NCBI GenBank assembly: GCA_030655515.1
Contig: JAURVI010000041.1
Location: forward strand, 17,428 to 81,427
Direction: 5' to 3'
Length of the DNA: 64,000 nt
DNA from: Polaromonas sp.
GTDB taxonomy: Bacteria > Pseudomonadota > Gammaproteobacteria > Burkholderiales > Burkholderiaceae_C
Part shown: in pieces, positions 1-64,000 of the stretch
Layout of the letters: each line of letters begins with the position of its first letter
Numbering within the stretch: position 1 is the stretch's first letter
Program-made: the position numbers and the translations under genes
The notes under the pieces: model-generated
What the model saw: the letters and a program-made list of their open reading frames with translations, nothing else
What the model was told of the DNA's origin: nothing
The model's database searches: none

Positions 1-255
1 TTCGACGACGATGGCCGTGTGCAGGAAGTCCCCGCCACCGCCGCCATACTCGGCCGCCGCCATGGGCAGCAGCAGGCCGGCCCGCCCGGCCTTGCGCCAG
101 ACTTCGCGCGGTATCAGCCCCGCTTGCTCCCAGTCTGCATGAAAGGGAAGAATCTCCCGCTCGATAAACCGCCTCACGGTGGTTCTGAACAGTTCGTGAT
201 CGGCGGAAAAAATTCCGCGCCGGGCGGTCGCGGTGTGGCGGGTGGTGGTTTGCAT
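1..255 (-). CDS. acyl-CoA dehydrogenase, N-terminal part (runs off the window)
   Basis: Reverse-strand translation from 255: MQTTTRHTATARRGIFSADHELFRTTVRRFIEREILPFHADWEQAGLIPREVWRKAGRAGLLLPMAAAEYGGGGGDFLHTAIVVE, typical of an acyl-CoA dehydrogenase N-terminal domain. Confidence 0.8.
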   Translation of the reverse strand, partial: MQTTTRHTATARRGIFSADHELFRTTVRRFIEREILPFHADWEQAGLIPREVWRKAGRAGLLLPMAAAEYGGGGGDFLHTAIVVE

Positions 256-543
256 TGGCGGGTCTCGGTTGACAGCAGTCAAGATCAAAGTGGGAACGAC
301 CGCTAGTGTAGTATTGCCAGGTACCAGGCGGATTCAGCGCCCGCTGATCGGCCTCCTCCAAATGATCGTTTTCCGGTCACTCCGCGTCAAGAAGGATTCC
401 GTCATGAAATGGACCCCATGCATTGGCGCAGCATGCCGCGTCCTGGTTGGGATGGCTTGGTCTTCGCAGGCGCCACACCGGCTCCGTCAAAACACGGACG
501 GCCTCGCGGCCCGTTAAAAAATTCTTTTCCTTTTCACTTTCCC

Positions 544-1716
544 ATGAGTCTTTCCAATACGCCTGCCAAATCTGTTCCCGATGTTGCCATTGTCGGCGTT
601 GCCGAATCCGATCTGGGCAAGGTCCCCGACAAAACCGCCGTCGAGCTTCAGGCGCAAGCGGCCCGCCGGGCATTGCTGGACGCCGGGCTGACACTTCAGG
701 AGGTCGATGGTGTGTTTGCGCACACCGACGACCGCTTTTCCAGCCTGCAGTTGAGCGAATACCTGGGCATTCGGCCCCGCTACACAGACAGCACCAATGT
801 CGGCGGCATGTCGAACCTGGTTCACATTCGCCACGCCATGGCCGCCATCGCGGCAGGCATGTGCGAGGTGGCCCTGATCACCTATGGCAGCACCCAGCTT
901 TCCGACGGATCGCGCAAGCTCACGGCCCTGGTCGAAGACCCGCGCTCCCCGCGCGGCCAGTTCGTGGTGCCGCACGGGCACCTCAGTCCCATCGGCTACT
1001 ACGCGATGGTCGCCCAACTGCATGGGCATCGGTATGGCACGCGCAGCGCCGACCTGGCCGAGATTGCGGTTGCGGCGCGCCGATGGGCGGCACTCAACCC
1101 GAAGGCCTACCGCCGCGAGCCGCTGAGCATCGAAGACGTGCTTCAATCCCCCCTGGTGGCAGAGCCCCTGCGCCAGCGCGATTGCTGCCTCGTTACCGAC
1201 GGCGGCGGCGCCCTCGTCGTCACCAGTGCGGCGCGTGCCGCATCGCTCAAAAAACCTCCGGTTCTGGTGCGCGGCATCGCCGAACACTACTCGCACCACT
1301 ACACCCCCTTCGATCTGGACGACTGGCTCGAGACCGGCGTTGCCGCCACGGCGGAGCGGGCGTTTCGCATGGCCGATGTCACGCGCCAGGACATCGACGT
1401 TGTTCAGATTTACGACCACTTCACCATCGGCGTGATGCAGTCGCTCGAAGAACTCGGGTTTTGCGCGCGCGGCGAAGGCAAGGACTTTGTGCGCCATGGC
1501 CGGCTTGGGCCGGGCGGCGCGTTTCCCATCAACACTTCCGGCGGCGGGCTGTCCTACGGCCACCCCGGGATGTTCGGCATCTTCCTGGTGATCGAGGCGG
1601 TGCGCCAATTGCGCGGCGAATGCGGCGAGCGGCAACTGCCCGACCCCAAGCTGGCGCTGTGCCATGCGCCCGGCCTCGTATTTTCCGCCAACACCACCAT
1701 GATTCTCGGAGTCTGA
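544..1716 (+). CDS. thiolase-family / lipid-transfer-protein-like acetyl-CoA acetyltransferase
   Basis: ORF from internal ATG 544 (MSLSNTPAKSVPDVAIVGVAESDLGKVPDKTAVELQAQAARRALLDAG); C-terminal INTSGGGLSYGHPGMFGIF; followed directly by a DUF35-type gene. Confidence 0.85.
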   Translation: MSLSNTPAKSVPDVAIVGVAESDLGKVPDKTAVELQAQAARRALLDAGLTLQEVDGVFAHTDDRFSSLQLSEYLGIRPRYTDSTNVGGMSNLVHIRHAMAAIAAGMCEVALITYGSTQLSDGSRKLTALVEDPRSPRGQFVVPHGHLSPIGYYAMVAQLHGHRYGTRSADLAEIAVAARRWAALNPKAYRREPLSIEDVLQSPLVAEPLRQRDCCLVTDGGGALVVTSAARAASLKKPPVLVRGIAEHYSHHYTPFDLDDWLETGVAATAERAFRMADVTRQDIDVVQIYDHFTIGVMQSLEELGFCARGEGKDFVRHGRLGPGGAFPINTSGGGLSYGHPGMFGIFLVIEAVRQLRGECGERQLPDPKLALCHAPGLVFSANTTMILGV

Positions 1717-1718
1717 CC

Positions 1719-2135
1719 ATGGGCATTGCACAAAGACCGCTGCCGCAACCGACCGCATCGACCCAGGCCTTTTGGGATGCAACGCGCCAAGACCGGCTGT
1801 TGATTCAGCAATGCAAAGCGTGCTCGACGCTGCAGTTTTATCCCAGGCCGTTTTGCCGTGCCTGCCTGTCCGAGGACACGGGCTGGATGGAGAGCGCCGG
1901 ACTTGGCGTGATTTACACCTTCACCATCAACCATCGCGCCGCCAACGAGCACATGAAGCCGCATGTCCCGTACGCCGTGGCCGTGGTCACGCTGGACGAA
2001 GGCGTCAAGCTGATGGGTGCGATGGCGCCCGGCCGCCTGGCGGACATCCGCATCGGCGCCCGCGTCAAGGTGGTGTTCGAGAAAGTCAGTGATGCGCTGA
2101 GTCTGCCGCGTTTCGCGCTGCTGGAGACGGCATGA
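1719..2135 (+). CDS. Zn-ribbon / OB-fold DUF35-type protein, thiolase partner
   Basis: MGIAQRPLPQPTASTQAFWDATRQDRLLIQQCKACSTLQFYPRPFCRACLSEDTGW; CxxC...CxxC zinc ribbon; 2 nt after the thiolase stop. Confidence 0.85.
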   Translation: MGIAQRPLPQPTASTQAFWDATRQDRLLIQQCKACSTLQFYPRPFCRACLSEDTGWMESAGLGVIYTFTINHRAANEHMKPHVPYAVAVVTLDEGVKLMGAMAPGRLADIRIGARVKVVFEKVSDALSLPRFALLETA

Positions 2136-2277
2136 CAGAGAGCGGTGGCTGGCTGCGGTCTTTTGCGCGCGGCCGCAGCGTCATGGCGTTCATGCCGCAG
2201 CGGAAATCTGCCTCCGTTGGGCATACTTTCCCAGGCTAAAAACGGATGCACTTCACGCGACGCGGGACAATGCAGCG

Positions 2278-3231
2278 ATGAGAACGTCGATTTTGTCAGT
2301 GCAGGATCTGAGCAAACACTACGGCAGCACCACCGTCGTCGACGCGCTGTCGTTTCAGATCGCCCCCGGCGAATGCCTGGGTGTCATCGGGCCCAATGGC
2401 GCCGGCAAAACCACCACCCTTCGCATGTGCCTGGGCCTGACGGCGCCCGACGCGGGGAGCATCACCTATTTTCTGAACGGCCAGGACGCCGGGCTGCGCA
2501 TGCCCGGGGACGCGCTGGCGATCAAGGCCAGGCTGGGTGTGGTGAGCCAGTCCGACACGCTGGACCCGGATTTCAACTGCGCCGAAAACCTGCAGGTCTA
2601 TGGCCGCTACTTCGGCATGAGCGCGGCGCAGGTTCGTGTACGCGTGCCGGCTCTGCTGGCGTTTGCCTCGCTGTCGCACAAGGCGGGCAGCAAGCCCGGC
2701 GAGTTGTCGGGCGGCATGAAACGGCGCCTGAGCCTGGCGCGGGCGCTGGTCAATGACCCGCGCCTGCTGCTGCTCGACGAACCCACCACCGGGCTGGACC
2801 CGCAGGCACGCCACCTGATGTGGGAGCGCCTGCAACTGCTTTTGCAGCAGGGCAAATCGATCTTGCTGACCACCCACTTCATGGACGAGGCCGAGCGCCT
2901 GTGCTCGCGCCTGCTGGTGCTCGATCACGGAAAGAAAATTGCCGAAGGCCAACCCAAAGAACTGATCGCCCAGCACCTGGAGCCCGATGTGGTGGAGGTC
3001 TATGGCGTCGGTGCGCTGGCGCTGGCCGAATCTGCCGAACACACGGGCTTGCGGGCGCTGGCCGCGCGTGTGGAGGTCAGCGGCGAAACCGTGTTTTTCT
3101 ACACACAGGACGCGCGCCCGTTGCTGGACCGGCTGGCAGCACACGGCCACTTACGCACACTGCACCGCCCCGCCAACCTGGAAGACCTGTTCCTCAAACT
3201 GACCGGCCGCCAGATCAGGGAGGATGCGTGA
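2278..3231 (+). CDS. ABC transporter ATP-binding protein (NodI-like)
   Basis: Walker A GPNGAGKTT, signature LSGGMKRRL, Walker B LLLLDEPTTGLDPQAR. Confidence 0.92.
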   Translation: MRTSILSVQDLSKHYGSTTVVDALSFQIAPGECLGVIGPNGAGKTTTLRMCLGLTAPDAGSITYFLNGQDAGLRMPGDALAIKARLGVVSQSDTLDPDFNCAENLQVYGRYFGMSAAQVRVRVPALLAFASLSHKAGSKPGELSGGMKRRLSLARALVNDPRLLLLDEPTTGLDPQARHLMWERLQLLLQQGKSILLTTHFMDEAERLCSRLLVLDHGKKIAEGQPKELIAQHLEPDVVEVYGVGALALAESAEHTGLRALAARVEVSGETVFFYTQDARPLLDRLAAHGHLRTLHRPANLEDLFLKLTGRQIREDA

Positions 3232-4217
3232 TGGACAGAGGAGAGGCGCCCATGGCAAAGGGCGCAGCGCCAGAGGCCCACGCAGCGGCAAGCGTGGGGG
3301 CCGCCGTGCATGGCGAAGGGCCGTCCCTAGGAAAATTAGCCCCCCTTCGTGATGAAAGGGGCAGCGCACCGCCGAAGGCACGCGAAGCGACAAGCGTGGG
3401 GGCCACATTCAGCATTTGGAGAGCGCCCGACCTGTCGTTGCGCTGGTGGCCGGTCTTCATGCGCAACCTGCTGGTCTGGCGCAAGCTGGCGATTCCCAGC
3501 CTGGTCGGCAATATCGCCGAGCCGCTGATGTGGCTGGTGGCCTTTGGTTACGGCATGGGCGCGCTGGTCGGCGAGGTCAGCGTGGGCGCCAGCGGCGGAC
3601 AAGGCGTGCTCAAGGTTCCCTACATCCTGTTTCTGGCCAGCGGCTCGATCTGCATGAGCGCGATGAACGCCGCGTCGTTCGAGGCGCTGTATTCGGCCTT
3701 TTCACGCATGCACGTGCAAAAAACCTGGGACGGCATCATGAACACGCCGGTCAGCCTGGACAGCGTGTTGCTGGCCGAGATGTTGTGGGCCGCTTTCAAG
3801 GCGCTGTTCACCGTCACGGCGATTCTGGGCGTGATGCTGGCCCTGGGCATCAGTCACAGCCCCAAACTGTTGCTGGCCTGGCCGATTTTGCTGCTGGTCG
3901 GCATGATGTTTTCATGCATCGCGCTGATCTTCAACGCCCTGGCCAAAGGCTACGACTTCTTCACCTACTACTTCACGCTGGTGCTGACGCCCATGATGTT
4001 TCTGAGCGGTGTGTTTTTCCCGCGCGAGCAGTTGCCGACGCTGGTGCGCATCCTCTCCGACTGGCTGCCGCTGACCAACGCGGTGGAGATCGTCCGGCCA
4101 CTGTTCATGAACCAGTGGCCGGACGCGCCCTGGCGGCACGGCGGGGTGCTGGTGGCCTACACGGTGTTGGCGTTCTGGGTGGCGCTGGTGCTGACGCGCA
4201 GGCGCTTCAAGGCCTGA
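3231..4217 (+). CDS. ABC-2 type transporter permease (NodJ-like) with a repeat-derived N-terminal extension
   Basis: TGATG overlap with the ATPase; SIWRAPDLSLRWWPVFMRNLLVWRKLAIPSLVGNIAEPLMWLVAFGYGMG and PMMFLSGVFFPREQLP. Confidence 0.88.
   Translation: MDRGEAPMAKGAAPEAHAAASVGAAVHGEGPSLGKLAPLRDERGSAPPKAREATSVGATFSIWRAPDLSLRWWPVFMRNLLVWRKLAIPSLVGNIAEPLMWLVAFGYGMGALVGEVSVGASGGQGVLKVPYILFLASGSICMSAMNAASFEALYSAFSRMHVQKTWDGIMNTPVSLDSVLLAEMLWAAFKALFTVTAILGVMLALGISHSPKLLLAWPILLLVGMMFSCIALIFNALAKGYDFFTYYFTLVLTPMMFLSGVFFPREQLPTLVRILSDWLPLTNAVEIVRPLFMNQWPDAPWRHGGVLVAYTVLAFWVALVLTRRRFKA
3262..3403 (+). repeat. Degenerate direct repeat pair inside the permease N-terminus
   Basis: gcgcagcgccagaggcccacgcagcggcaagcgtgggggcc (3262-3302) and gcagcgcaccgccgaaggcacgcgaagcgacaagcgtgggggcc (3361-3403). 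Confidence 0.7.
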
Positions 4218-4296
4218 CCGGCGCCGGGACAAGCCTGCACGAGCGGCGGATCATCTTTTTTAGGCCTCCAGCCCTTTGAATTCGGAGTTTCCTGGA

Positions 4297-5505
4297 TCAA
4301 GCAGCGTCCCTGGTCAGCCAGCTTTCAGCCAGCCGCACCCAGAAGGTGGCGCCCAGCGGGATCAGGTCGTCATTGAAGTCGTAGCTCGGGTTGTGCAGCA
4401 TGCACGGGCCGCCACCGGGGCCGCCGCTCGCGTCATGAATGCGGTGGTCACCGTCGCCGTTGGCAATAAAGCAATAACACCCCGGTTTGGCCTGCAGCAT
4501 GTAGGAGAAATCTTCCGCGCCCATGGTCGGCTCCTGTGCGATCACGTTGTCTTTGCCAACGATTTCCGCCATGACCTGGCGCGCAAACTCGGTTTCCCTG
4601 GCGTGGTTGATGGTGGGCGGGTAGTTGCGCGCAAACTCGAACGCGCACTCGGCTTCATGCGCGGCGCAAATGTGCTCGGCGATCTGCTTCATGCGCTTTT
4701 CGATCATGTCGAGCACTTCAAGCGTGAAGGTGCGCACCGTGCCCTGCAGCTCGCAACTGTCGGGGATCACGTTGGTGGCCTCGCCGGCATGGATCATGGT
4801 GACCGAGATCACGCCGGCATCCACCGGCTTTTTGTTGCGGCTGATGATGGTCTGGAAGGCCTGCACCATCTGGCAGGCGACCGGCACCGGGTCGATGCCG
4901 TTGTGCGGCAGGGCGGCGTGGCCGCCCCTGCCGCGAATGGTGATCCTGAACTCATTGCTCGACGCCATGACCGGGCCGGCGCTGGCGGCAAACTTGCCGA
5001 TCTGCGTGCCCGGCCAGTTGTGCATGCCGAACACGGCGTCCATGGGGAATTTGTCGAACAGACCGTCCTTGATCATCTCGCGCGCGCCGCCGCCGCCTTC
5101 TTCGGCCGGCTGGAAAATCAGGTAAACGGTACCGTCGAAATGGCGGTTTTTAGCGAAATGCTGCGCGGCCGCCAGCAACATCGCCGTGTGGCCGTCGTGG
5201 CCGCAGGCGTGCATCTTGCCCGGGTGCCGGCTGGCATGTTCAAAGGTGTTGAACTCCTGCATCGGCAAGGCGTCCATGTCGGCGCGCAGGCCGATGGCGC
5301 GCTTCGAGCTGCCGTTTTTGATGATGCCGACCACGCCGGTGGTGCCCATGCCGCGGTGAATCGGAATGCCCCACTCGGTGAGTTTTTTCGCCACCACATC
5401 GGCGGTGCGCACTTCTTCAAAGCACAGTTCCGGGTGGGCGTGAATATCGCGGCGCAGGGCAGTCATGCCGGCGGCCTGGGTGACGATGGCGTCAATGATT
5501 TTCAT
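4297..5505 (-). CDS. M20-family amidohydrolase (hippurate hydrolase-like)
   Basis: MKIIDAIVTQAAGMTALRRDIHAHPELCFEEVRTADVV, HACGHDGHTAMLL, QPAEEGGGGAREMIKDGLFD. Confidence 0.92.
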   Translation of the reverse strand: MKIIDAIVTQAAGMTALRRDIHAHPELCFEEVRTADVVAKKLTEWGIPIHRGMGTTGVVGIIKNGSSKRAIGLRADMDALPMQEFNTFEHASRHPGKMHACGHDGHTAMLLAAAQHFAKNRHFDGTVYLIFQPAEEGGGGAREMIKDGLFDKFPMDAVFGMHNWPGTQIGKFAASAGPVMASSNEFRITIRGRGGHAALPHNGIDPVPVACQMVQAFQTIISRNKKPVDAGVISVTMIHAGEATNVIPDSCELQGTVRTFTLEVLDMIEKRMKQIAEHICAAHEAECAFEFARNYPPTINHARETEFARQVMAEIVGKDNVIAQEPTMGAEDFSYMLQAKPGCYCFIANGDGDHRIHDASGGPGGGPCMLHNPSYDFNDDLIPLGATFWVRLAESWLTRDAA

Positions 5506-5535
5506 GAAAACCTCTTGGTGGTCAAGGCCGATGCC

Positions 5536-6210
5536 CTACAGCCTGGCAGATGTTTTGCAAGCCCGGGGCCGGCCTTTGTACCAAGCATAGTCTGCCAGAT
5601 TCAGCAGCGGCAAGTCCCCCCGGGAATCACCATACGCATGCAGGGTGATTGGCGCGCGCGGGTCGGCGCGGCCGGCCAGCCAGGCTTGCAGGCGCAGCAC
5701 TTTTTCTTCGCCGTGGCAGTTGGGCGTGGCCATGCGCCCGGTGTGTACGCCAGCGTGAACCTCCAGCTCGGTGCAAATGACCGCGTCCATGCCCAGCACG
5801 TCGCCAACGCGGCGTAAATAAATACCTGGCGAGGCGCTCACCATCACACAGCAATGCCCCCGCTGCTGGTGCTGCCGCAGCCGCGCCAGCATCTCTTCCT
5901 GCCATTGATCGGGCAAATACCGCGCCACAAAATCGGCGGACCACTGGTCAACCGCCAGCGCGCTGCGCCCGCCCAGACTGACCTGGAGCAACCGGGCCTT
6001 GGCCTGGTGGTTGCTGGTCAGGCCGCAGGCATACGCGGCCAGCCAGGGGCTGCTGCGCAGCAGGGCGAGCAAAAACCGGGGCCAGCCCAGACCCCGTCGC
6101 AAGTAGGGCAGCAAGGTGTCGCGCCGGGTCAGCGTGCCGTCGAAATCGAAGGCGGCGACGTCCATGGCAGGCGGGGCAGCCGCGTCGGGCCGTGCTCTTA
6201 GTTCTGGCAT
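5536..6210 (-). CDS. HAD-superfamily hydrolase, subfamily IB (SerB-like)
   Basis: DFDGTLTRRDTLLPYLRRGLG, VMVSASPGIYLR, YGDSRGDLPLL; likely ATG at 6210 overlapping the upstream gene. Confidence 0.85.
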   Translation of the reverse strand: MPELRARPDAAAPPAMDVAAFDFDGTLTRRDTLLPYLRRGLGWPRFLLALLRSSPWLAAYACGLTSNHQAKARLLQVSLGGRSALAVDQWSADFVARYLPDQWQEEMLARLRQHQQRGHCCVMVSASPGIYLRRVGDVLGMDAVICTELEVHAGVHTGRMATPNCHGEEKVLRLQAWLAGRADPRAPITLHAYGDSRGDLPLLNLADYAWYKGRPRACKTSARL

Positions 6211-7736
6211 CGCACTTTCCCGCACAGGCGTTCGCAAAACGGGCACCCCGTCATGGGCAGCCAGGCCGGGATGTTGTAGTAGCGGCTGTAGATGGCGGTC
6301 AGCACACCGTCACGGTAGGCGGCGTAATTGAAGCCCTTGCCTTCGACCGCATAAAAAGGAACACCGTCCTGGGAGAAGCCGAGCACTTGTACGCTGTCGA
6401 AGTAAGGTTGGTAGTCCTCCGTCCGGGGCGGGTCCGTGCGGATGATGCGCACCGTTTTTCCCTGGTAGATGGAAAAATCGACCAGCATGTCGTCCTGCCG
6501 GGCGTGGAAGTTGCCCGGACCGAACACCGGCACATACTGGCGCAACGCATAGCCGTAAGTGGACGCGGGTGTGTAGGCGCTGGCCATCAGCACCACACCG
6601 GGCGCAACGACCTGCTGGAGCATCTCGGCGGTTTTATAGCCGCGGATGATTTTCGGATACAACTGGGTGTTTTTCCAGTTGTCCAGCGGGCTGGCGTACA
6701 AACCGGCGACGATCAGCCCATGCAGCGCGGCAAAAGCCGCCATGCCCAGTGCGCATGCCTTGAGTTTCTTCAGCGGCAGGGCAAAGGCCAGCAGCGCAAA
6801 GCCAAAGGGGTAGAACGACAGCACCCAATGCAGGCCGACCACTTTTTTCAGCGACAGCAAGGCAAAAAACAGCAGCGGCACCAGCACCACGCAGCCGAGC
6901 AGGCGCTGCTGCCGGAACACAGCGGTCAGCAAACTGCGCTGCTTCCAGCCCAGCCAGGCCGCCGCCGGCGTCGCCAGGTAAAACAGCATGGCCGCATACA
7001 GCAGCGGCTTGTGCCAGGCAAAGGCCGCGCCCTCGTTGCGGTTGTAGAGGTTGAACATGATGTTCGGCCAGCCGTGCGACAGGTTGTAGGCCAGGTTGAT
7101 GGCCGGGCCCGGCAGCATGCACAGCAGCAGCAGCGCAAAAGCGGGCCAGCGTTCACGCCGGTACAGCGCAAAATAAACCAGGTAGCCCAGGCCCAGCACC
7201 ACCGAAAAATACTTGGACAAAAAGGCGCCGCCCAGAAACAGGCCAGCCAGCGCGTACAGTCCCCAGGCCGCCCTGTCCATGCGTTCGCGCCGTTCGGCCC
7301 GCAGCAGCGTGGCGACGGACAGCGCCGACCAGAAAATCAGCGGCGTGTCGGTCGTGATCAGGACGTTGAGCCAGTTGATCGGGGCCAGCCAGAACAGCAG
7401 CGCCGCCCAGGCGGCGCGCGTCCTGTCCAGCGGGTGCAGCGCCCACCAGAGCACGCCGCCAAGGGCCAGCGGCAGCAAGACCGCCGGCAGACGTATCGCC
7501 CAGGTCGCATCGCCCAGCGTCCAGCGCATCAGGCCGATCAGCCAGCCGACCATGGGCGGGTGGTCGTAGTAGCCCCAATCCGGGTAGACACCCCACCAGT
7601 AGAAAAAAGCCTCGTCGCCGGTGATCGGAAAAGTCGCCGAGATCCACGCCCGCAAGGCCAGCGACAAGGCAGCGGCAACGATCAGCCAGTGGGTCAGGGA
7701 CAGGGAGGCGGCAAAGGCGCCGGGTCGTTGGAGCAT
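6198..7736 (-). CDS. Glycosyltransferase family 39-like / ArnT-like integral membrane protein
   Basis: MLQRPGAFAASLSLTHWLIVAAALSLALRAWISATFPITGDEAFFYWWGVYPDWGYYDHPPMVGWLI (GT-C D/E motif plus YYDHPPM); many TM segments. Confidence 0.88.
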   Translation of the reverse strand: MLQRPGAFAASLSLTHWLIVAAALSLALRAWISATFPITGDEAFFYWWGVYPDWGYYDHPPMVGWLIGLMRWTLGDATWAIRLPAVLLPLALGGVLWWALHPLDRTRAAWAALLFWLAPINWLNVLITTDTPLIFWSALSVATLLRAERRERMDRAAWGLYALAGLFLGGAFLSKYFSVVLGLGYLVYFALYRRERWPAFALLLLCMLPGPAINLAYNLSHGWPNIMFNLYNRNEGAAFAWHKPLLYAAMLFYLATPAAAWLGWKQRSLLTAVFRQQRLLGCVVLVPLLFFALLSLKKVVGLHWVLSFYPFGFALLAFALPLKKLKACALGMAAFAALHGLIVAGLYASPLDNWKNTQLYPKIIRGYKTAEMLQQVVAPGVVLMASAYTPASTYGYALRQYVPVFGPGNFHARQDDMLVDFSIYQGKTVRIIRTDPPRTEDYQPYFDSVQVLGFSQDGVPFYAVEGKGFNYAAYRDGVLTAIYSRYYNIPAWLPMTGCPFCERLCGKVRCQN

Positions 7737-7755
7737 GGGTCGATGAGCGTCGGGG

Positions 7756-8679
7756 CTATCTGAAACTGATTTCCTGGCGGATGGCGGCACTATAGACCAG
7801 CGCCAGCGCCCCGATGGCCACCGCCAGCCACAGGGTGACCACCCTGACCGCCACCGTGATGCTGAGCGCCAGCGCGGCACTCGCCCCCTGGGCCACCAGC
7901 AGGCCCGTCAACAAGGCCTCCGTGCCGCCCAATCCGGCCGGCAGCAGCGATAAGGCCCCTCCCACCATCGCCAGCGCGTAAAACCCCGCGGCCTGCAGCG
8001 GCGCGATGGGCAAACCGGCATCGCGGCACAGCAGCCAGACCGCCAGCCCCTGCGCGGCCCAGGCCACCCCGGTCAGCCCGAACCACACCAGAGGCCGGCG
8101 CGCCAGACACTGCCAGGCCTCGCGCAGCCATGACAACCGCAGCAGCAGCCGGTGGCGACACTTGAACAGCAGCACCAGCGCGGCCAGCCCCACGAAAAGC
8201 AGCGAACCGGGAACCGCGCCGGGCCAGGCCAGCGCGGCCAGCCAGCCGAGCACCGGCAGGCCCATCAACAACAGACACAGCAGGTCGGCCAGCCGCTCGG
8301 CTCCAAAAATCGCCAGGCTTTGCGCGGCGCTCAAGGGCTGGCGCGCCAGCAGCAGCCCGCGCACGGCCTCGCCGACGTTGCCTGGGGTCGGCGTGAAAGT
8401 GTAGCCCGCGAGGTACAGGCGCAGCCCTTCAAAAACCCCCAGGGGCCGCCCGTAGTGGGCCATCCACAAGCGCCAGCGCAGGCCGCGCAGCAGGTAGTTC
8501 AGCAGGCACAGCAACACCGCCTGCAGGCCGGCGAGCGACCCGAGCCGCTGGATCGTCGCCAGGGGGCTACCCTCACCGAACGCGACCAGTGCCAGCGCGT
8601 AGGCCGTGGCGGCCGCGCCCAGAACCAGCAGCAGGGGCTTGAGCGGCAGGCGGCTGGCCGGCCGCACCGGCGCTTTCAA
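7756..8679 (-). CDS. AglD / LPG-synthase-TM-like membrane protein (flippase-like domain)
   Basis: LRGLRWRLWMAHYGRPLGVFEGLRLYLAGYTFTPTPGNVGEAVRG; probable TTG start at 8679 overlapping the UbiA stop (TTGA). Confidence 0.8.
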   Translation of the reverse strand: MKAPVRPASRLPLKPLLLVLGAAATAYALALVAFGEGSPLATIQRLGSLAGLQAVLLCLLNYLLRGLRWRLWMAHYGRPLGVFEGLRLYLAGYTFTPTPGNVGEAVRGLLLARQPLSAAQSLAIFGAERLADLLCLLLMGLPVLGWLAALAWPGAVPGSLLFVGLAALVLLFKCRHRLLLRLSWLREAWQCLARRPLVWFGLTGVAWAAQGLAVWLLCRDAGLPIAPLQAAGFYALAMVGGALSLLPAGLGGTEALLTGLLVAQGASAALALSITVAVRVVTLWLAVAIGALALVYSAAIRQEISFR

Positions 8680-9530
8680 AACCGGCGTCCCAGAAACACC
8701 CCCAACCAGGCCGCCAGCGCCAGCAAAATCCAGGGGTCGCGCAGCAGGTCGCGCGAGACGTCTTCGCCACGCCCCCGGTGGACCTGGTAGGCATAACGCA
8801 GCAAGGCGAAAATGACGATGGGCACGGTATAGAGCAGGCGCTCGCCATGCTGCAACTGCGCCTCCGGACTGGTCGCGAACAACCCATAGGTCATCAAGGT
8901 GGCCGTCATCGTCACGGCCATGAACATGTCCAGCAGGGCCGGCGGGTAATGTTCGAGCACGGCCCGCTGGTCGGCTTCGTGGTGAAAACTCTCGGCCTTG
9001 CGTTTTGAAAAACCGAGGAACAAGGCGATGAACAGCCCGGCCAGCAGCATCCAGCGCGAAGGCGCAATGCCCACCGCCAGCGTGCCGGCCAGCAGCCTGA
9101 GCATGAACCCCGAAGCAATGAGGGTCACATCGACCACCGGCACCTGCTTGAGCCGCCAGGAATAGGCCAGGTTCAGCCCCATGTAAATGCCCAGCAAGGC
9201 CAGCAGCTTCAGGTTGCCAGACGCCAGCCACAGGCCCGCCGCCAGCAGGGCCGCCGCCAGAGCCAGCGCGGCGGGTGGCGGCACGGCGCCGCTGGCCAGC
9301 GGCCGGTGGCGCTTGACCGGGTGCCGGGCATCGCTGGCGCGGTCATTCCAATCGTTGATGATGTACACCATGCTGGAGAAGCAGCAAAACGCGGCAAAGG
9401 CGTTCAGCACCTTCAGCGCCAGCGGCCCGTCATGCCAGCTTTCGCTGAACACCAGCCCGGCGAACACAAAGGCGTTCTTGAGCCATTGGTGGGGTCGCAT
9501 CAAGACGGCAAGACTGAGCAATAAGCGCAT
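8676..9530 (-). CDS. UbiA-family prenyltransferase (decaprenyl-phosphate phosphoribosyltransferase-like)
   Basis: MRPHQWLKNAFVFAGLVFS and NDWNDRASDARHPVKRHRPLASG (UbiA NDxxDxxxD...HPxKxRP motif). Confidence 0.87.
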   Translation of the reverse strand: MRLLLSLAVLMRPHQWLKNAFVFAGLVFSESWHDGPLALKVLNAFAAFCCFSSMVYIINDWNDRASDARHPVKRHRPLASGAVPPPAALALAAALLAAGLWLASGNLKLLALLGIYMGLNLAYSWRLKQVPVVDVTLIASGFMLRLLAGTLAVGIAPSRWMLLAGLFIALFLGFSKRKAESFHHEADQRAVLEHYPPALLDMFMAVTMTATLMTYGLFATSPEAQLQHGERLLYTVPIVIFALLRYAYQVHRGRGEDVSRDLLRDPWILLALAAWLGVFLGRRF

Positions 9531-9721
9531 GGGAATGGGGGATGGTTCAAGTGTCGGTACCGCGTCCGGTCGGTTTCAACCGGGATTGTCCAGATTGTCC
9601 ATTAACCCGGTATTGTCCATTAGGACGCGGCGGGCCGGCGGGTAGAGTGACGTGACGAGGCAATTGGCCTGCAGTACGCGCCGCCGGCGCTCTGAAACAA
9701 GATAGAGATAGGCCTTCGAAT

Positions 9722-10807
9722 ATGCCTTCAAAATACTTTCCCTGCGCCGCGCTGCTTGCCGCGGCCTTGCTGCCGGGCCTGTCCGGCTGCGCGAGCCTGG
9801 GCTACTACTGGCAGTCGGTCAGCGGCCATCTGCAACTGATGAACGCGGCGCGCCCGGTGCAGGACTGGCTCGGCGAAACCGGGACGCCTGAAAAACTCAA
9901 GGCACGGCTCGAACTCGCGCAGCGCATCCGCAGCTTTGCCGTCAGCGAACTCCGGTTGCCCGAGAACGCCGGCTACCGCCGTTATGCCGACCTGCGCCGC
10001 AGCGCAGCGGTCTGGAACGTGGTGGCGGCGCCCGCGCTGTCGCTGACGCTCAAGACCTGGTGCTTTCCGGTGGCCGGCTGTGTCGGCTACCGCGGCTATT
10101 TTGACGAGCAGCAGGCCCGCGCCGAGGCCGCGCGGCTGCAGGCCCGGGGGCTGGACGTCCATGTCCACGGCGTACCCGCCTACTCCACGCTGGGCTGGAT
10201 GAACTGGGCCGGCGGCGACCCCTTGCTGAACACCTTTGTGGGCTATCCCGAAGGCGAGCTGGCGAGCGTGATTTTTCACGAGCTGGCGCACCAGGTGGTC
10301 TACGCCAAAGACGACACGGTGTTCAACGAGTCCTTCGCAACGGCGGTCGAACGCCTGGGTGCCGCCCGCTGGCTGGCGGCCTTTGGCTCCGAAGCCGCGC
10401 AAAAAGACCACGCCGCGCTGAAGGAACGGCGCCGGCAGTTTCTCGCGCTGGCGCAGGCCACACGGCGTCAACTGGCCGAGATTTACAAGTCAGACAAGAC
10501 GCCAGCCTTTGATCCGCAAGCGCAACTAGCGATGAAAACAATAGCGATTGAAGACTTCCGGAAACGTTACGCCGGACTCAGGGCGTCCTGGGGCGGACCG
10601 ACCCACAACATGACTGGCTACGACCGCTGGGTTGCCCAGGCCAACAACGCCTCTTTCGGCGCGCAAGCCGCTTACGATGAGCTGGTGCCCGGCTTTGAAG
10701 CGCTGTTTGAGCGCGAAGGCGGCAACTGGCGGGCGTTTTATGATGCGGTCAAACGCTTGGCCACCATGCCCGCGGACGAGCGCCAGAAAATTCTGGCGAT
10801 GCGCTAA
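9722..10807 (+). CDS. Predicted aminopeptidase / zinc-protease-like lipoprotein (COG4324-like)
   Basis: LSGCASLGYYWQSVSGHLQLMNAARPV lipobox; HELAHQ metal-binding motif. Confidence 0.85.
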   Translation: MPSKYFPCAALLAAALLPGLSGCASLGYYWQSVSGHLQLMNAARPVQDWLGETGTPEKLKARLELAQRIRSFAVSELRLPENAGYRRYADLRRSAAVWNVVAAPALSLTLKTWCFPVAGCVGYRGYFDEQQARAEAARLQARGLDVHVHGVPAYSTLGWMNWAGGDPLLNTFVGYPEGELASVIFHELAHQVVYAKDDTVFNESFATAVERLGAARWLAAFGSEAAQKDHAALKERRRQFLALAQATRRQLAEIYKSDKTPAFDPQAQLAMKTIAIEDFRKRYAGLRASWGGPTHNMTGYDRWVAQANNASFGAQAAYDELVPGFEALFEREGGNWRAFYDAVKRLATMPADERQKILAMR

Positions 10808-10832
10808 ACCCCCGACATGACGGAGACGACCG

Positions 10833-11156
10833 ATGGCAGATATCCATATCGAACGCGAACACCCCCTGGGCCTGCCCGAGGCGCGCAAAGTGGCGTTCAA
10901 ATGGGCCGAACAGGTCGAAGAAAAATTCGACATGCAATGCACTTATGAAGAAGGCGACACCTGCGACGAAGTGAGCTTCACCCGCTCCGGCGTCAAGGGC
11001 ACGCTCATGGTCGCCAAAGACCGGTTTGTGCTGGACGCCCACCTGGGCTTTTTGCTGGGCGCCTTCAAGGACAGGATCGAAAGCGAAATCGTCAAGAACC
11101 TCGATGCGCTGATCAACAAAGCACCGGCCGCCAAAAAGAAACCCGCAGTGAAATGA
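10833..11156 (+). CDS. Polyhydroxyalkanoic acid system family protein
   Basis: MADIHIEREHPLGLPEARKVAFKWAEQVEEKFDMQCTYEEGD; ends AAKKKPAVK. Confidence 0.78.
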   Translation: MADIHIEREHPLGLPEARKVAFKWAEQVEEKFDMQCTYEEGDTCDEVSFTRSGVKGTLMVAKDRFVLDAHLGFLLGAFKDRIESEIVKNLDALINKAPAAKKKPAVK

Positions 11157-11160
11157 TCGC

Positions 11161-11325
11161 TCAGAGCCGGCTGTGCCCGGCTTCGCGCCCAAGCTCTCCG
11201 CCACACCCGGCGGCCAGCGCCGCAACGCGCCGACGCTGGGGCAGGACACCGATGCGGTCCTGCGTGAAGCCGGTTTGACGGAAGAGAAAATCAGCGCACC
11301 GAGGCTGCGCGGGACAGTGGCTTGA
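11161..11325 (+). pseudogene. 3' remnant of a CaiB/BaiF-type CoA-transferase gene
   Basis: Frame reads SEPAVPGFAPKLSATPGGQRRNAPTLGQDTDAVLREAGLTEEKISAPRLRGTVA*, a typical family III CoA-transferase C-terminus, with no upstream body. Confidence 0.75.
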
Positions 11326-11416
11326 TGGTGAGCAAGACAGGGTCGCTACTGGATTCATAGCATCTTGCGCCCCCCCACGCAAGGGCCGAAGATCTATTTC
11401 TCCTTGAACCGAAGCT

Positions 11417-11671
11417 TCAGCTCAGGGACTCGATCAGGTCGATGTACTGCTGCATCGCATCTTCCTTCGACGTGCCCTGGAGGCTGTTCCAGGCGTCCCA
11501 CTTGGCCCCGGCCACCATGTCGCCGAAGCCGGGCTTTTTGTCGGCGATGTCGCCGCTGCTCCCCTGTTTGTACAGCGCATAAATTTTCAAAAGGGTGGCG
11601 TTGTCGGGCCGCTCGCTGAGGTTTTTCGAGTCAAGCATGGCTTTGTCAAAGGCAGCTTTCAGGTCTGGCAT
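11417..11671 (-). CDS. Acyl-CoA-binding protein (ACBP)
   Basis: MPDLKAAFDKAMLDSKNLSERPDNATLLKIYALYKQGSSGDI...KWDAWNSLQGTSKEDAMQQYIDLI. Confidence 0.92.
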   Translation of the reverse strand: MPDLKAAFDKAMLDSKNLSERPDNATLLKIYALYKQGSSGDIADKKPGFGDMVAGAKWDAWNSLQGTSKEDAMQQYIDLIESLS

Positions 11672-11763
11672 GAAGGTGCTCCGTGAAGTGGGTGGGGTGT
11701 CGAGGAATTCGTGCCATGCGCTGCCTGCCGTGCGCAAACCGCTCTAGAATCGACAGTCATTCT

Positions 11764-12567
11764 ATGTCCGAACGACCGCCAGGCAAACCGCCAAAATCCC
11801 TTGCGCCTTCCGGCGGCACCGTTCGCCTGAACAAACGCATGGCCGAACTGGGCCTGTGCTCGCGCCGCGAGGCCGATGACTGGATTGCGCGGGGCTGGGT
11901 CCGCGTCAATGGCGCGTCCGCCGTGATGGGCCAGCCGGTGGCGCCGGATGCGCGCATCGACGTGGCGCGCGAAGCCCAGCAGCAGCAGCGCCAGCAGGTC
12001 ACGATTTTGCTCAACAAGCCGGTCGGCTACGTCAGCGGCCAGGCCGAAGACGGGCACGAGCCGGCGGTGGCGCTGGTGCAACCAGGCAACCGCTGGAACC
12101 AGTGCAGCAGCCGGATGCGCTGGGGCCATGAGCAACTGCGTGGCCTGGCGCCGGCGGGCCGGTTGGACATCGACTCGATTGGTTTGCTGGTGCTGACGCA
12201 GGACGGCCGCGTCGCGCGCCAGTTGATCGGCGAAGACTCGGAGATTGAAAAAGAATACCTGGTGCGTGTCAGTTTCGGCGCGGAAAGTGTCAACGTGCAA
12301 GCCGTCTTTCCGGCCGGGCAACTGGCCCGCCTGCGCCACGGCCTGAGCCTGGACGGCGAGGCCCTGAAGCCGGCGCGTGTCGAATGGCAAAACCCCGAGC
12401 AACTGCGCTTTGTGCTCAAGGAGGGGAAAAAGCGCCAGATCCGCCGCATGTGTGAACAGGTCGGTTTGTTGGTCACCGGTCTGAAACGCGTGCGCATAGG
12501 CCGGGTCAATCTGGGCCACCTGCCGGTCGGTCAGTGGCGCTACCTGGCGCCGCATGAGCGCTTTTAA
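11764..12567 (+). CDS. rRNA pseudouridine synthase (RsuA/RluF-like)
   Basis: S4 domain [54 protein letters not shown]. Confidence 0.92.
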
Positions 12568-12596
12568 ACAGCGCAGGGTTCACTTTTCGGCGGCGC

Positions 12597-12722
12597 TAAG
12601 GCTACGCTGAATAAGTCCGTTCGCGTTGAGCCTGTCGAAACGCTGCCCTTGCAAATCAACAAGTTGCGAAGGACTTCGACAGGCTCAGTCCGAACGGGGA
12701 GACTTATTCAGCATTGCCCTAA
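12597..12722. repeat. MITE-like palindromic element, copy 1
   Basis: taaggctacgctgaataagtccgttcgcgttgagcctgtcgaaacg...ttcgacaggctcagtccgaacggggagacttattcagcattgccctaa; ends form ~20 bp imperfect inverted repeats; near-identical reverse complement at 14863-14989. Confidence 0.9.
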
Positions 12723-12842
12723 CCGGCGGTTCGGCGCTTGAAAAAGCGATGCGCCAGCCCAATTTCGTATAGTTGGCGGTCTTCCGGCGTGGACCTCCGC
12801 CGTTTGTACGAATTTTTTAGTTACCCTTCTTTTTCAAACCAC

Positions 12843-14723
12843 ATGAGCAAGCAAACCCTTTCCTTTCAAACCGAAGTCGCCCAGTTGTTGAACCTGGTCA
12901 CCCACTCGCTGTATTCCAATCCGGACATTTTCCTGCGCGAACTGATCTCCAACGCTTCTGACGCCTGCGACAAACTGCGCTTTGAAGGGCTGAACAACGC
13001 GGCGCTGTACGAAGATGCGCCCAGCCTGGAAGTGCGGGTGAGTTTCGACAAGGCGGCCAAGACGCTGATCATCAGCGACAACGGCATCGGCCTGTCGCAG
13101 CAGGAGGCCATCGACAACCTCGGCACCATCGCCAAAAGCGGCACACGCGACTTCATGGCCAAACTCTCGGGCGACCAGAAAAACGACGCGCAACTGATCG
13201 GCCAGTTCGGCGTCGGGTTTTATTCGGGCTTTATCGTGGCCGACACAATCACCGTCGAAAGCCGCCGCGCGGGCCTGCCGGCCAGCGAAGGCGTGCGCTG
13301 GACCAGCGCCGGCACCGGCGACTTCGAAGTCGAGACGATTGAGCGCGCGCCGCGCGGCTCCAGCGTCATCCTGCACCTGAAGGACGATGCCGCCGAGTAC
13401 CTCAACACCTGGAAGCTCAAAAGCATCATCAGCAAATACTCCGACCATATTTCCCTGCCCATCCTGATGAAAAAGGAAGAGTGGAAGGAGGGCGAGAAGG
13501 ATCAGCCCGGCGAGATGGTCACCACCGACGAATGGGAAACGGTCAATCAGGCCGCGGCCTTGTGGACGCGTGCCAAGAAAGACATCACCGCGGCCCAGTA
13601 CGACGAGTTCTACAAGCAGATCAGCTACGACCAGAATCCGCCGCTGGCCAGCACCCACAACCGCGTGGAAGGCGCGACCGAATACACCCAGTTGCTTTTC
13701 ATCCCGGCCAAGGCGCCGATGGACCTGTTCAACCGCGACAAGGCCGCCGGTGTCAAGCTCTACGTCAAGCGTGTGTTCATCATGGACGACGCCCAGGCGC
13801 TGATGCCGACCTACCTGCGTTTTGTCAAAGGCGTGGTCGATTCGTCCGACCTGCCGCTCAACGTCTCACGCGAGCTGCTGCAGGAAAGCCGCGCCGTCAA
13901 GGCCATTCGCGAAGGCTGCACCAAACGCGTGCTGTCGATGATCGAAGACCTGGCCGCCAACGAACCGGAAAAGTTTGCCGGCTTCTACGCCGAGTTCGGC
14001 GCGGTGCTCAAGGAAGGCCTGGGCGAAGACTTCGCCAACCGGGATCGGCTGGCCAAACTGCTGCGTTTCGCGAGTTCGACGACCGACACCGTGACGGTCG
14101 GCTTTGCCGACTACAAGGCGCGCATGAAGGACGGCCAGGACGCGATTTACTACATCACGGCCGACACCCAGGCGGCAGCCAAAAACAGCCCGCAGCTTGA
14201 AATCTTCCGCAAGAAAGGCATCGAAGTGCTGTTGATGACCGACCGGGTGGACGAGTGGGCGCTGAGCTACCTGAACGAATTCGACGGCACGCCGCTGCAG
14301 TCCGTCGCCAAAGGCGCGGTGGACCTGGGCAAGCTGCAGGACGAGGACGAGAAAAAAGCCGCTGAAGAAGCGCAGACCCGGTTCAAGCCCATTCTCGACA
14401 AGCTCAAGGAAGCCTTGAAGGACAAGGCCCAGGACGTGCGCGCGACCACGCGGCTGGTCGATTCGCCGGCCTGCCTGGTGGTGCAGGACGGTGGCATGTC
14501 CACGCAACTGGCGCGCATGCTCAAACAGGCCGGCCAGGCCGCGCCCGAGGTCAAGCCGATTCTGGAAATCAATGCCCAGCACCCGCTGGTCAAAAAGCTC
14601 GAAGGCAGCGAGCACTTCGATGATCTGGCCCACATCCTGTTCGACCAGGCCTTGCTGGCCGAAGGCGGCTTGCCGGATGATCCTTCGGCCTATGTGAAAC
14701 GGGTGAACGCTCTGCTGGTTTAG
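12843..14723 (+). CDS. htpG: Molecular chaperone HtpG (Hsp90)
   Basis: [79 protein letters not shown]. Confidence 0.98.
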
Positions 14724-14737
14724 AACTTGTCCGATGT

Positions 14738-14818
14738 GTTGGCACGCCGGCGCACCTGGCGGGTGAGATTGCCAAGGGTATGAAGGCGCTTGAAGACATG
14801 CTTGCAAAAGAAGTTTGA
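14738..14818 (+). pseudogene. Short coding-like remnant of unknown origin downstream of htpG
   Basis: Frame reads VGTPAHLAGEIAKGMKALEDMLAKEV*, coding-like, with no intact gene upstream in that frame. Confidence 0.3.
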
Positions 14819-14862
14819 GTATCAAACAATGGTGAAATAGTGACTCAAATTTCATGAAACAG

Positions 14863-14989
14863 TTAAGGCAATGCTGAATAAGTCTCCCCGTTCGGACTGA
14901 GCCTGTCGAAGTCCTTCGCAAGTTGTTGATTTGCAAGGGCAGCGTTTCGACAGGCTCAACGCGAACGGACTTATTCAGCGTAGCCTTAA
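14863..14989. repeat. MITE-like palindromic element, copy 2 (inverted relative to copy 1)
   Basis: ttaaggcaatgctgaataagtctccccgttcggactgagcctgtcgaagtccttcgcaagttgttgatttgcaagggcagcgtttcgacaggctcaacgcgaacggacttattcagcgtagccttaa; matches the reverse complement of 12597-12722 almost base for base. Confidence 0.9.
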
Positions 14990-15005
14990 AACTTCACCAA
15001 GCTTC

Positions 15006-15030
15006 CCATCGCCATCGCCATCGCCATCGC
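15006..15030. repeat. CCATCG hexanucleotide tandem repeat (about 4 units)
   Basis: cccatcgccatcgccatcgccatcgcc. Confidence 0.7.
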
Positions 15031-15258
15031 CAACCAGCTTCTACGCTCATTGAAAGACTAAGCATGCCGGCGAAGCCATCATGGTCACCTCACGTCAGCA
15101 GCCACGCTGATGCCGATGCCGCCATGGAACTCTTGCTTCGCATTGAAGATCAAGTCGATAGTTTGTCAGACCCCAACGCGGATGACCCAGGCTTCGACAC
15201 TCCGACAAGCTCAGGACAGGCCAGGCTCAGCCCGAACGGTATCTGAGCAGCAACGACG

Positions 15259-16305
15259 TCACGCCACCAGCGGCGCTTCCTGCATCGCCTCAAGCTGCTC
15301 TTGCAGCATATCGACCTGGCCTTTCCAGTAGTCGCTGGAGCCGAACCACGGGAAGTTGATCGGAAAGATCGGGTCCTGCCAGCGCTGGGCCAGCCAGGCG
15401 CTGTAATGCACCAGGCGCAGGGTGCGCAGCGGCTCGATCAGGGCCAGTTCGCGCCGGTCGAACGCGCGGAACTCTTCGTACCCGTCCACCAGTGCGCCCA
15501 ACTGCCGCAAGCACTGGGCGCGCTCACCGGACAGCAGCATCCACAAGTCCTGCACCGCGGGGCCGCTGCGCGCGTCGTCCAGATCGACGAAGTGCGGGCC
15601 GGCACCCTCCACGCCTTCGGGCGTCCACAAAATATTGCCGGGATGGCAGTCGCCGTGCAGGCGCAGGGTGCGGATGTCGCCCACACTGTCGAACACGGCC
15701 TGCACCACCTTCATCGCTTCTTCAAAGGCCTTGAGCCAACGCGATTCCATGTCCAGCGGCAGGTAGTGGCCTGCCAGCAGCACGTCACGGCTGGCGTGGC
15801 CGAAGGTTTGCAGGTTGAGCGCGGGGCGGTGTTCAAAATGCCGGGAACTGCCGACCGTGTGGATGCGCGCCAGGAAGCGGCCAATCCATTCGAGCACGTT
15901 GAAATCCTCCAGCTCCGGGCGGCGGCCGCCGCGGCGCGGCGACACGCTGAAGCTGAAGCCGTCAAAGTGGTGCAGGGTGCTGCCGTTCAGGACAAGCGCG
16001 CCGACCACCGGGATTTCGGCGGCCATCAGCTCGGCGGCAAAAGCGTGCTCTTCCAGTATCTGCGCATCGCTCCAGCGCCCGGGCCGGTAAAACTTGGCGA
16101 CGACGATGTCGCCGACGGCGCCGGCACCCGCCGGGGGTTCAAGGTGAATCTGGTAAACGCGGTTTTCGTAGCTCGACAGCGCCATCAGGCGCCCGTCGCC
16201 GTACAGGCCCACGCCGGCCAGCGCGTCGAGCACCACGTCGGGGGTGAGTTTTTCGTAGGCGTGTACCGCCTCTTGGGTCGCTGCGGCCGGGTGATTCTCA
16301 GTCAT
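15259..16305 (-). CDS. srkA: Stress-response serine/threonine kinase SrkA/RdoA (YihE-like)
   Basis: LTPDVVLDALAGVGLYGDGRLMALSSYENRVYQIHLE; LRLHGDCHPGNILW; FVDLDDARSGPAVQDLWMLLSG. Confidence 0.93.
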   Translation of the reverse strand: MTENHPAAATQEAVHAYEKLTPDVVLDALAGVGLYGDGRLMALSSYENRVYQIHLEPPAGAGAVGDIVVAKFYRPGRWSDAQILEEHAFAAELMAAEIPVVGALVLNGSTLHHFDGFSFSVSPRRGGRRPELEDFNVLEWIGRFLARIHTVGSSRHFEHRPALNLQTFGHASRDVLLAGHYLPLDMESRWLKAFEEAMKVVQAVFDSVGDIRTLRLHGDCHPGNILWTPEGVEGAGPHFVDLDDARSGPAVQDLWMLLSGERAQCLRQLGALVDGYEEFRAFDRRELALIEPLRTLRLVHYSAWLAQRWQDPIFPINFPWFGSSDYWKGQVDMLQEQLEAMQEAPLVA

Positions 16306-16406
16306 GCCCGATTGTCGGTGCAATCAGGGCCGCTTGTAACCGCGGCATGGCGCGAATGGCGGGTTGTTAGCATACGGTACCCACCTGCCGGGAATGCTGC
16401 TGCCTG

Positions 16407-17354
16407 TTGCTCAGCGTCTTTGGCGGCCCGCACATCTTGAACCACGCCAACAACAGCGCTTCCACCAAACCGGCCAAGCCCGCCGCCGGCGCGCAGGTCA
16501 TTGAAGAAATCCGGCCGGGCCAGTCAATCGAGCTGCTCAAGGAACTGCACATCCTGACGCGCGAGGGCAAGCTGAACCAGGACACGCGACGCAAGCTCAA
16601 GCAGGTGTACCACCTGTACCAGTTCATTGAGCCACTGCTTGTGGACGTGTCCGGCAGCGACAAGGGCTTCACGCTGGTCGACCACGGTGCCGGCAAGTCG
16701 TATCTGGGCTTCATTCTTTACGACCTGTTCTTCAATGTGGCGCACCAGGGGCCCAAGACTGCCAAGCCTGTAAATGGTCATATCTACGGCATCGAAACCC
16801 GCAGCGAACTGGTCGACAAATCGCGTGCGCTGGCCCAGCGGCTGGGCTTTGCGCGGATGACGTTTTTAAACCTGTTGGTAGCAGAGGCCACCACGTCTGT
16901 CGAGCTGCCGGAGCAGGTGGACATCGTCACCGCATTACACGCCTGCGACACGGCCACCGACGACGCGATTGCCTTTGGCCTGGCCAAACAGGCGCGCCAC
17001 ATGGTGCTGGTGCCCTGCTGCCAGGCCGAAGTCGCCGGTGTGCTGCGCAAAAACAAGGCACTGGGCCTGGCCAGATCGCCGCTGGCGGAACTCTGGCGGC
17101 ACCCGCTGCACACGCGCGAATTCGGCAGCCAGATCACCAATGTGCTGCGCTGCCTGCAGCTCGAAGCCCATGGCTACCGGGTGACGGTGACCGAACTGGT
17201 GGGCTGGGAGCACTCGATGAAAAACGAACTCATCATTGCCAGCCGGCCGCAGGCACCCAACGCCGGCAAAACCCGCCAGGCGCAGGCGCGTTTGCAGCAG
17301 GTGCTGGCTGAGCTCGATCTCGGCGAGTTGACGGCCCGCTTTGCCTTGCCCTGA
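16407..17354 (+). CDS. SAM-dependent methyltransferase
   Basis: FTLVDHGAGKSYLGFILYDLFF; VDIVTALHACDTATDDAIAFGLAKQARHMVLVPCCQAEVA. Confidence 0.8.
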   Translation: MLSVFGGPHILNHANNSASTKPAKPAAGAQVIEEIRPGQSIELLKELHILTREGKLNQDTRRKLKQVYHLYQFIEPLLVDVSGSDKGFTLVDHGAGKSYLGFILYDLFFNVAHQGPKTAKPVNGHIYGIETRSELVDKSRALAQRLGFARMTFLNLLVAEATTSVELPEQVDIVTALHACDTATDDAIAFGLAKQARHMVLVPCCQAEVAGVLRKNKALGLARSPLAELWRHPLHTREFGSQITNVLRCLQLEAHGYRVTVTELVGWEHSMKNELIIASRPQAPNAGKTRQAQARLQQVLAELDLGELTARFALP

Positions 17355-17427
17355 GCCGGACTTGCGGACGCTGTCTTTCCGGGTCGGCGCCATGTCACCC
17401 ATGTCACTCCTGGGGGCTGCAAAAAGG

Positions 17428-18087
17428 TCAAGCGAGGTTGGTGTAGGCGCTCACCAGCGCCTGCAGATGCTTGCGCTGGCCTGGTTCGAGATAGGGAATC
17501 AATAAATTGAGCACATGGTGCGCACCGCGCAGCCAGGCGGCCTGCGCGTTTTCGGGTTCCAGCGCGTGGCGCGGGTCGCGCACGTATTCGAAACTCAGCC
17601 AATAGGTCAGCACCACCACCATGCTGGTGGCGGTGGCCTCGACCTCGCGCGGGTCGATGCTGACGGTGTTGGTCCGGCTCATGCTGTCGAGCATGGTTTT
17701 GACGGAACGGGTCTTGTTTTTCAGCACCCCCTGAAAATGCGTTTCCAGCCGCCGGTTCTTGCTGAGCAGGTCGTTCAGGTCGCGGTACAAAAAGCGGTAT
17801 TGCCAGATCAATTCAAACAGCGTGTGCATGAAAAACCAGGCGTCTTCGACGTCGCGCACACCGTCGCCGGCATTGAGCAGCTCGCTCAGAGCCCGCTCGT
17901 AGCGGTCAAACAGCGAATTGATCAGCGCGTCCTTGGCGGGGTAGTGGTAGTAGAGGTTGCCGGGGCTGATGCCGAGTTCGGCGGAAATCAGCGTGGTCGA
18001 TACGTTGGGTTCACCAAAGCGGTTGAACAACTCAAGCGCCACTTCCAGGATGCGTTCAGCCGTTCGGCGCGGCGCTTTTTTTGCCAT
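17428..18087 (-). CDS. TetR/AcrR-family transcriptional regulator
   Basis: MAKKAPRRTAERILEVALELFNRFGEPNVSTTLISAELGISPGNLYYHYPAKDALINSLFDRYE. Confidence 0.92.
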   Translation of the reverse strand: MAKKAPRRTAERILEVALELFNRFGEPNVSTTLISAELGISPGNLYYHYPAKDALINSLFDRYERALSELLNAGDGVRDVEDAWFFMHTLFELIWQYRFLYRDLNDLLSKNRRLETHFQGVLKNKTRSVKTMLDSMSRTNTVSIDPREVEATATSMVVVLTYWLSFEYVRDPRHALEPENAQAAWLRGAHHVLNLLIPYLEPGQRKHLQALVSAYTNLA

Positions 18088-18321
18088 GGTGTCTCCCTTG
18101 TTTTTGTTGTACACAAGTCCGTGCCAGCCTGCTGAAGGCTCTGGCTGCCCGTTTTTACTCCTTCCCCCAGAGGGTGAAGGAGTCACACCAGCAGGCACCT
18201 GACCTGGTGCAAAACAGACTTGTATAAGGGCATGGGTTTACCTCGTAACCGTTTCCACTTTAACGCACTCAAAGAGCTGTTGGAAGTAGGGAAGTCGAGT
18301 AATCGCCGCGAAAGGCAGGCG

Positions 18322-18350
18322 AAAAAAAAGGGACGCCGCAACGTCCCTTT
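18322..18350 (-). terminator. Rho-independent terminator downstream of the phasin gene
   Basis: On the minus strand: AAAGGGACG-TTGCGG-CGTCCCTTT followed by a T tract (9 bp perfect stem). Confidence 0.9.
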
Positions 18351-18363
18351 TGAACCAAAAGCC

Positions 18364-18873
18364 TCAAGCCGACTTGCGTGCCGGCGCGCGCTTGGCGGCT
18401 GGCTTGCGGGCTGCGGGCTTGACTGCGGCACGGGGCGCCGCTTTGGCTGTGGCTGCCGGTTTGGCACCCATTTTCTGCAGGTTTTTGTTGAGTTCATTGA
18501 GGCGGGCGGCGAGGGCCTCCACGTCCTTGGCCGAAGGCACGCCCAGCTTGTTCAGGGCTTTGGCGACACGCTCTTCAAAAATGCTTTCCAGCTTGTCCCA
18601 CTGATGGCCGGCTTTGGCGCTGATGTCGGTGGCCATGGCAGTCATCTTGTGGGTTGCAGAGGAAATTTTTTCTTCGGCGGCGGTTTGGGTTTTGCGCTGG
18701 ATCGAAAGCCCTTCCTTGACCAGCGCCTCGAACACCTTGCCGCCTTCTTCCTGCGCTTTCGAGAAAGCACCGAGGCCAGCCAGCCATATCTGCTGGGCAG
18801 AGTCCTTGACGGCATCGGCGAGTGGGGGAGTGGATTTTTTGTCGGCGCTCATTTTTTTCGGTTTCTTGACCAT
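18364..18873 (-). CDS. Poly(hydroxyalkanoate) granule-associated protein / phasin (PhaI/PhaF-like)
   Basis: SAQQIWLAGLGAFSKAQEEGGKVFEALVKEGLSIQRKT...AAVKPAARKPAAKRAPARKSA (Ala/Lys-rich tail). Confidence 0.9.
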   Translation of the reverse strand: MVKKPKKMSADKKSTPPLADAVKDSAQQIWLAGLGAFSKAQEEGGKVFEALVKEGLSIQRKTQTAAEEKISSATHKMTAMATDISAKAGHQWDKLESIFEERVAKALNKLGVPSAKDVEALAARLNELNKNLQKMGAKPAATAKAAPRAAVKPAARKPAAKRAPARKSA

Positions 18874-18905
18874 GGTGGACTCCTGACGAATTCGGCGATT
18901 AAAAA

Positions 18906-19253
18906 TTATCGGATCAGATAATCCTGTTTGCTGCGGCCGGCAGACAAGTGATCCGCCAGCCAGGCGGGCGTCTTGCCGCGGCCTGCCCAGGTTTTTCCGC
19001 TGGAGGGATCTTTGTATTTTGGCGCAACTTTCGAACGCTTGCCGCCAGTTGCGGGTTCCTTGCGCGTTGCGGACTTCTTCCCGGCAAGGCCCAGATCGGC
19101 TGCCGAGAGCTGGTGGGCTTTAATCAGCTCTCTGGCCGAGGCGATGGCTTGTACGCGCTCATCATTTTTCTGCTGGGCCAGTTTTTCGCGCAACTCATTG
19201 ACCTTGGCTTCGGCTTGATTAATTTGCTGCTGCAGTTCGGACAGGGTGGACAT
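18906..19253 (-). CDS. H-NS family nucleoid-associated protein (paralogue 1)
   Basis: MSTLSELQQQINQAEAKVNELREKLAQQKND...APKYKDPSSGKTWAGRGKTPAWLADHLSAGRSKQDYLI. Confidence 0.93.
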   Translation of the reverse strand: MSTLSELQQQINQAEAKVNELREKLAQQKNDERVQAIASARELIKAHQLSAADLGLAGKKSATRKEPATGGKRSKVAPKYKDPSSGKTWAGRGKTPAWLADHLSAGRSKQDYLIR

Positions 19254-19505
19254 AATGGACTCGTCTTTCAATGCGAAAATCTGTCGTTCGGATGATAACA
19301 AACAAATGAATATAAATGAATATATTTGCACGGATATTTGAAGCGGGTTTTAATGGGGCAAAGCCGTCAAGTGACGGCGGATTATTCCGGGACACCCGAC
19401 GTAAAAGGGCGCAGCACCGCGGCGAACGGGCAAGCAAGAATGCGTACGCCCCGCGGGCATAATCGAAGCCATCGCCGGGTGCCGGCATTCGTCAGAGGCA
19501 GATTC

Positions 19506-20567
19506 ATGATTTTGATTACCGGCGGCGCAGGCTTTATCGGCGCCAATTTCGTCCTTGACTGGCTGGCCGGGCGCGACGAAGCGGTCCTCAACCTGGACAA
19601 ACTCACTTACGCCGGCAATATGGAAACCTTGGCGTCCTTGCGGGATGACCCCCGGCATATTTTCGTCAAGGGCGACATCGGCGACAGCGCGCTCGTTGCC
19701 GGCCTGCTGGCCAGGCACCAGCCGCGCGCCATCGTCAACTTCGCCGCCGAGAGCCATGTAGACCGCTCCATCCACGGCCCTGAAGACTTCATCGAAACAA
19801 ACATTGTCGGCACCTTCCGCCTGTTAGAGGCCGTGCGCGCCTACTGGAATGGCCTGGAAGGCGAAGCCAGGGCCGTCTTCCGCTTCCTGCACGTCTCCAC
19901 CGACGAGGTGTACGGCTCACTCGCACCCACGGAAGCCGCCTTTACAGAAACGCATCGCTACGAGCCCAACAGCCCGTATTCAGCCAGCAAGGCGGCCAGC
20001 GACCACCTGGTGCGCGCCTACCACCACACCTACGGCCTGCCGGTGCTCACCACCAATTGCAGCAACAATTACGGTCCCTATCATTTCCCCGAAAAGCTGA
20101 TTCCCCTGATGATCGTCAACGCGCTGGCCGGCAAGCCCCTGCCGGTGTATGGCGACGGCATGCAGGTGCGCGACTGGCTTTACGTCAAAGACCACTGCTG
20201 CGCCATCCGCCGCGTGCTCGAAGCCGGCCAGCCCGGCGAGGTCTACAACGTCGGTGGCTGGAACGAAAAGCCCAACATTGCTATTGTGAACATCGTCTGC
20301 GACCTGCTCGACGAGTTGCGGCCCAAGAACGACGGAGGCAGCTACAAGACGCAGATCACCTACGTCAAAGACCGCCCCGGCCACGACCGCCGCTACGCGA
20401 TTGACGCCAGCAAAATCCAGCGCGAGCTGGGCTGGAAGCCCGCCGAGACCTTTGAAACCGGCATCCGCAAGACGGTGCAGTGGTATCTGGCCAACCCCGA
20501 TTGGGTGGCCCATGTGCAAAGCGGCGCCTACCGCGACTGGGTGCAGACGCAGTATGCGACTTCCTGA
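19506..20567 (+). CDS. rfbB: dTDP-glucose 4,6-dehydratase
   Basis: [53 protein letters not shown]. Confidence 0.97.
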
Positions 20568-20647
20568 TTTCGAGTTGATCGATGCCTTGGTGTTCTCGGC
20601 CTGTCTGCCGGATTGCCTTAAGGGTTTACTGTCTGCCTCTTCTAGTT

Positions 20648-20668
20648 CCCTCTCCCAGAGGGAGAGGG
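20648..20668. repeat. Perfect intergenic palindrome CCCTCTCCC-AGA-GGGAGAGGG
   Basis: 9 bp perfect inverted repeat between rfbB and rfbD. Confidence 0.75.
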
Positions 20669-20765
20669 GGCATACTCAGTTTTCCGCCACGACCCGCCCT
20701 GTACCCGAAAGCTGGATGGCAACCCGGAATGACGGGCCGCCACAAATGCGCGAGAACATGAGCGC

Positions 20766-21659
20766 ATGAAAATCCTCCTCTTCGGAAAAAATGGCCAGGT
20801 CGGTTGGGAGCTGCAGCGCAGCCTGGCGCCACTCGGCGAACTCATCGCGCTTGATCGCCACAGCACGGACCTGTGCGGCGACCTCGCCAATCCGGACGGC
20901 ATACGCGAGGCAGTGCGCCAGGTCCGGCCCGATGTCATCGTCAATGCGGCCGCCTATACCGCCGTTGACAAAGCCGAAAGCGATGCCGCCACCGCCCATG
21001 CGGTGAACGCAGTCGCACCGGGCGCGCTGGCCGATGCGGCCAGGGCCGCCGGCGCATGGCTGGTTCATTATTCGACCGATTATGTTTTCGATGGCAGCGG
21101 CAGCCAGCCGTGGGAAGAGGGCGACCCGACCGGCCCGCTCTGCGTGTATGGCCGGACCAAGCTCGAGGGCGAGCAGCGCATCGCCGCCCTGTGCGCGAAA
21201 CACCTTATTTTGCGCACCAGTTGGGTTTATGCGGCGCGCGGCGCCAACTTCGCCAAAACCATGCTGCGCCTGGCCGGGGAACGTGATCGCCTGACCGTCA
21301 TCGACGATCAGTTCGGTGCGCCGACCGGCGCAGAGCTGATTGCCGACGTGAGCGCCCACGCCATCCGCCAAGTGTTGCAACGCCCCGCAGATGCCGGGCT
21401 GTACCACCTGGTCGCCAGCGGCGAGACCAGTTGGCATGGGTATGCAAAACATGTGCTGGCCCAAGCGCAGAGGGTGCAGCCTGCCATGAAAATAAAAGCA
21501 AGCGAGGTAGCCCCTGTGCCCACCAGTGCCTTCCCCACGCCGGCCAGGCGACCGCACAACTCGCGCCTTGATACGCGCAAGCTGCAAAGTGCCTTCGGCC
21601 TGCGCTTGCCGCCCTGGCAGCAGGGGGTGAACCGCATGCTGAGTGAAGTGATGATTTAA
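20766..21659 (+). CDS. rfbD: dTDP-4-dehydrorhamnose reductase
   Basis: MKILLFGKNGQVGWELQRSLAPLGELIALDR; STDYVFDGSG; YGRTKLEGEQ. Confidence 0.97.
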   Translation: MKILLFGKNGQVGWELQRSLAPLGELIALDRHSTDLCGDLANPDGIREAVRQVRPDVIVNAAAYTAVDKAESDAATAHAVNAVAPGALADAARAAGAWLVHYSTDYVFDGSGSQPWEEGDPTGPLCVYGRTKLEGEQRIAALCAKHLILRTSWVYAARGANFAKTMLRLAGERDRLTVIDDQFGAPTGAELIADVSAHAIRQVLQRPADAGLYHLVASGETSWHGYAKHVLAQAQRVQPAMKIKASEVAPVPTSAFPTPARRPHNSRLDTRKLQSAFGLRLPPWQQGVNRMLSEVMI

Positions 21660-21661
21660 GG

Positions 21662-21673
21662 CATCAGTTGATG
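21662..21673. promoter_or_regulatory. Candidate operator palindrome CATCA-GT-TGATG upstream of vapB1
   Basis: Perfect inverted repeat next to a tcataat -10-like hexamer, 39 nt before the antitoxin ATG. Confidence 0.4.
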
Positions 21674-21711
21674 TCATAATCAATGCTTTGAAGTCAAGGG
21701 GCTTTCCTTTC

Positions 21712-21909
21712 ATGCGTACCACCATCAATCTTGACGACGAACTGCTGGCCCAAGCCCAGCGCATCAGCGGCCTGACCGAGCGCACACAGCTTTTACGCGA
21801 AGCGCTGCTGGCACTGGTGCAGCGCGAGAGCGCCCGCCGCCTTGCCAAGCTGGGTGGCACCGAAGCCCAGTTGCAAGCCATCCCCCGGCGCCGGAATGCT
21901 TCTGCATGA
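21712..21909 (+). CDS. VapB-type antitoxin (module 1)
   Basis: MRTTINLDDELLAQAQRISGLTERTQLLREALLALVQRESARRLAKLGG; overlaps the downstream PIN gene. Confidence 0.88.
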   Translation: MRTTINLDDELLAQAQRISGLTERTQLLREALLALVQRESARRLAKLGGTEAQLQAIPRRRNASA

Positions 21910-22283
21910 TGCTGGTTGACACGTCGGTGTGGATCGACCACCTCAGGCAGGGTGACGCAAAATTGATGGTCGCACTCGAAGCGGGAGAAGTCTGGATGCA
22001 TTCCTTTGTGGTGGGAGAACTGGCTTGTGGCAATTTGCGCTCGCGAGCCGAGGTGCTGAGCCTGTTGCAGGCGCTTCCTTCGATGCCGATATGCACCGAC
22101 AAGGAAGTTCTGTTTGTGATTGACCGGCATGAATTGATGGGGCGAGGCATCGGTTTTGTCGACGCCCATTTGCTGGCGTCCGCCAAACTGGGCGGCGCCC
22201 GGCTTTGGACCCGGGACAAGCGGCTCCACACCATTGCGACTGAACTGGGCCTGGCGCATGCCGAAACACAAACGCAACACTGA
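21906..22283 (+). CDS. VapC-type PIN-domain toxin (module 1)
   Basis: MMLVDTSVWIDHLRQGD; ELACGN; GRGIGFVDAHLLASAKLGGARLWTRDKRL. Confidence 0.92.
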   Translation: MMLVDTSVWIDHLRQGDAKLMVALEAGEVWMHSFVVGELACGNLRSRAEVLSLLQALPSMPICTDKEVLFVIDRHELMGRGIGFVDAHLLASAKLGGARLWTRDKRLHTIATELGLAHAETQTQH

Positions 22284-22333
22284 ATGAGCACAGTAGAAAA
22301 GCACGAGGAGTGAGAGTTTTTGGTAACATCGAA

Positions 22334-22371
22334 CCATTGCATCAATGAATTGCTGCATCACTTCATCAGGT
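22334..22371. promoter_or_regulatory. Candidate autoregulatory repeats upstream of vapB2
   Basis: attgcatcaatgaattgctgcatcacttcatcagg with repeated TGCATCA and TCA(A/C)TGAA-like motifs. Confidence 0.35.
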
Positions 22372-22379
22372 AAACAATT

Positions 22380-22610
22380 ATGCGAACCACCATTGACCTT
22401 GCTGACGACGTTTTGGCTGCTGCCAAGGAGCTTGCCCGCCTTGAAAACAGCACCGCCGGTGCTGTGCTGTCGCGCCTGGCGCGGCAGGCGCTGACGGCTG
22501 GCAGCTCGGGTTCAGATCGCTCTGTGGCCGGCTTTCGTACCATTCCCCGGCGTGGCCATGTCGTGACCAACGATCATGTGAATGCGATCAGGGAGCAAGA
22601 GGGTATTTGA
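22380..22610 (+). CDS. VapB-type antitoxin (module 2)
   Basis: MRTTIDLADDVLAAAKELARLENSTAGAVLSRLARQAL; overlaps the PIN gene. Confidence 0.87.
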   Translation: MRTTIDLADDVLAAAKELARLENSTAGAVLSRLARQALTAGSSGSDRSVAGFRTIPRRGHVVTNDHVNAIREQEGI

Positions 22611-23053
22611 TGCGGGCGCTGCTAGATGTCAGCGTGCTGATCGCTTTGTTCGATTCCGAGCACATTCACCATGTTTCAGTGACGCGATGGTTTGCCGAAC
22701 ATGCCCGGCACGGTTGGGCCTCGTGCCCCCTGACGCAAAATGGCTGCATCCGGATTCTCTCGCAGCCCGCGTACGCCAACCATGCGCCCGCTGCTTTGGT
22801 GGCCGAGATTCTGGCTGAGGCCACGGCCGATCCCCGGCATGAGTTCTGGCCCGATTCGTTCAGTGTGTTGACGGCGGGTACCTTGCGCTGGGACCGGCTG
22901 CTAACCGGCCGGCACCTCACCGACGTGTATCTTCTGGCATTGGCTCAGCGCAACGCAGGGCGCCTGGTGACCCTTGATCAAGGCATTCCTGTTTCGGCCG
23001 TGCCTGAAGCGCGCGCCGAAAATCTGGCTGTCTTGCTGAACAAACCTCATTAA
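22610..23053 (+). CDS. VapC-type PIN-domain toxin (module 2)
   Basis: [60 protein letters not shown] overlap with the antitoxin. Confidence 0.92.
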
Positions 23054-23067
23054 CGGTGACAACTCCC

Positions 23068-23949
23068 ATGACCCCACGCAAAGGCATCATCCTCGCCGGC
23101 GGCTCCGGCACCCGCCTGCACCCGGCCACGCTGGCCATCAGCAAGCAGCTTTTGCCGGTGTACGACAAACCCATGATCTACTACCCGCTGAGCACCCTCA
23201 TGCTGGCGGGCATACGCGACGTGCTCATCATCAGCACCCCGCAAGACACGCCGCGCTTTACCCAGTTGCTGGGCGACGGCAGCCAGTGGGGCATGAACCT
23301 GCAATACGCGGTGCAGCCCAGCCCCGATGGCCTGGCGCAGGCCTTCATCATCGGGGACAAGTTTGTAGGCCATGCCCCCAGCGCCCTGGTGCTGGGCGAC
23401 AACATCTTTCATGGTCACGACTTTGCGCAGCTCCTGGCGGGTGCAGACGCCCAGACCCAAGGCGCCACTGTGTTTGCCTACCATGTGCAAGACCCCGAGC
23501 GCTACGGCGTGGTGGCCTTTGACGCCCAGGGCAAGGCCGTCAGCATCGAAGAAAAGCCGATCCAACCCAAGAGCAACTATGCCGTGACGGGCCTTTATTT
23601 CTACGACAACCAGGTCGTTGACATTGCCAAGGCCGTCAAGCCCAGCGCCCGCGGCGAACTCGAAATCACCGCCGTCAACCAGGCCTACCTTGATCGTGGC
23701 CAGCTCGATGTGCAGATCATGCAGCGCGGCTACGCCTGGCTGGACACCGGAACCCATGAAAGCCTGCTCGAGGCGGGCCAGTTCATTGCCACCCTCGAAA
23801 AGCGGCAGGGCCTGAAAATTGCCTGCCCCGAAGAGATCGCCTGGCGCAACGGTTTCATCAATCAGCAGCAGCTCGAAAAATTAGCCCAGCCCCTGGCCAA
23901 GAACGGCTATGGCCAGTACCTCTTCAGTCTCCTGTCATCCCGGGTTTGA
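23068..23949 (+). CDS. rfbA: Glucose-1-phosphate thymidylyltransferase
   Basis: [51 protein letters not shown]. Confidence 0.97.
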
Positions 23950-23956
23950 CCCGGGA
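23938..23956. repeat. Palindrome TCCCGGGT-ttg-ACCCGGGA overlapping the rfbA stop codon
   Basis: 8 bp perfect stem; the rfbA TGA (23947-23949) lies in its loop/stem. Confidence 0.75.
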
Positions 23957-23977
23957 TCCATGCCTCGGAATCTCATC

Positions 23978-24544
23978 ATGAATGTTATCCCCACCTCTAT
24001 TCCAGATGTCTTGATCATCGAGCCCCGGGTATTCGGCGATTCGCGAGGTTTCTTTTTCGAAAGCTTCAACCAGCGCGACTTCAATGCCGCGACCGGCACC
24101 GATTTCAGCTTCGTGCAGGACAACCACAGCCGATCGGCGAAGGGTGTGCTGCGCGGCCTGCATTACCAGTTGGGCCAGCCACAGGGCAAGCTGGTGCGCG
24201 TGGTGCGCGGCGCCGTTTTCGACGTGGCCGTTGACATCCGCCCCGCGTCGCCGACGTTCGGAAAATGGTCTGGCCTGGAATTGAACGAGCACGATCACCG
24301 GCAGCTCTGGGTGCCGCCTGGCTTGGCGCACGGATTTCTGGTGCTCAGCGACAGCGCCGACTTTTTATACAAGACCACCGATTACTACGCGCCGGAACTG
24401 GAGCGCTGCATTGCGTGGAACGATCCCGCACTGGCGATCAATTGGCCGTTGTCAGGCAGCCTGCCACAACTCTCGGGCAAGGATCAGGCTGGCGAGTACG
24501 TAGTGTTTGACGGGGGGGTCGATAAACTTTCATTTATTGGGTAA
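23978..24544 (+). CDS. rfbC: dTDP-4-dehydrorhamnose 3,5-epimerase
   Basis: MNVIPTSIPDVLIIEPRVFGDSRGFFFESFNQRDF; LRGLHYQ; VAVDIRPASPTFGKW; PPGLAHGFLVLS. Confidence 0.97.
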   Translation: MNVIPTSIPDVLIIEPRVFGDSRGFFFESFNQRDFNAATGTDFSFVQDNHSRSAKGVLRGLHYQLGQPQGKLVRVVRGAVFDVAVDIRPASPTFGKWSGLELNEHDHRQLWVPPGLAHGFLVLSDSADFLYKTTDYYAPELERCIAWNDPALAINWPLSGSLPQLSGKDQAGEYVVFDGGVDKLSFIG

Positions 24545-24595
24545 ACTCTCCCGAATTGGTGATCATGAAAAACGAAAAAAACTAGATTGAATCAA

Positions 24596-25363
24596 ATGAA
24601 AGCTGTCATTCTTGCCGGGGGGTTGGGTACGCGAATTAGCGAAGAGACCTCAGTTAAACCCAAGCCGATGATTGAAATTGGAGGCCGGCCAATTCTCTGG
24701 CACCTCATGAAAATCTACGCCTCTCATGGTGTGAATGATTTCGTGATTTGTTGTGGCTACAAGGGTTACGTCATCAAAGAATACTTTGCCAATTATTTTC
24801 TGCATATGTCGGATGTGACGTTTGACATGGCCGGGAACTCGATGCAGGTTCATAGGCAGAAGGCAGAGCCCTGGCGAGTCACATTGGTTGACACCGGCGA
24901 AACAACCCAGACGGGTGGCCGTTTAAAACGGGTTGCCGAGTATTTGGGCGACGAAGATTTTTGTATGACCTATGGCGATGGCGTTGGCGATATCAATATC
25001 GCTGCAACGCTCGCGTTCCACAAGGAACATGGCCGGATGGCAACCATGACCGCGACCCAGCCGCCTGGTCGTTTCGGCGCTTTGGGTCTCAGTGGGACAT
25101 CGGTGCGCAGCTTCCTTGAAAAACCGCATGGCGATGGCGGCTGGATTAATGGTGGGTTTTTCGTGCTCTCGCCCAAAGTGCTTGACTTGATAGACGGCGA
25201 TGAGTCCATCTGGGAGCGCAAGCCACTGGAAGAGTTGGCGCGTACCGACCAGCTTCAAGCCTATCTTCACCACGGTTTCTGGCAGCCTATGGATACGCTT
25301 AGGGACAAGAACCACCTGGAAGACTTGTGGGATTCTGGCAAGGCGCCATGGAAGTTGTGGTGA
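24596..25363 (+). CDS. rfbF: Glucose-1-phosphate cytidylyltransferase
   Basis: [64 protein letters not shown]. Confidence 0.97.
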
Positions 25364-26454
25364 TGAGCGCCTCTTTCTGGCGTGGGCGCAAGGTTTTTAT
25401 TACCGGCCATACGGGCTTCAAGGGCGGCTGGTTGTGCCTGTGGCTGCAAAGCCTGGGCGCAGAAATAACCGGATTCTCGCTGGAACCGCCGACCAGTCCA
25501 AGCCTCTTCGAGGTAGCAAGAGTCGGGCAGGGGATGAGTTCCATCATTGGGGACATTCGGGATGGCGAGGTGCTGTCCCGCGCCATGAATGAGGCTCGCC
25601 CTGAGGTGGTCATTCACATGGCCGCGCAACCTCTTGTGCGCTACTCCTACGATCATCCGGTTGAAACCTATTCCACCAATGTGATGGGGACGGTTCATCT
25701 TTTAGAGGCTGTGCGGGCTGTGGGTACTGTTCGATCAGTGGTGGTGGTGACCAGCGACAAGTGCTACGAAAACAAAGAGTGGGTATGGGGCTATCGTGAA
25801 AACGAACCCATGGGTGGCTACGATCCCTACAGCAACAGCAAGGGGTGTTCGGAGTTGGTTGTGTCGGCCTACCGCTCTTCATATTTCAACCCGGATGCTT
25901 ATGAGAAGCATGGTGTAGCGCTAGCGTCTGCGCGAGCCGGCAATGTGATCGGGGGCGGTGACTGGGCGGGGGACAGGCTAATTCCGGACATACTACGAGC
26001 CATCGAAACATTATCGCCAGTGTTAATTCGTAGTCCTCGATCGATTCGCCCTTGGCAGCACGTGCTTGAACCGCTCTCAGGCTATCTTCTGTTGGCGGAA
26101 CGCCTTTATCAGGGTGGCGCGGAATATGCAGAAGGCTGGAATTTCGGACCTGCAGATAACGATGCTCGCTCGGTGGAGTGGATTGTCGAAAAACTGTGCA
26201 ATATATGGGGCGAGGGGGCAGCCTGGAGACTAGATACTGTAGTTGGTCCCCATGAGGCCCATTATTTGAAATTGGATTGTTCCAAAGCACAAAATGTACT
26301 TGGTTGGAAACCTGTTTGGAATCTCGAGACGACCCTGACTAAAATTGTCGATTGGCATCAGTCCGCTACTTCCGGTGAGGATATGCGAGCCGAGACGATT
26401 TCTCAAATCAAAGAATTTCAACGTAATATGCAATATTTAACCAAGGAGAAGTGA
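25363..26454 (+). CDS. rfbG: CDP-glucose 4,6-dehydratase
   Basis: [55 protein letters not shown] coupling with rfb[34 protein letters not shown]. Confidence 0.97.
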
Positions 26455-27257
26455 ACGTGAATGCAGTAGAAAGAAAGATGCTTGATATTCTCAAGATGTT
26501 GCGTCAGGAATATGGTGCTTTATCAGTCAAGGCGGAATTTGAGGCAGAGGGTACGCGTACAGACGAATTGCTTCGTTTAATTGATCTTGCGCGCCGTGCT
26601 GATTTGAAAGTGGGTTTAAAAATTGGAGGCGCCGAAGCAGTTCGTGACCTTATTGAAAGCAAGCAATTTGGGGTTGAATATATCATCGCCCCTATGGTTG
26701 AAACTCCTTATGCTCTCAAGAAGTTTATTGAAGCAAAAAACAAAGTATATACTAAAGGACAGCGGGAATATACAGATTTTCTTTTTAATCTTGAAACAGA
26801 AACTACGTTTGGTTCCCTTCAGGAGTTGGTCAAGGTGGCAAAATCAGAAAATGGTGTTCAAGGTATCGTCTTTGGTCGAGTTGATTTTGTCGGATCGATG
26901 GGGCAATCCAGAGACGCGATTGATTCTTCCAAGATTACTGATTATGTGGTTTCCACTGCCGAAGCTGCCAAGGCCGGCGGTCTTGACTTGGTGGTTGGTG
27001 GCGCGGTATCGATCGACTCACTGCCCGAACTCCGTAAGGTCAACAACGTTCATTTGACCCGCTTTGAAACCCGCAAGGTTATCTTCGATGCGAGCGCGCT
27101 AGATAGTCCGAAAATGACAAACGGATTGAAGGAAACGGTTCACTTTGAATTGCTCTGGCTGGAAAACAAGCGCGACTACTATGGTGAAATCCAGGGAGAA
27201 GACTCAAGCCGCATTGAAATGCTTGAAAAGCGTTGGTCAAAATTGAGTGCTGCGTAA
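26451..27257 (+). CDS. HpcH/HpaI aldolase / citrate-lyase-superfamily-like protein
   Basis: [33 protein letters not shown]...[21 protein letters not shown]...[18 protein letters not shown]-barrel-like pattern. Confidence 0.68.
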
Positions 27258-27296
27258 TGGTCTTCGCTCATTCGAATCGATTGCGACTGTCATCTG

Positions 27297-28013
27297 GTGC
27301 CTAAACAATCTGTAGTCATTTTTGGCGCATCGGGCGCAATTGGCCAAGCTCTTTGTGAGAGTTTTCTCGCGAAGGATTTTGAAGTGGTGGCCATCAGCCG
27401 GGCAGAGAGGACTCCCAATGACCCTCGGTCCAAGGCCGACTGGTTGGTCTGGGACGTTTCCGACGGCGGAGGCGCTCTCGTCGCTTTTGATAATTCGCGG
27501 CAATTCGACGCGGTGGTTTGGGCGCAGGGCGTCAATTGCAGCGATGATATATACACTTTTGATTTGAAGGCGCATGAGGAGATATATGCCGCCAACGTGA
27601 CTTATATACTTGTCAGTCTGCAAGTCTTGTTGCGGCATAACTTGCTCACACCGTCGGCGCGTCTTTGCATCATTAGTTCAATCTGGCAGAATCTGGCTCG
27701 CCAAAACAAGTTGTCGTACTGCATCACCAAATCAGCGTTGCAGGGGCTGGTGCAGTCTCTTACGGTTGATCTCGGGCGTTCGGGGTATCTTGTGAATGCG
27801 GTACTACCAGGCGCGTTGGACACCCCGATGACCCGCGCCAATCTCAGCGGCGAGCAGATAAGTCGTCTGGAGGGGATGACCCCATTGGGAAGTCTCCCCG
27901 AGTTGAATGACGTGTGCAATCTCGTTGGTTTTCTGTGCTCCCGTGACAACACAGGCATTACGGGGCAGTTCATTGCGGCCGACAGAGGGTTTTCATATGC
28001 AAGAATCGTTTGA
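27297..28013 (+). CDS. SDR-family NAD(P)-dependent oxidoreductase
   Basis: GTG start; VVIFGASGAIGQALCESFLAK; NxxG-like WAQGVN; SYCITKSALQGLVQSL (YxxxK). Confidence 0.88.
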   Translation: MPKQSVVIFGASGAIGQALCESFLAKDFEVVAISRAERTPNDPRSKADWLVWDVSDGGGALVAFDNSRQFDAVVWAQGVNCSDDIYTFDLKAHEEIYAANVTYILVSLQVLLRHNLLTPSARLCIISSIWQNLARQNKLSYCITKSALQGLVQSLTVDLGRSGYLVNAVLPGALDTPMTRANLSGEQISRLEGMTPLGSLPELNDVCNLVGFLCSRDNTGITGQFIAADRGFSYARIV

Positions 28014-29091
28014 AGTTTCTGCCTCTGGCGGCGGCTATCGGGTGGTTGTCGGTCGAGGTCTCCTAAAGGAAGTCGTTGCCGATAATCCTGATGCCATCTT
28101 TATGGTTGATGATCACTTGGCGCCGTTGTTGCCTATTCCCGTCAACTGCCGGATCCTTGTCAAGGCATTGGAAGCCAATAAATCCCTGGAATGCATGTCG
28201 GAAATCGTACTCAAGTTACGTGAATTGGGCGCGAATCGGGCAACTCATTTAGTTGCGATCGGCGGCGGGGTTATTCAGGATGTCGCCACATTTTCTGCCT
28301 CGATCTATATGCGGGGAATTCGGTGGACGTATATGCCCACTACTTTGCTGAGTATGGCGGACTCCTGTATTGGCGGGAAATCCTCTATTAACGTATTGGG
28401 TTACAAGAATCTTGTCGGCAATTTCTATCCACCGAAAGAGGTTTTGATCGACATCGATTTCGTCGCCAGCCTGGATTCCGAAAAAGTTGTCGGAGGACTA
28501 TTTGAGGCCGCAAAAATCTGCTATGCCCGCGGCTATCAAGACTTCCAGGATTATCTCTCCGACGGTACTGCTGCCCAGATGTCGGTGGATAATGTCCAGC
28601 GCATCATTGTTCGTGCCTTGCGAACGAAGAAGTGGTTTATTGAAACCGATGAATTCGACCAAAAGGAACGACTACTTCTGAATTTTGGTCATACTTTCGG
28701 CCATGCCATTGAAGCGGGTACCAATTTCAGCGTGCCCCACGGGGTCGCGGTCGGGGTTGGAATGATTGTCGCCGTTGAATATGCCAAAAAGCGGGGTTGG
28801 CTGTCCCCAACAGGTATTGAAAGAACTTCCAACTTGTCCAGGCATGCCAAATCTATGCTTAGGTTGGATGGCGGCAGTATCGTCGCGGTGCCCGCAGCCA
28901 TTGACCTGAAATTGGTCATGGAAAAATTCAATAATGACAAAAAGCACCTCTCTGACACATATCGTATGGTATGTCCTCGAGGGGCTGGTGAGCTTGAATT
29001 GGTTTCCGAGGCAAAGAATGACGATACGCATCGTGATATCACTTGGGCCTATGAAAGCGCGTTGAGGGAAATTGGTTGGCAGACAAAGTGA
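27997..29091 (+). CDS. 3-dehydroquinate synthase / sugar-phosphate cyclase family protein
   Basis: GGGVIQDVATFSASIYMRGIRWTYMPTTLLSMADSCIGGKSSINVLGYKNLVGNFYPPKEVLID; LLLNFGHTFGHAIEAGTNFSVPHGVAVGVGM. Confidence 0.92.
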   Translation: MQESFEVSASGGGYRVVVGRGLLKEVVADNPDAIFMVDDHLAPLLPIPVNCRILVKALEANKSLECMSEIVLKLRELGANRATHLVAIGGGVIQDVATFSASIYMRGIRWTYMPTTLLSMADSCIGGKSSINVLGYKNLVGNFYPPKEVLIDIDFVASLDSEKVVGGLFEAAKICYARGYQDFQDYLSDGTAAQMSVDNVQRIIVRALRTKKWFIETDEFDQKERLLLNFGHTFGHAIEAGTNFSVPHGVAVGVGMIVAVEYAKKRGWLSPTGIERTSNLSRHAKSMLRLDGGSIVAVPAAIDLKLVMEKFNNDKKHLSDTYRMVCPRGAGELELVSEAKNDDTHRDITWAYESALREIGWQTK

Positions 29092-30143
29092 TGCAGACAA
29101 TGACGAATTGGCATTTTGCGCAAGATATTGACTTCATTCTCGGCGCCACTGAAGACGTGTGGCCGGCGTTGCGTGGCGCCCGGCTGTTCATTACCGGGGG
29201 CACTGGCTTCATCGGCTGCTGGTTGCTGGAAAGCCTGCGCCATGCTGACCAGCGTCATAAGCTCGGTGTGCAGGCCACTGTCCTGACGCGGGACCCTCAT
29301 GCTTTCCGGCGTAAGGCGCCTCATCTGGCCGATTACCCTGGCTTTAGCTTCATCGCCGGAGATGTCTGTAATTTCGAGACGCCGCCGGGTGAGTTCACAC
29401 ACCTTATTCACGCCGCCACGGACGCCAGTGCCGACCTCAACGAGAACGATCCCCGGCGCATGTTTGACACGGTGTTGCAGGGAACGCGTCGGGCGCTTGA
29501 TTTCGCGGTGGAAAAAGCCGTGGACCGGGTACTCTTTCTCAGTTCCGGAGCAGTTTATGGCCAGCAGCCCTGGGAAATGGAACGGGTTGCCGAAAGCTGG
29601 ACCGGCGCCCCCAGTTGTGTCGACGCCCGGGCTGCTTACGCAGAAGGTAAAAGAGCGGCAGAAATGTTATGCGCCATTTATCAGAAACAGTTTGGCGTAA
29701 AAATTGCAATCGCCCGCATATTTGCCCTGCTTGGGCCTTATCTGTCTTTGGACATTCACTTCGCGGCAGGAAATTTCATTAGAGATGCCATGCAGGGTAA
29801 GTCGATCACGGTCAATGGCAACGGTTTGCCCTGCCGGTCCTATCTTTACGCTTCAGATCTGACGGTTTGGTTATGGCACATGTTGGTGCGCGCAGAGCCG
29901 GGCAAGCCTTACAACGTGGGGTCTGACATATCGATATCTGTTCGGGAGTTGGCTGAGACGGTATCTGATACGCTCGGTAACGTAGGGTGCAGAGTTCTCG
30001 GTGCCCCAGACCAGGGGTGGAATCTTGGACGCTACGTCCCGGATACCAGCCTCATCGGCCGCGATCTAGGCTTGCATCAAACAGTTGGCTTGAATGAAGC
30101 GATACGCAGAACTGCGCTTTGGCATGGATGGAAAGGAAAATAA
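29091..30143 (+). CDS. NAD-dependent epimerase/dehydratase (extended SDR)
   Basis: LRGARLFITGGTGFIGCWLLESL; LFLSSGAVYG; AYAEGKRAAEML; TGATG coupling to the cyclase gene. Confidence 0.92.
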   Translation: MQTMTNWHFAQDIDFILGATEDVWPALRGARLFITGGTGFIGCWLLESLRHADQRHKLGVQATVLTRDPHAFRRKAPHLADYPGFSFIAGDVCNFETPPGEFTHLIHAATDASADLNENDPRRMFDTVLQGTRRALDFAVEKAVDRVLFLSSGAVYGQQPWEMERVAESWTGAPSCVDARAAYAEGKRAAEMLCAIYQKQFGVKIAIARIFALLGPYLSLDIHFAAGNFIRDAMQGKSITVNGNGLPCRSYLYASDLTVWLWHMLVRAEPGKPYNVGSDISISVRELAETVSDTLGNVGCRVLGAPDQGWNLGRYVPDTSLIGRDLGLHQTVGLNEAIRRTALWHGWKGK

Positions 30144-30147
30144 TTAA

Positions 30148-31953
30148 ATGAAGTTATCTGATTATGTAGCCCAGAAAGTTGTGGAGCACGGTGTGCGGCA
30201 TGTGTTCATGGTTACCGGTGGTGGTGCCATGCACCTTAACCATTCCTTGGGAACGCATAAACAACTGGAATGCGTGTTCAACCACCATGAACAAGCTTGT
30301 GCCATTGGAGCAGAAGCCTACTACAGGCTCACCAACCGCTTGCCGGTTGTCAATGTGACATCCGGGCCTGGTGGTACCAATGCCATTACCGGGGTGTATG
30401 GCGCTTTCGTTGACTCCATCGGCATGCTGGTCTTGTCTGGTCAGGTGAAATGGGAGACCACGGTACGCAGCACCGGCCTGCCTTTGCGGCAGTATGGCGA
30501 CCAGGAACTTGATATTGAAGAACTGGTGCGCCCCGTCACCAAGTACTGCTTCATGGTGACTGATCCGCAAACTATCCGTTACCACCTGGAAAAGGCCATT
30601 TACCTGGCCAGTGCTGGGCGTCCTGGCCCATGCTGGCTGGATATCCCTTTGAATGTTCAGGGTGCCCAGATCGATCCAGACAGCTTGCCTGGCTTTGATC
30701 CGGCCGAACTGGACGAGCCCTGGAAGCGCACTGATCTCAACGCTGTGAGCGCGGCTATCCTGGAGAAAGTCGCCGCAGCCAAGCGCCCGGTGGTGTTCGC
30801 TGGCGGCGGGGTGCGGCTGAGCGGCCAGCACGCGGCTTTTATCCGTCTGGTGGAAAAGCTTGGCATCCCGGTCGTGACCGGCTGGAACGCTCACGACGCC
30901 ATCTGGGACGCCCATCCCACTTACGCCGGACGCCCCGGGACGATTGGAGACAGGGCGGGAAACTTCACGGTTCAAAATTCTGACCTTCTGCTTATTTTGG
31001 GCAGTCGTCTCAATATTCGCCAGGTAAGTTACAACTGGAAGACCTTTGCACGAGAGGCCTACAAGATCTGGGTGGATATCGACGAGAACGAGCTGAAGAA
31101 GCCCACCGTCAAGGCCGACATGCCTGTGCACGCAAGTCTTGCCGACTTGTTGCCGGTTCTCGCTGACCAAGCCTACGCTGGCCCCACTCAGGAGCAGAAG
31201 GCATGGCTGGCGTGGTGCAAGGAGCGGCAACGTCGTTTCCCGGTAGTTCTGCCCGAGTACTGGAACAACGACAGGGTCAATCCCTACTGTTTCATGAAGA
31301 CCCTGTTCGAACAGCTGGAAGAAGGTCAAACGGTGGTGACGGCGAACGGCTCTGCCTGTGTTGTCAGTTTCCAGACGGCCGAACTCAAGCCCGGCCAACG
31401 GCTGTGGACCAATTCAGGCTGCGCAACCATGGGGTACGACCTACCAGGGGCCATAGGCGCCTGCAAGGCATCGGGCGACAAGCCTGTTGTTTGCCTTGCC
31501 GGCGACGGCAGCATCATGATGAATCTGCAGGAGTTGCAGACCATTGTTGGCAACCGGCTGCCGATCAAGATATTTATCCTGAACAACAGCGGTTACGTTT
31601 CCATCTTTCAAACCCACCGCAATTTCTTTGGTGGTGTGGAAGTGGGCGGTGGCCCCAAGAGCGGCGTCACCTTCCCGGATTTTGGTCGCCTGAGCGACGC
31701 GTTTGGCCTGCCTTATCGCCGCTGCGCGAACCATCAGGAAATGGCGCAGGCGATTGCCGATACCATGGCCGTCGATGGCCCGTCCGTGTGCGAGATCATG
31801 CTGGACGAGAACTTGTCGTTCGCTCCCAAGCTGGGTGCCAAGCAATGGCCCGATGGGCGCATCACGTCCCCCGCGCTGGAAGACCTCTCGCCATTCCTCT
31901 CCAGGGAAGAGCTGCGGGAGAATATGCTCATCGACCTGATTGAGGATCAGTGA
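30148..31953 (+). CDS. Thiamine-pyrophosphate-binding protein, acetolactate-synthase-like (candidate YerE-type enzyme)
   Basis: MKLSDYVAQKVVEHGVRHVFMVTGGGAMHL; FNHHEQACAIGAEAYYR (catalytic Glu region); VCLAGDGSIMMNLQELQTIVGNRLPIKIFILNNSGYVSI (TPP motif). Confidence 0.93.
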   Translation: MKLSDYVAQKVVEHGVRHVFMVTGGGAMHLNHSLGTHKQLECVFNHHEQACAIGAEAYYRLTNRLPVVNVTSGPGGTNAITGVYGAFVDSIGMLVLSGQVKWETTVRSTGLPLRQYGDQELDIEELVRPVTKYCFMVTDPQTIRYHLEKAIYLASAGRPGPCWLDIPLNVQGAQIDPDSLPGFDPAELDEPWKRTDLNAVSAAILEKVAAAKRPVVFAGGGVRLSGQHAAFIRLVEKLGIPVVTGWNAHDAIWDAHPTYAGRPGTIGDRAGNFTVQNSDLLLILGSRLNIRQVSYNWKTFAREAYKIWVDIDENELKKPTVKADMPVHASLADLLPVLADQAYAGPTQEQKAWLAWCKERQRRFPVVLPEYWNNDRVNPYCFMKTLFEQLEEGQTVVTANGSACVVSFQTAELKPGQRLWTNSGCATMGYDLPGAIGACKASGDKPVVCLAGDGSIMMNLQELQTIVGNRLPIKIFILNNSGYVSIFQTHRNFFGGVEVGGGPKSGVTFPDFGRLSDAFGLPYRRCANHQEMAQAIADTMAVDGPSVCEIMLDENLSFAPKLGAKQWPDGRITSPALEDLSPFLSREELRENMLIDLIEDQ

Positions 31954-32396
31954 TGGGGCTGTGGCGGCGTGGTCTGGACATCGGTCTGGGCATTGCCAGC
32001 CGCCACCAGACGAAAGTCAGATTTCTCCTGGCCGGTGCGCTCAATACGGCCATCGGCTTGGCGGTTTACCCGGGCTTATATTTTCTTGCGGCTCCACTGA
32101 AGCTTCACTACCTGACGATTTTGGTTATCAGTCAAGTAGTGTGCGTGATATTCGCTTTTTTGACCAACAAGTTCCTAGTATTCCGGACTACGGGGAATTA
32201 CTTGCGGGAGTCCGGAAAATTTCTGACATTTCATTTTTCCTATTTTCTGCTGAATCTCGCAGCATTGCCCGCGCTGGTGGAGCTTGCGGGCATGAACCCG
32301 GTGTGGGCGCAGACGCTTTTTGCGGTGCTGGTCATCGTCACCAGCTACTTTTGGCATAGCCGTATTACATTCTCATCGTCCAAGGTGACCCGTTAA
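31953..32396 (+). CDS. GtrA-family membrane protein (set 1)
   Basis: VRFLLAGALNTAIGLAVYPGLYFL...VICVIFAFLTNKFLVFR-like pattern; four TM segments; TGATG coupling. Confidence 0.88.
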   Translation: MGLWRRGLDIGLGIASRHQTKVRFLLAGALNTAIGLAVYPGLYFLAAPLKLHYLTILVISQVVCVIFAFLTNKFLVFRTTGNYLRESGKFLTFHFSYFLLNLAALPALVELAGMNPVWAQTLFAVLVIVTSYFWHSRITFSSSKVTR

Positions 32397-33334
32397 TGGA
32401 AAAACCAGCTTTTCTCAGTCGTATCTGTCCGGTGTGTTCCAGCAAACCACCTGCACAAGCAGCCATTCAGTCCGAGGTGACTGCGGAGTCACTGGATTTT
32501 GATGCCTTGGTTCCTTGCTGGAACGGCTTTTTCAAGGACAAGGTGTTTTTCTCCTATGTCCGCTGTGGCGGCTGCGGCTTGCTTTATGCCCCCACCTTCT
32601 TCAATGGCCCTCAGTTGGAGCAGCTTTACGGCCAGATGCCGCCCAACATGGCGGAAGTCCCGATGAAGGCCTTGCGTCGGACCCAGCATGGTTATTTTGA
32701 GGCGCTCAAAAGCTGCTCCGACCTCGATGGCGGATTCATTGAAGTGGGACCAGACATTGGTCTGTTTACCGAGAATTGCGTGCGCGAAGGGCGATATAAT
32801 GAATATTGGCTCTTTGAACCCAACCGGGAAGTATTGCCGGCCTTGAGCAAAATCGTTGAAGGCCACAAATACCACGTCATCCATGACATGTTTGGCTTTT
32901 CGCATGTCCTGGATCATGCCGCATCTGCTGCAGTAATGATCCACGTTCTGGACCATTTGCTTGATCCTGTAGCGACATTGAGCGAACTCAGGCAGAAGCT
33001 GAAGCCGGGGGCCCGCTTGTTGCTGGTCACCCACGACGAGTCATCTCTTCTGCGGCGCCTTGTGGGCTGGAGGTGGCCGGCATTCTGTCTTCAACACCCC
33101 CAAATTTACAGTCCGCAAAGCATGCGTAAATTGCTCGAAGCTGCCGGATTTGAAGTGCTGGAACGGCGCAAGACCGTCAACTTTTTCGAAATTGGCTTTC
33201 TCCTGAAGCATTTGCTGTGGGCCTTCGGCATCAAGGCCCAGTCCGTGCCGAGTTTCGGGCGCTTCACACTGGGACTCAAGCTCGGCAACATGCTGACCAT
33301 CGCAACACCGAAACCCGGGAGACATCATGTCTGA
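32396..33334 (+). CDS. Class I SAM-dependent methyltransferase with N-terminal zinc-binding Cys pairs
   Basis: CPVCSSKPP...VRCGGCGLLYAPTFF; GGFIEVGPDIGLFTENC; HVLDHLLDPVATLSELRQKLKPGARLLLVT. Confidence 0.85.
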   Translation: MEKPAFLSRICPVCSSKPPAQAAIQSEVTAESLDFDALVPCWNGFFKDKVFFSYVRCGGCGLLYAPTFFNGPQLEQLYGQMPPNMAEVPMKALRRTQHGYFEALKSCSDLDGGFIEVGPDIGLFTENCVREGRYNEYWLFEPNREVLPALSKIVEGHKYHVIHDMFGFSHVLDHAASAAVMIHVLDHLLDPVATLSELRQKLKPGARLLLVTHDESSLLRRLVGWRWPAFCLQHPQIYSPQSMRKLLEAAGFEVLERRKTVNFFEIGFLLKHLLWAFGIKAQSVPSFGRFTLGLKLGNMLTIATPKPGRHHV

Positions 33335-34265
33335 GCGCCCGCTACTGAGTATCGTCACTCCCTGTTTCAACGAAGAGGACAACGTTGACGAGCTCTACAG
33401 GCGGATCAGGGCCGCGATTGCCGGCTTGACGAAATACGAGTTCGAGTTGATCTTTATTGACAACCACTCAGAGGACGGAACCGTGGCCAAGCTCAAGAGC
33501 CTGGCGGCGAGCGACCCGGCTGTCAAGATCATCGTCAATGCGCGCAATTTCGGCCATATCCGTTCCCCCTATTACGGCATTCTCCAGTCGCGCGGTGTCG
33601 CTACCATCTACCTCGCCTCCGACCTGCAGGACCCGCCGGAATTGATTCCGGAGTTCATCAAGCATTGGGAAGAGGGCTACAAGCTGGTCATGGCGATCAA
33701 GCCCGTGAGCAAGGGTGTTGCCTGGGTCCATGCCCTGCGCAAGGCCTATTACCGCTTTGTGGATGGGATTTCCGACATTTCTCTGGTGGCGGACTCCACG
33801 GGGTTCGGCCTGTACGACCGCAAAGTTCTGGATCACCTGCGCCAGATCAACGACCCCTATCCCTTTTTGCGCGGCCTGATTTGCGAGCTGGGTTACGACA
33901 TCAAGACCATTCCGTTCGATCAGCCGAGACGGCTGCGTGGAATATCAAAAAACAACTTCTACACGCTCTACGACATCGCGATGCTGGGGATCGTCAGCCA
34001 TTCCAAGGTTCCCATCCGGATTGCCGCTTTCGTGGGTTTTGCGCTGGGTCTATTCAGTGTGCTTGCGGCAATGGTTTTTCTGATACTGAAACTCCTGTTT
34101 TGGGAGTCTTTCCCACTAGGGATTGCCCCCGTGGTGATTGGCCTCTTTTTCCTGTTCGGTATCCAGTTGATGTTTATTGGGATCCTCGGGGAATACATCG
34201 GCTCAATACATACTTATCTTCAACGTCGGCCGGTGGTAGTTGAAAAAGAGCGAATAAATTTTTGA
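33327..34265 (+). CDS. GT2-family glycosyltransferase, GtrB/DPM1-like with C-terminal TM segments
   Basis: LLSIVTPCFNEEDNVDELYRRI; ASDLQDPPELIPEFIKHWEEGYKLVMAIK; two C-terminal TM helices, FGIQLMFIGILGEYIG. Confidence 0.93.
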   Translation: MSERPLLSIVTPCFNEEDNVDELYRRIRAAIAGLTKYEFELIFIDNHSEDGTVAKLKSLAASDPAVKIIVNARNFGHIRSPYYGILQSRGVATIYLASDLQDPPELIPEFIKHWEEGYKLVMAIKPVSKGVAWVHALRKAYYRFVDGISDISLVADSTGFGLYDRKVLDHLRQINDPYPFLRGLICELGYDIKTIPFDQPRRLRGISKNNFYTLYDIAMLGIVSHSKVPIRIAAFVGFALGLFSVLAAMVFLILKLLFWESFPLGIAPVVIGLFFLFGIQLMFIGILGEYIGSIHTYLQRRPVVVEKERINF

Positions 34266-34323
34266 TCCGTTTGGATTGTGCTACAGGGTGTGTGCCCAGC
34301 CCTTACAGGTGTGACAACAATAG

Positions 34324-36813
34324 ATGCGCAATATAAGCCTAACGCGGATAGTCGTAGCTCACGCGCTTTTCCAGATTCCCGGACTTCTTGCACTGGCACA
34401 TTTTGTTGCCGAGCAGTCACGCCGGACTTGGGAGAGAAGTCACTACATCGATAATTTGGCCGCTTGGGCCATTCAGCCGCAACCCCCCAAGATCGAGAGC
34501 ATTCTTGAATACGCTTTGCTCTTGGCATTAGGGGCGGTCCTGATTCTTGTTGTTGCTGCGTATTCGCGTCGGGATCGTGGCTATGTTCGGATGGGGGGCT
34601 GGCAATGGGCCGCACTTGGGGCCTATGAACTTGCCTGTTTGATCGCGCCTGGTCAATCAGGCATGCCAATCGGGTGGTTGGTGTTGGCAATTTTGCTGCC
34701 CATGTGGCTTTTTTCATGCAATCGAAAATCTCCAACAGTGGTTGCGCAACGCACATACCTTGCGATTGCAGCTGGAGCTTTGGGCTCTGCATTGTGGCTA
34801 CTGGCCGCGACCTCCTGGAGCCCCGAACTACGCTTCATCAACGATTACGCAGACTTTCCTGAATACACCCGCCTGCAGGACGGCCGCTTGGTCGAAAATG
34901 CCGAATTCCTGCGCGCCAATAGTATTCCCGGTTGGTCCAAAGCCAGTTCATGCGAGGAAAAAGACGCCACGGCTTTAAACGTTTGCCTGCCCCTGAGCAA
35001 GGCGGTATTTCGCGATGCGTATGAGTCTTTTCTGTTGTTTCCTCCGGGGAGTGGTCTTGCATACAGCTGGGACAAAGAGATCTTGCTTGCCTATAGACCA
35101 CTGGGTGAAAAAGAAAAGCTGCTGATTCAATCGTTGTGGGGAGTGAAGCCCGATCTCCTGGAAAAAGATAAGCTGCGCTCAAAGAACTATTGGCGGGGGC
35201 CGAAAGAGAAAGCAAGCGGTGCTGAGTCAGTTCTGCCGCAGGAAAACTATAGAGTAAAAGAGTTTCTTCAAAAAAATAACAATGAACTTGAAGCCCAACG
35301 CCAGCTGGGCCGGTTTTTTTATCATCACGCCTATCTTTATCTTCCAGCGCTGGAGAGAGTGCTGTTTCCTGGGGACCACATTACTCCGGCGCAATATGGC
35401 GAAGGTTTGACAAGCACCCTTGGCACCTTAATTAAAAGCTTCGGCGCGCCGACATTCCAGGCCTACTACAGTTTTTTTTGGTGGGGACTGTACGCCTATT
35501 TGGTGCTGCTTGGATTTGTCACATGGTGGATTACCCGGGATGCCTGGGCAAGTGTCCTGGCGACAGGCGCGGCCATGTCCCTTGTGCTGGTCATCAGCTA
35601 TGACGCCTTGCGCATGGCGCCCGGATTCAATCCGATCCGCCATTTTCCCGATCTTTTATGTTTCCTTGCAATCGCCCACGACTTGAGGCGGCGCTCGAGG
35701 CTGTCTGCCCTGCTACGCGCTGCTGCTATCGGGATACTGATCTGGTGGAATCGGGAATTCGGTCTCTTTTTTCTTGGCGCCAGCATGGCATGGCTCATTG
35801 CCGAAGCTTGCTCGGCGACAGGGCGCTGGCGCAGGCCGGTTGCTCAATTCGCTCTGGAAGCGGTTTTTGCGATCGTCTTGCTAATCAGTACAAATTCAGG
35901 GGGCATAAGCGATTTGGCCCAGTACAACCTGTTGGGAATCGGGGCCCCCTTGACGCGCTGGCGAGATGTTTTCGGCTGGCTGGCCATATGGACCCCATTG
36001 ATTGCCGGTTTGATTTGGATACGATTCTTCAGGGAGCAAGTGGCGGTCAGTGAAAGACAGAATAATCTGCTGGACATCGCTGGAATAGGGTCTGTATACG
36101 CCGCGCTGGCTACGATTTATGCGCTCTGGAATCCATCTCCAAATCATGCCGCTGTTATTTGGATGTGTGCGGTCATTCCACTCACTGCAGTCATCCTTTG
36201 GATCGTGGAGCTAGCCAGTCGTGACAAGGTTCAGCCGCACTATTTTTTAAAGTACAGTGCTGCAATATCAGTCTCCATATTGGCATTCATGATCGTCGGT
36301 AATCAAACTGTCCTGAGACAGTTTGAAGAAATATTTGATAACCATCAGGTGATGCGCTGGACTTTCCCTGGCTTGACAGGAAGCAGCACGGCTGACCCAA
36401 AGGTCATGCAGGAGAGCGTTGCGTTAATCGAAAAGTATCAGCCCAAAGGCCGAATTCTGCTGATATCGAGATACGACAGCTTGCTGCAGATATTGACCAA
36501 TCGCCTCCCGCTTCTCCCCTATGTTGAATTACCAGGTGCGGTGGTAAGTCGGGAAATGGTTGAAAAAATTGCTGCGCGGGTGCTGCAATCCAATGCGCAG
36601 TTTCTTTATGCAGATAAAGATTTACTCGACGAGCGGGAGTGGCAAATCCCCTATGACAATGAAGGTGAAGCAGATTCAGGAGCCGCCAACCGGGTGGCTT
36701 CGCTGGCGGCATTGGGACAGGTCTTTCATAGAATTGCGCATTGTTATACCCCTGGCGAAGCTCAAGGCGCATTGCGGGTTTGGCATCGGACCTGTGAGGC
36801 CCAGAAAATATGA
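34324..36813 (+). CDS. Large polytopic membrane protein (829 aa), GT-C-like, paralogue A
   Basis: Multiple TM segments; LEAQRQLGRFFYHHAYLYLPALERVLFPGDHITPAQYGEGLTSTLG motif shared with the next gene. Confidence 0.75.
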   Translation: MRNISLTRIVVAHALFQIPGLLALAHFVAEQSRRTWERSHYIDNLAAWAIQPQPPKIESILEYALLLALGAVLILVVAAYSRRDRGYVRMGGWQWAALGAYELACLIAPGQSGMPIGWLVLAILLPMWLFSCNRKSPTVVAQRTYLAIAAGALGSALWLLAATSWSPELRFINDYADFPEYTRLQDGRLVENAEFLRANSIPGWSKASSCEEKDATALNVCLPLSKAVFRDAYESFLLFPPGSGLAYSWDKEILLAYRPLGEKEKLLIQSLWGVKPDLLEKDKLRSKNYWRGPKEKASGAESVLPQENYRVKEFLQKNNNELEAQRQLGRFFYHHAYLYLPALERVLFPGDHITPAQYGEGLTSTLGTLIKSFGAPTFQAYYSFFWWGLYAYLVLLGFVTWWITRDAWASVLATGAAMSLVLVISYDALRMAPGFNPIRHFPDLLCFLAIAHDLRRRSRLSALLRAAAIGILIWWNREFGLFFLGASMAWLIAEACSATGRWRRPVAQFALEAVFAIVLLISTNSGGISDLAQYNLLGIGAPLTRWRDVFGWLAIWTPLIAGLIWIRFFREQVAVSERQNNLLDIAGIGSVYAALATIYALWNPSPNHAAVIWMCAVIPLTAVILWIVELASRDKVQPHYFLKYSAAISVSILAFMIVGNQTVLRQFEEIFDNHQVMRWTFPGLTGSSTADPKVMQESVALIEKYQPKGRILLISRYDSLLQILTNRLPLLPYVELPGAVVSREMVEKIAARVLQSNAQFLYADKDLLDEREWQIPYDNEGEADSGAANRVASLAALGQVFHRIAHCYTPGEAQGALRVWHRTCEAQKI

Positions 36814-39347
36814 ATATCCGCTCGTACTTCGCCGATAAAACCGTGAGCGCCCGCACAGCTGTGCTGGCGGTTTTGATGGCATTGGTCCCAGCCTTTTGGG
36901 GAATCGCGATCCCGTTTTCACGGCTGGCATTCCGGGGCAGTCTTTATGAATGGAATCGCGGCATATTTGACTGGGTGAATATTCCGCCAGAGGCCAAGAT
37001 AATCTTGATCTCTGGCTATGTATTTGCGTTCGCCGCCACGATGGCGATGCTCCTGCTGATTCTGCTGGGCGCACGCAAAACCGCCTACGCCGAGGTTCTG
37101 GAACGGCGTCTTGGGCGTTTTTCGCTGGCAAGCGTTGTCGGTTTTGTCGGGGCGCTCGCGGTCCTGGGTGTTGCCGGATTCGTCCTGCTTTATACACGGC
37201 ATGTTTTTTCAGCTTATGCGGCTTTTGCTTTGGGCGCTTCGGCTTGTGCTGTGGTCGGCTTCTGGGTGTCTTTTCGCATCAAAGCGCCGGGCTCATATCG
37301 TCCTCTGCTCGCCATTCTTCCCCTGCTGATCGGGATCTGCCCGCTCATCTATGCCTTGCTACTGACGCCATTTCGTGTGCCGAACGAATTTCTGGCGTTG
37401 CCGGAGGAGACGATTCTTGCGAGCGGTAAGCGCATCGACAACATCGAATTCATCAACTCCAGACGCTTCGAAGGTTTGGTCGTCCCTGATCCACGGTTGA
37501 GCCTCAAAGGACTTGAGGCATCTGCTATAAGAATTGGGCTTACGGCTGATATCGATCCATGGGCCATTGAATCTCTGGAAAAAAGCGCACCGGAGCGCTT
37601 CAGGTACGACCGCACCAATGCTCAACTGGAGATTCATGGCTCGCTAAATTGGGAGGAGTTCCAGTATTTATCGCCATTGGCTCAGGAAGCCGACTTGAGG
37701 CGGCTGGAGGCTAAATTTGCTGCTGATTCCATGGCAGCCCGGAGACTGGCTGGCGAGAGATACGACAAAGATGAACTGGAGTTTCTTCGGGCCAATCGGC
37801 CGGAGCTCGAGCGGCAACTGGTATTGGGCCGCTTTTTCTATCATCACGTGTTCTTGTTTCTACCCGCGGTCGCCGGGGTACTGGATGGTGTGCTTGTTTC
37901 TGCTTCCCAATATGGACGAGGGTTGACAGTTTTCTTCGCAGAAGTGCTGAAACGTACCCCGGAAAATCTCCGCTTCAACAGTTATCTTGCCCTGCTTTAT
38001 TTAAGCTACCCCTTGTACCTAGCGGGAATTCTTCTTGTGGCGTACCGTCTGGGGCTTTGGCGGTGGAGCGCCATTTTTGTTGCTTCGGCAACACTCATAG
38101 GTTATCTTGCATCGGAAATAGAAACTGTCCGGCTTGGCGTAGGATTGGCTCCATGGCGTCACTTTTTTGATATCACGATTCTTTATTACTTGTTTCGGTA
38201 CATACGAAGTCAAACCCCCGCTGATGGATTGATGCTGGTAGCCATGACGGGATTTTCGGTTTACTGGTCGAGAGAAATGGGTCTCTTCCTCGGAATAGCA
38301 GTTATCTTCGGCTTGACCAATCACGCTGTAAGTTCGCGTCGAAGCCGGCAGTGGTTGCTGGTGGTTGCCGGTATTCTTTCAGTCGTGCTCGGCTACTGGC
38401 TGGGTGACCCTAACGCGCTAACCCACCCCGATGCTGCATTGCTGGGTCTGAATACGCCAAGTTTGCCTGCTGGCTTTATTTCGATACTGGCCGGAGGGCT
38501 ACTCCTGGCGGGTGGATTTTGGTGGGTTAGACGACCCGAAAATCCAGTTCAGGCCAGTGTTCATTATGCCGAGTGGATATTCCTTGGCACTTCCCTTGCC
38601 TATACTGCAATTTGCGGTATATATCTGCTCTGGTATCCCAGGCCGCACCATTTGGCGCCCATCATGCCGGTGATCGGCTTGGCGATGGCGCTTGCCTACC
38701 GGCATTATTTCGATCCCTCAAAGCCTTACAGTATCAAAATTGCTGCCACGACCATGGGATTGGCGCTGTTCATGCTAACTCTTCTGGGTGCGCTTGGAAT
38801 TTTCGAACTCAGGAAAGAGGCGGGTATTTTTCGTACTCATGTCGTTCACAACTGGAGTTTTCCAAATGGACAGATGACGAGTACCGGGCAGCCAGAGCTG
38901 ATAAGCGAGAGCATCGACCTTATTCGAAAGCACGAAATAAACTCGTCAGTGAATATCTTGTCGCCATGGGAAGTGGTGTTGCTGCCCTTTGCCGGAAAAT
39001 ATAAATCCGGGCCATTTCTGGTCTCTTTTGATTCCTTGTTTTCGGATAAAGAAGTCAAGCAGCTCGCTGAACATTTGACATCTTCCCCAGACAAAGTCTT
39101 GTTCGTTGACTCAAGGATTAGCCAAGGACAATATGAGTGGTCGCTGGACGCCAATGCCTATATGAAAAATAGAGTATATGCTTCAACGCTGCGACTGGCC
39201 GCTCATGCGAGTCTGCGGCGTGTTTTCGAGATCGTGAAGCCATGCTATGAGCTGGTAGAGGAAGGGCGTCTGATCTCGGCTTATATGCGAAAACCTGCTG
39301 CCAAATGGACTGGTGAAGCATGCATCACGGGCGAGAAACAACCTTGA
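36810..39347 (+). CDS. Large polytopic membrane protein (845 aa), GT-C-like, paralogue B
   Basis: ATGA coupling to the previous gene; LERQLVLGRFFYHHVFLFLPAVAGVLDGVLVSASQYGRGLTVFF matches paralogue A. Confidence 0.75.
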   Translation: MNIRSYFADKTVSARTAVLAVLMALVPAFWGIAIPFSRLAFRGSLYEWNRGIFDWVNIPPEAKIILISGYVFAFAATMAMLLLILLGARKTAYAEVLERRLGRFSLASVVGFVGALAVLGVAGFVLLYTRHVFSAYAAFALGASACAVVGFWVSFRIKAPGSYRPLLAILPLLIGICPLIYALLLTPFRVPNEFLALPEETILASGKRIDNIEFINSRRFEGLVVPDPRLSLKGLEASAIRIGLTADIDPWAIESLEKSAPERFRYDRTNAQLEIHGSLNWEEFQYLSPLAQEADLRRLEAKFAADSMAARRLAGERYDKDELEFLRANRPELERQLVLGRFFYHHVFLFLPAVAGVLDGVLVSASQYGRGLTVFFAEVLKRTPENLRFNSYLALLYLSYPLYLAGILLVAYRLGLWRWSAIFVASATLIGYLASEIETVRLGVGLAPWRHFFDITILYYLFRYIRSQTPADGLMLVAMTGFSVYWSREMGLFLGIAVIFGLTNHAVSSRRSRQWLLVVAGILSVVLGYWLGDPNALTHPDAALLGLNTPSLPAGFISILAGGLLLAGGFWWVRRPENPVQASVHYAEWIFLGTSLAYTAICGIYLLWYPRPHHLAPIMPVIGLAMALAYRHYFDPSKPYSIKIAATTMGLALFMLTLLGALGIFELRKEAGIFRTHVVHNWSFPNGQMTSTGQPELISESIDLIRKHEINSSVNILSPWEVVLLPFAGKYKSGPFLVSFDSLFSDKEVKQLAEHLTSSPDKVLFVDSRISQGQYEWSLDANAYMKNRVYASTLRLAAHASLRRVFEIVKPCYELVEEGRLISAYMRKPAAKWTGEACITGEKQP

Positions 39348-39384
39348 ACCGTGATTGCACGAATCAGCATTCCCTGGAGTCCCA

Positions 39385-41412
39385 ATGAAAATTAGAAACA
39401 AACTGCTTTGGCTGCTGGGTGCTTCGACCATTCTGGCCTTGGCGCTATATTTTGCTATCGACATCTCGGGAAAGAAGGTATCAAAAGGGGTTGAGGTCGC
39501 AAGCTTGTCATGGGAAAGTCCAGCAAAGGATGGCAGCATCCGGGAGCCTATACGTTACAAAGAGACGGATAAGGCTAGGTATAAATATTTTCATATTCAT
39601 TTCTCGTTTAAGGCGAACCACAACGAGGGGCATCCGAATATTCTACAAACGGCGAGCAGCAATTCCGGTATCCGGCTTGAGCTGGGAAAGCCATCTGTAT
39701 TGGCACTTATCGTTGGGCGGGCTGAAGATTCGTTTGTGCTGACGCAGGCTTTGACACTGGGAGCGTGGCACGAGGTTTCTATCGACATCAGTTCGAATAA
39801 CCATCTTCGGGTTACTGTTGATGATATTCTGGTGGTCGATCAAAGTCGCCGTCTTGATTACCAAATCGATGATATTGCAATTGGTTCAGGCTTCAGCGCC
39901 ACAAGACCATTTAATGGCGAGATCAAGGTGCATACCCTTTCCTACGGGTTCATGGAGAGAAACGAACTGCTCATCAAGGCTTTGGCTTCATGGATACTGT
40001 TTGCCGTGGTCGTATTTGTGGCAGTACTGGCTGCCCCAACCTTCCGATTTTTAGCTCGTATCTTTTCAAAAGCTCACGCACAGTGGGGCGTACTAAAACT
40101 AAAAATACCTGAGTTCCTGCGAGTCCAGCAAGAAGGGGCTTCAAAAATTCCCCGTTTTGAAACTAATAGAAAAAGCGAGAAAGCAGAACTGGTTAAACTT
40201 ATTCTGGTAGTTGGTACGGTTGCAGCAATAATATTTCACTACTCGAGGTTCGCTTTTGTCGGCGATCATGCGCCAAAACCTGATAGTTTTCTTCACTTCC
40301 CGGTAAATATATTCTGCGATTTTTATTCTCTCTTCGATGGCTATGTTCGCATGAGGTATAGCGTCGCAATGAATTATCTTCCCGCCTTGTTCATTCCACT
40401 TGATCTTCTGGCGAGGGTGACGGTGAATAACCCCTATCTGGCGATTAAAATTTTGCTTGCCCTTTATCTGGCGTTACTTGTACCTTATATATATTTGAGC
40501 TTGCGCGGGATGCGAGCCGTGCCCAGGACATTGACCGCCTTTGCATTGATTGCATGTAATTATCCGGTACTCTTTACGATCCACTCCGGGAATTTTGAGA
40601 TGCTTTGCTTCTTGCTGGTGGCTTATGCAATCCTCTTTAGAATCAAAAAGCTTTACGTTTTGGCCGGTACATTGATTGGTATTGCGGCAGCCATCAAGCT
40701 TTATCCGGCCATCTTTCTCTTTTCTATAGTTTCCAGAAAAAACTGGAAGCAGCTTTTTCTAGGTTCTGCAGTCGGGTTTGCTCTATCAATCACCATCGGT
40801 TTCGCCATGACCGGATCTATGCTCGGAAATATTGTTGCGTGGGCTGGTGTGGTGCAGAGAGGTTTTGAAAATTACACCGGGATGATGGTGCTTTCGTATA
40901 ACGGCGTGTATTTCGGCCATTCCATAATGAACGCATTCCGCATTATAGTCGGCCCGGGATACAGCATAGCCGCACTGTTGCCTTACTATTCCATTTTTTC
41001 TGCGATTGCAATCCTTGGTGTTTTAGCCGTGATGCAAAAGTCACGATATCTGTACCTGAGGGTCTTGTTGCCTGCCTGCGCAATTTGCCTTTTCGCGCCA
41101 ACCTCCCAGGACTACAAGTTGCTGTATCTGACCATTCCGCTGCTCATGTTGCTGCGTTCAAACAGGAACTATCGGCATGAGACGGCTTTGTGCGTACTTG
41201 TTACGCTGATACTTATTCCAAAAGCGTACATCACTTTCTATGGTTCAACATATGTCAATACGAACACGCTTTTAAATGCGTCTCTTCTTCTGATCGTTCT
41301 GTCGTATGGTATGTATTTGTCTTTTTTCGACAAGAAATTCAAGCGGTCAGATGTACCTGGAAGTCAGACACCCAATGAAGTTGTACTTATGCGCGGGAAA
41401 AATTCGTCCTGA
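39385..41412 (+). CDS. GT87-like (DUF2029) polytopic glycosyltransferase with N-terminal LamG/ConA-like extracytoplasmic domain
   Basis: N-terminal TM then KYFHIHFSFKANHNEGHPNILQTASSNSGIRLEL...WHEVSIDISSNNHLRVTVDDILV (beta-sandwich pattern); C-terminal SGNFEMLCFLLVAYA...AAAIKLYPAIFLF typical of GT87. Confidence 0.72.
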   Translation: MKIRNKLLWLLGASTILALALYFAIDISGKKVSKGVEVASLSWESPAKDGSIREPIRYKETDKARYKYFHIHFSFKANHNEGHPNILQTASSNSGIRLELGKPSVLALIVGRAEDSFVLTQALTLGAWHEVSIDISSNNHLRVTVDDILVVDQSRRLDYQIDDIAIGSGFSATRPFNGEIKVHTLSYGFMERNELLIKALASWILFAVVVFVAVLAAPTFRFLARIFSKAHAQWGVLKLKIPEFLRVQQEGASKIPRFETNRKSEKAELVKLILVVGTVAAIIFHYSRFAFVGDHAPKPDSFLHFPVNIFCDFYSLFDGYVRMRYSVAMNYLPALFIPLDLLARVTVNNPYLAIKILLALYLALLVPYIYLSLRGMRAVPRTLTAFALIACNYPVLFTIHSGNFEMLCFLLVAYAILFRIKKLYVLAGTLIGIAAAIKLYPAIFLFSIVSRKNWKQLFLGSAVGFALSITIGFAMTGSMLGNIVAWAGVVQRGFENYTGMMVLSYNGVYFGHSIMNAFRIIVGPGYSIAALLPYYSIFSAIAILGVLAVMQKSRYLYLRVLLPACAICLFAPTSQDYKLLYLTIPLLMLLRSNRNYRHETALCVLVTLILIPKAYITFYGSTYVNTNTLLNASLLLIVLSYGMYLSFFDKKFKRSDVPGSQTPNEVVLMRGKNSS

Positions 41413-41457
41413 TCATTTTTTTATTTCAAGTGAAGTAGATGCAGAGAATTGTTCCCA

Positions 41458-44367
41458 ATGAAATTTAGTCATAAAAGTTTATCAGTTGTCGGTCTGCTGT
41501 CGCTTGCAGTTTTTGTGCTCGTTCTCGGATGGTTCGCCCAGTCGAAGTCATTTAAAACGATTGAAATTCGTGGTGCTGAATATATTGGTGCATCAGTAGA
41601 TTCCGGTCGGGGGGGCATCGCCACACGCATGACAGGGCCAGTTTCCGTCAGGGAAATAAAGCATCCTCTGGATCTGAAGACGCTTGATATTTCTTTCGAA
41701 TTCTCGACGCAGGAACCAACATTTTCTTACGGCAATTTATTCCAGACTGGAGATTCCATAGACGCAATTCGCATGGAGTTGCAGCCATCGAGTAATCTGG
41801 TGCTCATCCTCGGTGATGGAAAATTATTTAACCTTTCAAAATCAATTCAGATCGGTAAATCCCACGTCGTTCGTCTGAACTACGAAAAAGCCGAATTCCT
41901 CAAAGTCGTTATAGATGAAAAAGAGGTATTGGATATCACGGACAAGGTCCTTCTGTCCGGTAAATTCGACATATCCAACATCGTGCTTGGAACAGGCCTG
42001 GCAAGACAGAGAACACTGCTTGGTACGGTGAGGAACTTCAACCTTAATGGGGCTTATAGCTACTACGACAAAGTGGCAAGCATGGCCCGCTGGATGCTCA
42101 TCGCTTTGTGCGGCATCGTATTTTTGAAGTCGTTCCCCCGCGGCTCCATCGCTGAAGTCGAGGGCGGCGCCCCATCGACAAGCTCGGTGCTAGCCGACAG
42201 CATCGCTGTGTATGGGCTCTCTCTGGGTTTCGTTGCGATGGCTTTGTTTTCGGTCCATTACTTTGGAGAGAAGCATCTTGGCTTGTCGAAATGGCTTGCG
42301 CATCTGATACTCCCCGTTTCCCTGGTGCTGGTTTTACTCGCGATCAGGCGACTGCCGTGTGTGTGGAAATGGGTGCGGTGGCCACTTGGTGGAATATTTA
42401 TCGCGTACGTCACATATATTGTGACTTCAATGGGATACAAAGTACACGCATACGATAGCTTTATCCTGTGCCTGTATGTATTCAGCCTTCTGGCCTTTGG
42501 CATGTCCTTGTCCGGCAGCGGTTCGTATATGTACATGGCCCCAAGTGGTAAAAAGCGCCTCAACCTGTTTTTAGCGATAGGGGTGTTTGGGCTGTTTCTG
42601 GCGCTTTCCTGGAGCGGACTGGTCAATCTCACGAACTGGAATGGTTTCAAGCAAACGCTGGACAATAATTTTGGCATTGTTGTTGTTGGCGCTTTCCTGA
42701 TACTGCGGGCCACCTTCGCCATCGTGCTGGGTCCCGAAAATTCAAATGAAATAGCTGTTCAGAATTCAGAGGCTCGAGGAAATAAGAGCCATCTGTCTTC
42801 TCTGGTCTGGACGGATGCAGTAGCCATTGTTACCTTTTCCTGGATCAGCTTTCGTCAGGACTCCTTGTTTATACCAGGGTCAGAATATCATTGGGAATAT
42901 TACGTTGGTGTTATTCAGGGCATCCGGAATGGTGGCTGGTTGCTTTGGGATACGCCATCTCAATATGGCTTCTTGAATATTCTGTTGGCCTCGCTGGTCC
43001 CCTCTGCTTCCGCTTGGCAGTCATTCTATATATTTCAGGGAACACTGCTGTTCCTCGTCTCGACGGGAATTTATCTCGCTGCAAGGCGCTATACATCGAC
43101 ATCCCTATTTCAGCGCTCGGCAGTCTTCCTTGTTGTATTCATGGCGCTGTTTTTTGCAGACCCGGAGTTAATTGGACCCTATCCTTTCCCCTCCTCATCC
43201 GTGGTCAGGTTCTTCTGCGTTTATGCGCTTGTGCTCGTCGTATGGTTTATTCCGAAATTCGGATTGCGGCAGGCCACGGCATTGGCCCTTGCTTGGTCGC
43301 TTGCTGTCATCTGGTCTGCAGAGAGCGCAATTTACGGAACGGCCATTTTTCTTTTTATTCTTGTCACGTTGCTTCAAACCCGTACGGCCGAAAACAGGCA
43401 TTTTGCACTCGCGGGAAAATATGTAGTGATCGCGACCACGTGCCTGGCGATGGTTTTTTTAACTGTGCTTGCCTTTTATTTATCGAAACTGGGTATGGCA
43501 CCCGACTTGCGCAGTTTTTTCGAGCACGCCATCGGCTATGCGGGTGGTTTCGGATATGTTCCATTTCCGCTATTCGGCAACGGAAATTTGTTGCTGCTGG
43601 TGTTCATGGGTATTGCAATTCTGATTATTGGAGTAATTCAGCGGGAGGATGTCAAGCGTGACAATTTGGCAGCTCCGCTGGCGGCCATGGCAGGATGCAT
43701 ATGGGGGGTTGCCACTTATTACATTGGCCGGCCGGTACCTCAAAATATCACCGCAATATTGCCAATTATTGCAATGGTGGTCTACCTTGCTCTCGTTTTA
43801 TCCAGGCGAATCAGTCATGGTGCGTATTCATTGCCAATCAAGGCGGCTGCAGTCCCCCTGTTTTTCTTGCTGTTGATTCCCCTAAGCAATTTGAAATGGT
43901 TTCAAAATCTGGCTCAAGTGCAATCTTTTGCTGCGGATGTGACGGTCAAGCTACCAAAGGCTGGCGACGGATTGGAGCAGCTTCTTTCCCGTGCCAATCC
44001 ATTGGCAGATATATCCATCGTTTATTACGGGGACGAGGCCGCGCCTCCTGTATTTACGGGCAGGTACGCCAAGCTGAATGAAACCAACTGGCTTCCTGTC
44101 CCGCTACAGTTGCTCGAAATGCCTGTATCCGAGGCACGAAGAAGTATTTATCTCCAAAGGTATATTTGCCGCAAGCAGGCGAAGGCGGGAATACTGATCA
44201 ATCGGAGGGGTGATGCAATTGAGGTGAGGTTGCAGGGGTTTCTTGATGAATTGCGTCAGTACTACGACCATGTGGAAGTTATTTCCGACAAGGAATACAA
44301 GCTGTACCGCTTCTCCGAAATGAACTTGCAGCATTGCCCAACGGGACTGGGCAAAAGAAGCTCATGA
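41458..44367 (+). CDS. Very large polytopic membrane protein (970 aa) with N-terminal LamG/ConA-like domain
   Basis: N-terminal LKTLDISFEFSTQEPTFSYGNLFQTGDSIDAIRMELQPSSNLVLILGDG...KVVIDEKEVLDI parallels the upstream gene; many TM segments follow. Confidence 0.72.
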   Translation: MKFSHKSLSVVGLLSLAVFVLVLGWFAQSKSFKTIEIRGAEYIGASVDSGRGGIATRMTGPVSVREIKHPLDLKTLDISFEFSTQEPTFSYGNLFQTGDSIDAIRMELQPSSNLVLILGDGKLFNLSKSIQIGKSHVVRLNYEKAEFLKVVIDEKEVLDITDKVLLSGKFDISNIVLGTGLARQRTLLGTVRNFNLNGAYSYYDKVASMARWMLIALCGIVFLKSFPRGSIAEVEGGAPSTSSVLADSIAVYGLSLGFVAMALFSVHYFGEKHLGLSKWLAHLILPVSLVLVLLAIRRLPCVWKWVRWPLGGIFIAYVTYIVTSMGYKVHAYDSFILCLYVFSLLAFGMSLSGSGSYMYMAPSGKKRLNLFLAIGVFGLFLALSWSGLVNLTNWNGFKQTLDNNFGIVVVGAFLILRATFAIVLGPENSNEIAVQNSEARGNKSHLSSLVWTDAVAIVTFSWISFRQDSLFIPGSEYHWEYYVGVIQGIRNGGWLLWDTPSQYGFLNILLASLVPSASAWQSFYIFQGTLLFLVSTGIYLAARRYTSTSLFQRSAVFLVVFMALFFADPELIGPYPFPSSSVVRFFCVYALVLVVWFIPKFGLRQATALALAWSLAVIWSAESAIYGTAIFLFILVTLLQTRTAENRHFALAGKYVVIATTCLAMVFLTVLAFYLSKLGMAPDLRSFFEHAIGYAGGFGYVPFPLFGNGNLLLLVFMGIAILIIGVIQREDVKRDNLAAPLAAMAGCIWGVATYYIGRPVPQNITAILPIIAMVVYLALVLSRRISHGAYSLPIKAAAVPLFFLLLIPLSNLKWFQNLAQVQSFAADVTVKLPKAGDGLEQLLSRANPLADISIVYYGDEAAPPVFTGRYAKLNETNWLPVPLQLLEMPVSEARRSIYLQRYICRKQAKAGILINRRGDAIEVRLQGFLDELRQYYDHVEVISDKEYKLYRFSEMNLQHCPTGLGKRSS

Positions 44368-46250
44368 GCACAAGTGCCAAAGCAATTGCCCCAAAAACGC
44401 GAACAAGCTTGGGTAAATGGCACCATCTGGCAGGGTTGCTGGGTGTCGTTGCAGTCGTAGGGCTTTACAACACGCTTTTCGCCTTCAGTTTCCTGCCCCT
44501 TACCGAGGGCTGGTTCTCGGCCTATGCCCACCTGATTCTCGATGGCAAGCTGCCATATCGGGATTTTTATTTCTACCTGACGCCGTTTTACCCCATGGCG
44601 CTTGCGGCGGTGATCGGCCTGCTTGGCGATTCTTTTTTCGCGCTGCGGGTGGTTGGTGTTTTCATCATCGTTGCCATCGCTGTGCTGCTGTACCTTATTC
44701 TTGCAAGGCGTTTCAGACCGGCGCCATCAATGGTTGCTTCGATCGCGGCATGTATCTACTACCAGTCGGGTGTAGCGCACATTCCCTACGATTTCACGCA
44801 GGTGTTGACGCTTTTCACACTGGCCGCAACCTGGATGCTCGTTCTGGCTGGAAGTGAAGCGCGTCCAATCGGGGCTCTTTCCTGGAAAATGCCGGTGCTT
44901 CGGCATGTGCTACTGGCGGGCCTGTTCGCGGCCCTGGCATTTCTGACCAAGCAAAGCAATGGCACATTTGTTGTCGTGGCGGCTTGGCTTGGCTGCATTT
45001 ATATTGCGCTACCTTGGGGGCGAGATGGCGTGAGGCTGATTGTGGCTTTTGGTTTCGGGTGTCTCCTGCCTGTCATGGTGATGCTGGCCTGGCTTTTTCA
45101 AGCAGACGCACTGTCAGCTTTCTGGGAACAAATTTTCGGCGGGGCGCTTGCTGCAAAGGGCTCCCTGGGCCACGTGTTTTTCTCGTGGCTTGACGGACTG
45201 CTGACCTCGGTCTATGTGACGCAGATGACCACGCTCGGCAAATGGGCCGTCCAGCTGATCGTGTTGTCCTTCATTTTTACAAAGGTGCTTGCGCTCATAG
45301 ATAAACCACTTGCCGGTGGTCGCCGCGAGTTTATCTTCCTCACCTGCCTTGTGTTGTTGTGCGCGATGGTAGTCGTGAATGCCTATGTTGCCCCCATCGC
45401 TTTTTCCGATCAGGTTTTTGAGTTTGGACTGCAGGCGAATAATTACATCATTCCGCTTGCGACCTCGATTTCTGCCCTATTGCTAACATGGGCGGCGATG
45501 AGCTGTTTCGTTCCAGCGATGAGAAGGGCTCTTTCCCCGGCGATAGCAATCATGGGGATTCTGGCAGCAGGAATGATCTGGGGGAACGGGACTTCCGCAG
45601 GACTCAGCGAAGTTGGAGTTTTCACCATGTTTGCGCTTGCTGTGGCCGCAATGCTGGATACCCGGCCCTTCCGCTATGTCGGCTTTACGGCGGCGCTGTT
45701 GCTTGCTATCAGCCTTATATTTGCTTTCTCAAGCAAAAAATTTTCCGCACCTTACGCCTGGTGGGGCGTCGCAGAACCCAGCGTGCGCACGGCCACTTAC
45801 CTATCTGAAGTGCCCATTGCGCGCGGCTTGCGGGTCTCGCAAGGCACGGCGAACAATATTGATGCGCTGGCCAACGCCCTTGCCAAAGGGCCTCGAGGTG
45901 GAGATATTTTTGCTTTCCCGAATATCCCTTTGGTTTACCTCATCGCCAACCAGTGGCCGAATTCAAAAGTTGTCGTACCCTGGTTCGATTTTCTACCGGA
46001 CGAGCCTGCCAGAGCAGAGGCAGCCAGGCTGCTGGCGACTCCCCCCGCGACAATCGTGAATTTGAAATTGCCTCCCGTGGCTTGGGATGCACATGAACGG
46101 CTCTTTCGTGATGGTAAACCGCTAGGGCAAAGAAGCATTCAGGCTGCTATCTGGGAGTTGACTGGGCCACGTAACTTGTACCGCCTGGATTTTTCGCGTG
46201 AGGTGTCGCCTGGATGCATATTGGAAGTGTGGCATAAAATATCCGCGTAA
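44364..46250 (+). CDS. Polytopic GT39-like glycosyltransferase-type membrane protein (628 aa)
   Basis: ATGA coupling; LTEGWFSAYAHLILDGKLPYRDFYFYLTPFYPM (GT-C first-loop pattern). Confidence 0.75.
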   Translation: MSTSAKAIAPKTRTSLGKWHHLAGLLGVVAVVGLYNTLFAFSFLPLTEGWFSAYAHLILDGKLPYRDFYFYLTPFYPMALAAVIGLLGDSFFALRVVGVFIIVAIAVLLYLILARRFRPAPSMVASIAACIYYQSGVAHIPYDFTQVLTLFTLAATWMLVLAGSEARPIGALSWKMPVLRHVLLAGLFAALAFLTKQSNGTFVVVAAWLGCIYIALPWGRDGVRLIVAFGFGCLLPVMVMLAWLFQADALSAFWEQIFGGALAAKGSLGHVFFSWLDGLLTSVYVTQMTTLGKWAVQLIVLSFIFTKVLALIDKPLAGGRREFIFLTCLVLLCAMVVVNAYVAPIAFSDQVFEFGLQANNYIIPLATSISALLLTWAAMSCFVPAMRRALSPAIAIMGILAAGMIWGNGTSAGLSEVGVFTMFALAVAAMLDTRPFRYVGFTAALLLAISLIFAFSSKKFSAPYAWWGVAEPSVRTATYLSEVPIARGLRVSQGTANNIDALANALAKGPRGGDIFAFPNIPLVYLIANQWPNSKVVVPWFDFLPDEPARAEAARLLATPPATIVNLKLPPVAWDAHERLFRDGKPLGQRSIQAAIWELTGPRNLYRLDFSREVSPGCILEVWHKISA

Positions 46251-46552
46251 CTTACCTAACATACTTTTCTATATAAAATGGTTGAAAAAGTTACGAAACT
46301 CTGGATAAGTCAGCCTGATGCAAAAACTGAAACAGTTATGAGATGGCAAATGAGTCTTGCCAGAATCGGATTTGCGCTTGTGACAAAGAGAACGTGCAGG
46401 AGCTAAACACCCCATATCCATTCCTGACTCGACCGGACTCTCATTCTGTGATTTCTTATCTTTCAATTAATACTTTCCCGGGTGGGGATAGACCCTACCA
46501 AGTCAATCTTCAGAGCATGGCACATCAGCTTAGAAATTTTGGTTAGATCTAA

Positions 46553-47743
46553 ATGAATTATCACATTTTCGCGACTAATAGCAAATCTCTTATTTTTTCA
46601 AAAAATAAAAATAAGGTAGTCATAGCATTCGCATTTCTTCAAATGCTAATAATAATATTTCTTGGAGATTCATTGGCGGGATATCCCATATTCAAATATC
46701 TGATTGGGGCGGGGCGCTTTGATGATTTCTACAATACCGTAGGTCGAGCCCCTTATTTGCCTGACATCAAAGATTCATATATTGTTAGCCCAGCGCTGAT
46801 ATTTCTGTTTAGATTTGCATCATTAAATTATGTTAATCTGGCTTTTGCATTTTATAATATCGTTTGCATTTCCATAGCGTATTTCGCATTCAGGAGGCTG
46901 AAAATAAACCCACTTATTGCGCTGGCGTTGCTTGTATCGTATCCGATGCTGTTTGCAATTTCCAGAGGAAATGCCGAATTACTTGTGTTTGGCATAGTTC
47001 TATTCGGTGTCTCATATTTGGTTGCCGGAAAATTGAACTTGGCGGTAGTATTGATGCTGGCGGCGGCGACTATAAAACCGACCTCATTGATCTTTCTTGC
47101 GTTATTTCCTATTGGATACTTGCTAAAAAAATGGGCGCTTCTGGGATTATTCTTTTTGGGAAATTTGTTGGTATTTTATTTAATAAATACAGATATTTTC
47201 CAATTCATTGAATCGTATTTCATAATGTTGGATAATTATAAGGGTGCGTATGTGCTTGGTACGGGGGGGGATTTATTTAACAATTCACTTTACGGGCTGG
47301 CAAAAACGGGAGTATATTATTTTTTCAAAGACATTCCTGGTAGATGGGATTTGATTGGGATGGTGGCTGATTGGTATGGATTAATGTCAAAAGTTATACT
47401 GATTGCATGTATTTTATGCGTGCAGCTTTCGATGCGATTTTCGAGTATTGAAAAAATATGGATTCTGGCAGCGTCAGTAATTTTTTTTCCTGCTGTTTCG
47501 GCGGATTACCGTTTGTTGTACTTGCTCATTCCCTTGGCATTGATTTTGATAAAAGAAAATTGTACAAAAATAGATAATATTCTATTCTACGGGACCCTGA
47601 TTATTTTAATCCCAAAACACTTTGTCCTGCTGGATGTTCAGGTCGGTGGAGCGATCACGCTGCAGTCGGTCGTAAATCCAGTGATATTTAGTGGACTTTT
47701 GTATATGCTACTGGCTAACATAAAGAAAGCACCGCAGCAATAA
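46553..47743 (+). CDS. GT87-like (DUF2029) polytopic membrane protein
   Basis: SRGNAELLVFGIVLFGVSYLVAGKLNLAVVLMLAAATIKPTSLIFL; ADYRLLYLLIPLALIL; same architecture as the C-terminal part of the gene at 39385. Confidence 0.75.
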   Translation: MNYHIFATNSKSLIFSKNKNKVVIAFAFLQMLIIIFLGDSLAGYPIFKYLIGAGRFDDFYNTVGRAPYLPDIKDSYIVSPALIFLFRFASLNYVNLAFAFYNIVCISIAYFAFRRLKINPLIALALLVSYPMLFAISRGNAELLVFGIVLFGVSYLVAGKLNLAVVLMLAAATIKPTSLIFLALFPIGYLLKKWALLGLFFLGNLLVFYLINTDIFQFIESYFIMLDNYKGAYVLGTGGDLFNNSLYGLAKTGVYYFFKDIPGRWDLIGMVADWYGLMSKVILIACILCVQLSMRFSSIEKIWILAASVIFFPAVSADYRLLYLLIPLALILIKENCTKIDNILFYGTLIILIPKHFVLLDVQVGGAITLQSVVNPVIFSGLLYMLLANIKKAPQQ

Positions 47744-47818
47744 ATGTAACTACTAGCTGTTTCGTAAACTTCTGCTGAGTTCACTACCATAGTCGGCCAC
47801 CTTAAAGAGTCCGTATAA

Positions 47819-48973
47819 ATGAAGCTATCAACAGAACAGCGCTTTGATGCAATCGTACTCGGTGGAGGATTTTATGGCTGCTGCATCGCTTTATTACTAT
47901 CGCAAAGTGGGCAGCGTGTATTAATTATTGAAAAGGAGCACGGCCTTTTGTTGAGGGCTTCGGCAATCAATCAGGCACGCGTCCATAACGGCTACCATTA
48001 TCCGCGCAGTGTGATAACTGCTGTGCGTTCCCGCATTAATTTCCCCCGCTTTGTTGCTGATTTTAAAGAGGCAATCGTGGATGACTTCACAAAGGTCTAT
48101 GCTATTTCTCGATATGCCAGCAAAATTAATGCACAACAGTTCTTTAATTTTTTTCACAAGATTGGTGCAGAAATTGAGAAAGCTCCAAAAAATATCGCCA
48201 GTCTCTTTGATTCACATCTAATTGAAGGCTCGTTCATTGTCAACGAAGTTGCATTCGATGCATCCATACTGCGTGCAAAAATTAAAAAAAAGCTCGCCGG
48301 AAACCACGTCGAAATTCTTCTGGATAAAGACGTTTATTCTGTGACTGCTGGTAACAATTATAATCTCGTTGTGACATTGTCCAATGGTGAGAAATACAGT
48401 GCCGGAAGTGTATTCAATTGCCTGTATTCACGTATCAATTTGCTGCTCGCTCATTCCGGTTACTCCTTGTTGCCGTTAAAGCACGAAGTAACCGAAATGG
48501 CGCTTGTGGAAACACCGGAACAATTAAAGAAGATCGGCGTCACTGTCATGGATGGTCCCTTTTTCTCACTGATGCCCTATCCTTCGGAGAGACTGCATAG
48601 CCTGAGCCATGTACGCTATACCCCTCACTTATCCTGGTCCGACGAAGATCCACTGATCGATGGACACGCCATGCTGCGCAATCATCCTCCGCGGTCCAAT
48701 TTTCAGTACATGGTAAAGGATGCCAGTCGCTATATGCCGATCTTGCAAGAATTGAAATATCGACAATCAATTTATGAAATAAAAACTGTACTCAAACGAA
48801 ATGAGGGTGACGATGGGCGTCCAATACTTTTTCGTCAGGAGTCCGGTCTGCCGGGGCTTTTCAGTATCATGGGCGGTAAGATTGACAATATATATGATAT
48901 CCTTGAGTTTATTGCCGAACGCAAATCAAATCTGAACATAACGCGCGCACAGATTTCTGAGGTATTTCATTAA
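47819..48973 (+). CDS. FAD-dependent oxidoreductase (DAO-like)
   Basis: RFDAIVLGGGFYGCCIALLLSQSGQRVLIIEKEHGLLLRASAINQARVHNGYHYPRS (Rossmann FAD motif). Confidence 0.85.
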   Translation: MKLSTEQRFDAIVLGGGFYGCCIALLLSQSGQRVLIIEKEHGLLLRASAINQARVHNGYHYPRSVITAVRSRINFPRFVADFKEAIVDDFTKVYAISRYASKINAQQFFNFFHKIGAEIEKAPKNIASLFDSHLIEGSFIVNEVAFDASILRAKIKKKLAGNHVEILLDKDVYSVTAGNNYNLVVTLSNGEKYSAGSVFNCLYSRINLLLAHSGYSLLPLKHEVTEMALVETPEQLKKIGVTVMDGPFFSLMPYPSERLHSLSHVRYTPHLSWSDEDPLIDGHAMLRNHPPRSNFQYMVKDASRYMPILQELKYRQSIYEIKTVLKRNEGDDGRPILFRQESGLPGLFSIMGGKIDNIYDILEFIAERKSNLNITRAQISEVFH

Positions 48974-49969
48974 ATGAAAAAAAAAATTACCGTCGGCATA
49001 ATAGGTTTTGGGTACTGGGGGCCGACACTCTTCAGAAATTTTCGCAATCATCCGCGCTATCAGGTTCGATATGTCTGTGATCGTCATCGTGAAAAGCTTG
49101 CACGCTTGCAAGATCACGGGAGCGATTGCCGTGTTGTTGTAGAGGCCGCCAAAATTTTTGACGACAAAAATGTCGATTTGGTGGTGATTGCAACCCAGGC
49201 TACCAAGCATGTCGATTTGATTTGTAAAGCGCTTGAGGCTAATAAGCATGTTTTCGTCGAAAAACCTTTTGTACTTTCAAGCGCCGATGCATTAAAGGTT
49301 TGCAGACTTGCCAAGAGCGCCAACAGGGCTGTGTGGATCGATCATACATTTTTGTATTGCCCTGCATTCGTCAAACTGAAACAGCTGGTCGCAAACGGGA
49401 AGATAGGAAAACCGTTGCGATATCACTCTACGCGCGCAGACTTCGGATTATTCCAGACGGACACGAATGTTGTGTGGCATCTTTTTTACCATGATGCCTA
49501 CCTGATGCATGAGTTATTTTCGCTGTCTGCCGCTTCAATGCAAGCCAGTGCTTCGTCAAGCATTGTGCCCGACATCGCCGACTCCTTGACTGTCAGCCTG
49601 CATTTGGCGATGGGGGTACATGCCTCTGTTTTATGTGATATGACCTTCCCGGAGAAAAAACGTGAGATCGTTATCATGGGCGACCAAGGAATTCTCTTGT
49701 GGGATGAGCTCTCTCCTCACAAACTAAAATTTTTTTCAGATCGGGCCCGGTTCGACGCTCCAAATCAAATCGTACAATACGCGGAAAAGCGGGTTCCGGA
49801 GATCATTCCCATTGGCGAAAGCGAAACACTAGCAGAAGAGCTGACGGCACTTGCTTCTTGCCTCGATGGCGAAGCACCTTTTAATCAAGCCTGCGAATCC
49901 GCCGTTGAGATCGTGCGCCTTTTGGAAGCGATTGATTTGCAAGTGGCGCTAAAATACAAAAACATATGA
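48974..49969 (+). CDS. Gfo/Idh/MocA-family oxidoreductase
   Basis: ITVGIIGFGYWGPTLFRNFRNHPRYQVRYVCDRHREKLARL; EANKHVFVEKPFVLSSADALKV. Confidence 0.93.
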   Translation: MKKKITVGIIGFGYWGPTLFRNFRNHPRYQVRYVCDRHREKLARLQDHGSDCRVVVEAAKIFDDKNVDLVVIATQATKHVDLICKALEANKHVFVEKPFVLSSADALKVCRLAKSANRAVWIDHTFLYCPAFVKLKQLVANGKIGKPLRYHSTRADFGLFQTDTNVVWHLFYHDAYLMHELFSLSAASMQASASSSIVPDIADSLTVSLHLAMGVHASVLCDMTFPEKKREIVIMGDQGILLWDELSPHKLKFFSDRARFDAPNQIVQYAEKRVPEIIPIGESETLAEELTALASCLDGEAPFNQACESAVEIVRLLEAIDLQVALKYKNI

Positions 49970-50694
49970 AACTCTCATACAACATTGTCATTCCAGTATT
50001 GAACGAAGAAAAACGTATCGTCGCATGCATTCCAAAAATCAGGGGGCTTCTTCTCGGAAACGGTTTCTCCCGCTTTTCGATCACCATTGCTGATAATGGG
50101 TCGACGGATCAGACGGAAAAAATTTCCAAGGATTTGGCTGCCCAGTACGGTGATGTCAACTATGTCAAAGTTGGAAAAAAGGGGGTGGGACTTGCGCTTA
50201 AGACAGCTTGGGACCAAAGTTCTTCTGATGTCATTGGCTATATGGACGTTGATCTGGCGACTGACATTTCCCACTTCATGGAGGTAGCTGCAATTTTGGA
50301 AAAAGGGGGAATTCAGGTCGTGAATGGTTCCCGTAATCTGCACGGGTCTCGCGTTATTAATAGATCAGTTGTAAGGACGGTAACTTCCAGGGGTTTTAAT
50401 TTTCTACTTCGCGGTATCCTGAATACAAAAATTACCGATGGTATGTGTGGTTTTAAATTTCTCCGAAGAGATGCGTACCAAAAACTGCGTGAGGTCGGAC
50501 TGTTCAATGATGGGTGGTTCTTTTGTACCGAATTATTATGTGTGGCGGAACGCGTGGGCATGCGCATCCAGGAGCTGCCGGTAAGTTGGTATGATGACAG
50601 GGATTCACGGGTTCGCATCACGCAGACTTCTATATATTATCTGAAAGAGATATTTAAGCTGCGGTCACGCAGAATTCATAGGGATTGCAAGTGA
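49966..50694 (+). CDS. GT2-family glycosyltransferase
   Basis: YNIVIPVLNEEKRIVACIPKIRGLLLGNGFSRFSITIADNGSTDQTEK; GYMDVDLATDISHF. Confidence 0.92.
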   Translation: MKLSYNIVIPVLNEEKRIVACIPKIRGLLLGNGFSRFSITIADNGSTDQTEKISKDLAAQYGDVNYVKVGKKGVGLALKTAWDQSSSDVIGYMDVDLATDISHFMEVAAILEKGGIQVVNGSRNLHGSRVINRSVVRTVTSRGFNFLLRGILNTKITDGMCGFKFLRRDAYQKLREVGLFNDGWFFCTELLCVAERVGMRIQELPVSWYDDRDSRVRITQTSIYYLKEIFKLRSRRIHRDCK

Positions 50695-51671
50695 AAGAAG
50701 ATATATTGGTCAGCGTTGCTGCCATTATTTCGGATGATTTTGGAAATCTTGAGTATCTTCTGAGTTTGGCCGATATACTTGAGAAAAATTATGCTGGCTA
50801 TGAAATCGTCCTGATACATAATGGCCCTGCATCTGGAGGAGGCAGCAATGCAAGAGCGATGGTTCAGCAGTGTCCCAATGCCAGGCTAATTGAATTGGTC
50901 GGCAAGTGTGATGAGGACATGGTGTACTTTGCGGCCCTGGACACCTGCATTGGCGACGTCGTCGTACTGTTTAATCTTGTAGTCACGCCTGTAGATTTGA
51001 TGCCACGTATCGTTGCAGGCGTTGTCAACGGTGTTGATGTCGTGCTTGCATCGCCATCGGAGCGGCAGTACGATTTTTCCTTTTATGTTCTTCTTTCTAG
51101 AGCATTTTACCGCTTTGCGAATTTTCTTAGTGCAAGCGAAATAGAATTTGATCGCACCAATCTTTCCTGCTATTCACGCGCCGCGATCAATGCCATAACA
51201 AAGCATCAGAGTCAAATCAGAAATCTGAAACTGCTACGTAGCCACCTTGGACTCAGAACGGAAACATTGCTTTATCAGGCTGCTGAAAAGCCGCATAAAG
51301 CAGTTACCAAGCGTTATATTTCTCATGTCGTTTTTGCCAGAATCGAGCAGATTTTTAGCTTATCCTCGCGTCCGCTCAGGGTAATTGCAGCGGCCTGTTT
51401 TTTTGTGGGATTCCTGGACGTCTTTTATATTCTGTACGTCATTGTCAGCCAGATATTTGTGACCAAAGTGGCTGCCGGCTGGACATCCACCTCCCTATTC
51501 CTCGGTATCGGATTTGGTTTGCTCTTTATCGCACTGGGAATAATCTCGGTTTACCTGAACATCATCATGCGCGAAGTTCAGCAGCGACCCCCATATATTA
51601 TATCTGGCGAATGGAATTCTAATCCAACAGTGGTAGATCAATTCACAAAAAAAAATGTGGTTCAACAATAA
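50691..51671 (+). CDS. GT2-like (GtrB-type) glycosyltransferase with C-terminal TM helices
   Basis: Probable GTG start (GTGA overlap); ILEKNYAGYEIVLIHNGPASGGGS; YRFANFLSASEIEFDRTNLSCYSR; two C-terminal TM segments. Confidence 0.82.
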   Translation: MKEDILVSVAAIISDDFGNLEYLLSLADILEKNYAGYEIVLIHNGPASGGGSNARAMVQQCPNARLIELVGKCDEDMVYFAALDTCIGDVVVLFNLVVTPVDLMPRIVAGVVNGVDVVLASPSERQYDFSFYVLLSRAFYRFANFLSASEIEFDRTNLSCYSRAAINAITKHQSQIRNLKLLRSHLGLRTETLLYQAAEKPHKAVTKRYISHVVFARIEQIFSLSSRPLRVIAAACFFVGFLDVFYILYVIVSQIFVTKVAAGWTSTSLFLGIGFGLLFIALGIISVYLNIIMREVQQRPPYIISGEWNSNPTVVDQFTKKNVVQQ

Positions 51672-52059
51672 ACGCGTTAGTGAAAATAAATTCGTACGTT
51701 TTTGCTTGGTTGGTGTAATTAATACTGGGGTTGATGTTGCGGTTTTTTCCTGTTTGGCCCCGTTTATAGCCATATGGCTGGCACGCCCGGTCGCCTATCT
51801 ATCCGCAATGGTTGTCAGTTATGTGCTTAACAAAACGTGGACCTTCAGACAGCCGGTTAATTGGAATGGCCTTGAAAAAATGCGTTTCATATCGCTCAAT
51901 CTTTCCCTGCTGGCGTTAAGTACCGGATTGGTGATCACGATTCAAGTAAAGTTAGGGATCTCACCGGTGGCGGCCTTGGCGTTCACTCTTCCGTTGACGT
52001 TGGTGATAAGTTTCCTGGGAAGCCGATTATGGGTTTTTAGGAGTGCTCCGCATGCTTGA
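51655..52059 (+). CDS. GtrA-family membrane protein (set 2)
   Basis: NKFVRFCLVGVINTGVDVAVFSCL...VVSYVLNKTWTFR...FLGSRLWVFR. Confidence 0.93.
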   Translation: MWFNNKRVSENKFVRFCLVGVINTGVDVAVFSCLAPFIAIWLARPVAYLSAMVVSYVLNKTWTFRQPVNWNGLEKMRFISLNLSLLALSTGLVITIQVKLGISPVAALAFTLPLTLVISFLGSRLWVFRSAPHA

Positions 52060-52202
52060 ATCGCCTGCTTGTTTGGTGTTACGGAATAGTTCTGCCTCGT
52101 GTTCCTTTCTTTGCTCATCCTTCGGTAGCGCACCTTGGTAAAGCCAAGCTGACGCTTGGTCACCTGACATGGAAGCTACTGATGGTGCGAAAAATTCTTT
52201 TG

Positions 52203-53507
52203 ATGTCGAGAGATTGCGGATCCATTATTGTGCTAGCCCAGCGGACATGGCAGGCCGCGGCCGGGGTCATCACATTGGCCTTTGTGGCCCATTTCCTGTC
52301 TCCGGCCGGGCAAGGGTATTTTTATACGCTGGCGAGTATCGCCGCGCTGCACATGGCGCTTGATATGGGCTTGTCGGCCGTGTTGGTGCAGTTTGCGGCA
52401 CGGGAGTTCGTTGGGCTTTCCTGGGGGCGGAGGGGGGCGGTCGAGGGGGTTGCGCCGTCCCGCTTTCTCGCCCTGGTTCGCTTGTCCCTGCGCTGGTATG
52501 GCATGGCGGCGGTGGTATTTCTGCTGGCCTATCCCGGCGGCATCGTCTTTATCGCGGGTGGTCAAAGCGATCTGGCGTATGACTGGCGCGGCCCTTGGGC
52601 GTTGCTGGTTGGCGCGACGGCGGCCAATTTCCTGTTTCTTCCTGCCTTGGCATTGACGGAAGGAAGCGGCGGCGTCGCGGAGGTCTATGCGGTTCGGCTC
52701 GTGCAAGGTGTGATCGGCGCTGCGTCAGCCTGGGTGGTGCTGGCAATGGGCGGCGGGCTTTATGCGGTTGCCATGCTGCCAGCAGCTAGCGCGGTGGTTG
52801 CCGCTGTCTGGCTGTTTGCGCGCCGCCGCCGCATGGTCGTGCAGGCGTTCCGGCAAAAGATGGGCAGCTTCCATTGGGGCGCAGAGGTGTGGCCGCTCCA
52901 GTGGCGGATCGGGGCCAGTTGGCTTGCCGGCTACGCGCTGGTGTTAATGCACGTTCCCTTGTTGTTCCGCACCCAGGGGCCGGTAGTGGCCGGGCAAATG
53001 GGCGTGACCATGACGGTGGCCAATATGTTGAGCCTGCTGGCCTTGTCCTGGATGACGGCGCGACTTCCCGCGATGGCGCGAGCCGTTGCGACCAGGGATT
53101 GGGCCCAGCTCGACCATGTTTTCTGGCGGGCATTTCGTGTGTCGTGCCTGGCGTTCGCCGCGGGCGCGGCCTTGTTTGTCATTGTGAGGTGGGTCCTCGA
53201 ATGGACGCCCTATGGGGGGCGCTTCCTGCCTGTGGCGGAAACCGTGGGCTTGTTGTTTGCGATGGGGTTTTATCATGTCACAGGCTTGTTTGCGGCGTAT
53301 TTGCGCTCGCATTTGCGCGAACCTTTTTTATGGCCGTCACTGATCGGTGCGCTGCTGACCGCAGCCGCCGCTATGTGGGCCGCTCCGCAATGGGGCTCGG
53401 CAGGCATCGTCACCGTGCTGGTCATCATCAATGCCGTCTTTTTTCTTCCTGTTGCGCTGGGCTTGTGGATGCACCTGCGACGGAAGTGGCAGCATGAGGC
53501 CGCATGA
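52203..53507 (+). CDS. Oligosaccharide flippase-type (Wzx-like) membrane protein
   Basis: QRTWQAAAGVITLAFVAHFLSPAGQGYFYTLASIAALHMALDMGLSAVLVQFAA; 12-TM-like hydrophobic pattern; start uncertain (ORF opens at 52056). Confidence 0.78.
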   Translation: MSRDCGSIIVLAQRTWQAAAGVITLAFVAHFLSPAGQGYFYTLASIAALHMALDMGLSAVLVQFAAREFVGLSWGRRGAVEGVAPSRFLALVRLSLRWYGMAAVVFLLAYPGGIVFIAGGQSDLAYDWRGPWALLVGATAANFLFLPALALTEGSGGVAEVYAVRLVQGVIGAASAWVVLAMGGGLYAVAMLPAASAVVAAVWLFARRRRMVVQAFRQKMGSFHWGAEVWPLQWRIGASWLAGYALVLMHVPLLFRTQGPVVAGQMGVTMTVANMLSLLALSWMTARLPAMARAVATRDWAQLDHVFWRAFRVSCLAFAAGAALFVIVRWVLEWTPYGGRFLPVAETVGLLFAMGFYHVTGLFAAYLRSHLREPFLWPSLIGALLTAAAAMWAAPQWGSAGIVTVLVIINAVFFLPVALGLWMHLRRKWQHEAA

Positions 53508-54541
53508 CTGAACGCGTGAGCTCTCCGCTGTTGAGCATCGCGATTCCAACCTGGAATCGAGCGGCCTTTCTGGCGCTGAATCTGGAGCGTTTATCGCAAG
53601 AGGGGCTGAACTCCTGGGGCTTGGTCGAGGTGCTGGTCAGCGACAACGCCTCTTCCGACGACACGCCGCGCGTGGTTTTCGAAGCAGTCGCCGGCGGCAT
53701 GCCCATTCGCTATGTCAGAAACGCCGAAAACATAGGCTCGGATGCCAATATCGCGCAGTGCTTCAACCTTGCGCTGGGTAAATATGTTTTGATATTGGGG
53801 GATGACGATCTGTTTGTCGATGGTGCGCTCCAGCTTTTGCTGGAGCGACTTGCGCCGGGGGACTACGGCGTGGTGTGTCTGCGGCCTTATGGCTTTGAGT
53901 CGGATTTCCGCAGGGAATATCCAGGATCCGCTGGGCGAGAAAGGGTTTTCCGCGATGCGGGCGCCTTTCTGGCAGTGATCGGACCGCTGATGACGCTCAT
54001 CTCTTCATGTGCCATCAGCAAGCAACTGTTGCCCAAAGTCGATGCCCGTCAGTTCTGCGGCGATAACCTGGTGCAGGTGCATCTTGTTTTGCGTGCGGCA
54101 TTGGCCGCCAGAGAAAATCTATTTCTTGACCGCTACCTGATTGCCTGCAAGCGCAACAATTCAGGCGGATACGATTTCTCGCAAGTATTTGTCTCCAATC
54201 TGGGCGCGGTGCTGGACAGTTGCAAGCCGCGTGGCCTCACGGAAAGTGCCATTCTGGCGATTGAAAGCCGTTTGATGCTTGCTTATTATCCCTTCTACCT
54301 CTTGCGTCAGCGCCTGTCCAAATCCGGTGACCTCCATGCCACTTTGGCCCGATTTGAAGCCCGCTTCCATGGCCGGTTCCTGTTCAAATATTGGTTGCTC
54401 CCCATCATGCGTCTGCCTCGTCCCCTGGGAATTCTTTGGGGCGGCATGGCAACTGTGATCGGACGTGTGCTCAATGGCGATCTGCGTCGCGGTATGGCTT
54501 TTGCGTGGAATCGGCTGCTCAGCGGAGGGCGGGGAGCGTGA
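53504..54541 (+). CDS. GT2-family glycosyltransferase
   Basis: LLSIAIPTWNRAAFLALNLERLSQEGLNSWGLVEVLVSDNASSDDTPRVV; YVLILGDDDLFVDGALQ. Confidence 0.92.
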   Translation: MTERVSSPLLSIAIPTWNRAAFLALNLERLSQEGLNSWGLVEVLVSDNASSDDTPRVVFEAVAGGMPIRYVRNAENIGSDANIAQCFNLALGKYVLILGDDDLFVDGALQLLLERLAPGDYGVVCLRPYGFESDFRREYPGSAGRERVFRDAGAFLAVIGPLMTLISSCAISKQLLPKVDARQFCGDNLVQVHLVLRAALAARENLFLDRYLIACKRNNSGGYDFSQVFVSNLGAVLDSCKPRGLTESAILAIESRLMLAYYPFYLLRQRLSKSGDLHATLARFEARFHGRFLFKYWLLPIMRLPRPLGILWGGMATVIGRVLNGDLRRGMAFAWNRLLSGGRGA

Positions 54542-55287
54542 TTGCAGTGTCTGTCGTGAGCCATGGCCATGGGGCGATGGTGCAACATTTGGTTGAGCAG
54601 GTATTGGCTTGCCCTGAGGTGGGCCGCATTATCGTCACCTACAACATTCCTGAGCTTGCCGCCGATTTTTCGGATGGCCGGGTTGAGGTCATTGCCAATT
54701 CTGCGCCCCAGGGATTTGGCGCCAACCATAATGCGGCGTTCCTCCGCTGCAGGGAATCCTTCTGGTGCGTCCTCAATCCGGATATAGAGCTCGAGGGGAA
54801 CCCATTTCCTGCCCTGCTTGAATCTTTAAAATCGGACTCGGTGGGGCTGGTGGCCCCGCTCATCAAGAATCCTGCGGGTCAAATAGAAGACAGTGTCCGG
54901 CATTTCCCCACGCTCACCTCATTGGCCCTGAAAGCCTGGGGCAAGGACAACAGCCGCTATGAGTTTGCGATGGGGGCGCCTGACTTCTGCCCGGAATGGG
55001 TGGCCGGCATGTTCATGCTGTTTCGTGCCGAAGCTTTTGCGGCACTTAATGGTTTTGATGAGGGGTATTTTCTCTATTATGAGGATGTCGATATCTGCGT
55101 GCGGTCATGGCAGGCCGGTTTCAAAATTGTTGTTATCCCTTCGGTTTCAGCGATTCATGATGCCCGCCGGGCCAGCCGCATCAATTGGCGGTACAGACGC
55201 TGGCATGTGATGAGCATGGCCCGCTATCTCCTTAAATATTTTTGGCGCCTGCCTCGCGTGGACAAAGTCACTATGCAGCCCCTATGA
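54538..55287 (+). CDS. GT2-family glycosyltransferase (rhamnosyltransferase-like)
   Basis: GTG start overlapping the previous stop; NSAPQGFGANHNAAFLRCRESFWCVLNPDIELEGNPF; GFDEGYFLYYEDVDICVRSWQAGFK. Confidence 0.92.
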   Translation: MIAVSVVSHGHGAMVQHLVEQVLACPEVGRIIVTYNIPELAADFSDGRVEVIANSAPQGFGANHNAAFLRCRESFWCVLNPDIELEGNPFPALLESLKSDSVGLVAPLIKNPAGQIEDSVRHFPTLTSLALKAWGKDNSRYEFAMGAPDFCPEWVAGMFMLFRAEAFAALNGFDEGYFLYYEDVDICVRSWQAGFKIVVIPSVSAIHDARRASRINWRYRRWHVMSMARYLLKYFWRLPRVDKVTMQPL

Positions 55288-56252
55288 GCAGAGTCGGAGA
55301 CGGTGTGGTCTTGGTCACCGGCGCCACCGGTTTTGTGGGGAGAGCCGTATGCGCGGAGCTTGGGCGTCGTCAATATGCTGTTCGCAGCGTTGTCCGCGGG
55401 CATCCCGTTTCCGGCGGCGAGCCTTGCGACCGGATCCAATTGGACGACATTGGCCCTGCCACCGATTGGTCGGATGCACTGGATGATGTGAAGGCTGTGG
55501 TCCACCTCGCCGCCCGCGTGCATGTCATGCATGACGCCTCGGCCGACCCGCTGGCGGCATTTCGCGCGGTCAATGTGGATGGCACGCTGAACCTGGCGCG
55601 CCAGGCCGCTGCGGCAGGGGTCAAACGGTTCTTGTTCATGAGCTCCGTCAAGGTTAACGGCGAATACACGCTGCCCGGCAAAGCATTTACCGAAGCGGAT
55701 GCAGCCGACCCGCAGGACGCCTATGGCGTGAGCAAACACGAGGCCGAGCTGGGTTTGCGTCAGATCGCTGGGGAGTCGGGCATGGAGGTGGTCATCATCC
55801 GGCCACCGCTGGTCTATGGCCCGGGAGTAAAGGCTAACTTTGCAGCCCTCATGCGGGCGGTGCAAGGTGGTTGGCCCTTGCCGCTGGGGGCTATGCATAA
55901 CCGGCGCAGCCTGGTGGCGCTGGACAATCTGGTGGATTTCATCGTTACCTGCCTGTCCCATCCGCAGGCGGCCAACCAGACCTTTTTGGTGAGTGACGGG
56001 AGCGATCTGTCCACCCCTGAGCTGGTGCGCGGCCTGGCGCGCGCGGCGGGGGTGCCGGCGCGCCTGCTGCCGGTGCCGGTCTGGGCCTTGCGGGCCGGAG
56101 CTTCCCTGCTGGGCAAGGGAGATGCCATGCAGCGCCTGTGTGGCAATTTGCAGGTGGACATTTTCAAAGCGCGCAGCCGGTTGGGCTGGGCACCTTCTGT
56201 TTCGGTCGATGAGGGCTTGCGTCGTGCCGTCGCGGGGATGCAAAAACCATGA
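55284..56252 (+). CDS. NAD-dependent epimerase/reductase (WbpV-like UDP-sugar 4-reductase candidate)
   Basis: VVLVTGATGFVGRAVCAELGRR; VVHLAARVHVMHD; FMSSVKVNGE; YGVSKHEAELGL; sits before the initiating transferase. Confidence 0.87.
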   Translation: MSRVGDGVVLVTGATGFVGRAVCAELGRRQYAVRSVVRGHPVSGGEPCDRIQLDDIGPATDWSDALDDVKAVVHLAARVHVMHDASADPLAAFRAVNVDGTLNLARQAAAAGVKRFLFMSSVKVNGEYTLPGKAFTEADAADPQDAYGVSKHEAELGLRQIAGESGMEVVIIRPPLVYGPGVKANFAALMRAVQGGWPLPLGAMHNRRSLVALDNLVDFIVTCLSHPQAANQTFLVSDGSDLSTPELVRGLARAAGVPARLLPVPVWALRAGASLLGKGDAMQRLCGNLQVDIFKARSRLGWAPSVSVDEGLRRAVAGMQKP

Positions 56253-56809
56253 AAAGGACGGTTGATCTGATATTGGCGGCCATGGCAGGCCTTTTTTTAC
56301 TGGTGCCGGTGTTGCTGGTCGCGGTATTGGTGCGCCTGACTTCCCGGGGCCCGGTGCTGTATTGGTCCAACCGGGTGGGGCGCAACAACACGATTTTCAA
56401 AATGCCCAAGTTTCGCAGCATGAAAATAGGCACACCTGCGATTGCGACCCATATGCTGAGCGACCCTGACCATTATCTCACGCCTGTCGGTAGTTTTCTG
56501 CGAAAAACCAGCCTCGATGAATTGCCGCAACTCTGGAGCATTGTCAAGGGTGATATGAGTTTTGTCGGGCCGCGGCCCGCGCTGTTCAACCAACATGATT
56601 TGATTTCGTTGCGCACGCAGTATGGTGTGCATGAGCTGGTTCCGGGCTTGACGGGATGGGCCCAGATTAACGGGCGGGATGAATTACCCATCCCGCAAAA
56701 GGTTGAACTGGATGCCGAGTATTTGCGGAGACGGTCTTTCTGGTTTGACGTGAAAATCATATTCTTGACGGCGATTAAAGTCATCCGGCAGGACAGCATC
56801 ACGCACTGA
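56249..56809 (+). CDS. Initiating sugar-phosphate transferase (PF02397-type, small PglC-like form)
   Basis: [86 protein letters not shown]. Confidence 0.95.
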
Positions 56810-56885
56810 AGATTTTGGCAAGGGCGATGTCATAATCGACCCGCAGTTTGTAATGCGTCATATTTAAATTAACCAGGAGCGAGCC

Positions 56886-57245
56886 ATGAGTAATTTGATG
56901 GATATTCAAAGCCAGATAGAAAAGCTTCAAAAGCAGGCCTCTGAAATCAAAACCAGAGAGTTTCACAAAACCGTGCAGGATATTCGCGCCAAGATGCAGG
57001 CATTTGGCATTACGGTGAAAGACTTGCAGCCTGGCAAGGGACGCAGCGGCAAGGCCAAGGGCAAGGCCGAGGTTTCAGCAAAACGGTCGGGCGCTGCTGC
57101 CAAAAAGAAAAGTGCTTCAGCCGTGGCGGCCAAATACCGGGGGCCGAATGGTGAAACATGGAGTGGGCGCGGTTTGACGCCACGCTGGCTTACTGCGCTG
57201 GTGGCACAGGGAAAAACCAAAGAAGACTTTGCCATCAAGGGTTGA
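56886..57245 (+). CDS. H-NS family nucleoid-associated protein (paralogue 2)
   Basis: MSNLMDIQSQIEKLQKQASEIKTREFHKTVQDIRAKMQAFGITVKDLQ...AAKYRGPNGETWSGRGLTPRWLTALVAQGKTKEDFAI. Confidence 0.94.
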   Translation: MSNLMDIQSQIEKLQKQASEIKTREFHKTVQDIRAKMQAFGITVKDLQPGKGRSGKAKGKAEVSAKRSGAAAKKKSASAVAAKYRGPNGETWSGRGLTPRWLTALVAQGKTKEDFAIKG

Positions 57246-57264
57246 CTTGAGTTCGGGGAGCTCA

Positions 57265-59145
57265 ATGCAAAGCCGGATTCTGGGCTGGCCGCGTGCCGTC
57301 AAGCGCTTGCTGGTTGTCGGGCTGGACGTGGGTCTGGCATGGGCCGCTACCTGGGTTGCCTTTACCTTGCGTCTGGATGCATTGCACAGCCCCGCGGGGG
57401 CGCAGTGGTGGGTCTACGCGCTGACCCCCGCGCTGGCTGTGCCGATTTTCATCAGGTTTGGACTTTACCGGGCCATTTTCAGGTACACGGGGCCGGCGGC
57501 GCTGCTGGCTACCGCCCAGGCCGTGATGGTTTATGGCGCCGTGCTGCTGGGCGTGTTGTTGTGGCGGCAATGGCCGGGGGTACCGCGCAGTCTGGGTGTG
57601 CTGCAGCCGCTTATGTTTTTGCTCCTGGTTGGAGCCAGCCGGGCCATCGCCCGCTTCTGGCTGGGCGGTTTTGGCAGTTTCCGGAAGAAAGCAGACGGAC
57701 GCTTGCTGATTTTTGGCGCGGGGACTGCAGGCGTTCAGACCGCCACGGCGATCGCCAGCACCGGGCAGTTTGTGCTGCTAGGATTCGTGGATGACGACGC
57801 CTCCAAGGTAGGTCGAAGCATCAACGGCCTGCCTGTGTTTGCCCCAGCAGATGTGCCCAACATGGTGGTACAGAACGGCGTGACCGATATCTTGCTGGCC
57901 CTGCCGAGCGCTTCGCGCGGGCGGCGCAACAGCATCATTGAAGGCTTGCGCCCATTGCCCGTGCATATTCGGACCTTGCCAGGCTTGGCCGATTTGGCCA
58001 GTGGCCGCGTCACGGTGCAGGATTTCCGTGAGCTCGACATTGAGGACTTGCTGGGGCGCGACCCGGTGCCGCCTAACACGGAACTGCTGGCGCGCTATCT
58101 GGCCGACAAGGTGGTTCTGGTCACTGGCGCCGGCGGCAGCATCGGCAGTGAGCTGTGTCGGCAGATTCTGGCGGAGCGCCCACGCCAACTGCTGCTGCTG
58201 GATCACAACGAGTTTGGCCTGTACAGCATTCACCAGAAATTGCAGGGTCTGTGCCTTGCTAAGGGATTGGGCTCGGAACTGGTGCCGCTGCTGGGCAGCG
58301 TGGCCAACCCCCGGCGCCTGCAGGAAATCTGCCGCACCTACCGCCCGGCGACGGTGTACCACGCGGCGGCTTACAAACATGTGCCTATCGTCGAGTCCAA
58401 CCCGGCCGAGGGCATTGCCAACAATGTGTTTGGCACGCTCAACATGGCGCAGGCGGCCATGGACAGCGGGGTCACCCAGTTTGTGTTGGTGTCCACGGAC
58501 AAGGCCGTGCGTCCCACCAACGTCATGGGGGCCAGCAAACGCATGGCCGAACTGGTGCTGCAGGCTTTGGCTGCGCAGTCCGGGCCGGGCGCAACCTGCT
58601 TTGGCATGGTGCGCTTCGGCAATGTGCTGGGATCCAGCGGCAGCGTGGTGCCACTGTTTCGCAGCCAGCTCGCCAGTGGTGGCCCCTTGACGGTCACGCA
58701 CCCGGAAGTCACGCGTTATTTCATGACCATTTCCGAGGCAGCCCAACTGGTGTTGCAGGCCGGGGCCATGGCCAGCGGCGGCGATGTGTTCGTTCTGGAT
58801 ATGGGCGAGCCGGTCAAAATCATGGATCTGGCCCGCCGCATGGTGGAGTTGTCAGGTCTGACGGTGCGCGATGACGCCCATCCTGTTGGCGACATAGACA
58901 TCGCCATCACGGGCTTGCGCCCCGGTGAAAAACTGTATGAAGAATTGCTGATTGGCGACAATCCCACGCCCACGGCGCATCCGCGCATCATGAAGGCGCA
59001 TGAAGATCACCTGGCCTGGCCTGTCCTCGAAGTGCATCTGCAGACCCTGCGCCGTGCCGCTGACGGCGGTGATGTGGCCGCGATCAAGGCCGTGCTTCGG
59101 GCGTGTGTCCACGGTTATGGCGAGCAGGCTGCCCGATCCACGTGA
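57265..59145 (+). CDS. WbpM/CapD/FlaA1-family nucleoside-diphosphate-sugar 4,6-dehydratase
   Basis: N-terminal TM segments; RLLIFGAGTAGVQTATAI; VLVTGAGGSIGSELCRQIL; YHAAAYKHVPIVESNPAEGIANNVFGT; VMGASKRMAELVLQ. Confidence 0.96.
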   Translation: MQSRILGWPRAVKRLLVVGLDVGLAWAATWVAFTLRLDALHSPAGAQWWVYALTPALAVPIFIRFGLYRAIFRYTGPAALLATAQAVMVYGAVLLGVLLWRQWPGVPRSLGVLQPLMFLLLVGASRAIARFWLGGFGSFRKKADGRLLIFGAGTAGVQTATAIASTGQFVLLGFVDDDASKVGRSINGLPVFAPADVPNMVVQNGVTDILLALPSASRGRRNSIIEGLRPLPVHIRTLPGLADLASGRVTVQDFRELDIEDLLGRDPVPPNTELLARYLADKVVLVTGAGGSIGSELCRQILAERPRQLLLLDHNEFGLYSIHQKLQGLCLAKGLGSELVPLLGSVANPRRLQEICRTYRPATVYHAAAYKHVPIVESNPAEGIANNVFGTLNMAQAAMDSGVTQFVLVSTDKAVRPTNVMGASKRMAELVLQALAAQSGPGATCFGMVRFGNVLGSSGSVVPLFRSQLASGGPLTVTHPEVTRYFMTISEAAQLVLQAGAMASGGDVFVLDMGEPVKIMDLARRMVELSGLTVRDDAHPVGDIDIAITGLRPGEKLYEELLIGDNPTPTAHPRIMKAHEDHLAWPVLEVHLQTLRRAADGGDVAAIKAVLRACVHGYGEQAARST

Positions 59146-60114
<969 letters not shown>

Positions 60115-60200
60115 GGGTGGGGGAGCGAGCACCCTGGCGGCTGTGCGAGAATCCAAAGCAACCGCTTTAGATTTTTGAAACATCTCTTACAACGCCACTT

Positions 60201-60836
60201 ATGCCCGAGTTAGAGCCTGACGCGAGCCCTGAGCCCTCTACTGCCGCTGGACCGCGCAAGCGCCCCAAACCGGGCGAGCGCCGTGTGCAGATTCTGCAGG
60301 CGCTGGCCACCATGCTGGAACAACCCGGCTCCGAACGCATCACCACCTCGGCGCTGGCGGCCCGGCTCGATGTCAGTGAAGCGGCGCTGTACCGCCACTT
60401 TGCCAGCAAGGCGCAGATGTTCGAAGGGCTGATCGAGTTCATCGAGCAGACCGTGTTCACGCTGGTCAACCAGATTGCCGAGCGCGAGACCGACCCGGCG
60501 CTGCGCACCCGCAAGCTGGTCATCATGCTGCTGCAGTTTGCCGAGAAAAACCCCGGCATGACCCGCGTGATGGCCGGCGACGCGCTGGTGTTTGAAAACG
60601 AGCGCCTGCAGGAGCGCATGAACCAGTTTTTCGACAAACTCGAGGCCAGCCTCAAGCAAGGCCTGCGTGATGCGGCGGCGGCCGGCGGTGCCGCCATGCC
60701 AACGGTGCGGGCGCAGGCTCAGGCCTCGGTCATCGTGGCCTTCATGGCCGGGCGCTTGCAGCGGTTTTCCCGCTCCGGGTTCAAACGCCTGCCCTCCGAA
60801 CACCTCGACGCCAGCCTGGCGATCATTCTGGCCTGA
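60201..60836 (+). CDS. slmA: Nucleoid occlusion factor SlmA (TetR-fold)
   Basis: KRPKPGERRVQILQALATMLEQPGSERITTSALAARLDVSEAALYRHFASKAQMFEGLIEFIEQTVFTLVNQI. Confidence 0.93.
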   Translation: MPELEPDASPEPSTAAGPRKRPKPGERRVQILQALATMLEQPGSERITTSALAARLDVSEAALYRHFASKAQMFEGLIEFIEQTVFTLVNQIAERETDPALRTRKLVIMLLQFAEKNPGMTRVMAGDALVFENERLQERMNQFFDKLEASLKQGLRDAAAAGGAAMPTVRAQAQASVIVAFMAGRLQRFSRSGFKRLPSEHLDASLAIILA

Positions 60837-60880
60837 GCCGAGTCGCTCTAAAAAGAGAGCATCCTGCCAGAAAACCCCCC

Positions 60881-61768
60881 ATGAAACTCGTTCGTCATGG
60901 CAACCTGGGCAAGGAAAAACCAGGACTCATCGATGCCGAAGGCAAGCTGCGCGACCTGAGCGGCGTGATCACCGACATCGGCCCGGACCAGCTCGGTGAT
61001 GCCGCGCTGGCCAAACTGCGCAAGCTCAGGACGGCGAACCTGCCGCTGGTCAAGGGCAAGCCGCGTCTGGGCAGCCCGGTCAGCGGCGTCGGCAAGTTCA
61101 TCGCCATCGGTCTGAATTACGCCGACCATGCGGCCGAGTCGGGCCTGCCGATTCCGAAAGAGCCGATCATGTTCATGAAGGCCACCAGTTGCATCCAGGG
61201 GCCGAACGATCCGGTGATGCTGCCCAAGGGCTCGGTCAAGACTGACTGGGAAGTCGAGCTCGGCGTGGTGATGGGCGCGCAGGCGCGTTACGTGCCGCAA
61301 AAAGACGCCCTGCGCTTTGTCGCGGGCTACTGCGCCGTCAACGATGTGAGCGAGCGCGAGTTCCAGATCGAACGCGGCGGTACCTGGGACAAAGGCAAAG
61401 GCTGCGACACCTTCGGCCCCCTCGGCCCCTGGCTGGTGACGCGCGATGACGTGCCCAATCCGCAAAAGCTGGGCATGTGGCTGGACCTCAATGGCCAACG
61501 GGTGCAGACCGGCAGTACCAAAACCATGATTTTCAGCGTCGCCAAAATCGTCAGCTACGTCAGCCGGTTCATGACGCTGATGCCGGGCGATGTGATCACC
61601 ACCGGTACGCCGCCCGGCGTGGGCATGGGCATGAAGCCGCCGCTGTTCCTGAAAAAAGGCGATGTCATGCGCTTGGGCATTGACGGCCTGGGCGAGCAGC
61701 GCCAGGTGGTCGTGCCGTTCAGGCTGTCATGCCGCAGCCATGGCAGGCCGGCCAAGGGTTTGCCCTGA
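60881..61768 (+). CDS. Fumarylacetoacetate hydrolase family protein
   Basis: MKLVRHGNLGKEKPGLIDAEGKLRDLS; GLNYADHAAESGLPIPKEPIMFMKATS; TGTPPGVGMGMKPPLFLKKGDVM. Confidence 0.95.
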   Translation: MKLVRHGNLGKEKPGLIDAEGKLRDLSGVITDIGPDQLGDAALAKLRKLRTANLPLVKGKPRLGSPVSGVGKFIAIGLNYADHAAESGLPIPKEPIMFMKATSCIQGPNDPVMLPKGSVKTDWEVELGVVMGAQARYVPQKDALRFVAGYCAVNDVSEREFQIERGGTWDKGKGCDTFGPLGPWLVTRDDVPNPQKLGMWLDLNGQRVQTGSTKTMIFSVAKIVSYVSRFMTLMPGDVITTGTPPGVGMGMKPPLFLKKGDVMRLGIDGLGEQRQVVVPFRLSCRSHGRPAKGLP

Positions 61769-61865
61769 ATGGGTTTGAAAAAAACGCTCTAAAAATCGCC
61801 TGGCACGGGTAGAGTGTGCGGAATTGCTGCAAAATAGAACGGTCGTTCTTTTTGAGTGCCGTCTC

Positions 61866-62567
61866 ATGTCCGTTACTGAACTCCCCGTCAAGACAGCCCG
61901 CCCCGCGGTCGGTCAGGCCGGCCTGCAAAAAGGGCGGCAAACCAAGGCGGCCATTGTCGATGCCGCCTTGGGCCTGGCCACGCAGATCGGGCTGGAGGGC
62001 TTGAGCATCGGCGCCCTGGCCGACGTCATGCGCATGAGCAAGTCGGGTGTTTTTGCCCACTTCGGCTCGCGTGAAGAGTTGCAGATTTCCGTCATTCGAG
62101 AATATTTCGCGCGTTTTGAGGAAGAGGTGTTTTACCCCGCGCTGAAAGAACCCCAAGGCCTGCCGCGTGTGCAGGCGCTGTTCGGCAACTGGATGAAGCG
62201 CGTGGCGGTGGAGCTCCAGTCGGGCTGCATCTTCATCAGCGGCGCCGTCGAGTTTGACGACCGGCCCGGCCCGGTGCGGGACGCGCTGGCGACCTCGGTG
62301 CAAACCTGGCTGGCCGCCATGCACCGCGCGGTGGTGCTGGCCAAAAAGGCCGGCCATTTGCGCGCTGACGCCGATGAGCGCCAGATCGCCTTCGAGATCC
62401 ACGGCCTGATCCTGGCGCTGCACTACGAGGCCCGCTTCCTCAAAACGCCGGGCTCGATGGGCCGCAGCTTGCGGGCATTCCAGAGCATTCTGGCCCGCTA
62501 CGGCAGTGACGCCGCCTTCACCACGCGGGCACAACCCGTCGTCCCTTCATCTCCATCTTCTGTTTAA
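61866..62567 (+). CDS. TetR/AcrR-family transcriptional regulator
   Basis: GRQTKAAIVDAALGLATQIGLEGLSIGALADVMRMSKSGVFAHFGSREELQISVIREYFARFEEEVF. Confidence 0.93.
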   Translation: MSVTELPVKTARPAVGQAGLQKGRQTKAAIVDAALGLATQIGLEGLSIGALADVMRMSKSGVFAHFGSREELQISVIREYFARFEEEVFYPALKEPQGLPRVQALFGNWMKRVAVELQSGCIFISGAVEFDDRPGPVRDALATSVQTWLAAMHRAVVLAKKAGHLRADADERQIAFEIHGLILALHYEARFLKTPGSMGRSLRAFQSILARYGSDAAFTTRAQPVVPSSPSSV

Positions 62568-62591
62568 TCCCTTGCTTCAAAGGACGTTGCC

Positions 62592-64000
62592 ATGCCTCAA
62601 TACACCCCGCCGCTGCGCGATATGCAGTTTGTCATGCATGAAGTGCTCAAGGTCACCGACGAGTTCAAGGCGTTGCCCCGGCATGCCGAGGTGGATGCGG
62701 ATACCATCAACGCCGTGCTTGAAGAAGCCGGCAAGTTTGCGGCCGAGGTGACCTTCCCGCTGAACATCAGCGGTGACGCCGAAGGCTGCAAGCTCGACAA
62801 AACCACGCACGAAGTGACGCCGCCCCAAGGCTTCAAGCAAGCGTATGCCAGGTACGTCGAAGGCGGCTGGGCGGCACTGAGCTGCGACCCCGAATACGGC
62901 GGCCAGGGGCTGCCCTTTGTGCTGAATCAGTGCCTGTACGAAATGCTGAATTCGGCGAACCAGGCCTGGACCATGTACCCCGGCCTGTCGCACGGCGCTT
63001 ACGAAGCGCTGCGCGCCCATGGCACCGACGAGCAGAAAAAACGCTACCTGCCCAAACTCACCAGCGGCGAATGGACCGGCACCATGTGCCTGACCGAACC
63101 CCACTGCGGCACCGACCTGGGCCTGCTTGCCAGCCGTGCCTCGCCCCAGGCCGACGGCAGTTTCAAGATCACCGGCAACAAGATTTTCATCAGTGCTGGC
63201 GAGCATGACATGGCCGCCAACATCATTCACCTGGTGCTGGCGCGTTTGCCTGACGCACCGCAAGGCAGCAAAGGCATCAGCCTGTTTGCCGTGCCCAAAT
63301 TCAATATCAATCAGGACGGCTCGCCGGGTTCGCGCAACGGCATCCACTGCGGCAGCCTGGAGCACAAGATGGGCATTCACGGCAACGCCACCTGCCAGAT
63401 GGTTCTCGACGAGGCGGTCGGTACCCTGGTGGGTGTCCCCCACAAGGGTCTGGCCGCGATGTTTGTGATGATGAACGCCGCGCGCCTGGGTGTCGGCAAC
63501 CAGTCGCTGGGCCTGACGGAGGTGGCTTACCAGAACGCACTGGCCTACGCCAAAGACCGCATCCAGATGCGATCACTCTCGGGCGTGAAAGCCAAGGACA
63601 AACCGGCCGACCCCATCATCGTACATCCCGATGTGCGCAAGATGCTGCTGACCGCCAAAGCGTATGCCGAAGGCGGCCGCGCGCTGGCGATTTATTGCAC
63701 CTTGCTGCTGGACAAGGAGCTCTACCACCCCGACGAAGAAGTCCGCAAGGATTCGGGCGAAATCGTGGCCTTGCTCACGCCCATCGTCAAAGCCTTCCTG
63801 ACCGACAACGGCCATATTGCGACCAATGCCTGCTTGCAGGTTTTTGGCGGCCACGGCTACATCAAGGAATGGGGCATGGAGCAGTTTGTGCGCGACAACC
63901 GCGTCAACATGATTTATGAAGGCACCAACACCATCCAGTCGCTCGATTTGCTGGGCCGCAAGATTCTGGGCAACAACGGCGCCACCTTGAAAAAATTCGG
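62592..64000 (+). CDS. Acyl-CoA dehydrogenase, partial (continues past the window)
   Basis: MPQYTPPLRDMQFVMHEVLKVTDEFKALPRHAEVDADTINAVLEEAGKFAAEV; MCLTEPHCGTDLG; FGGHGYIKEWGMEQFVRDNRVNMIYEGTNTIQ; no in-frame stop before 64000. Confidence 0.95.
   Translation, partial: MPQYTPPLRDMQFVMHEVLKVTDEFKALPRHAEVDADTINAVLEEAGKFAAEVTFPLNISGDAEGCKLDKTTHEVTPPQGFKQAYARYVEGGWAALSCDPEYGGQGLPFVLNQCLYEMLNSANQAWTMYPGLSHGAYEALRAHGTDEQKKRYLPKLTSGEWTGTMCLTEPHCGTDLGLLASRASPQADGSFKITGNKIFISAGEHDMAANIIHLVLARLPDAPQGSKGISLFAVPKFNINQDGSPGSRNGIHCGSLEHKMGIHGNATCQMVLDEAVGTLVGVPHKGLAAMFVMMNAARLGVGNQSLGLTEVAYQNALAYAKDRIQMRSLSGVKAKDKPADPIIVHPDVRKMLLTAKAYAEGGRALAIYCTLLLDKELYHPDEEVRKDSGEIVALLTPIVKAFLTDNGHIATNACLQVFGGHGYIKEWGMEQFVRDNRVNMIYEGTNTIQSLDLLGRKILGNNGATLKKF

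Follow-up and report, generated by a model that had tools for sequence, protein, structure and literature searches.

An AroB-like gene inside a glycan operon

Why does a glycan operon carry a gene of the 3-dehydroquinate synthase (DHQS, AroB) family, and which reaction might its product catalyse there? We addressed this question for a 64,000-nucleotide stretch of a Polaromonas sp. contig (hereafter the window), where the operon order is rfbF-rfbG-HpcH-SDR-DHQS-epimerase-ThDP-GtrA-methyltransferase-GT2. The genes are given below with window coordinates, strand, assignment and supporting evidence.

24587..25363, +, rfbF, glucose-1-phosphate cytidylyltransferase (TIGR02623, 482.6 bits; cut-off 300.25)
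25363..26454, +, rfbG, CDP-glucose 4,6-dehydratase, giving CDP-4-keto-6-deoxyglucose (TIGR02622, 507.4 bits; cut-off 278.45)
26451..27257, +, putative divergent HpcH/HpaI-type class II aldolase (PF03328, E 2.3e-8; AF2/Foldseek; metal-ligand Glu and Asp kept)
27297..28013, +, SDR-family reductase (Pfam adh_short_C2, E 4.9e-25; synteny)
27997..29091, +, predicted DHQS-family (AroB-like) phospholyase (Pfam/NCBIfam, own clade, active-site residues kept, AF2 model)
29076..30143, +, NAD-dependent epimerase/dehydratase-family enzyme (PF01370, E 1.8e-35; copies 45-81% identical in 8 other loci)
30148..31953, +, YerE/JanthE-like ThDP-dependent carboligase (best solved relative JanthE, 8rph)
31950..32396, +, GtrA-like flippase (PF04138, E 4.7e-19)
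32396..33334, +, methyltransferase (PF13489, E 2.1e-23; kept in loci L003 and L007)
33327..34265, +, GtrB/DPM-like family 2 glycosyltransferase (PF00535, E 2e-24)

The DHQS-like ORF (27997-29091, + strand) is intact and encodes 364 aa. Its frame is open from 27907; the orthologues begin at the Met at 27997 (MQESF...), and therefore 27997-29091 are the right boundaries, as the initial annotation had placed them. The end of the SDR gene overlaps its start by 17 bases. The motifs quoted in that annotation match the protein letter for letter, except that the one given as 'GKNLVG' actually reads GYKNLVGNFYPP. The segments said there to deviate from housekeeping AroB are real and clade-specific: GGGxxQD (GGGxxGD in AroB), DSCIGGKSSIN, EAAKICYA, TKKWFIETDEFD and DKKH.

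The protein matched PF01761 (DHQ_synthase; E 1e-35, 122.3 bits, cut-off 24.2) and PF24621 (DHQS_C; E 9.7e-27). Its AF2 model, built from nine orthologues (pLDDT 83), matched solved AroB structures in Foldseek (E 6.5e-23). By both Pfam score and fold, it belongs to the sugar phosphate cyclase (DHQS) superfamily. The two top NCBIfam matches, TIGR04425 (291.4 bits) and aroB (249.6 bits), were below the respective cut-offs of 400 and 305, so that the protein is a confirmed member of neither family.

The DHQS-like protein is distinct from the housekeeping AroB

A second, stronger DHQ_synthase match (171 bits) is located on contig C23 of the host genome, and the window gene is thus not the only aroB-type gene of this organism. 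A separate aroB was also present in eight of the nine genomes that carry an orthologue of the DHQS-like gene, the ninth being a small genome bin. The DHQS-like protein and the AroB of its own genome are 29% identical.

We compared the protein in a phylogenetic tree with AroBs of the same genomes, TIGR04425 members, two DOIS and an aminoDHQS-like protein from an ansamycin-type plasmid cluster. The DHQS-like protein and its relatives formed their own clade (support 100/99), apart from AroB, aminoDHQS and DOIS, with the TIGR04425 members as the neighbouring clade. In a sequence search of solved structures, EEVS and DDGS (4e-25 and 1e-16, respectively) were more distant from the protein than AroB (1e-40). 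Within the known superfamily, the DHQS-like proteins make up a new clade.

Within this clade the branching follows the loci and not the species, with Methylotenera (beta) placed next to Crenothrix and Methylomonas (gamma). The gene was absent from all the 36 same-genus genomes and rare in the genomes sampled at class, order and phylum level. Its occurrence is patchy, and it was probably moved horizontally. Among the matches listed in a search of plasmids for its relatives, all were below 39% identity and most were aroB.

These data bear on the simplest explanation, a second 3-dehydroquinate synthase, in which a duplicated aroB provides extra shikimate. The DHQS fold and the full set of catalytic residues (see below) would fit such a role. 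However, the sub-threshold aroB score, the separate clade, the low identity to the AroB of the genome, the absence from the rest of the genus and the consistent linkage to CDP-sugar genes leave it with a minimal probability.

Active-site residues suggest a DAHP-like substrate

All the AroB catalytic positions that we checked are conserved in the DHQS-like protein (K62, D122, K128, N138, E170, K173, H232, H236, H248 and DKK), in agreement with the retained NAD/metal core that had been read from the sequence at the outset. The metal, NAD, phosphate and carboxylate-site residues, including K211, R225, N229 and DKK, are kept in all 12 tabulated members of the clade. We take K211 and R225 to be the residues assigned to the DAHP carboxylate in the Aspergillus DHQS structure. 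The protein is probably functional as an enzyme. Residues, separate aroB and own clade together uphold the main proposal of the initial annotation, namely a catalytically intact, non-housekeeping cyclase homologue in a glycan operon.

The clade-typical changes, Q94, W110, C124, K212-W213 and H317, adjoin active-site residues in the sequence, suggesting a substrate that probably resembles DAHP without being handled in an identical way. Thus, compared to AroB, the protein has the fold and all the checked catalytic, metal, phosphate and carboxylate-site residues in common, whereas it differs in its clade, its score below the cut-off, these clade-typical positions and its linkage to CDP-sugar genes.

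Two other substrates had been considered for this gene. The DOIS proteins (BtrC and Sodalis DOIS) share the superfamily and the metal and NAD core, but lie on a separate branch and carry A/G at R225, E at N229, N at K315 and N at D95 (positions of the DHQS-like protein). Our protein retains R225, N229 and both lysines of DKK, which makes DOIS-type cyclitol synthesis from Glc-6-P unlikely. A CDP-sugar, which is expected to serve the adjacent ThDP enzyme as acceptor, is also an unlikely substrate. Residues alone are no proof of substrate, since in the published superfamily tree (PMC5133447) the position of confirmed EVS enzymes would let them be taken for DHQS.

The gene is part of a conserved cassette with a YerE-like carboligase

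The combination of HpcH (or NeuB), SDR, DHQS, a YerE-like ThDP enzyme and rfbF/rfbG recurs in alpha-, beta- and gammaproteobacteria and in Actinomycetota, being partial on short contigs. SDR-DHQS together with rfbF/rfbG and the YerE-like enzyme was observed in ten loci (L003, L006, L007, L009, L011, L050, L055, L056, L057 and L078). L079 has SDR-DHQS, the YerE-like enzyme and rfbF, and rfbG was not found in the stretch examined. On the short contigs L004, L005, L008 and L010, the cassette is visible as far as the contig extends. Copies of the GT2 gene (40-78% identical) are present in L003, L007, L008, L009, L050 and L055. A Rieske-domain protein (10326-11249) lies inside the diverged version of the cassette in L050, and a 780-residue protein with a PF07906 (Toxin_15) domain (11620-13959) stands beside the cassette in L055.

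Among solved structures, JanthE (8rph) was the closest to the ThDP enzyme (408 bits over 593 residues). JanthE is a YerE-like enzyme whose physiological substrates are described as unidentified (PMC12188165). The window enzyme (30148-31953) has the usual GDG motif where JanthE has CDG, and such a GDG-bearing relative may serve as a natural comparison for biocatalysis. Enzymes of the YerE type decarboxylate an alpha-keto acid and couple it to the C4 ketone of a CDP-4-keto sugar, with ErwE and MMAR_2332 favouring longer, hydroxylated substrates; an in-silico survey of >200 YerE-like clusters is cited in the same paper (PMC12247030). The window resembles the YerE, ErwE, MMAR_2332 and JanthE systems in having CDP-4-keto sugar genes and a YerE-like ThDP enzyme, closest to that of JanthE.

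In the open-licence literature we found no explanation of where the long, hydroxylated alpha-keto acids used as donors by these enzymes come from, no DHQS-family enzyme named in the YerE, ErwE, MMAR_2332 or JanthE pathways, and nothing joining DHQS with CDP-glucose, thiamine pyrophosphate and O-antigen; an earlier description elsewhere is possible.

The step before the DHQS-like enzyme probably resembles DAHP synthesis

An AF2 model of the putative aldolase (pLDDT 88.7) matched HpcH/HpaI class II pyruvate aldolases in Foldseek (E ~1e-8, TM about 0.6), and no sequence match was obtained among solved structures. Its metal-ligand Glu and Asp align with those of canonical HpcH/HpaI members; a clear counterpart of the HpaI catalytic His is missing from the alignment. 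The aldolase role therefore rests on the fold, the metal ligands and the following gene replacement.

In L004 and L011, the gene before the SDR encodes a NeuB-family synthase (PF03102, E 1.7e-36 and 3.2e-37, respectively) in place of HpcH. The two NeuB-type proteins are 84% identical to each other, and 3g8r is their closest solved relative. HpcH was not found in either genome, in a search where three controls scored. The DHQS-like proteins of these loci are among the nearest to that of the window (72% identity over 320 residues, and for L011 84% over the 150 residues preceding a masked run). HpcH aldolases and NeuB synthases have a common product type, a 2-keto-3-deoxy acid made from a C3 unit and an aldose. 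The replacement of one by the other, with this common product type, indicates that the step adjoining DHQS would be analogous to DAHP synthase.

HpcH relatives also occur without SDR and DHQS, and all five such loci (L066, L067, L068, L080 and L081) have a HAD phosphatase. Relatives of these HAD phosphatases were found in none of 16 DHQS loci, in a search covering relatives of the query HADs. The phosphate seems to be removed by either a HAD phosphatase or the DHQS-like enzyme. HpcH proteins scoring >420 bits adjoined SDR and DHQS in 5/5 genomes found independently by the HpcH search, and those scoring <280 bits in 0/6. These counts are small, and the loci are related by descent.

L066, L067 and L068 form a further branched-sugar variant without DHQS, where the HpcH-like gene is accompanied by radical SAM proteins and a HAD-IIA phosphatase, with a NUDIX protein in L066 and L067 and, in L067 and L068, a YerE-like ThDP enzyme about 51-52% identical to that of the window.

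The order of the steps could be the reverse, as the loci of the neighbouring clade suggest. TIGR04425 is named 'AroB-related putative sugar phosphate phospholyase (cyclizing)', and its members share the GGGxxQD signature and an SDR gene close by or directly upstream of the DHQS-like gene. Loci of this type are L047 and L049 (also L051-L054), all with SDR and DHQS-like genes; where scanned, they have a GmhA-like SIS isomerase, a Gfo/Idh/MocA oxidoreductase and a KdsB/NeuA-like cytidylyltransferase, and look like a separate CMP-activated sugar pathway. The window locus has instead the HpcH/NeuB step and the YerE-like enzyme. The proteins also differ, as the TIGR04425 members that we fetched read GSK and NYGHS/C...DKKN/R where the window protein reads GGK, NFGHT and DKKH.

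By analogy to these loci, the SDR and the DHQS-like enzyme might act first, turning a sugar phosphate such as sedoheptulose 7-P into an aldehyde or ketone, to which the aldolase might then add pyruvate to give the ThDP donor. The combination of SDR-DHQS with an SIS isomerase, and the canonical HpcH/HpaI aldolase that L047 and L049 also bear, argue for this order. However, it is weakened by the NeuB-type replacement and the kept carboxylate-site residues, both of which favour the aldolase before DHQS, and we consider it improbable. The partners found in TIGR04425-type loci (SIS isomerase, Gfo/Idh/MocA, cytidylyltransferase) nevertheless indicate other chemistry, and in this respect speak against the explanation that we prefer.

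A proposed route to a C4-branched sugar

Because of the NeuB replacement, the HAD/DHQS exclusivity, the split in HpcH score and the kept carboxylate-site residues, we infer a route that passes through an ulosonate phosphate, its dephosphorylation, the SDR and ThDP carboligation, with the DHQS-like enzyme removing the phosphate from a DAHP-like 2-keto-3-deoxy-ulosonate phosphate. That it is a dedicated phospholyase of a YerE-type branched-sugar pathway appears likely. Our best explanation, a non-housekeeping phospholyase in the pathway to a C4-branched CDP-6-deoxyhexose for a surface glycan, has about even chances. This confidence lies between that in the wider claim and that in a version without ring closure, which we put forward tentatively, at somewhat under even chances. 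In this last version, the AroB sequence of oxidation, elimination and reduction turns a terminal CH2-O-phosphate into a methyl ketone, which is reduced by the SDR to give a 3,7-dideoxy-heptulosonate donor for caryophyllose-type C12 sugars.

The steps would be as follows, steps 2 to 7 being predicted as reactions from the gene content. RfbF and RfbG would make CDP-4-keto-6-deoxyglucose (step 1). The HpcH-type aldolase, or the NeuB-type enzyme in two relatives, would join an aldose phosphate (probably erythrose 4-phosphate) with a C3 unit to form a DAHP-like 2-keto-3-deoxy-ulosonate phosphate (step 2). The DHQS-like enzyme would oxidise this, eliminate the phosphate and reduce in the manner of AroB, most likely releasing an open-chain 7-deoxy-6-keto acid without ring closure (step 3), whose ketone the SDR would reduce to a 3,7-dideoxy-hept-2-ulosonate (step 4). 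The YerE-like enzyme would decarboxylate this donor and attach the remaining C6 chain at C4 of the CDP-4-keto sugar (step 5). The epimerase-family enzyme (29076..30143), probably a branched-ketone reductase, would reduce the new ketone (step 6). Attachment of the sugar would fall to the GtrB-like transferase, GtrA and periplasmic transferases (step 7).

Two further gene roles may be added. The methyltransferase (32396..33334) probably acts on the sugar, and the GtrB/DPM-like GT2 probably loads the completed sugar onto the lipid carrier. Downstream, five large membrane proteins (829, 845, 685, 972 and 638 aa) are encoded consecutively at 34324-46250; one has a GT87 match, one a weak PMT_2 match and the other three have no Pfam match. 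They are probably GT-C-family transferases and are candidates for attaching the branched sugar. Elsewhere in the window, two PIN-domain (VapC-like) genes (21906-22283 and 22607-23053) lie between rmlD and rmlA of the rhamnose operon.

Steps 2-6 would give a 4-C-(1,3,4,5-tetrahydroxyhexyl) branch, which is the side chain of caryophyllose. RfbH is a DegT-family enzyme of 3-deoxygenation. RfbH-like genes are present in L006, L009, L011, L050, L055, L057, L078 and L079, that of L011 being the one checked with the NCBIfam RfbH model. As no RfbH was found in the window's genome (85% complete; searched with no positive control), the product would be caryophyllose-like with the 3-hydroxyl retained. 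Caryophyllose itself is 3,6-dideoxy-4-C-[D-altro-1,3,4,5-tetrahydroxyhexyl]-D-xylo-hexose (PMC5706390). The genes of L079 (RfbH, GT2, reductase, HpcH, ThDP, DHQS, SDR and rfbF) match its step count one-for-one, except for rfbG. The open-licence papers on caryophyllose contain structure and mutant data, with no gene-function list showing the same set in M. marinum.

Ring closure and the donor of the ThDP enzyme

The reaction of DHQS normally ends with an intramolecular aldol step, and in the known enzyme the ring closes readily. The DHQS-like enzyme might therefore form a quinate- or DHQ-like carbocycle from its DAHP-like substrate; the SDR would then reduce the ring ketone, the carbocycle would enter the glycan and the ThDP enzyme would build a separate branch from a simple keto acid. 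Every checked residue of the cyclising AroB is kept, and the sister family TIGR04425 is named 'cyclizing'. Every characterised member of the superfamily known to us cyclises. However, ring closure as in AroB uses up the 2-keto group, so that the product could not be the alpha-keto-acid donor and the adjacent ThDP enzyme would be left without a donor from this route. Moreover, we saw no cassette gene for a ligase or acyltransferase that would act on a quinate-like acid, and the mutual exclusion of HAD and DHQS suggests that two routes run in parallel towards a single type of donor. We regard this carbocyclic route as rather unlikely; release without ring closure fits the donor logic better.

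The enzyme could also act later than the ThDP step and close a ring in the CDP-sugar's side chain, so that a bicyclic or cyclohexyl-bearing sugar similar to bradyrhizose results. The pocket of AroB is small, and the carboxylate-site residues are kept, both of which make this quite improbable. A bicyclic C10 sugar, bradyrhizose, does exist, with its genes reported as unknown apart from the gdh cluster, for which the published text gives no gene functions (PMC4743980). A thin sample of 398 genomes from the order of Rhizobium sp. AC27/96, the carrier of L007, yielded only L007 itself and two TIGR04425-like copies. Bradyrhizose is not supported as the product.

Implications for the AroB family

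EboD is an earlier case in which proteins annotated as AroB turned out to be a new sugar-phosphate-cyclase clade; the ebo operon is proposed to lead to an isoprenoid-cyclitol compound, and the neighbours described there are from other families (PMC5133447). The annotation '3-dehydroquinate synthase' in glycan loci can hide a different enzyme. The window cassette supplies candidate enzymes for every step of the proposed route and one directly testable substrate, DAHP. A dephosphorylating role in a branched-sugar pathway, which we did not find in the open-licence literature searched, would give the AroB family a new job. If the reaction does proceed without ring closure, a textbook enzyme family would gain a new reaction outcome.
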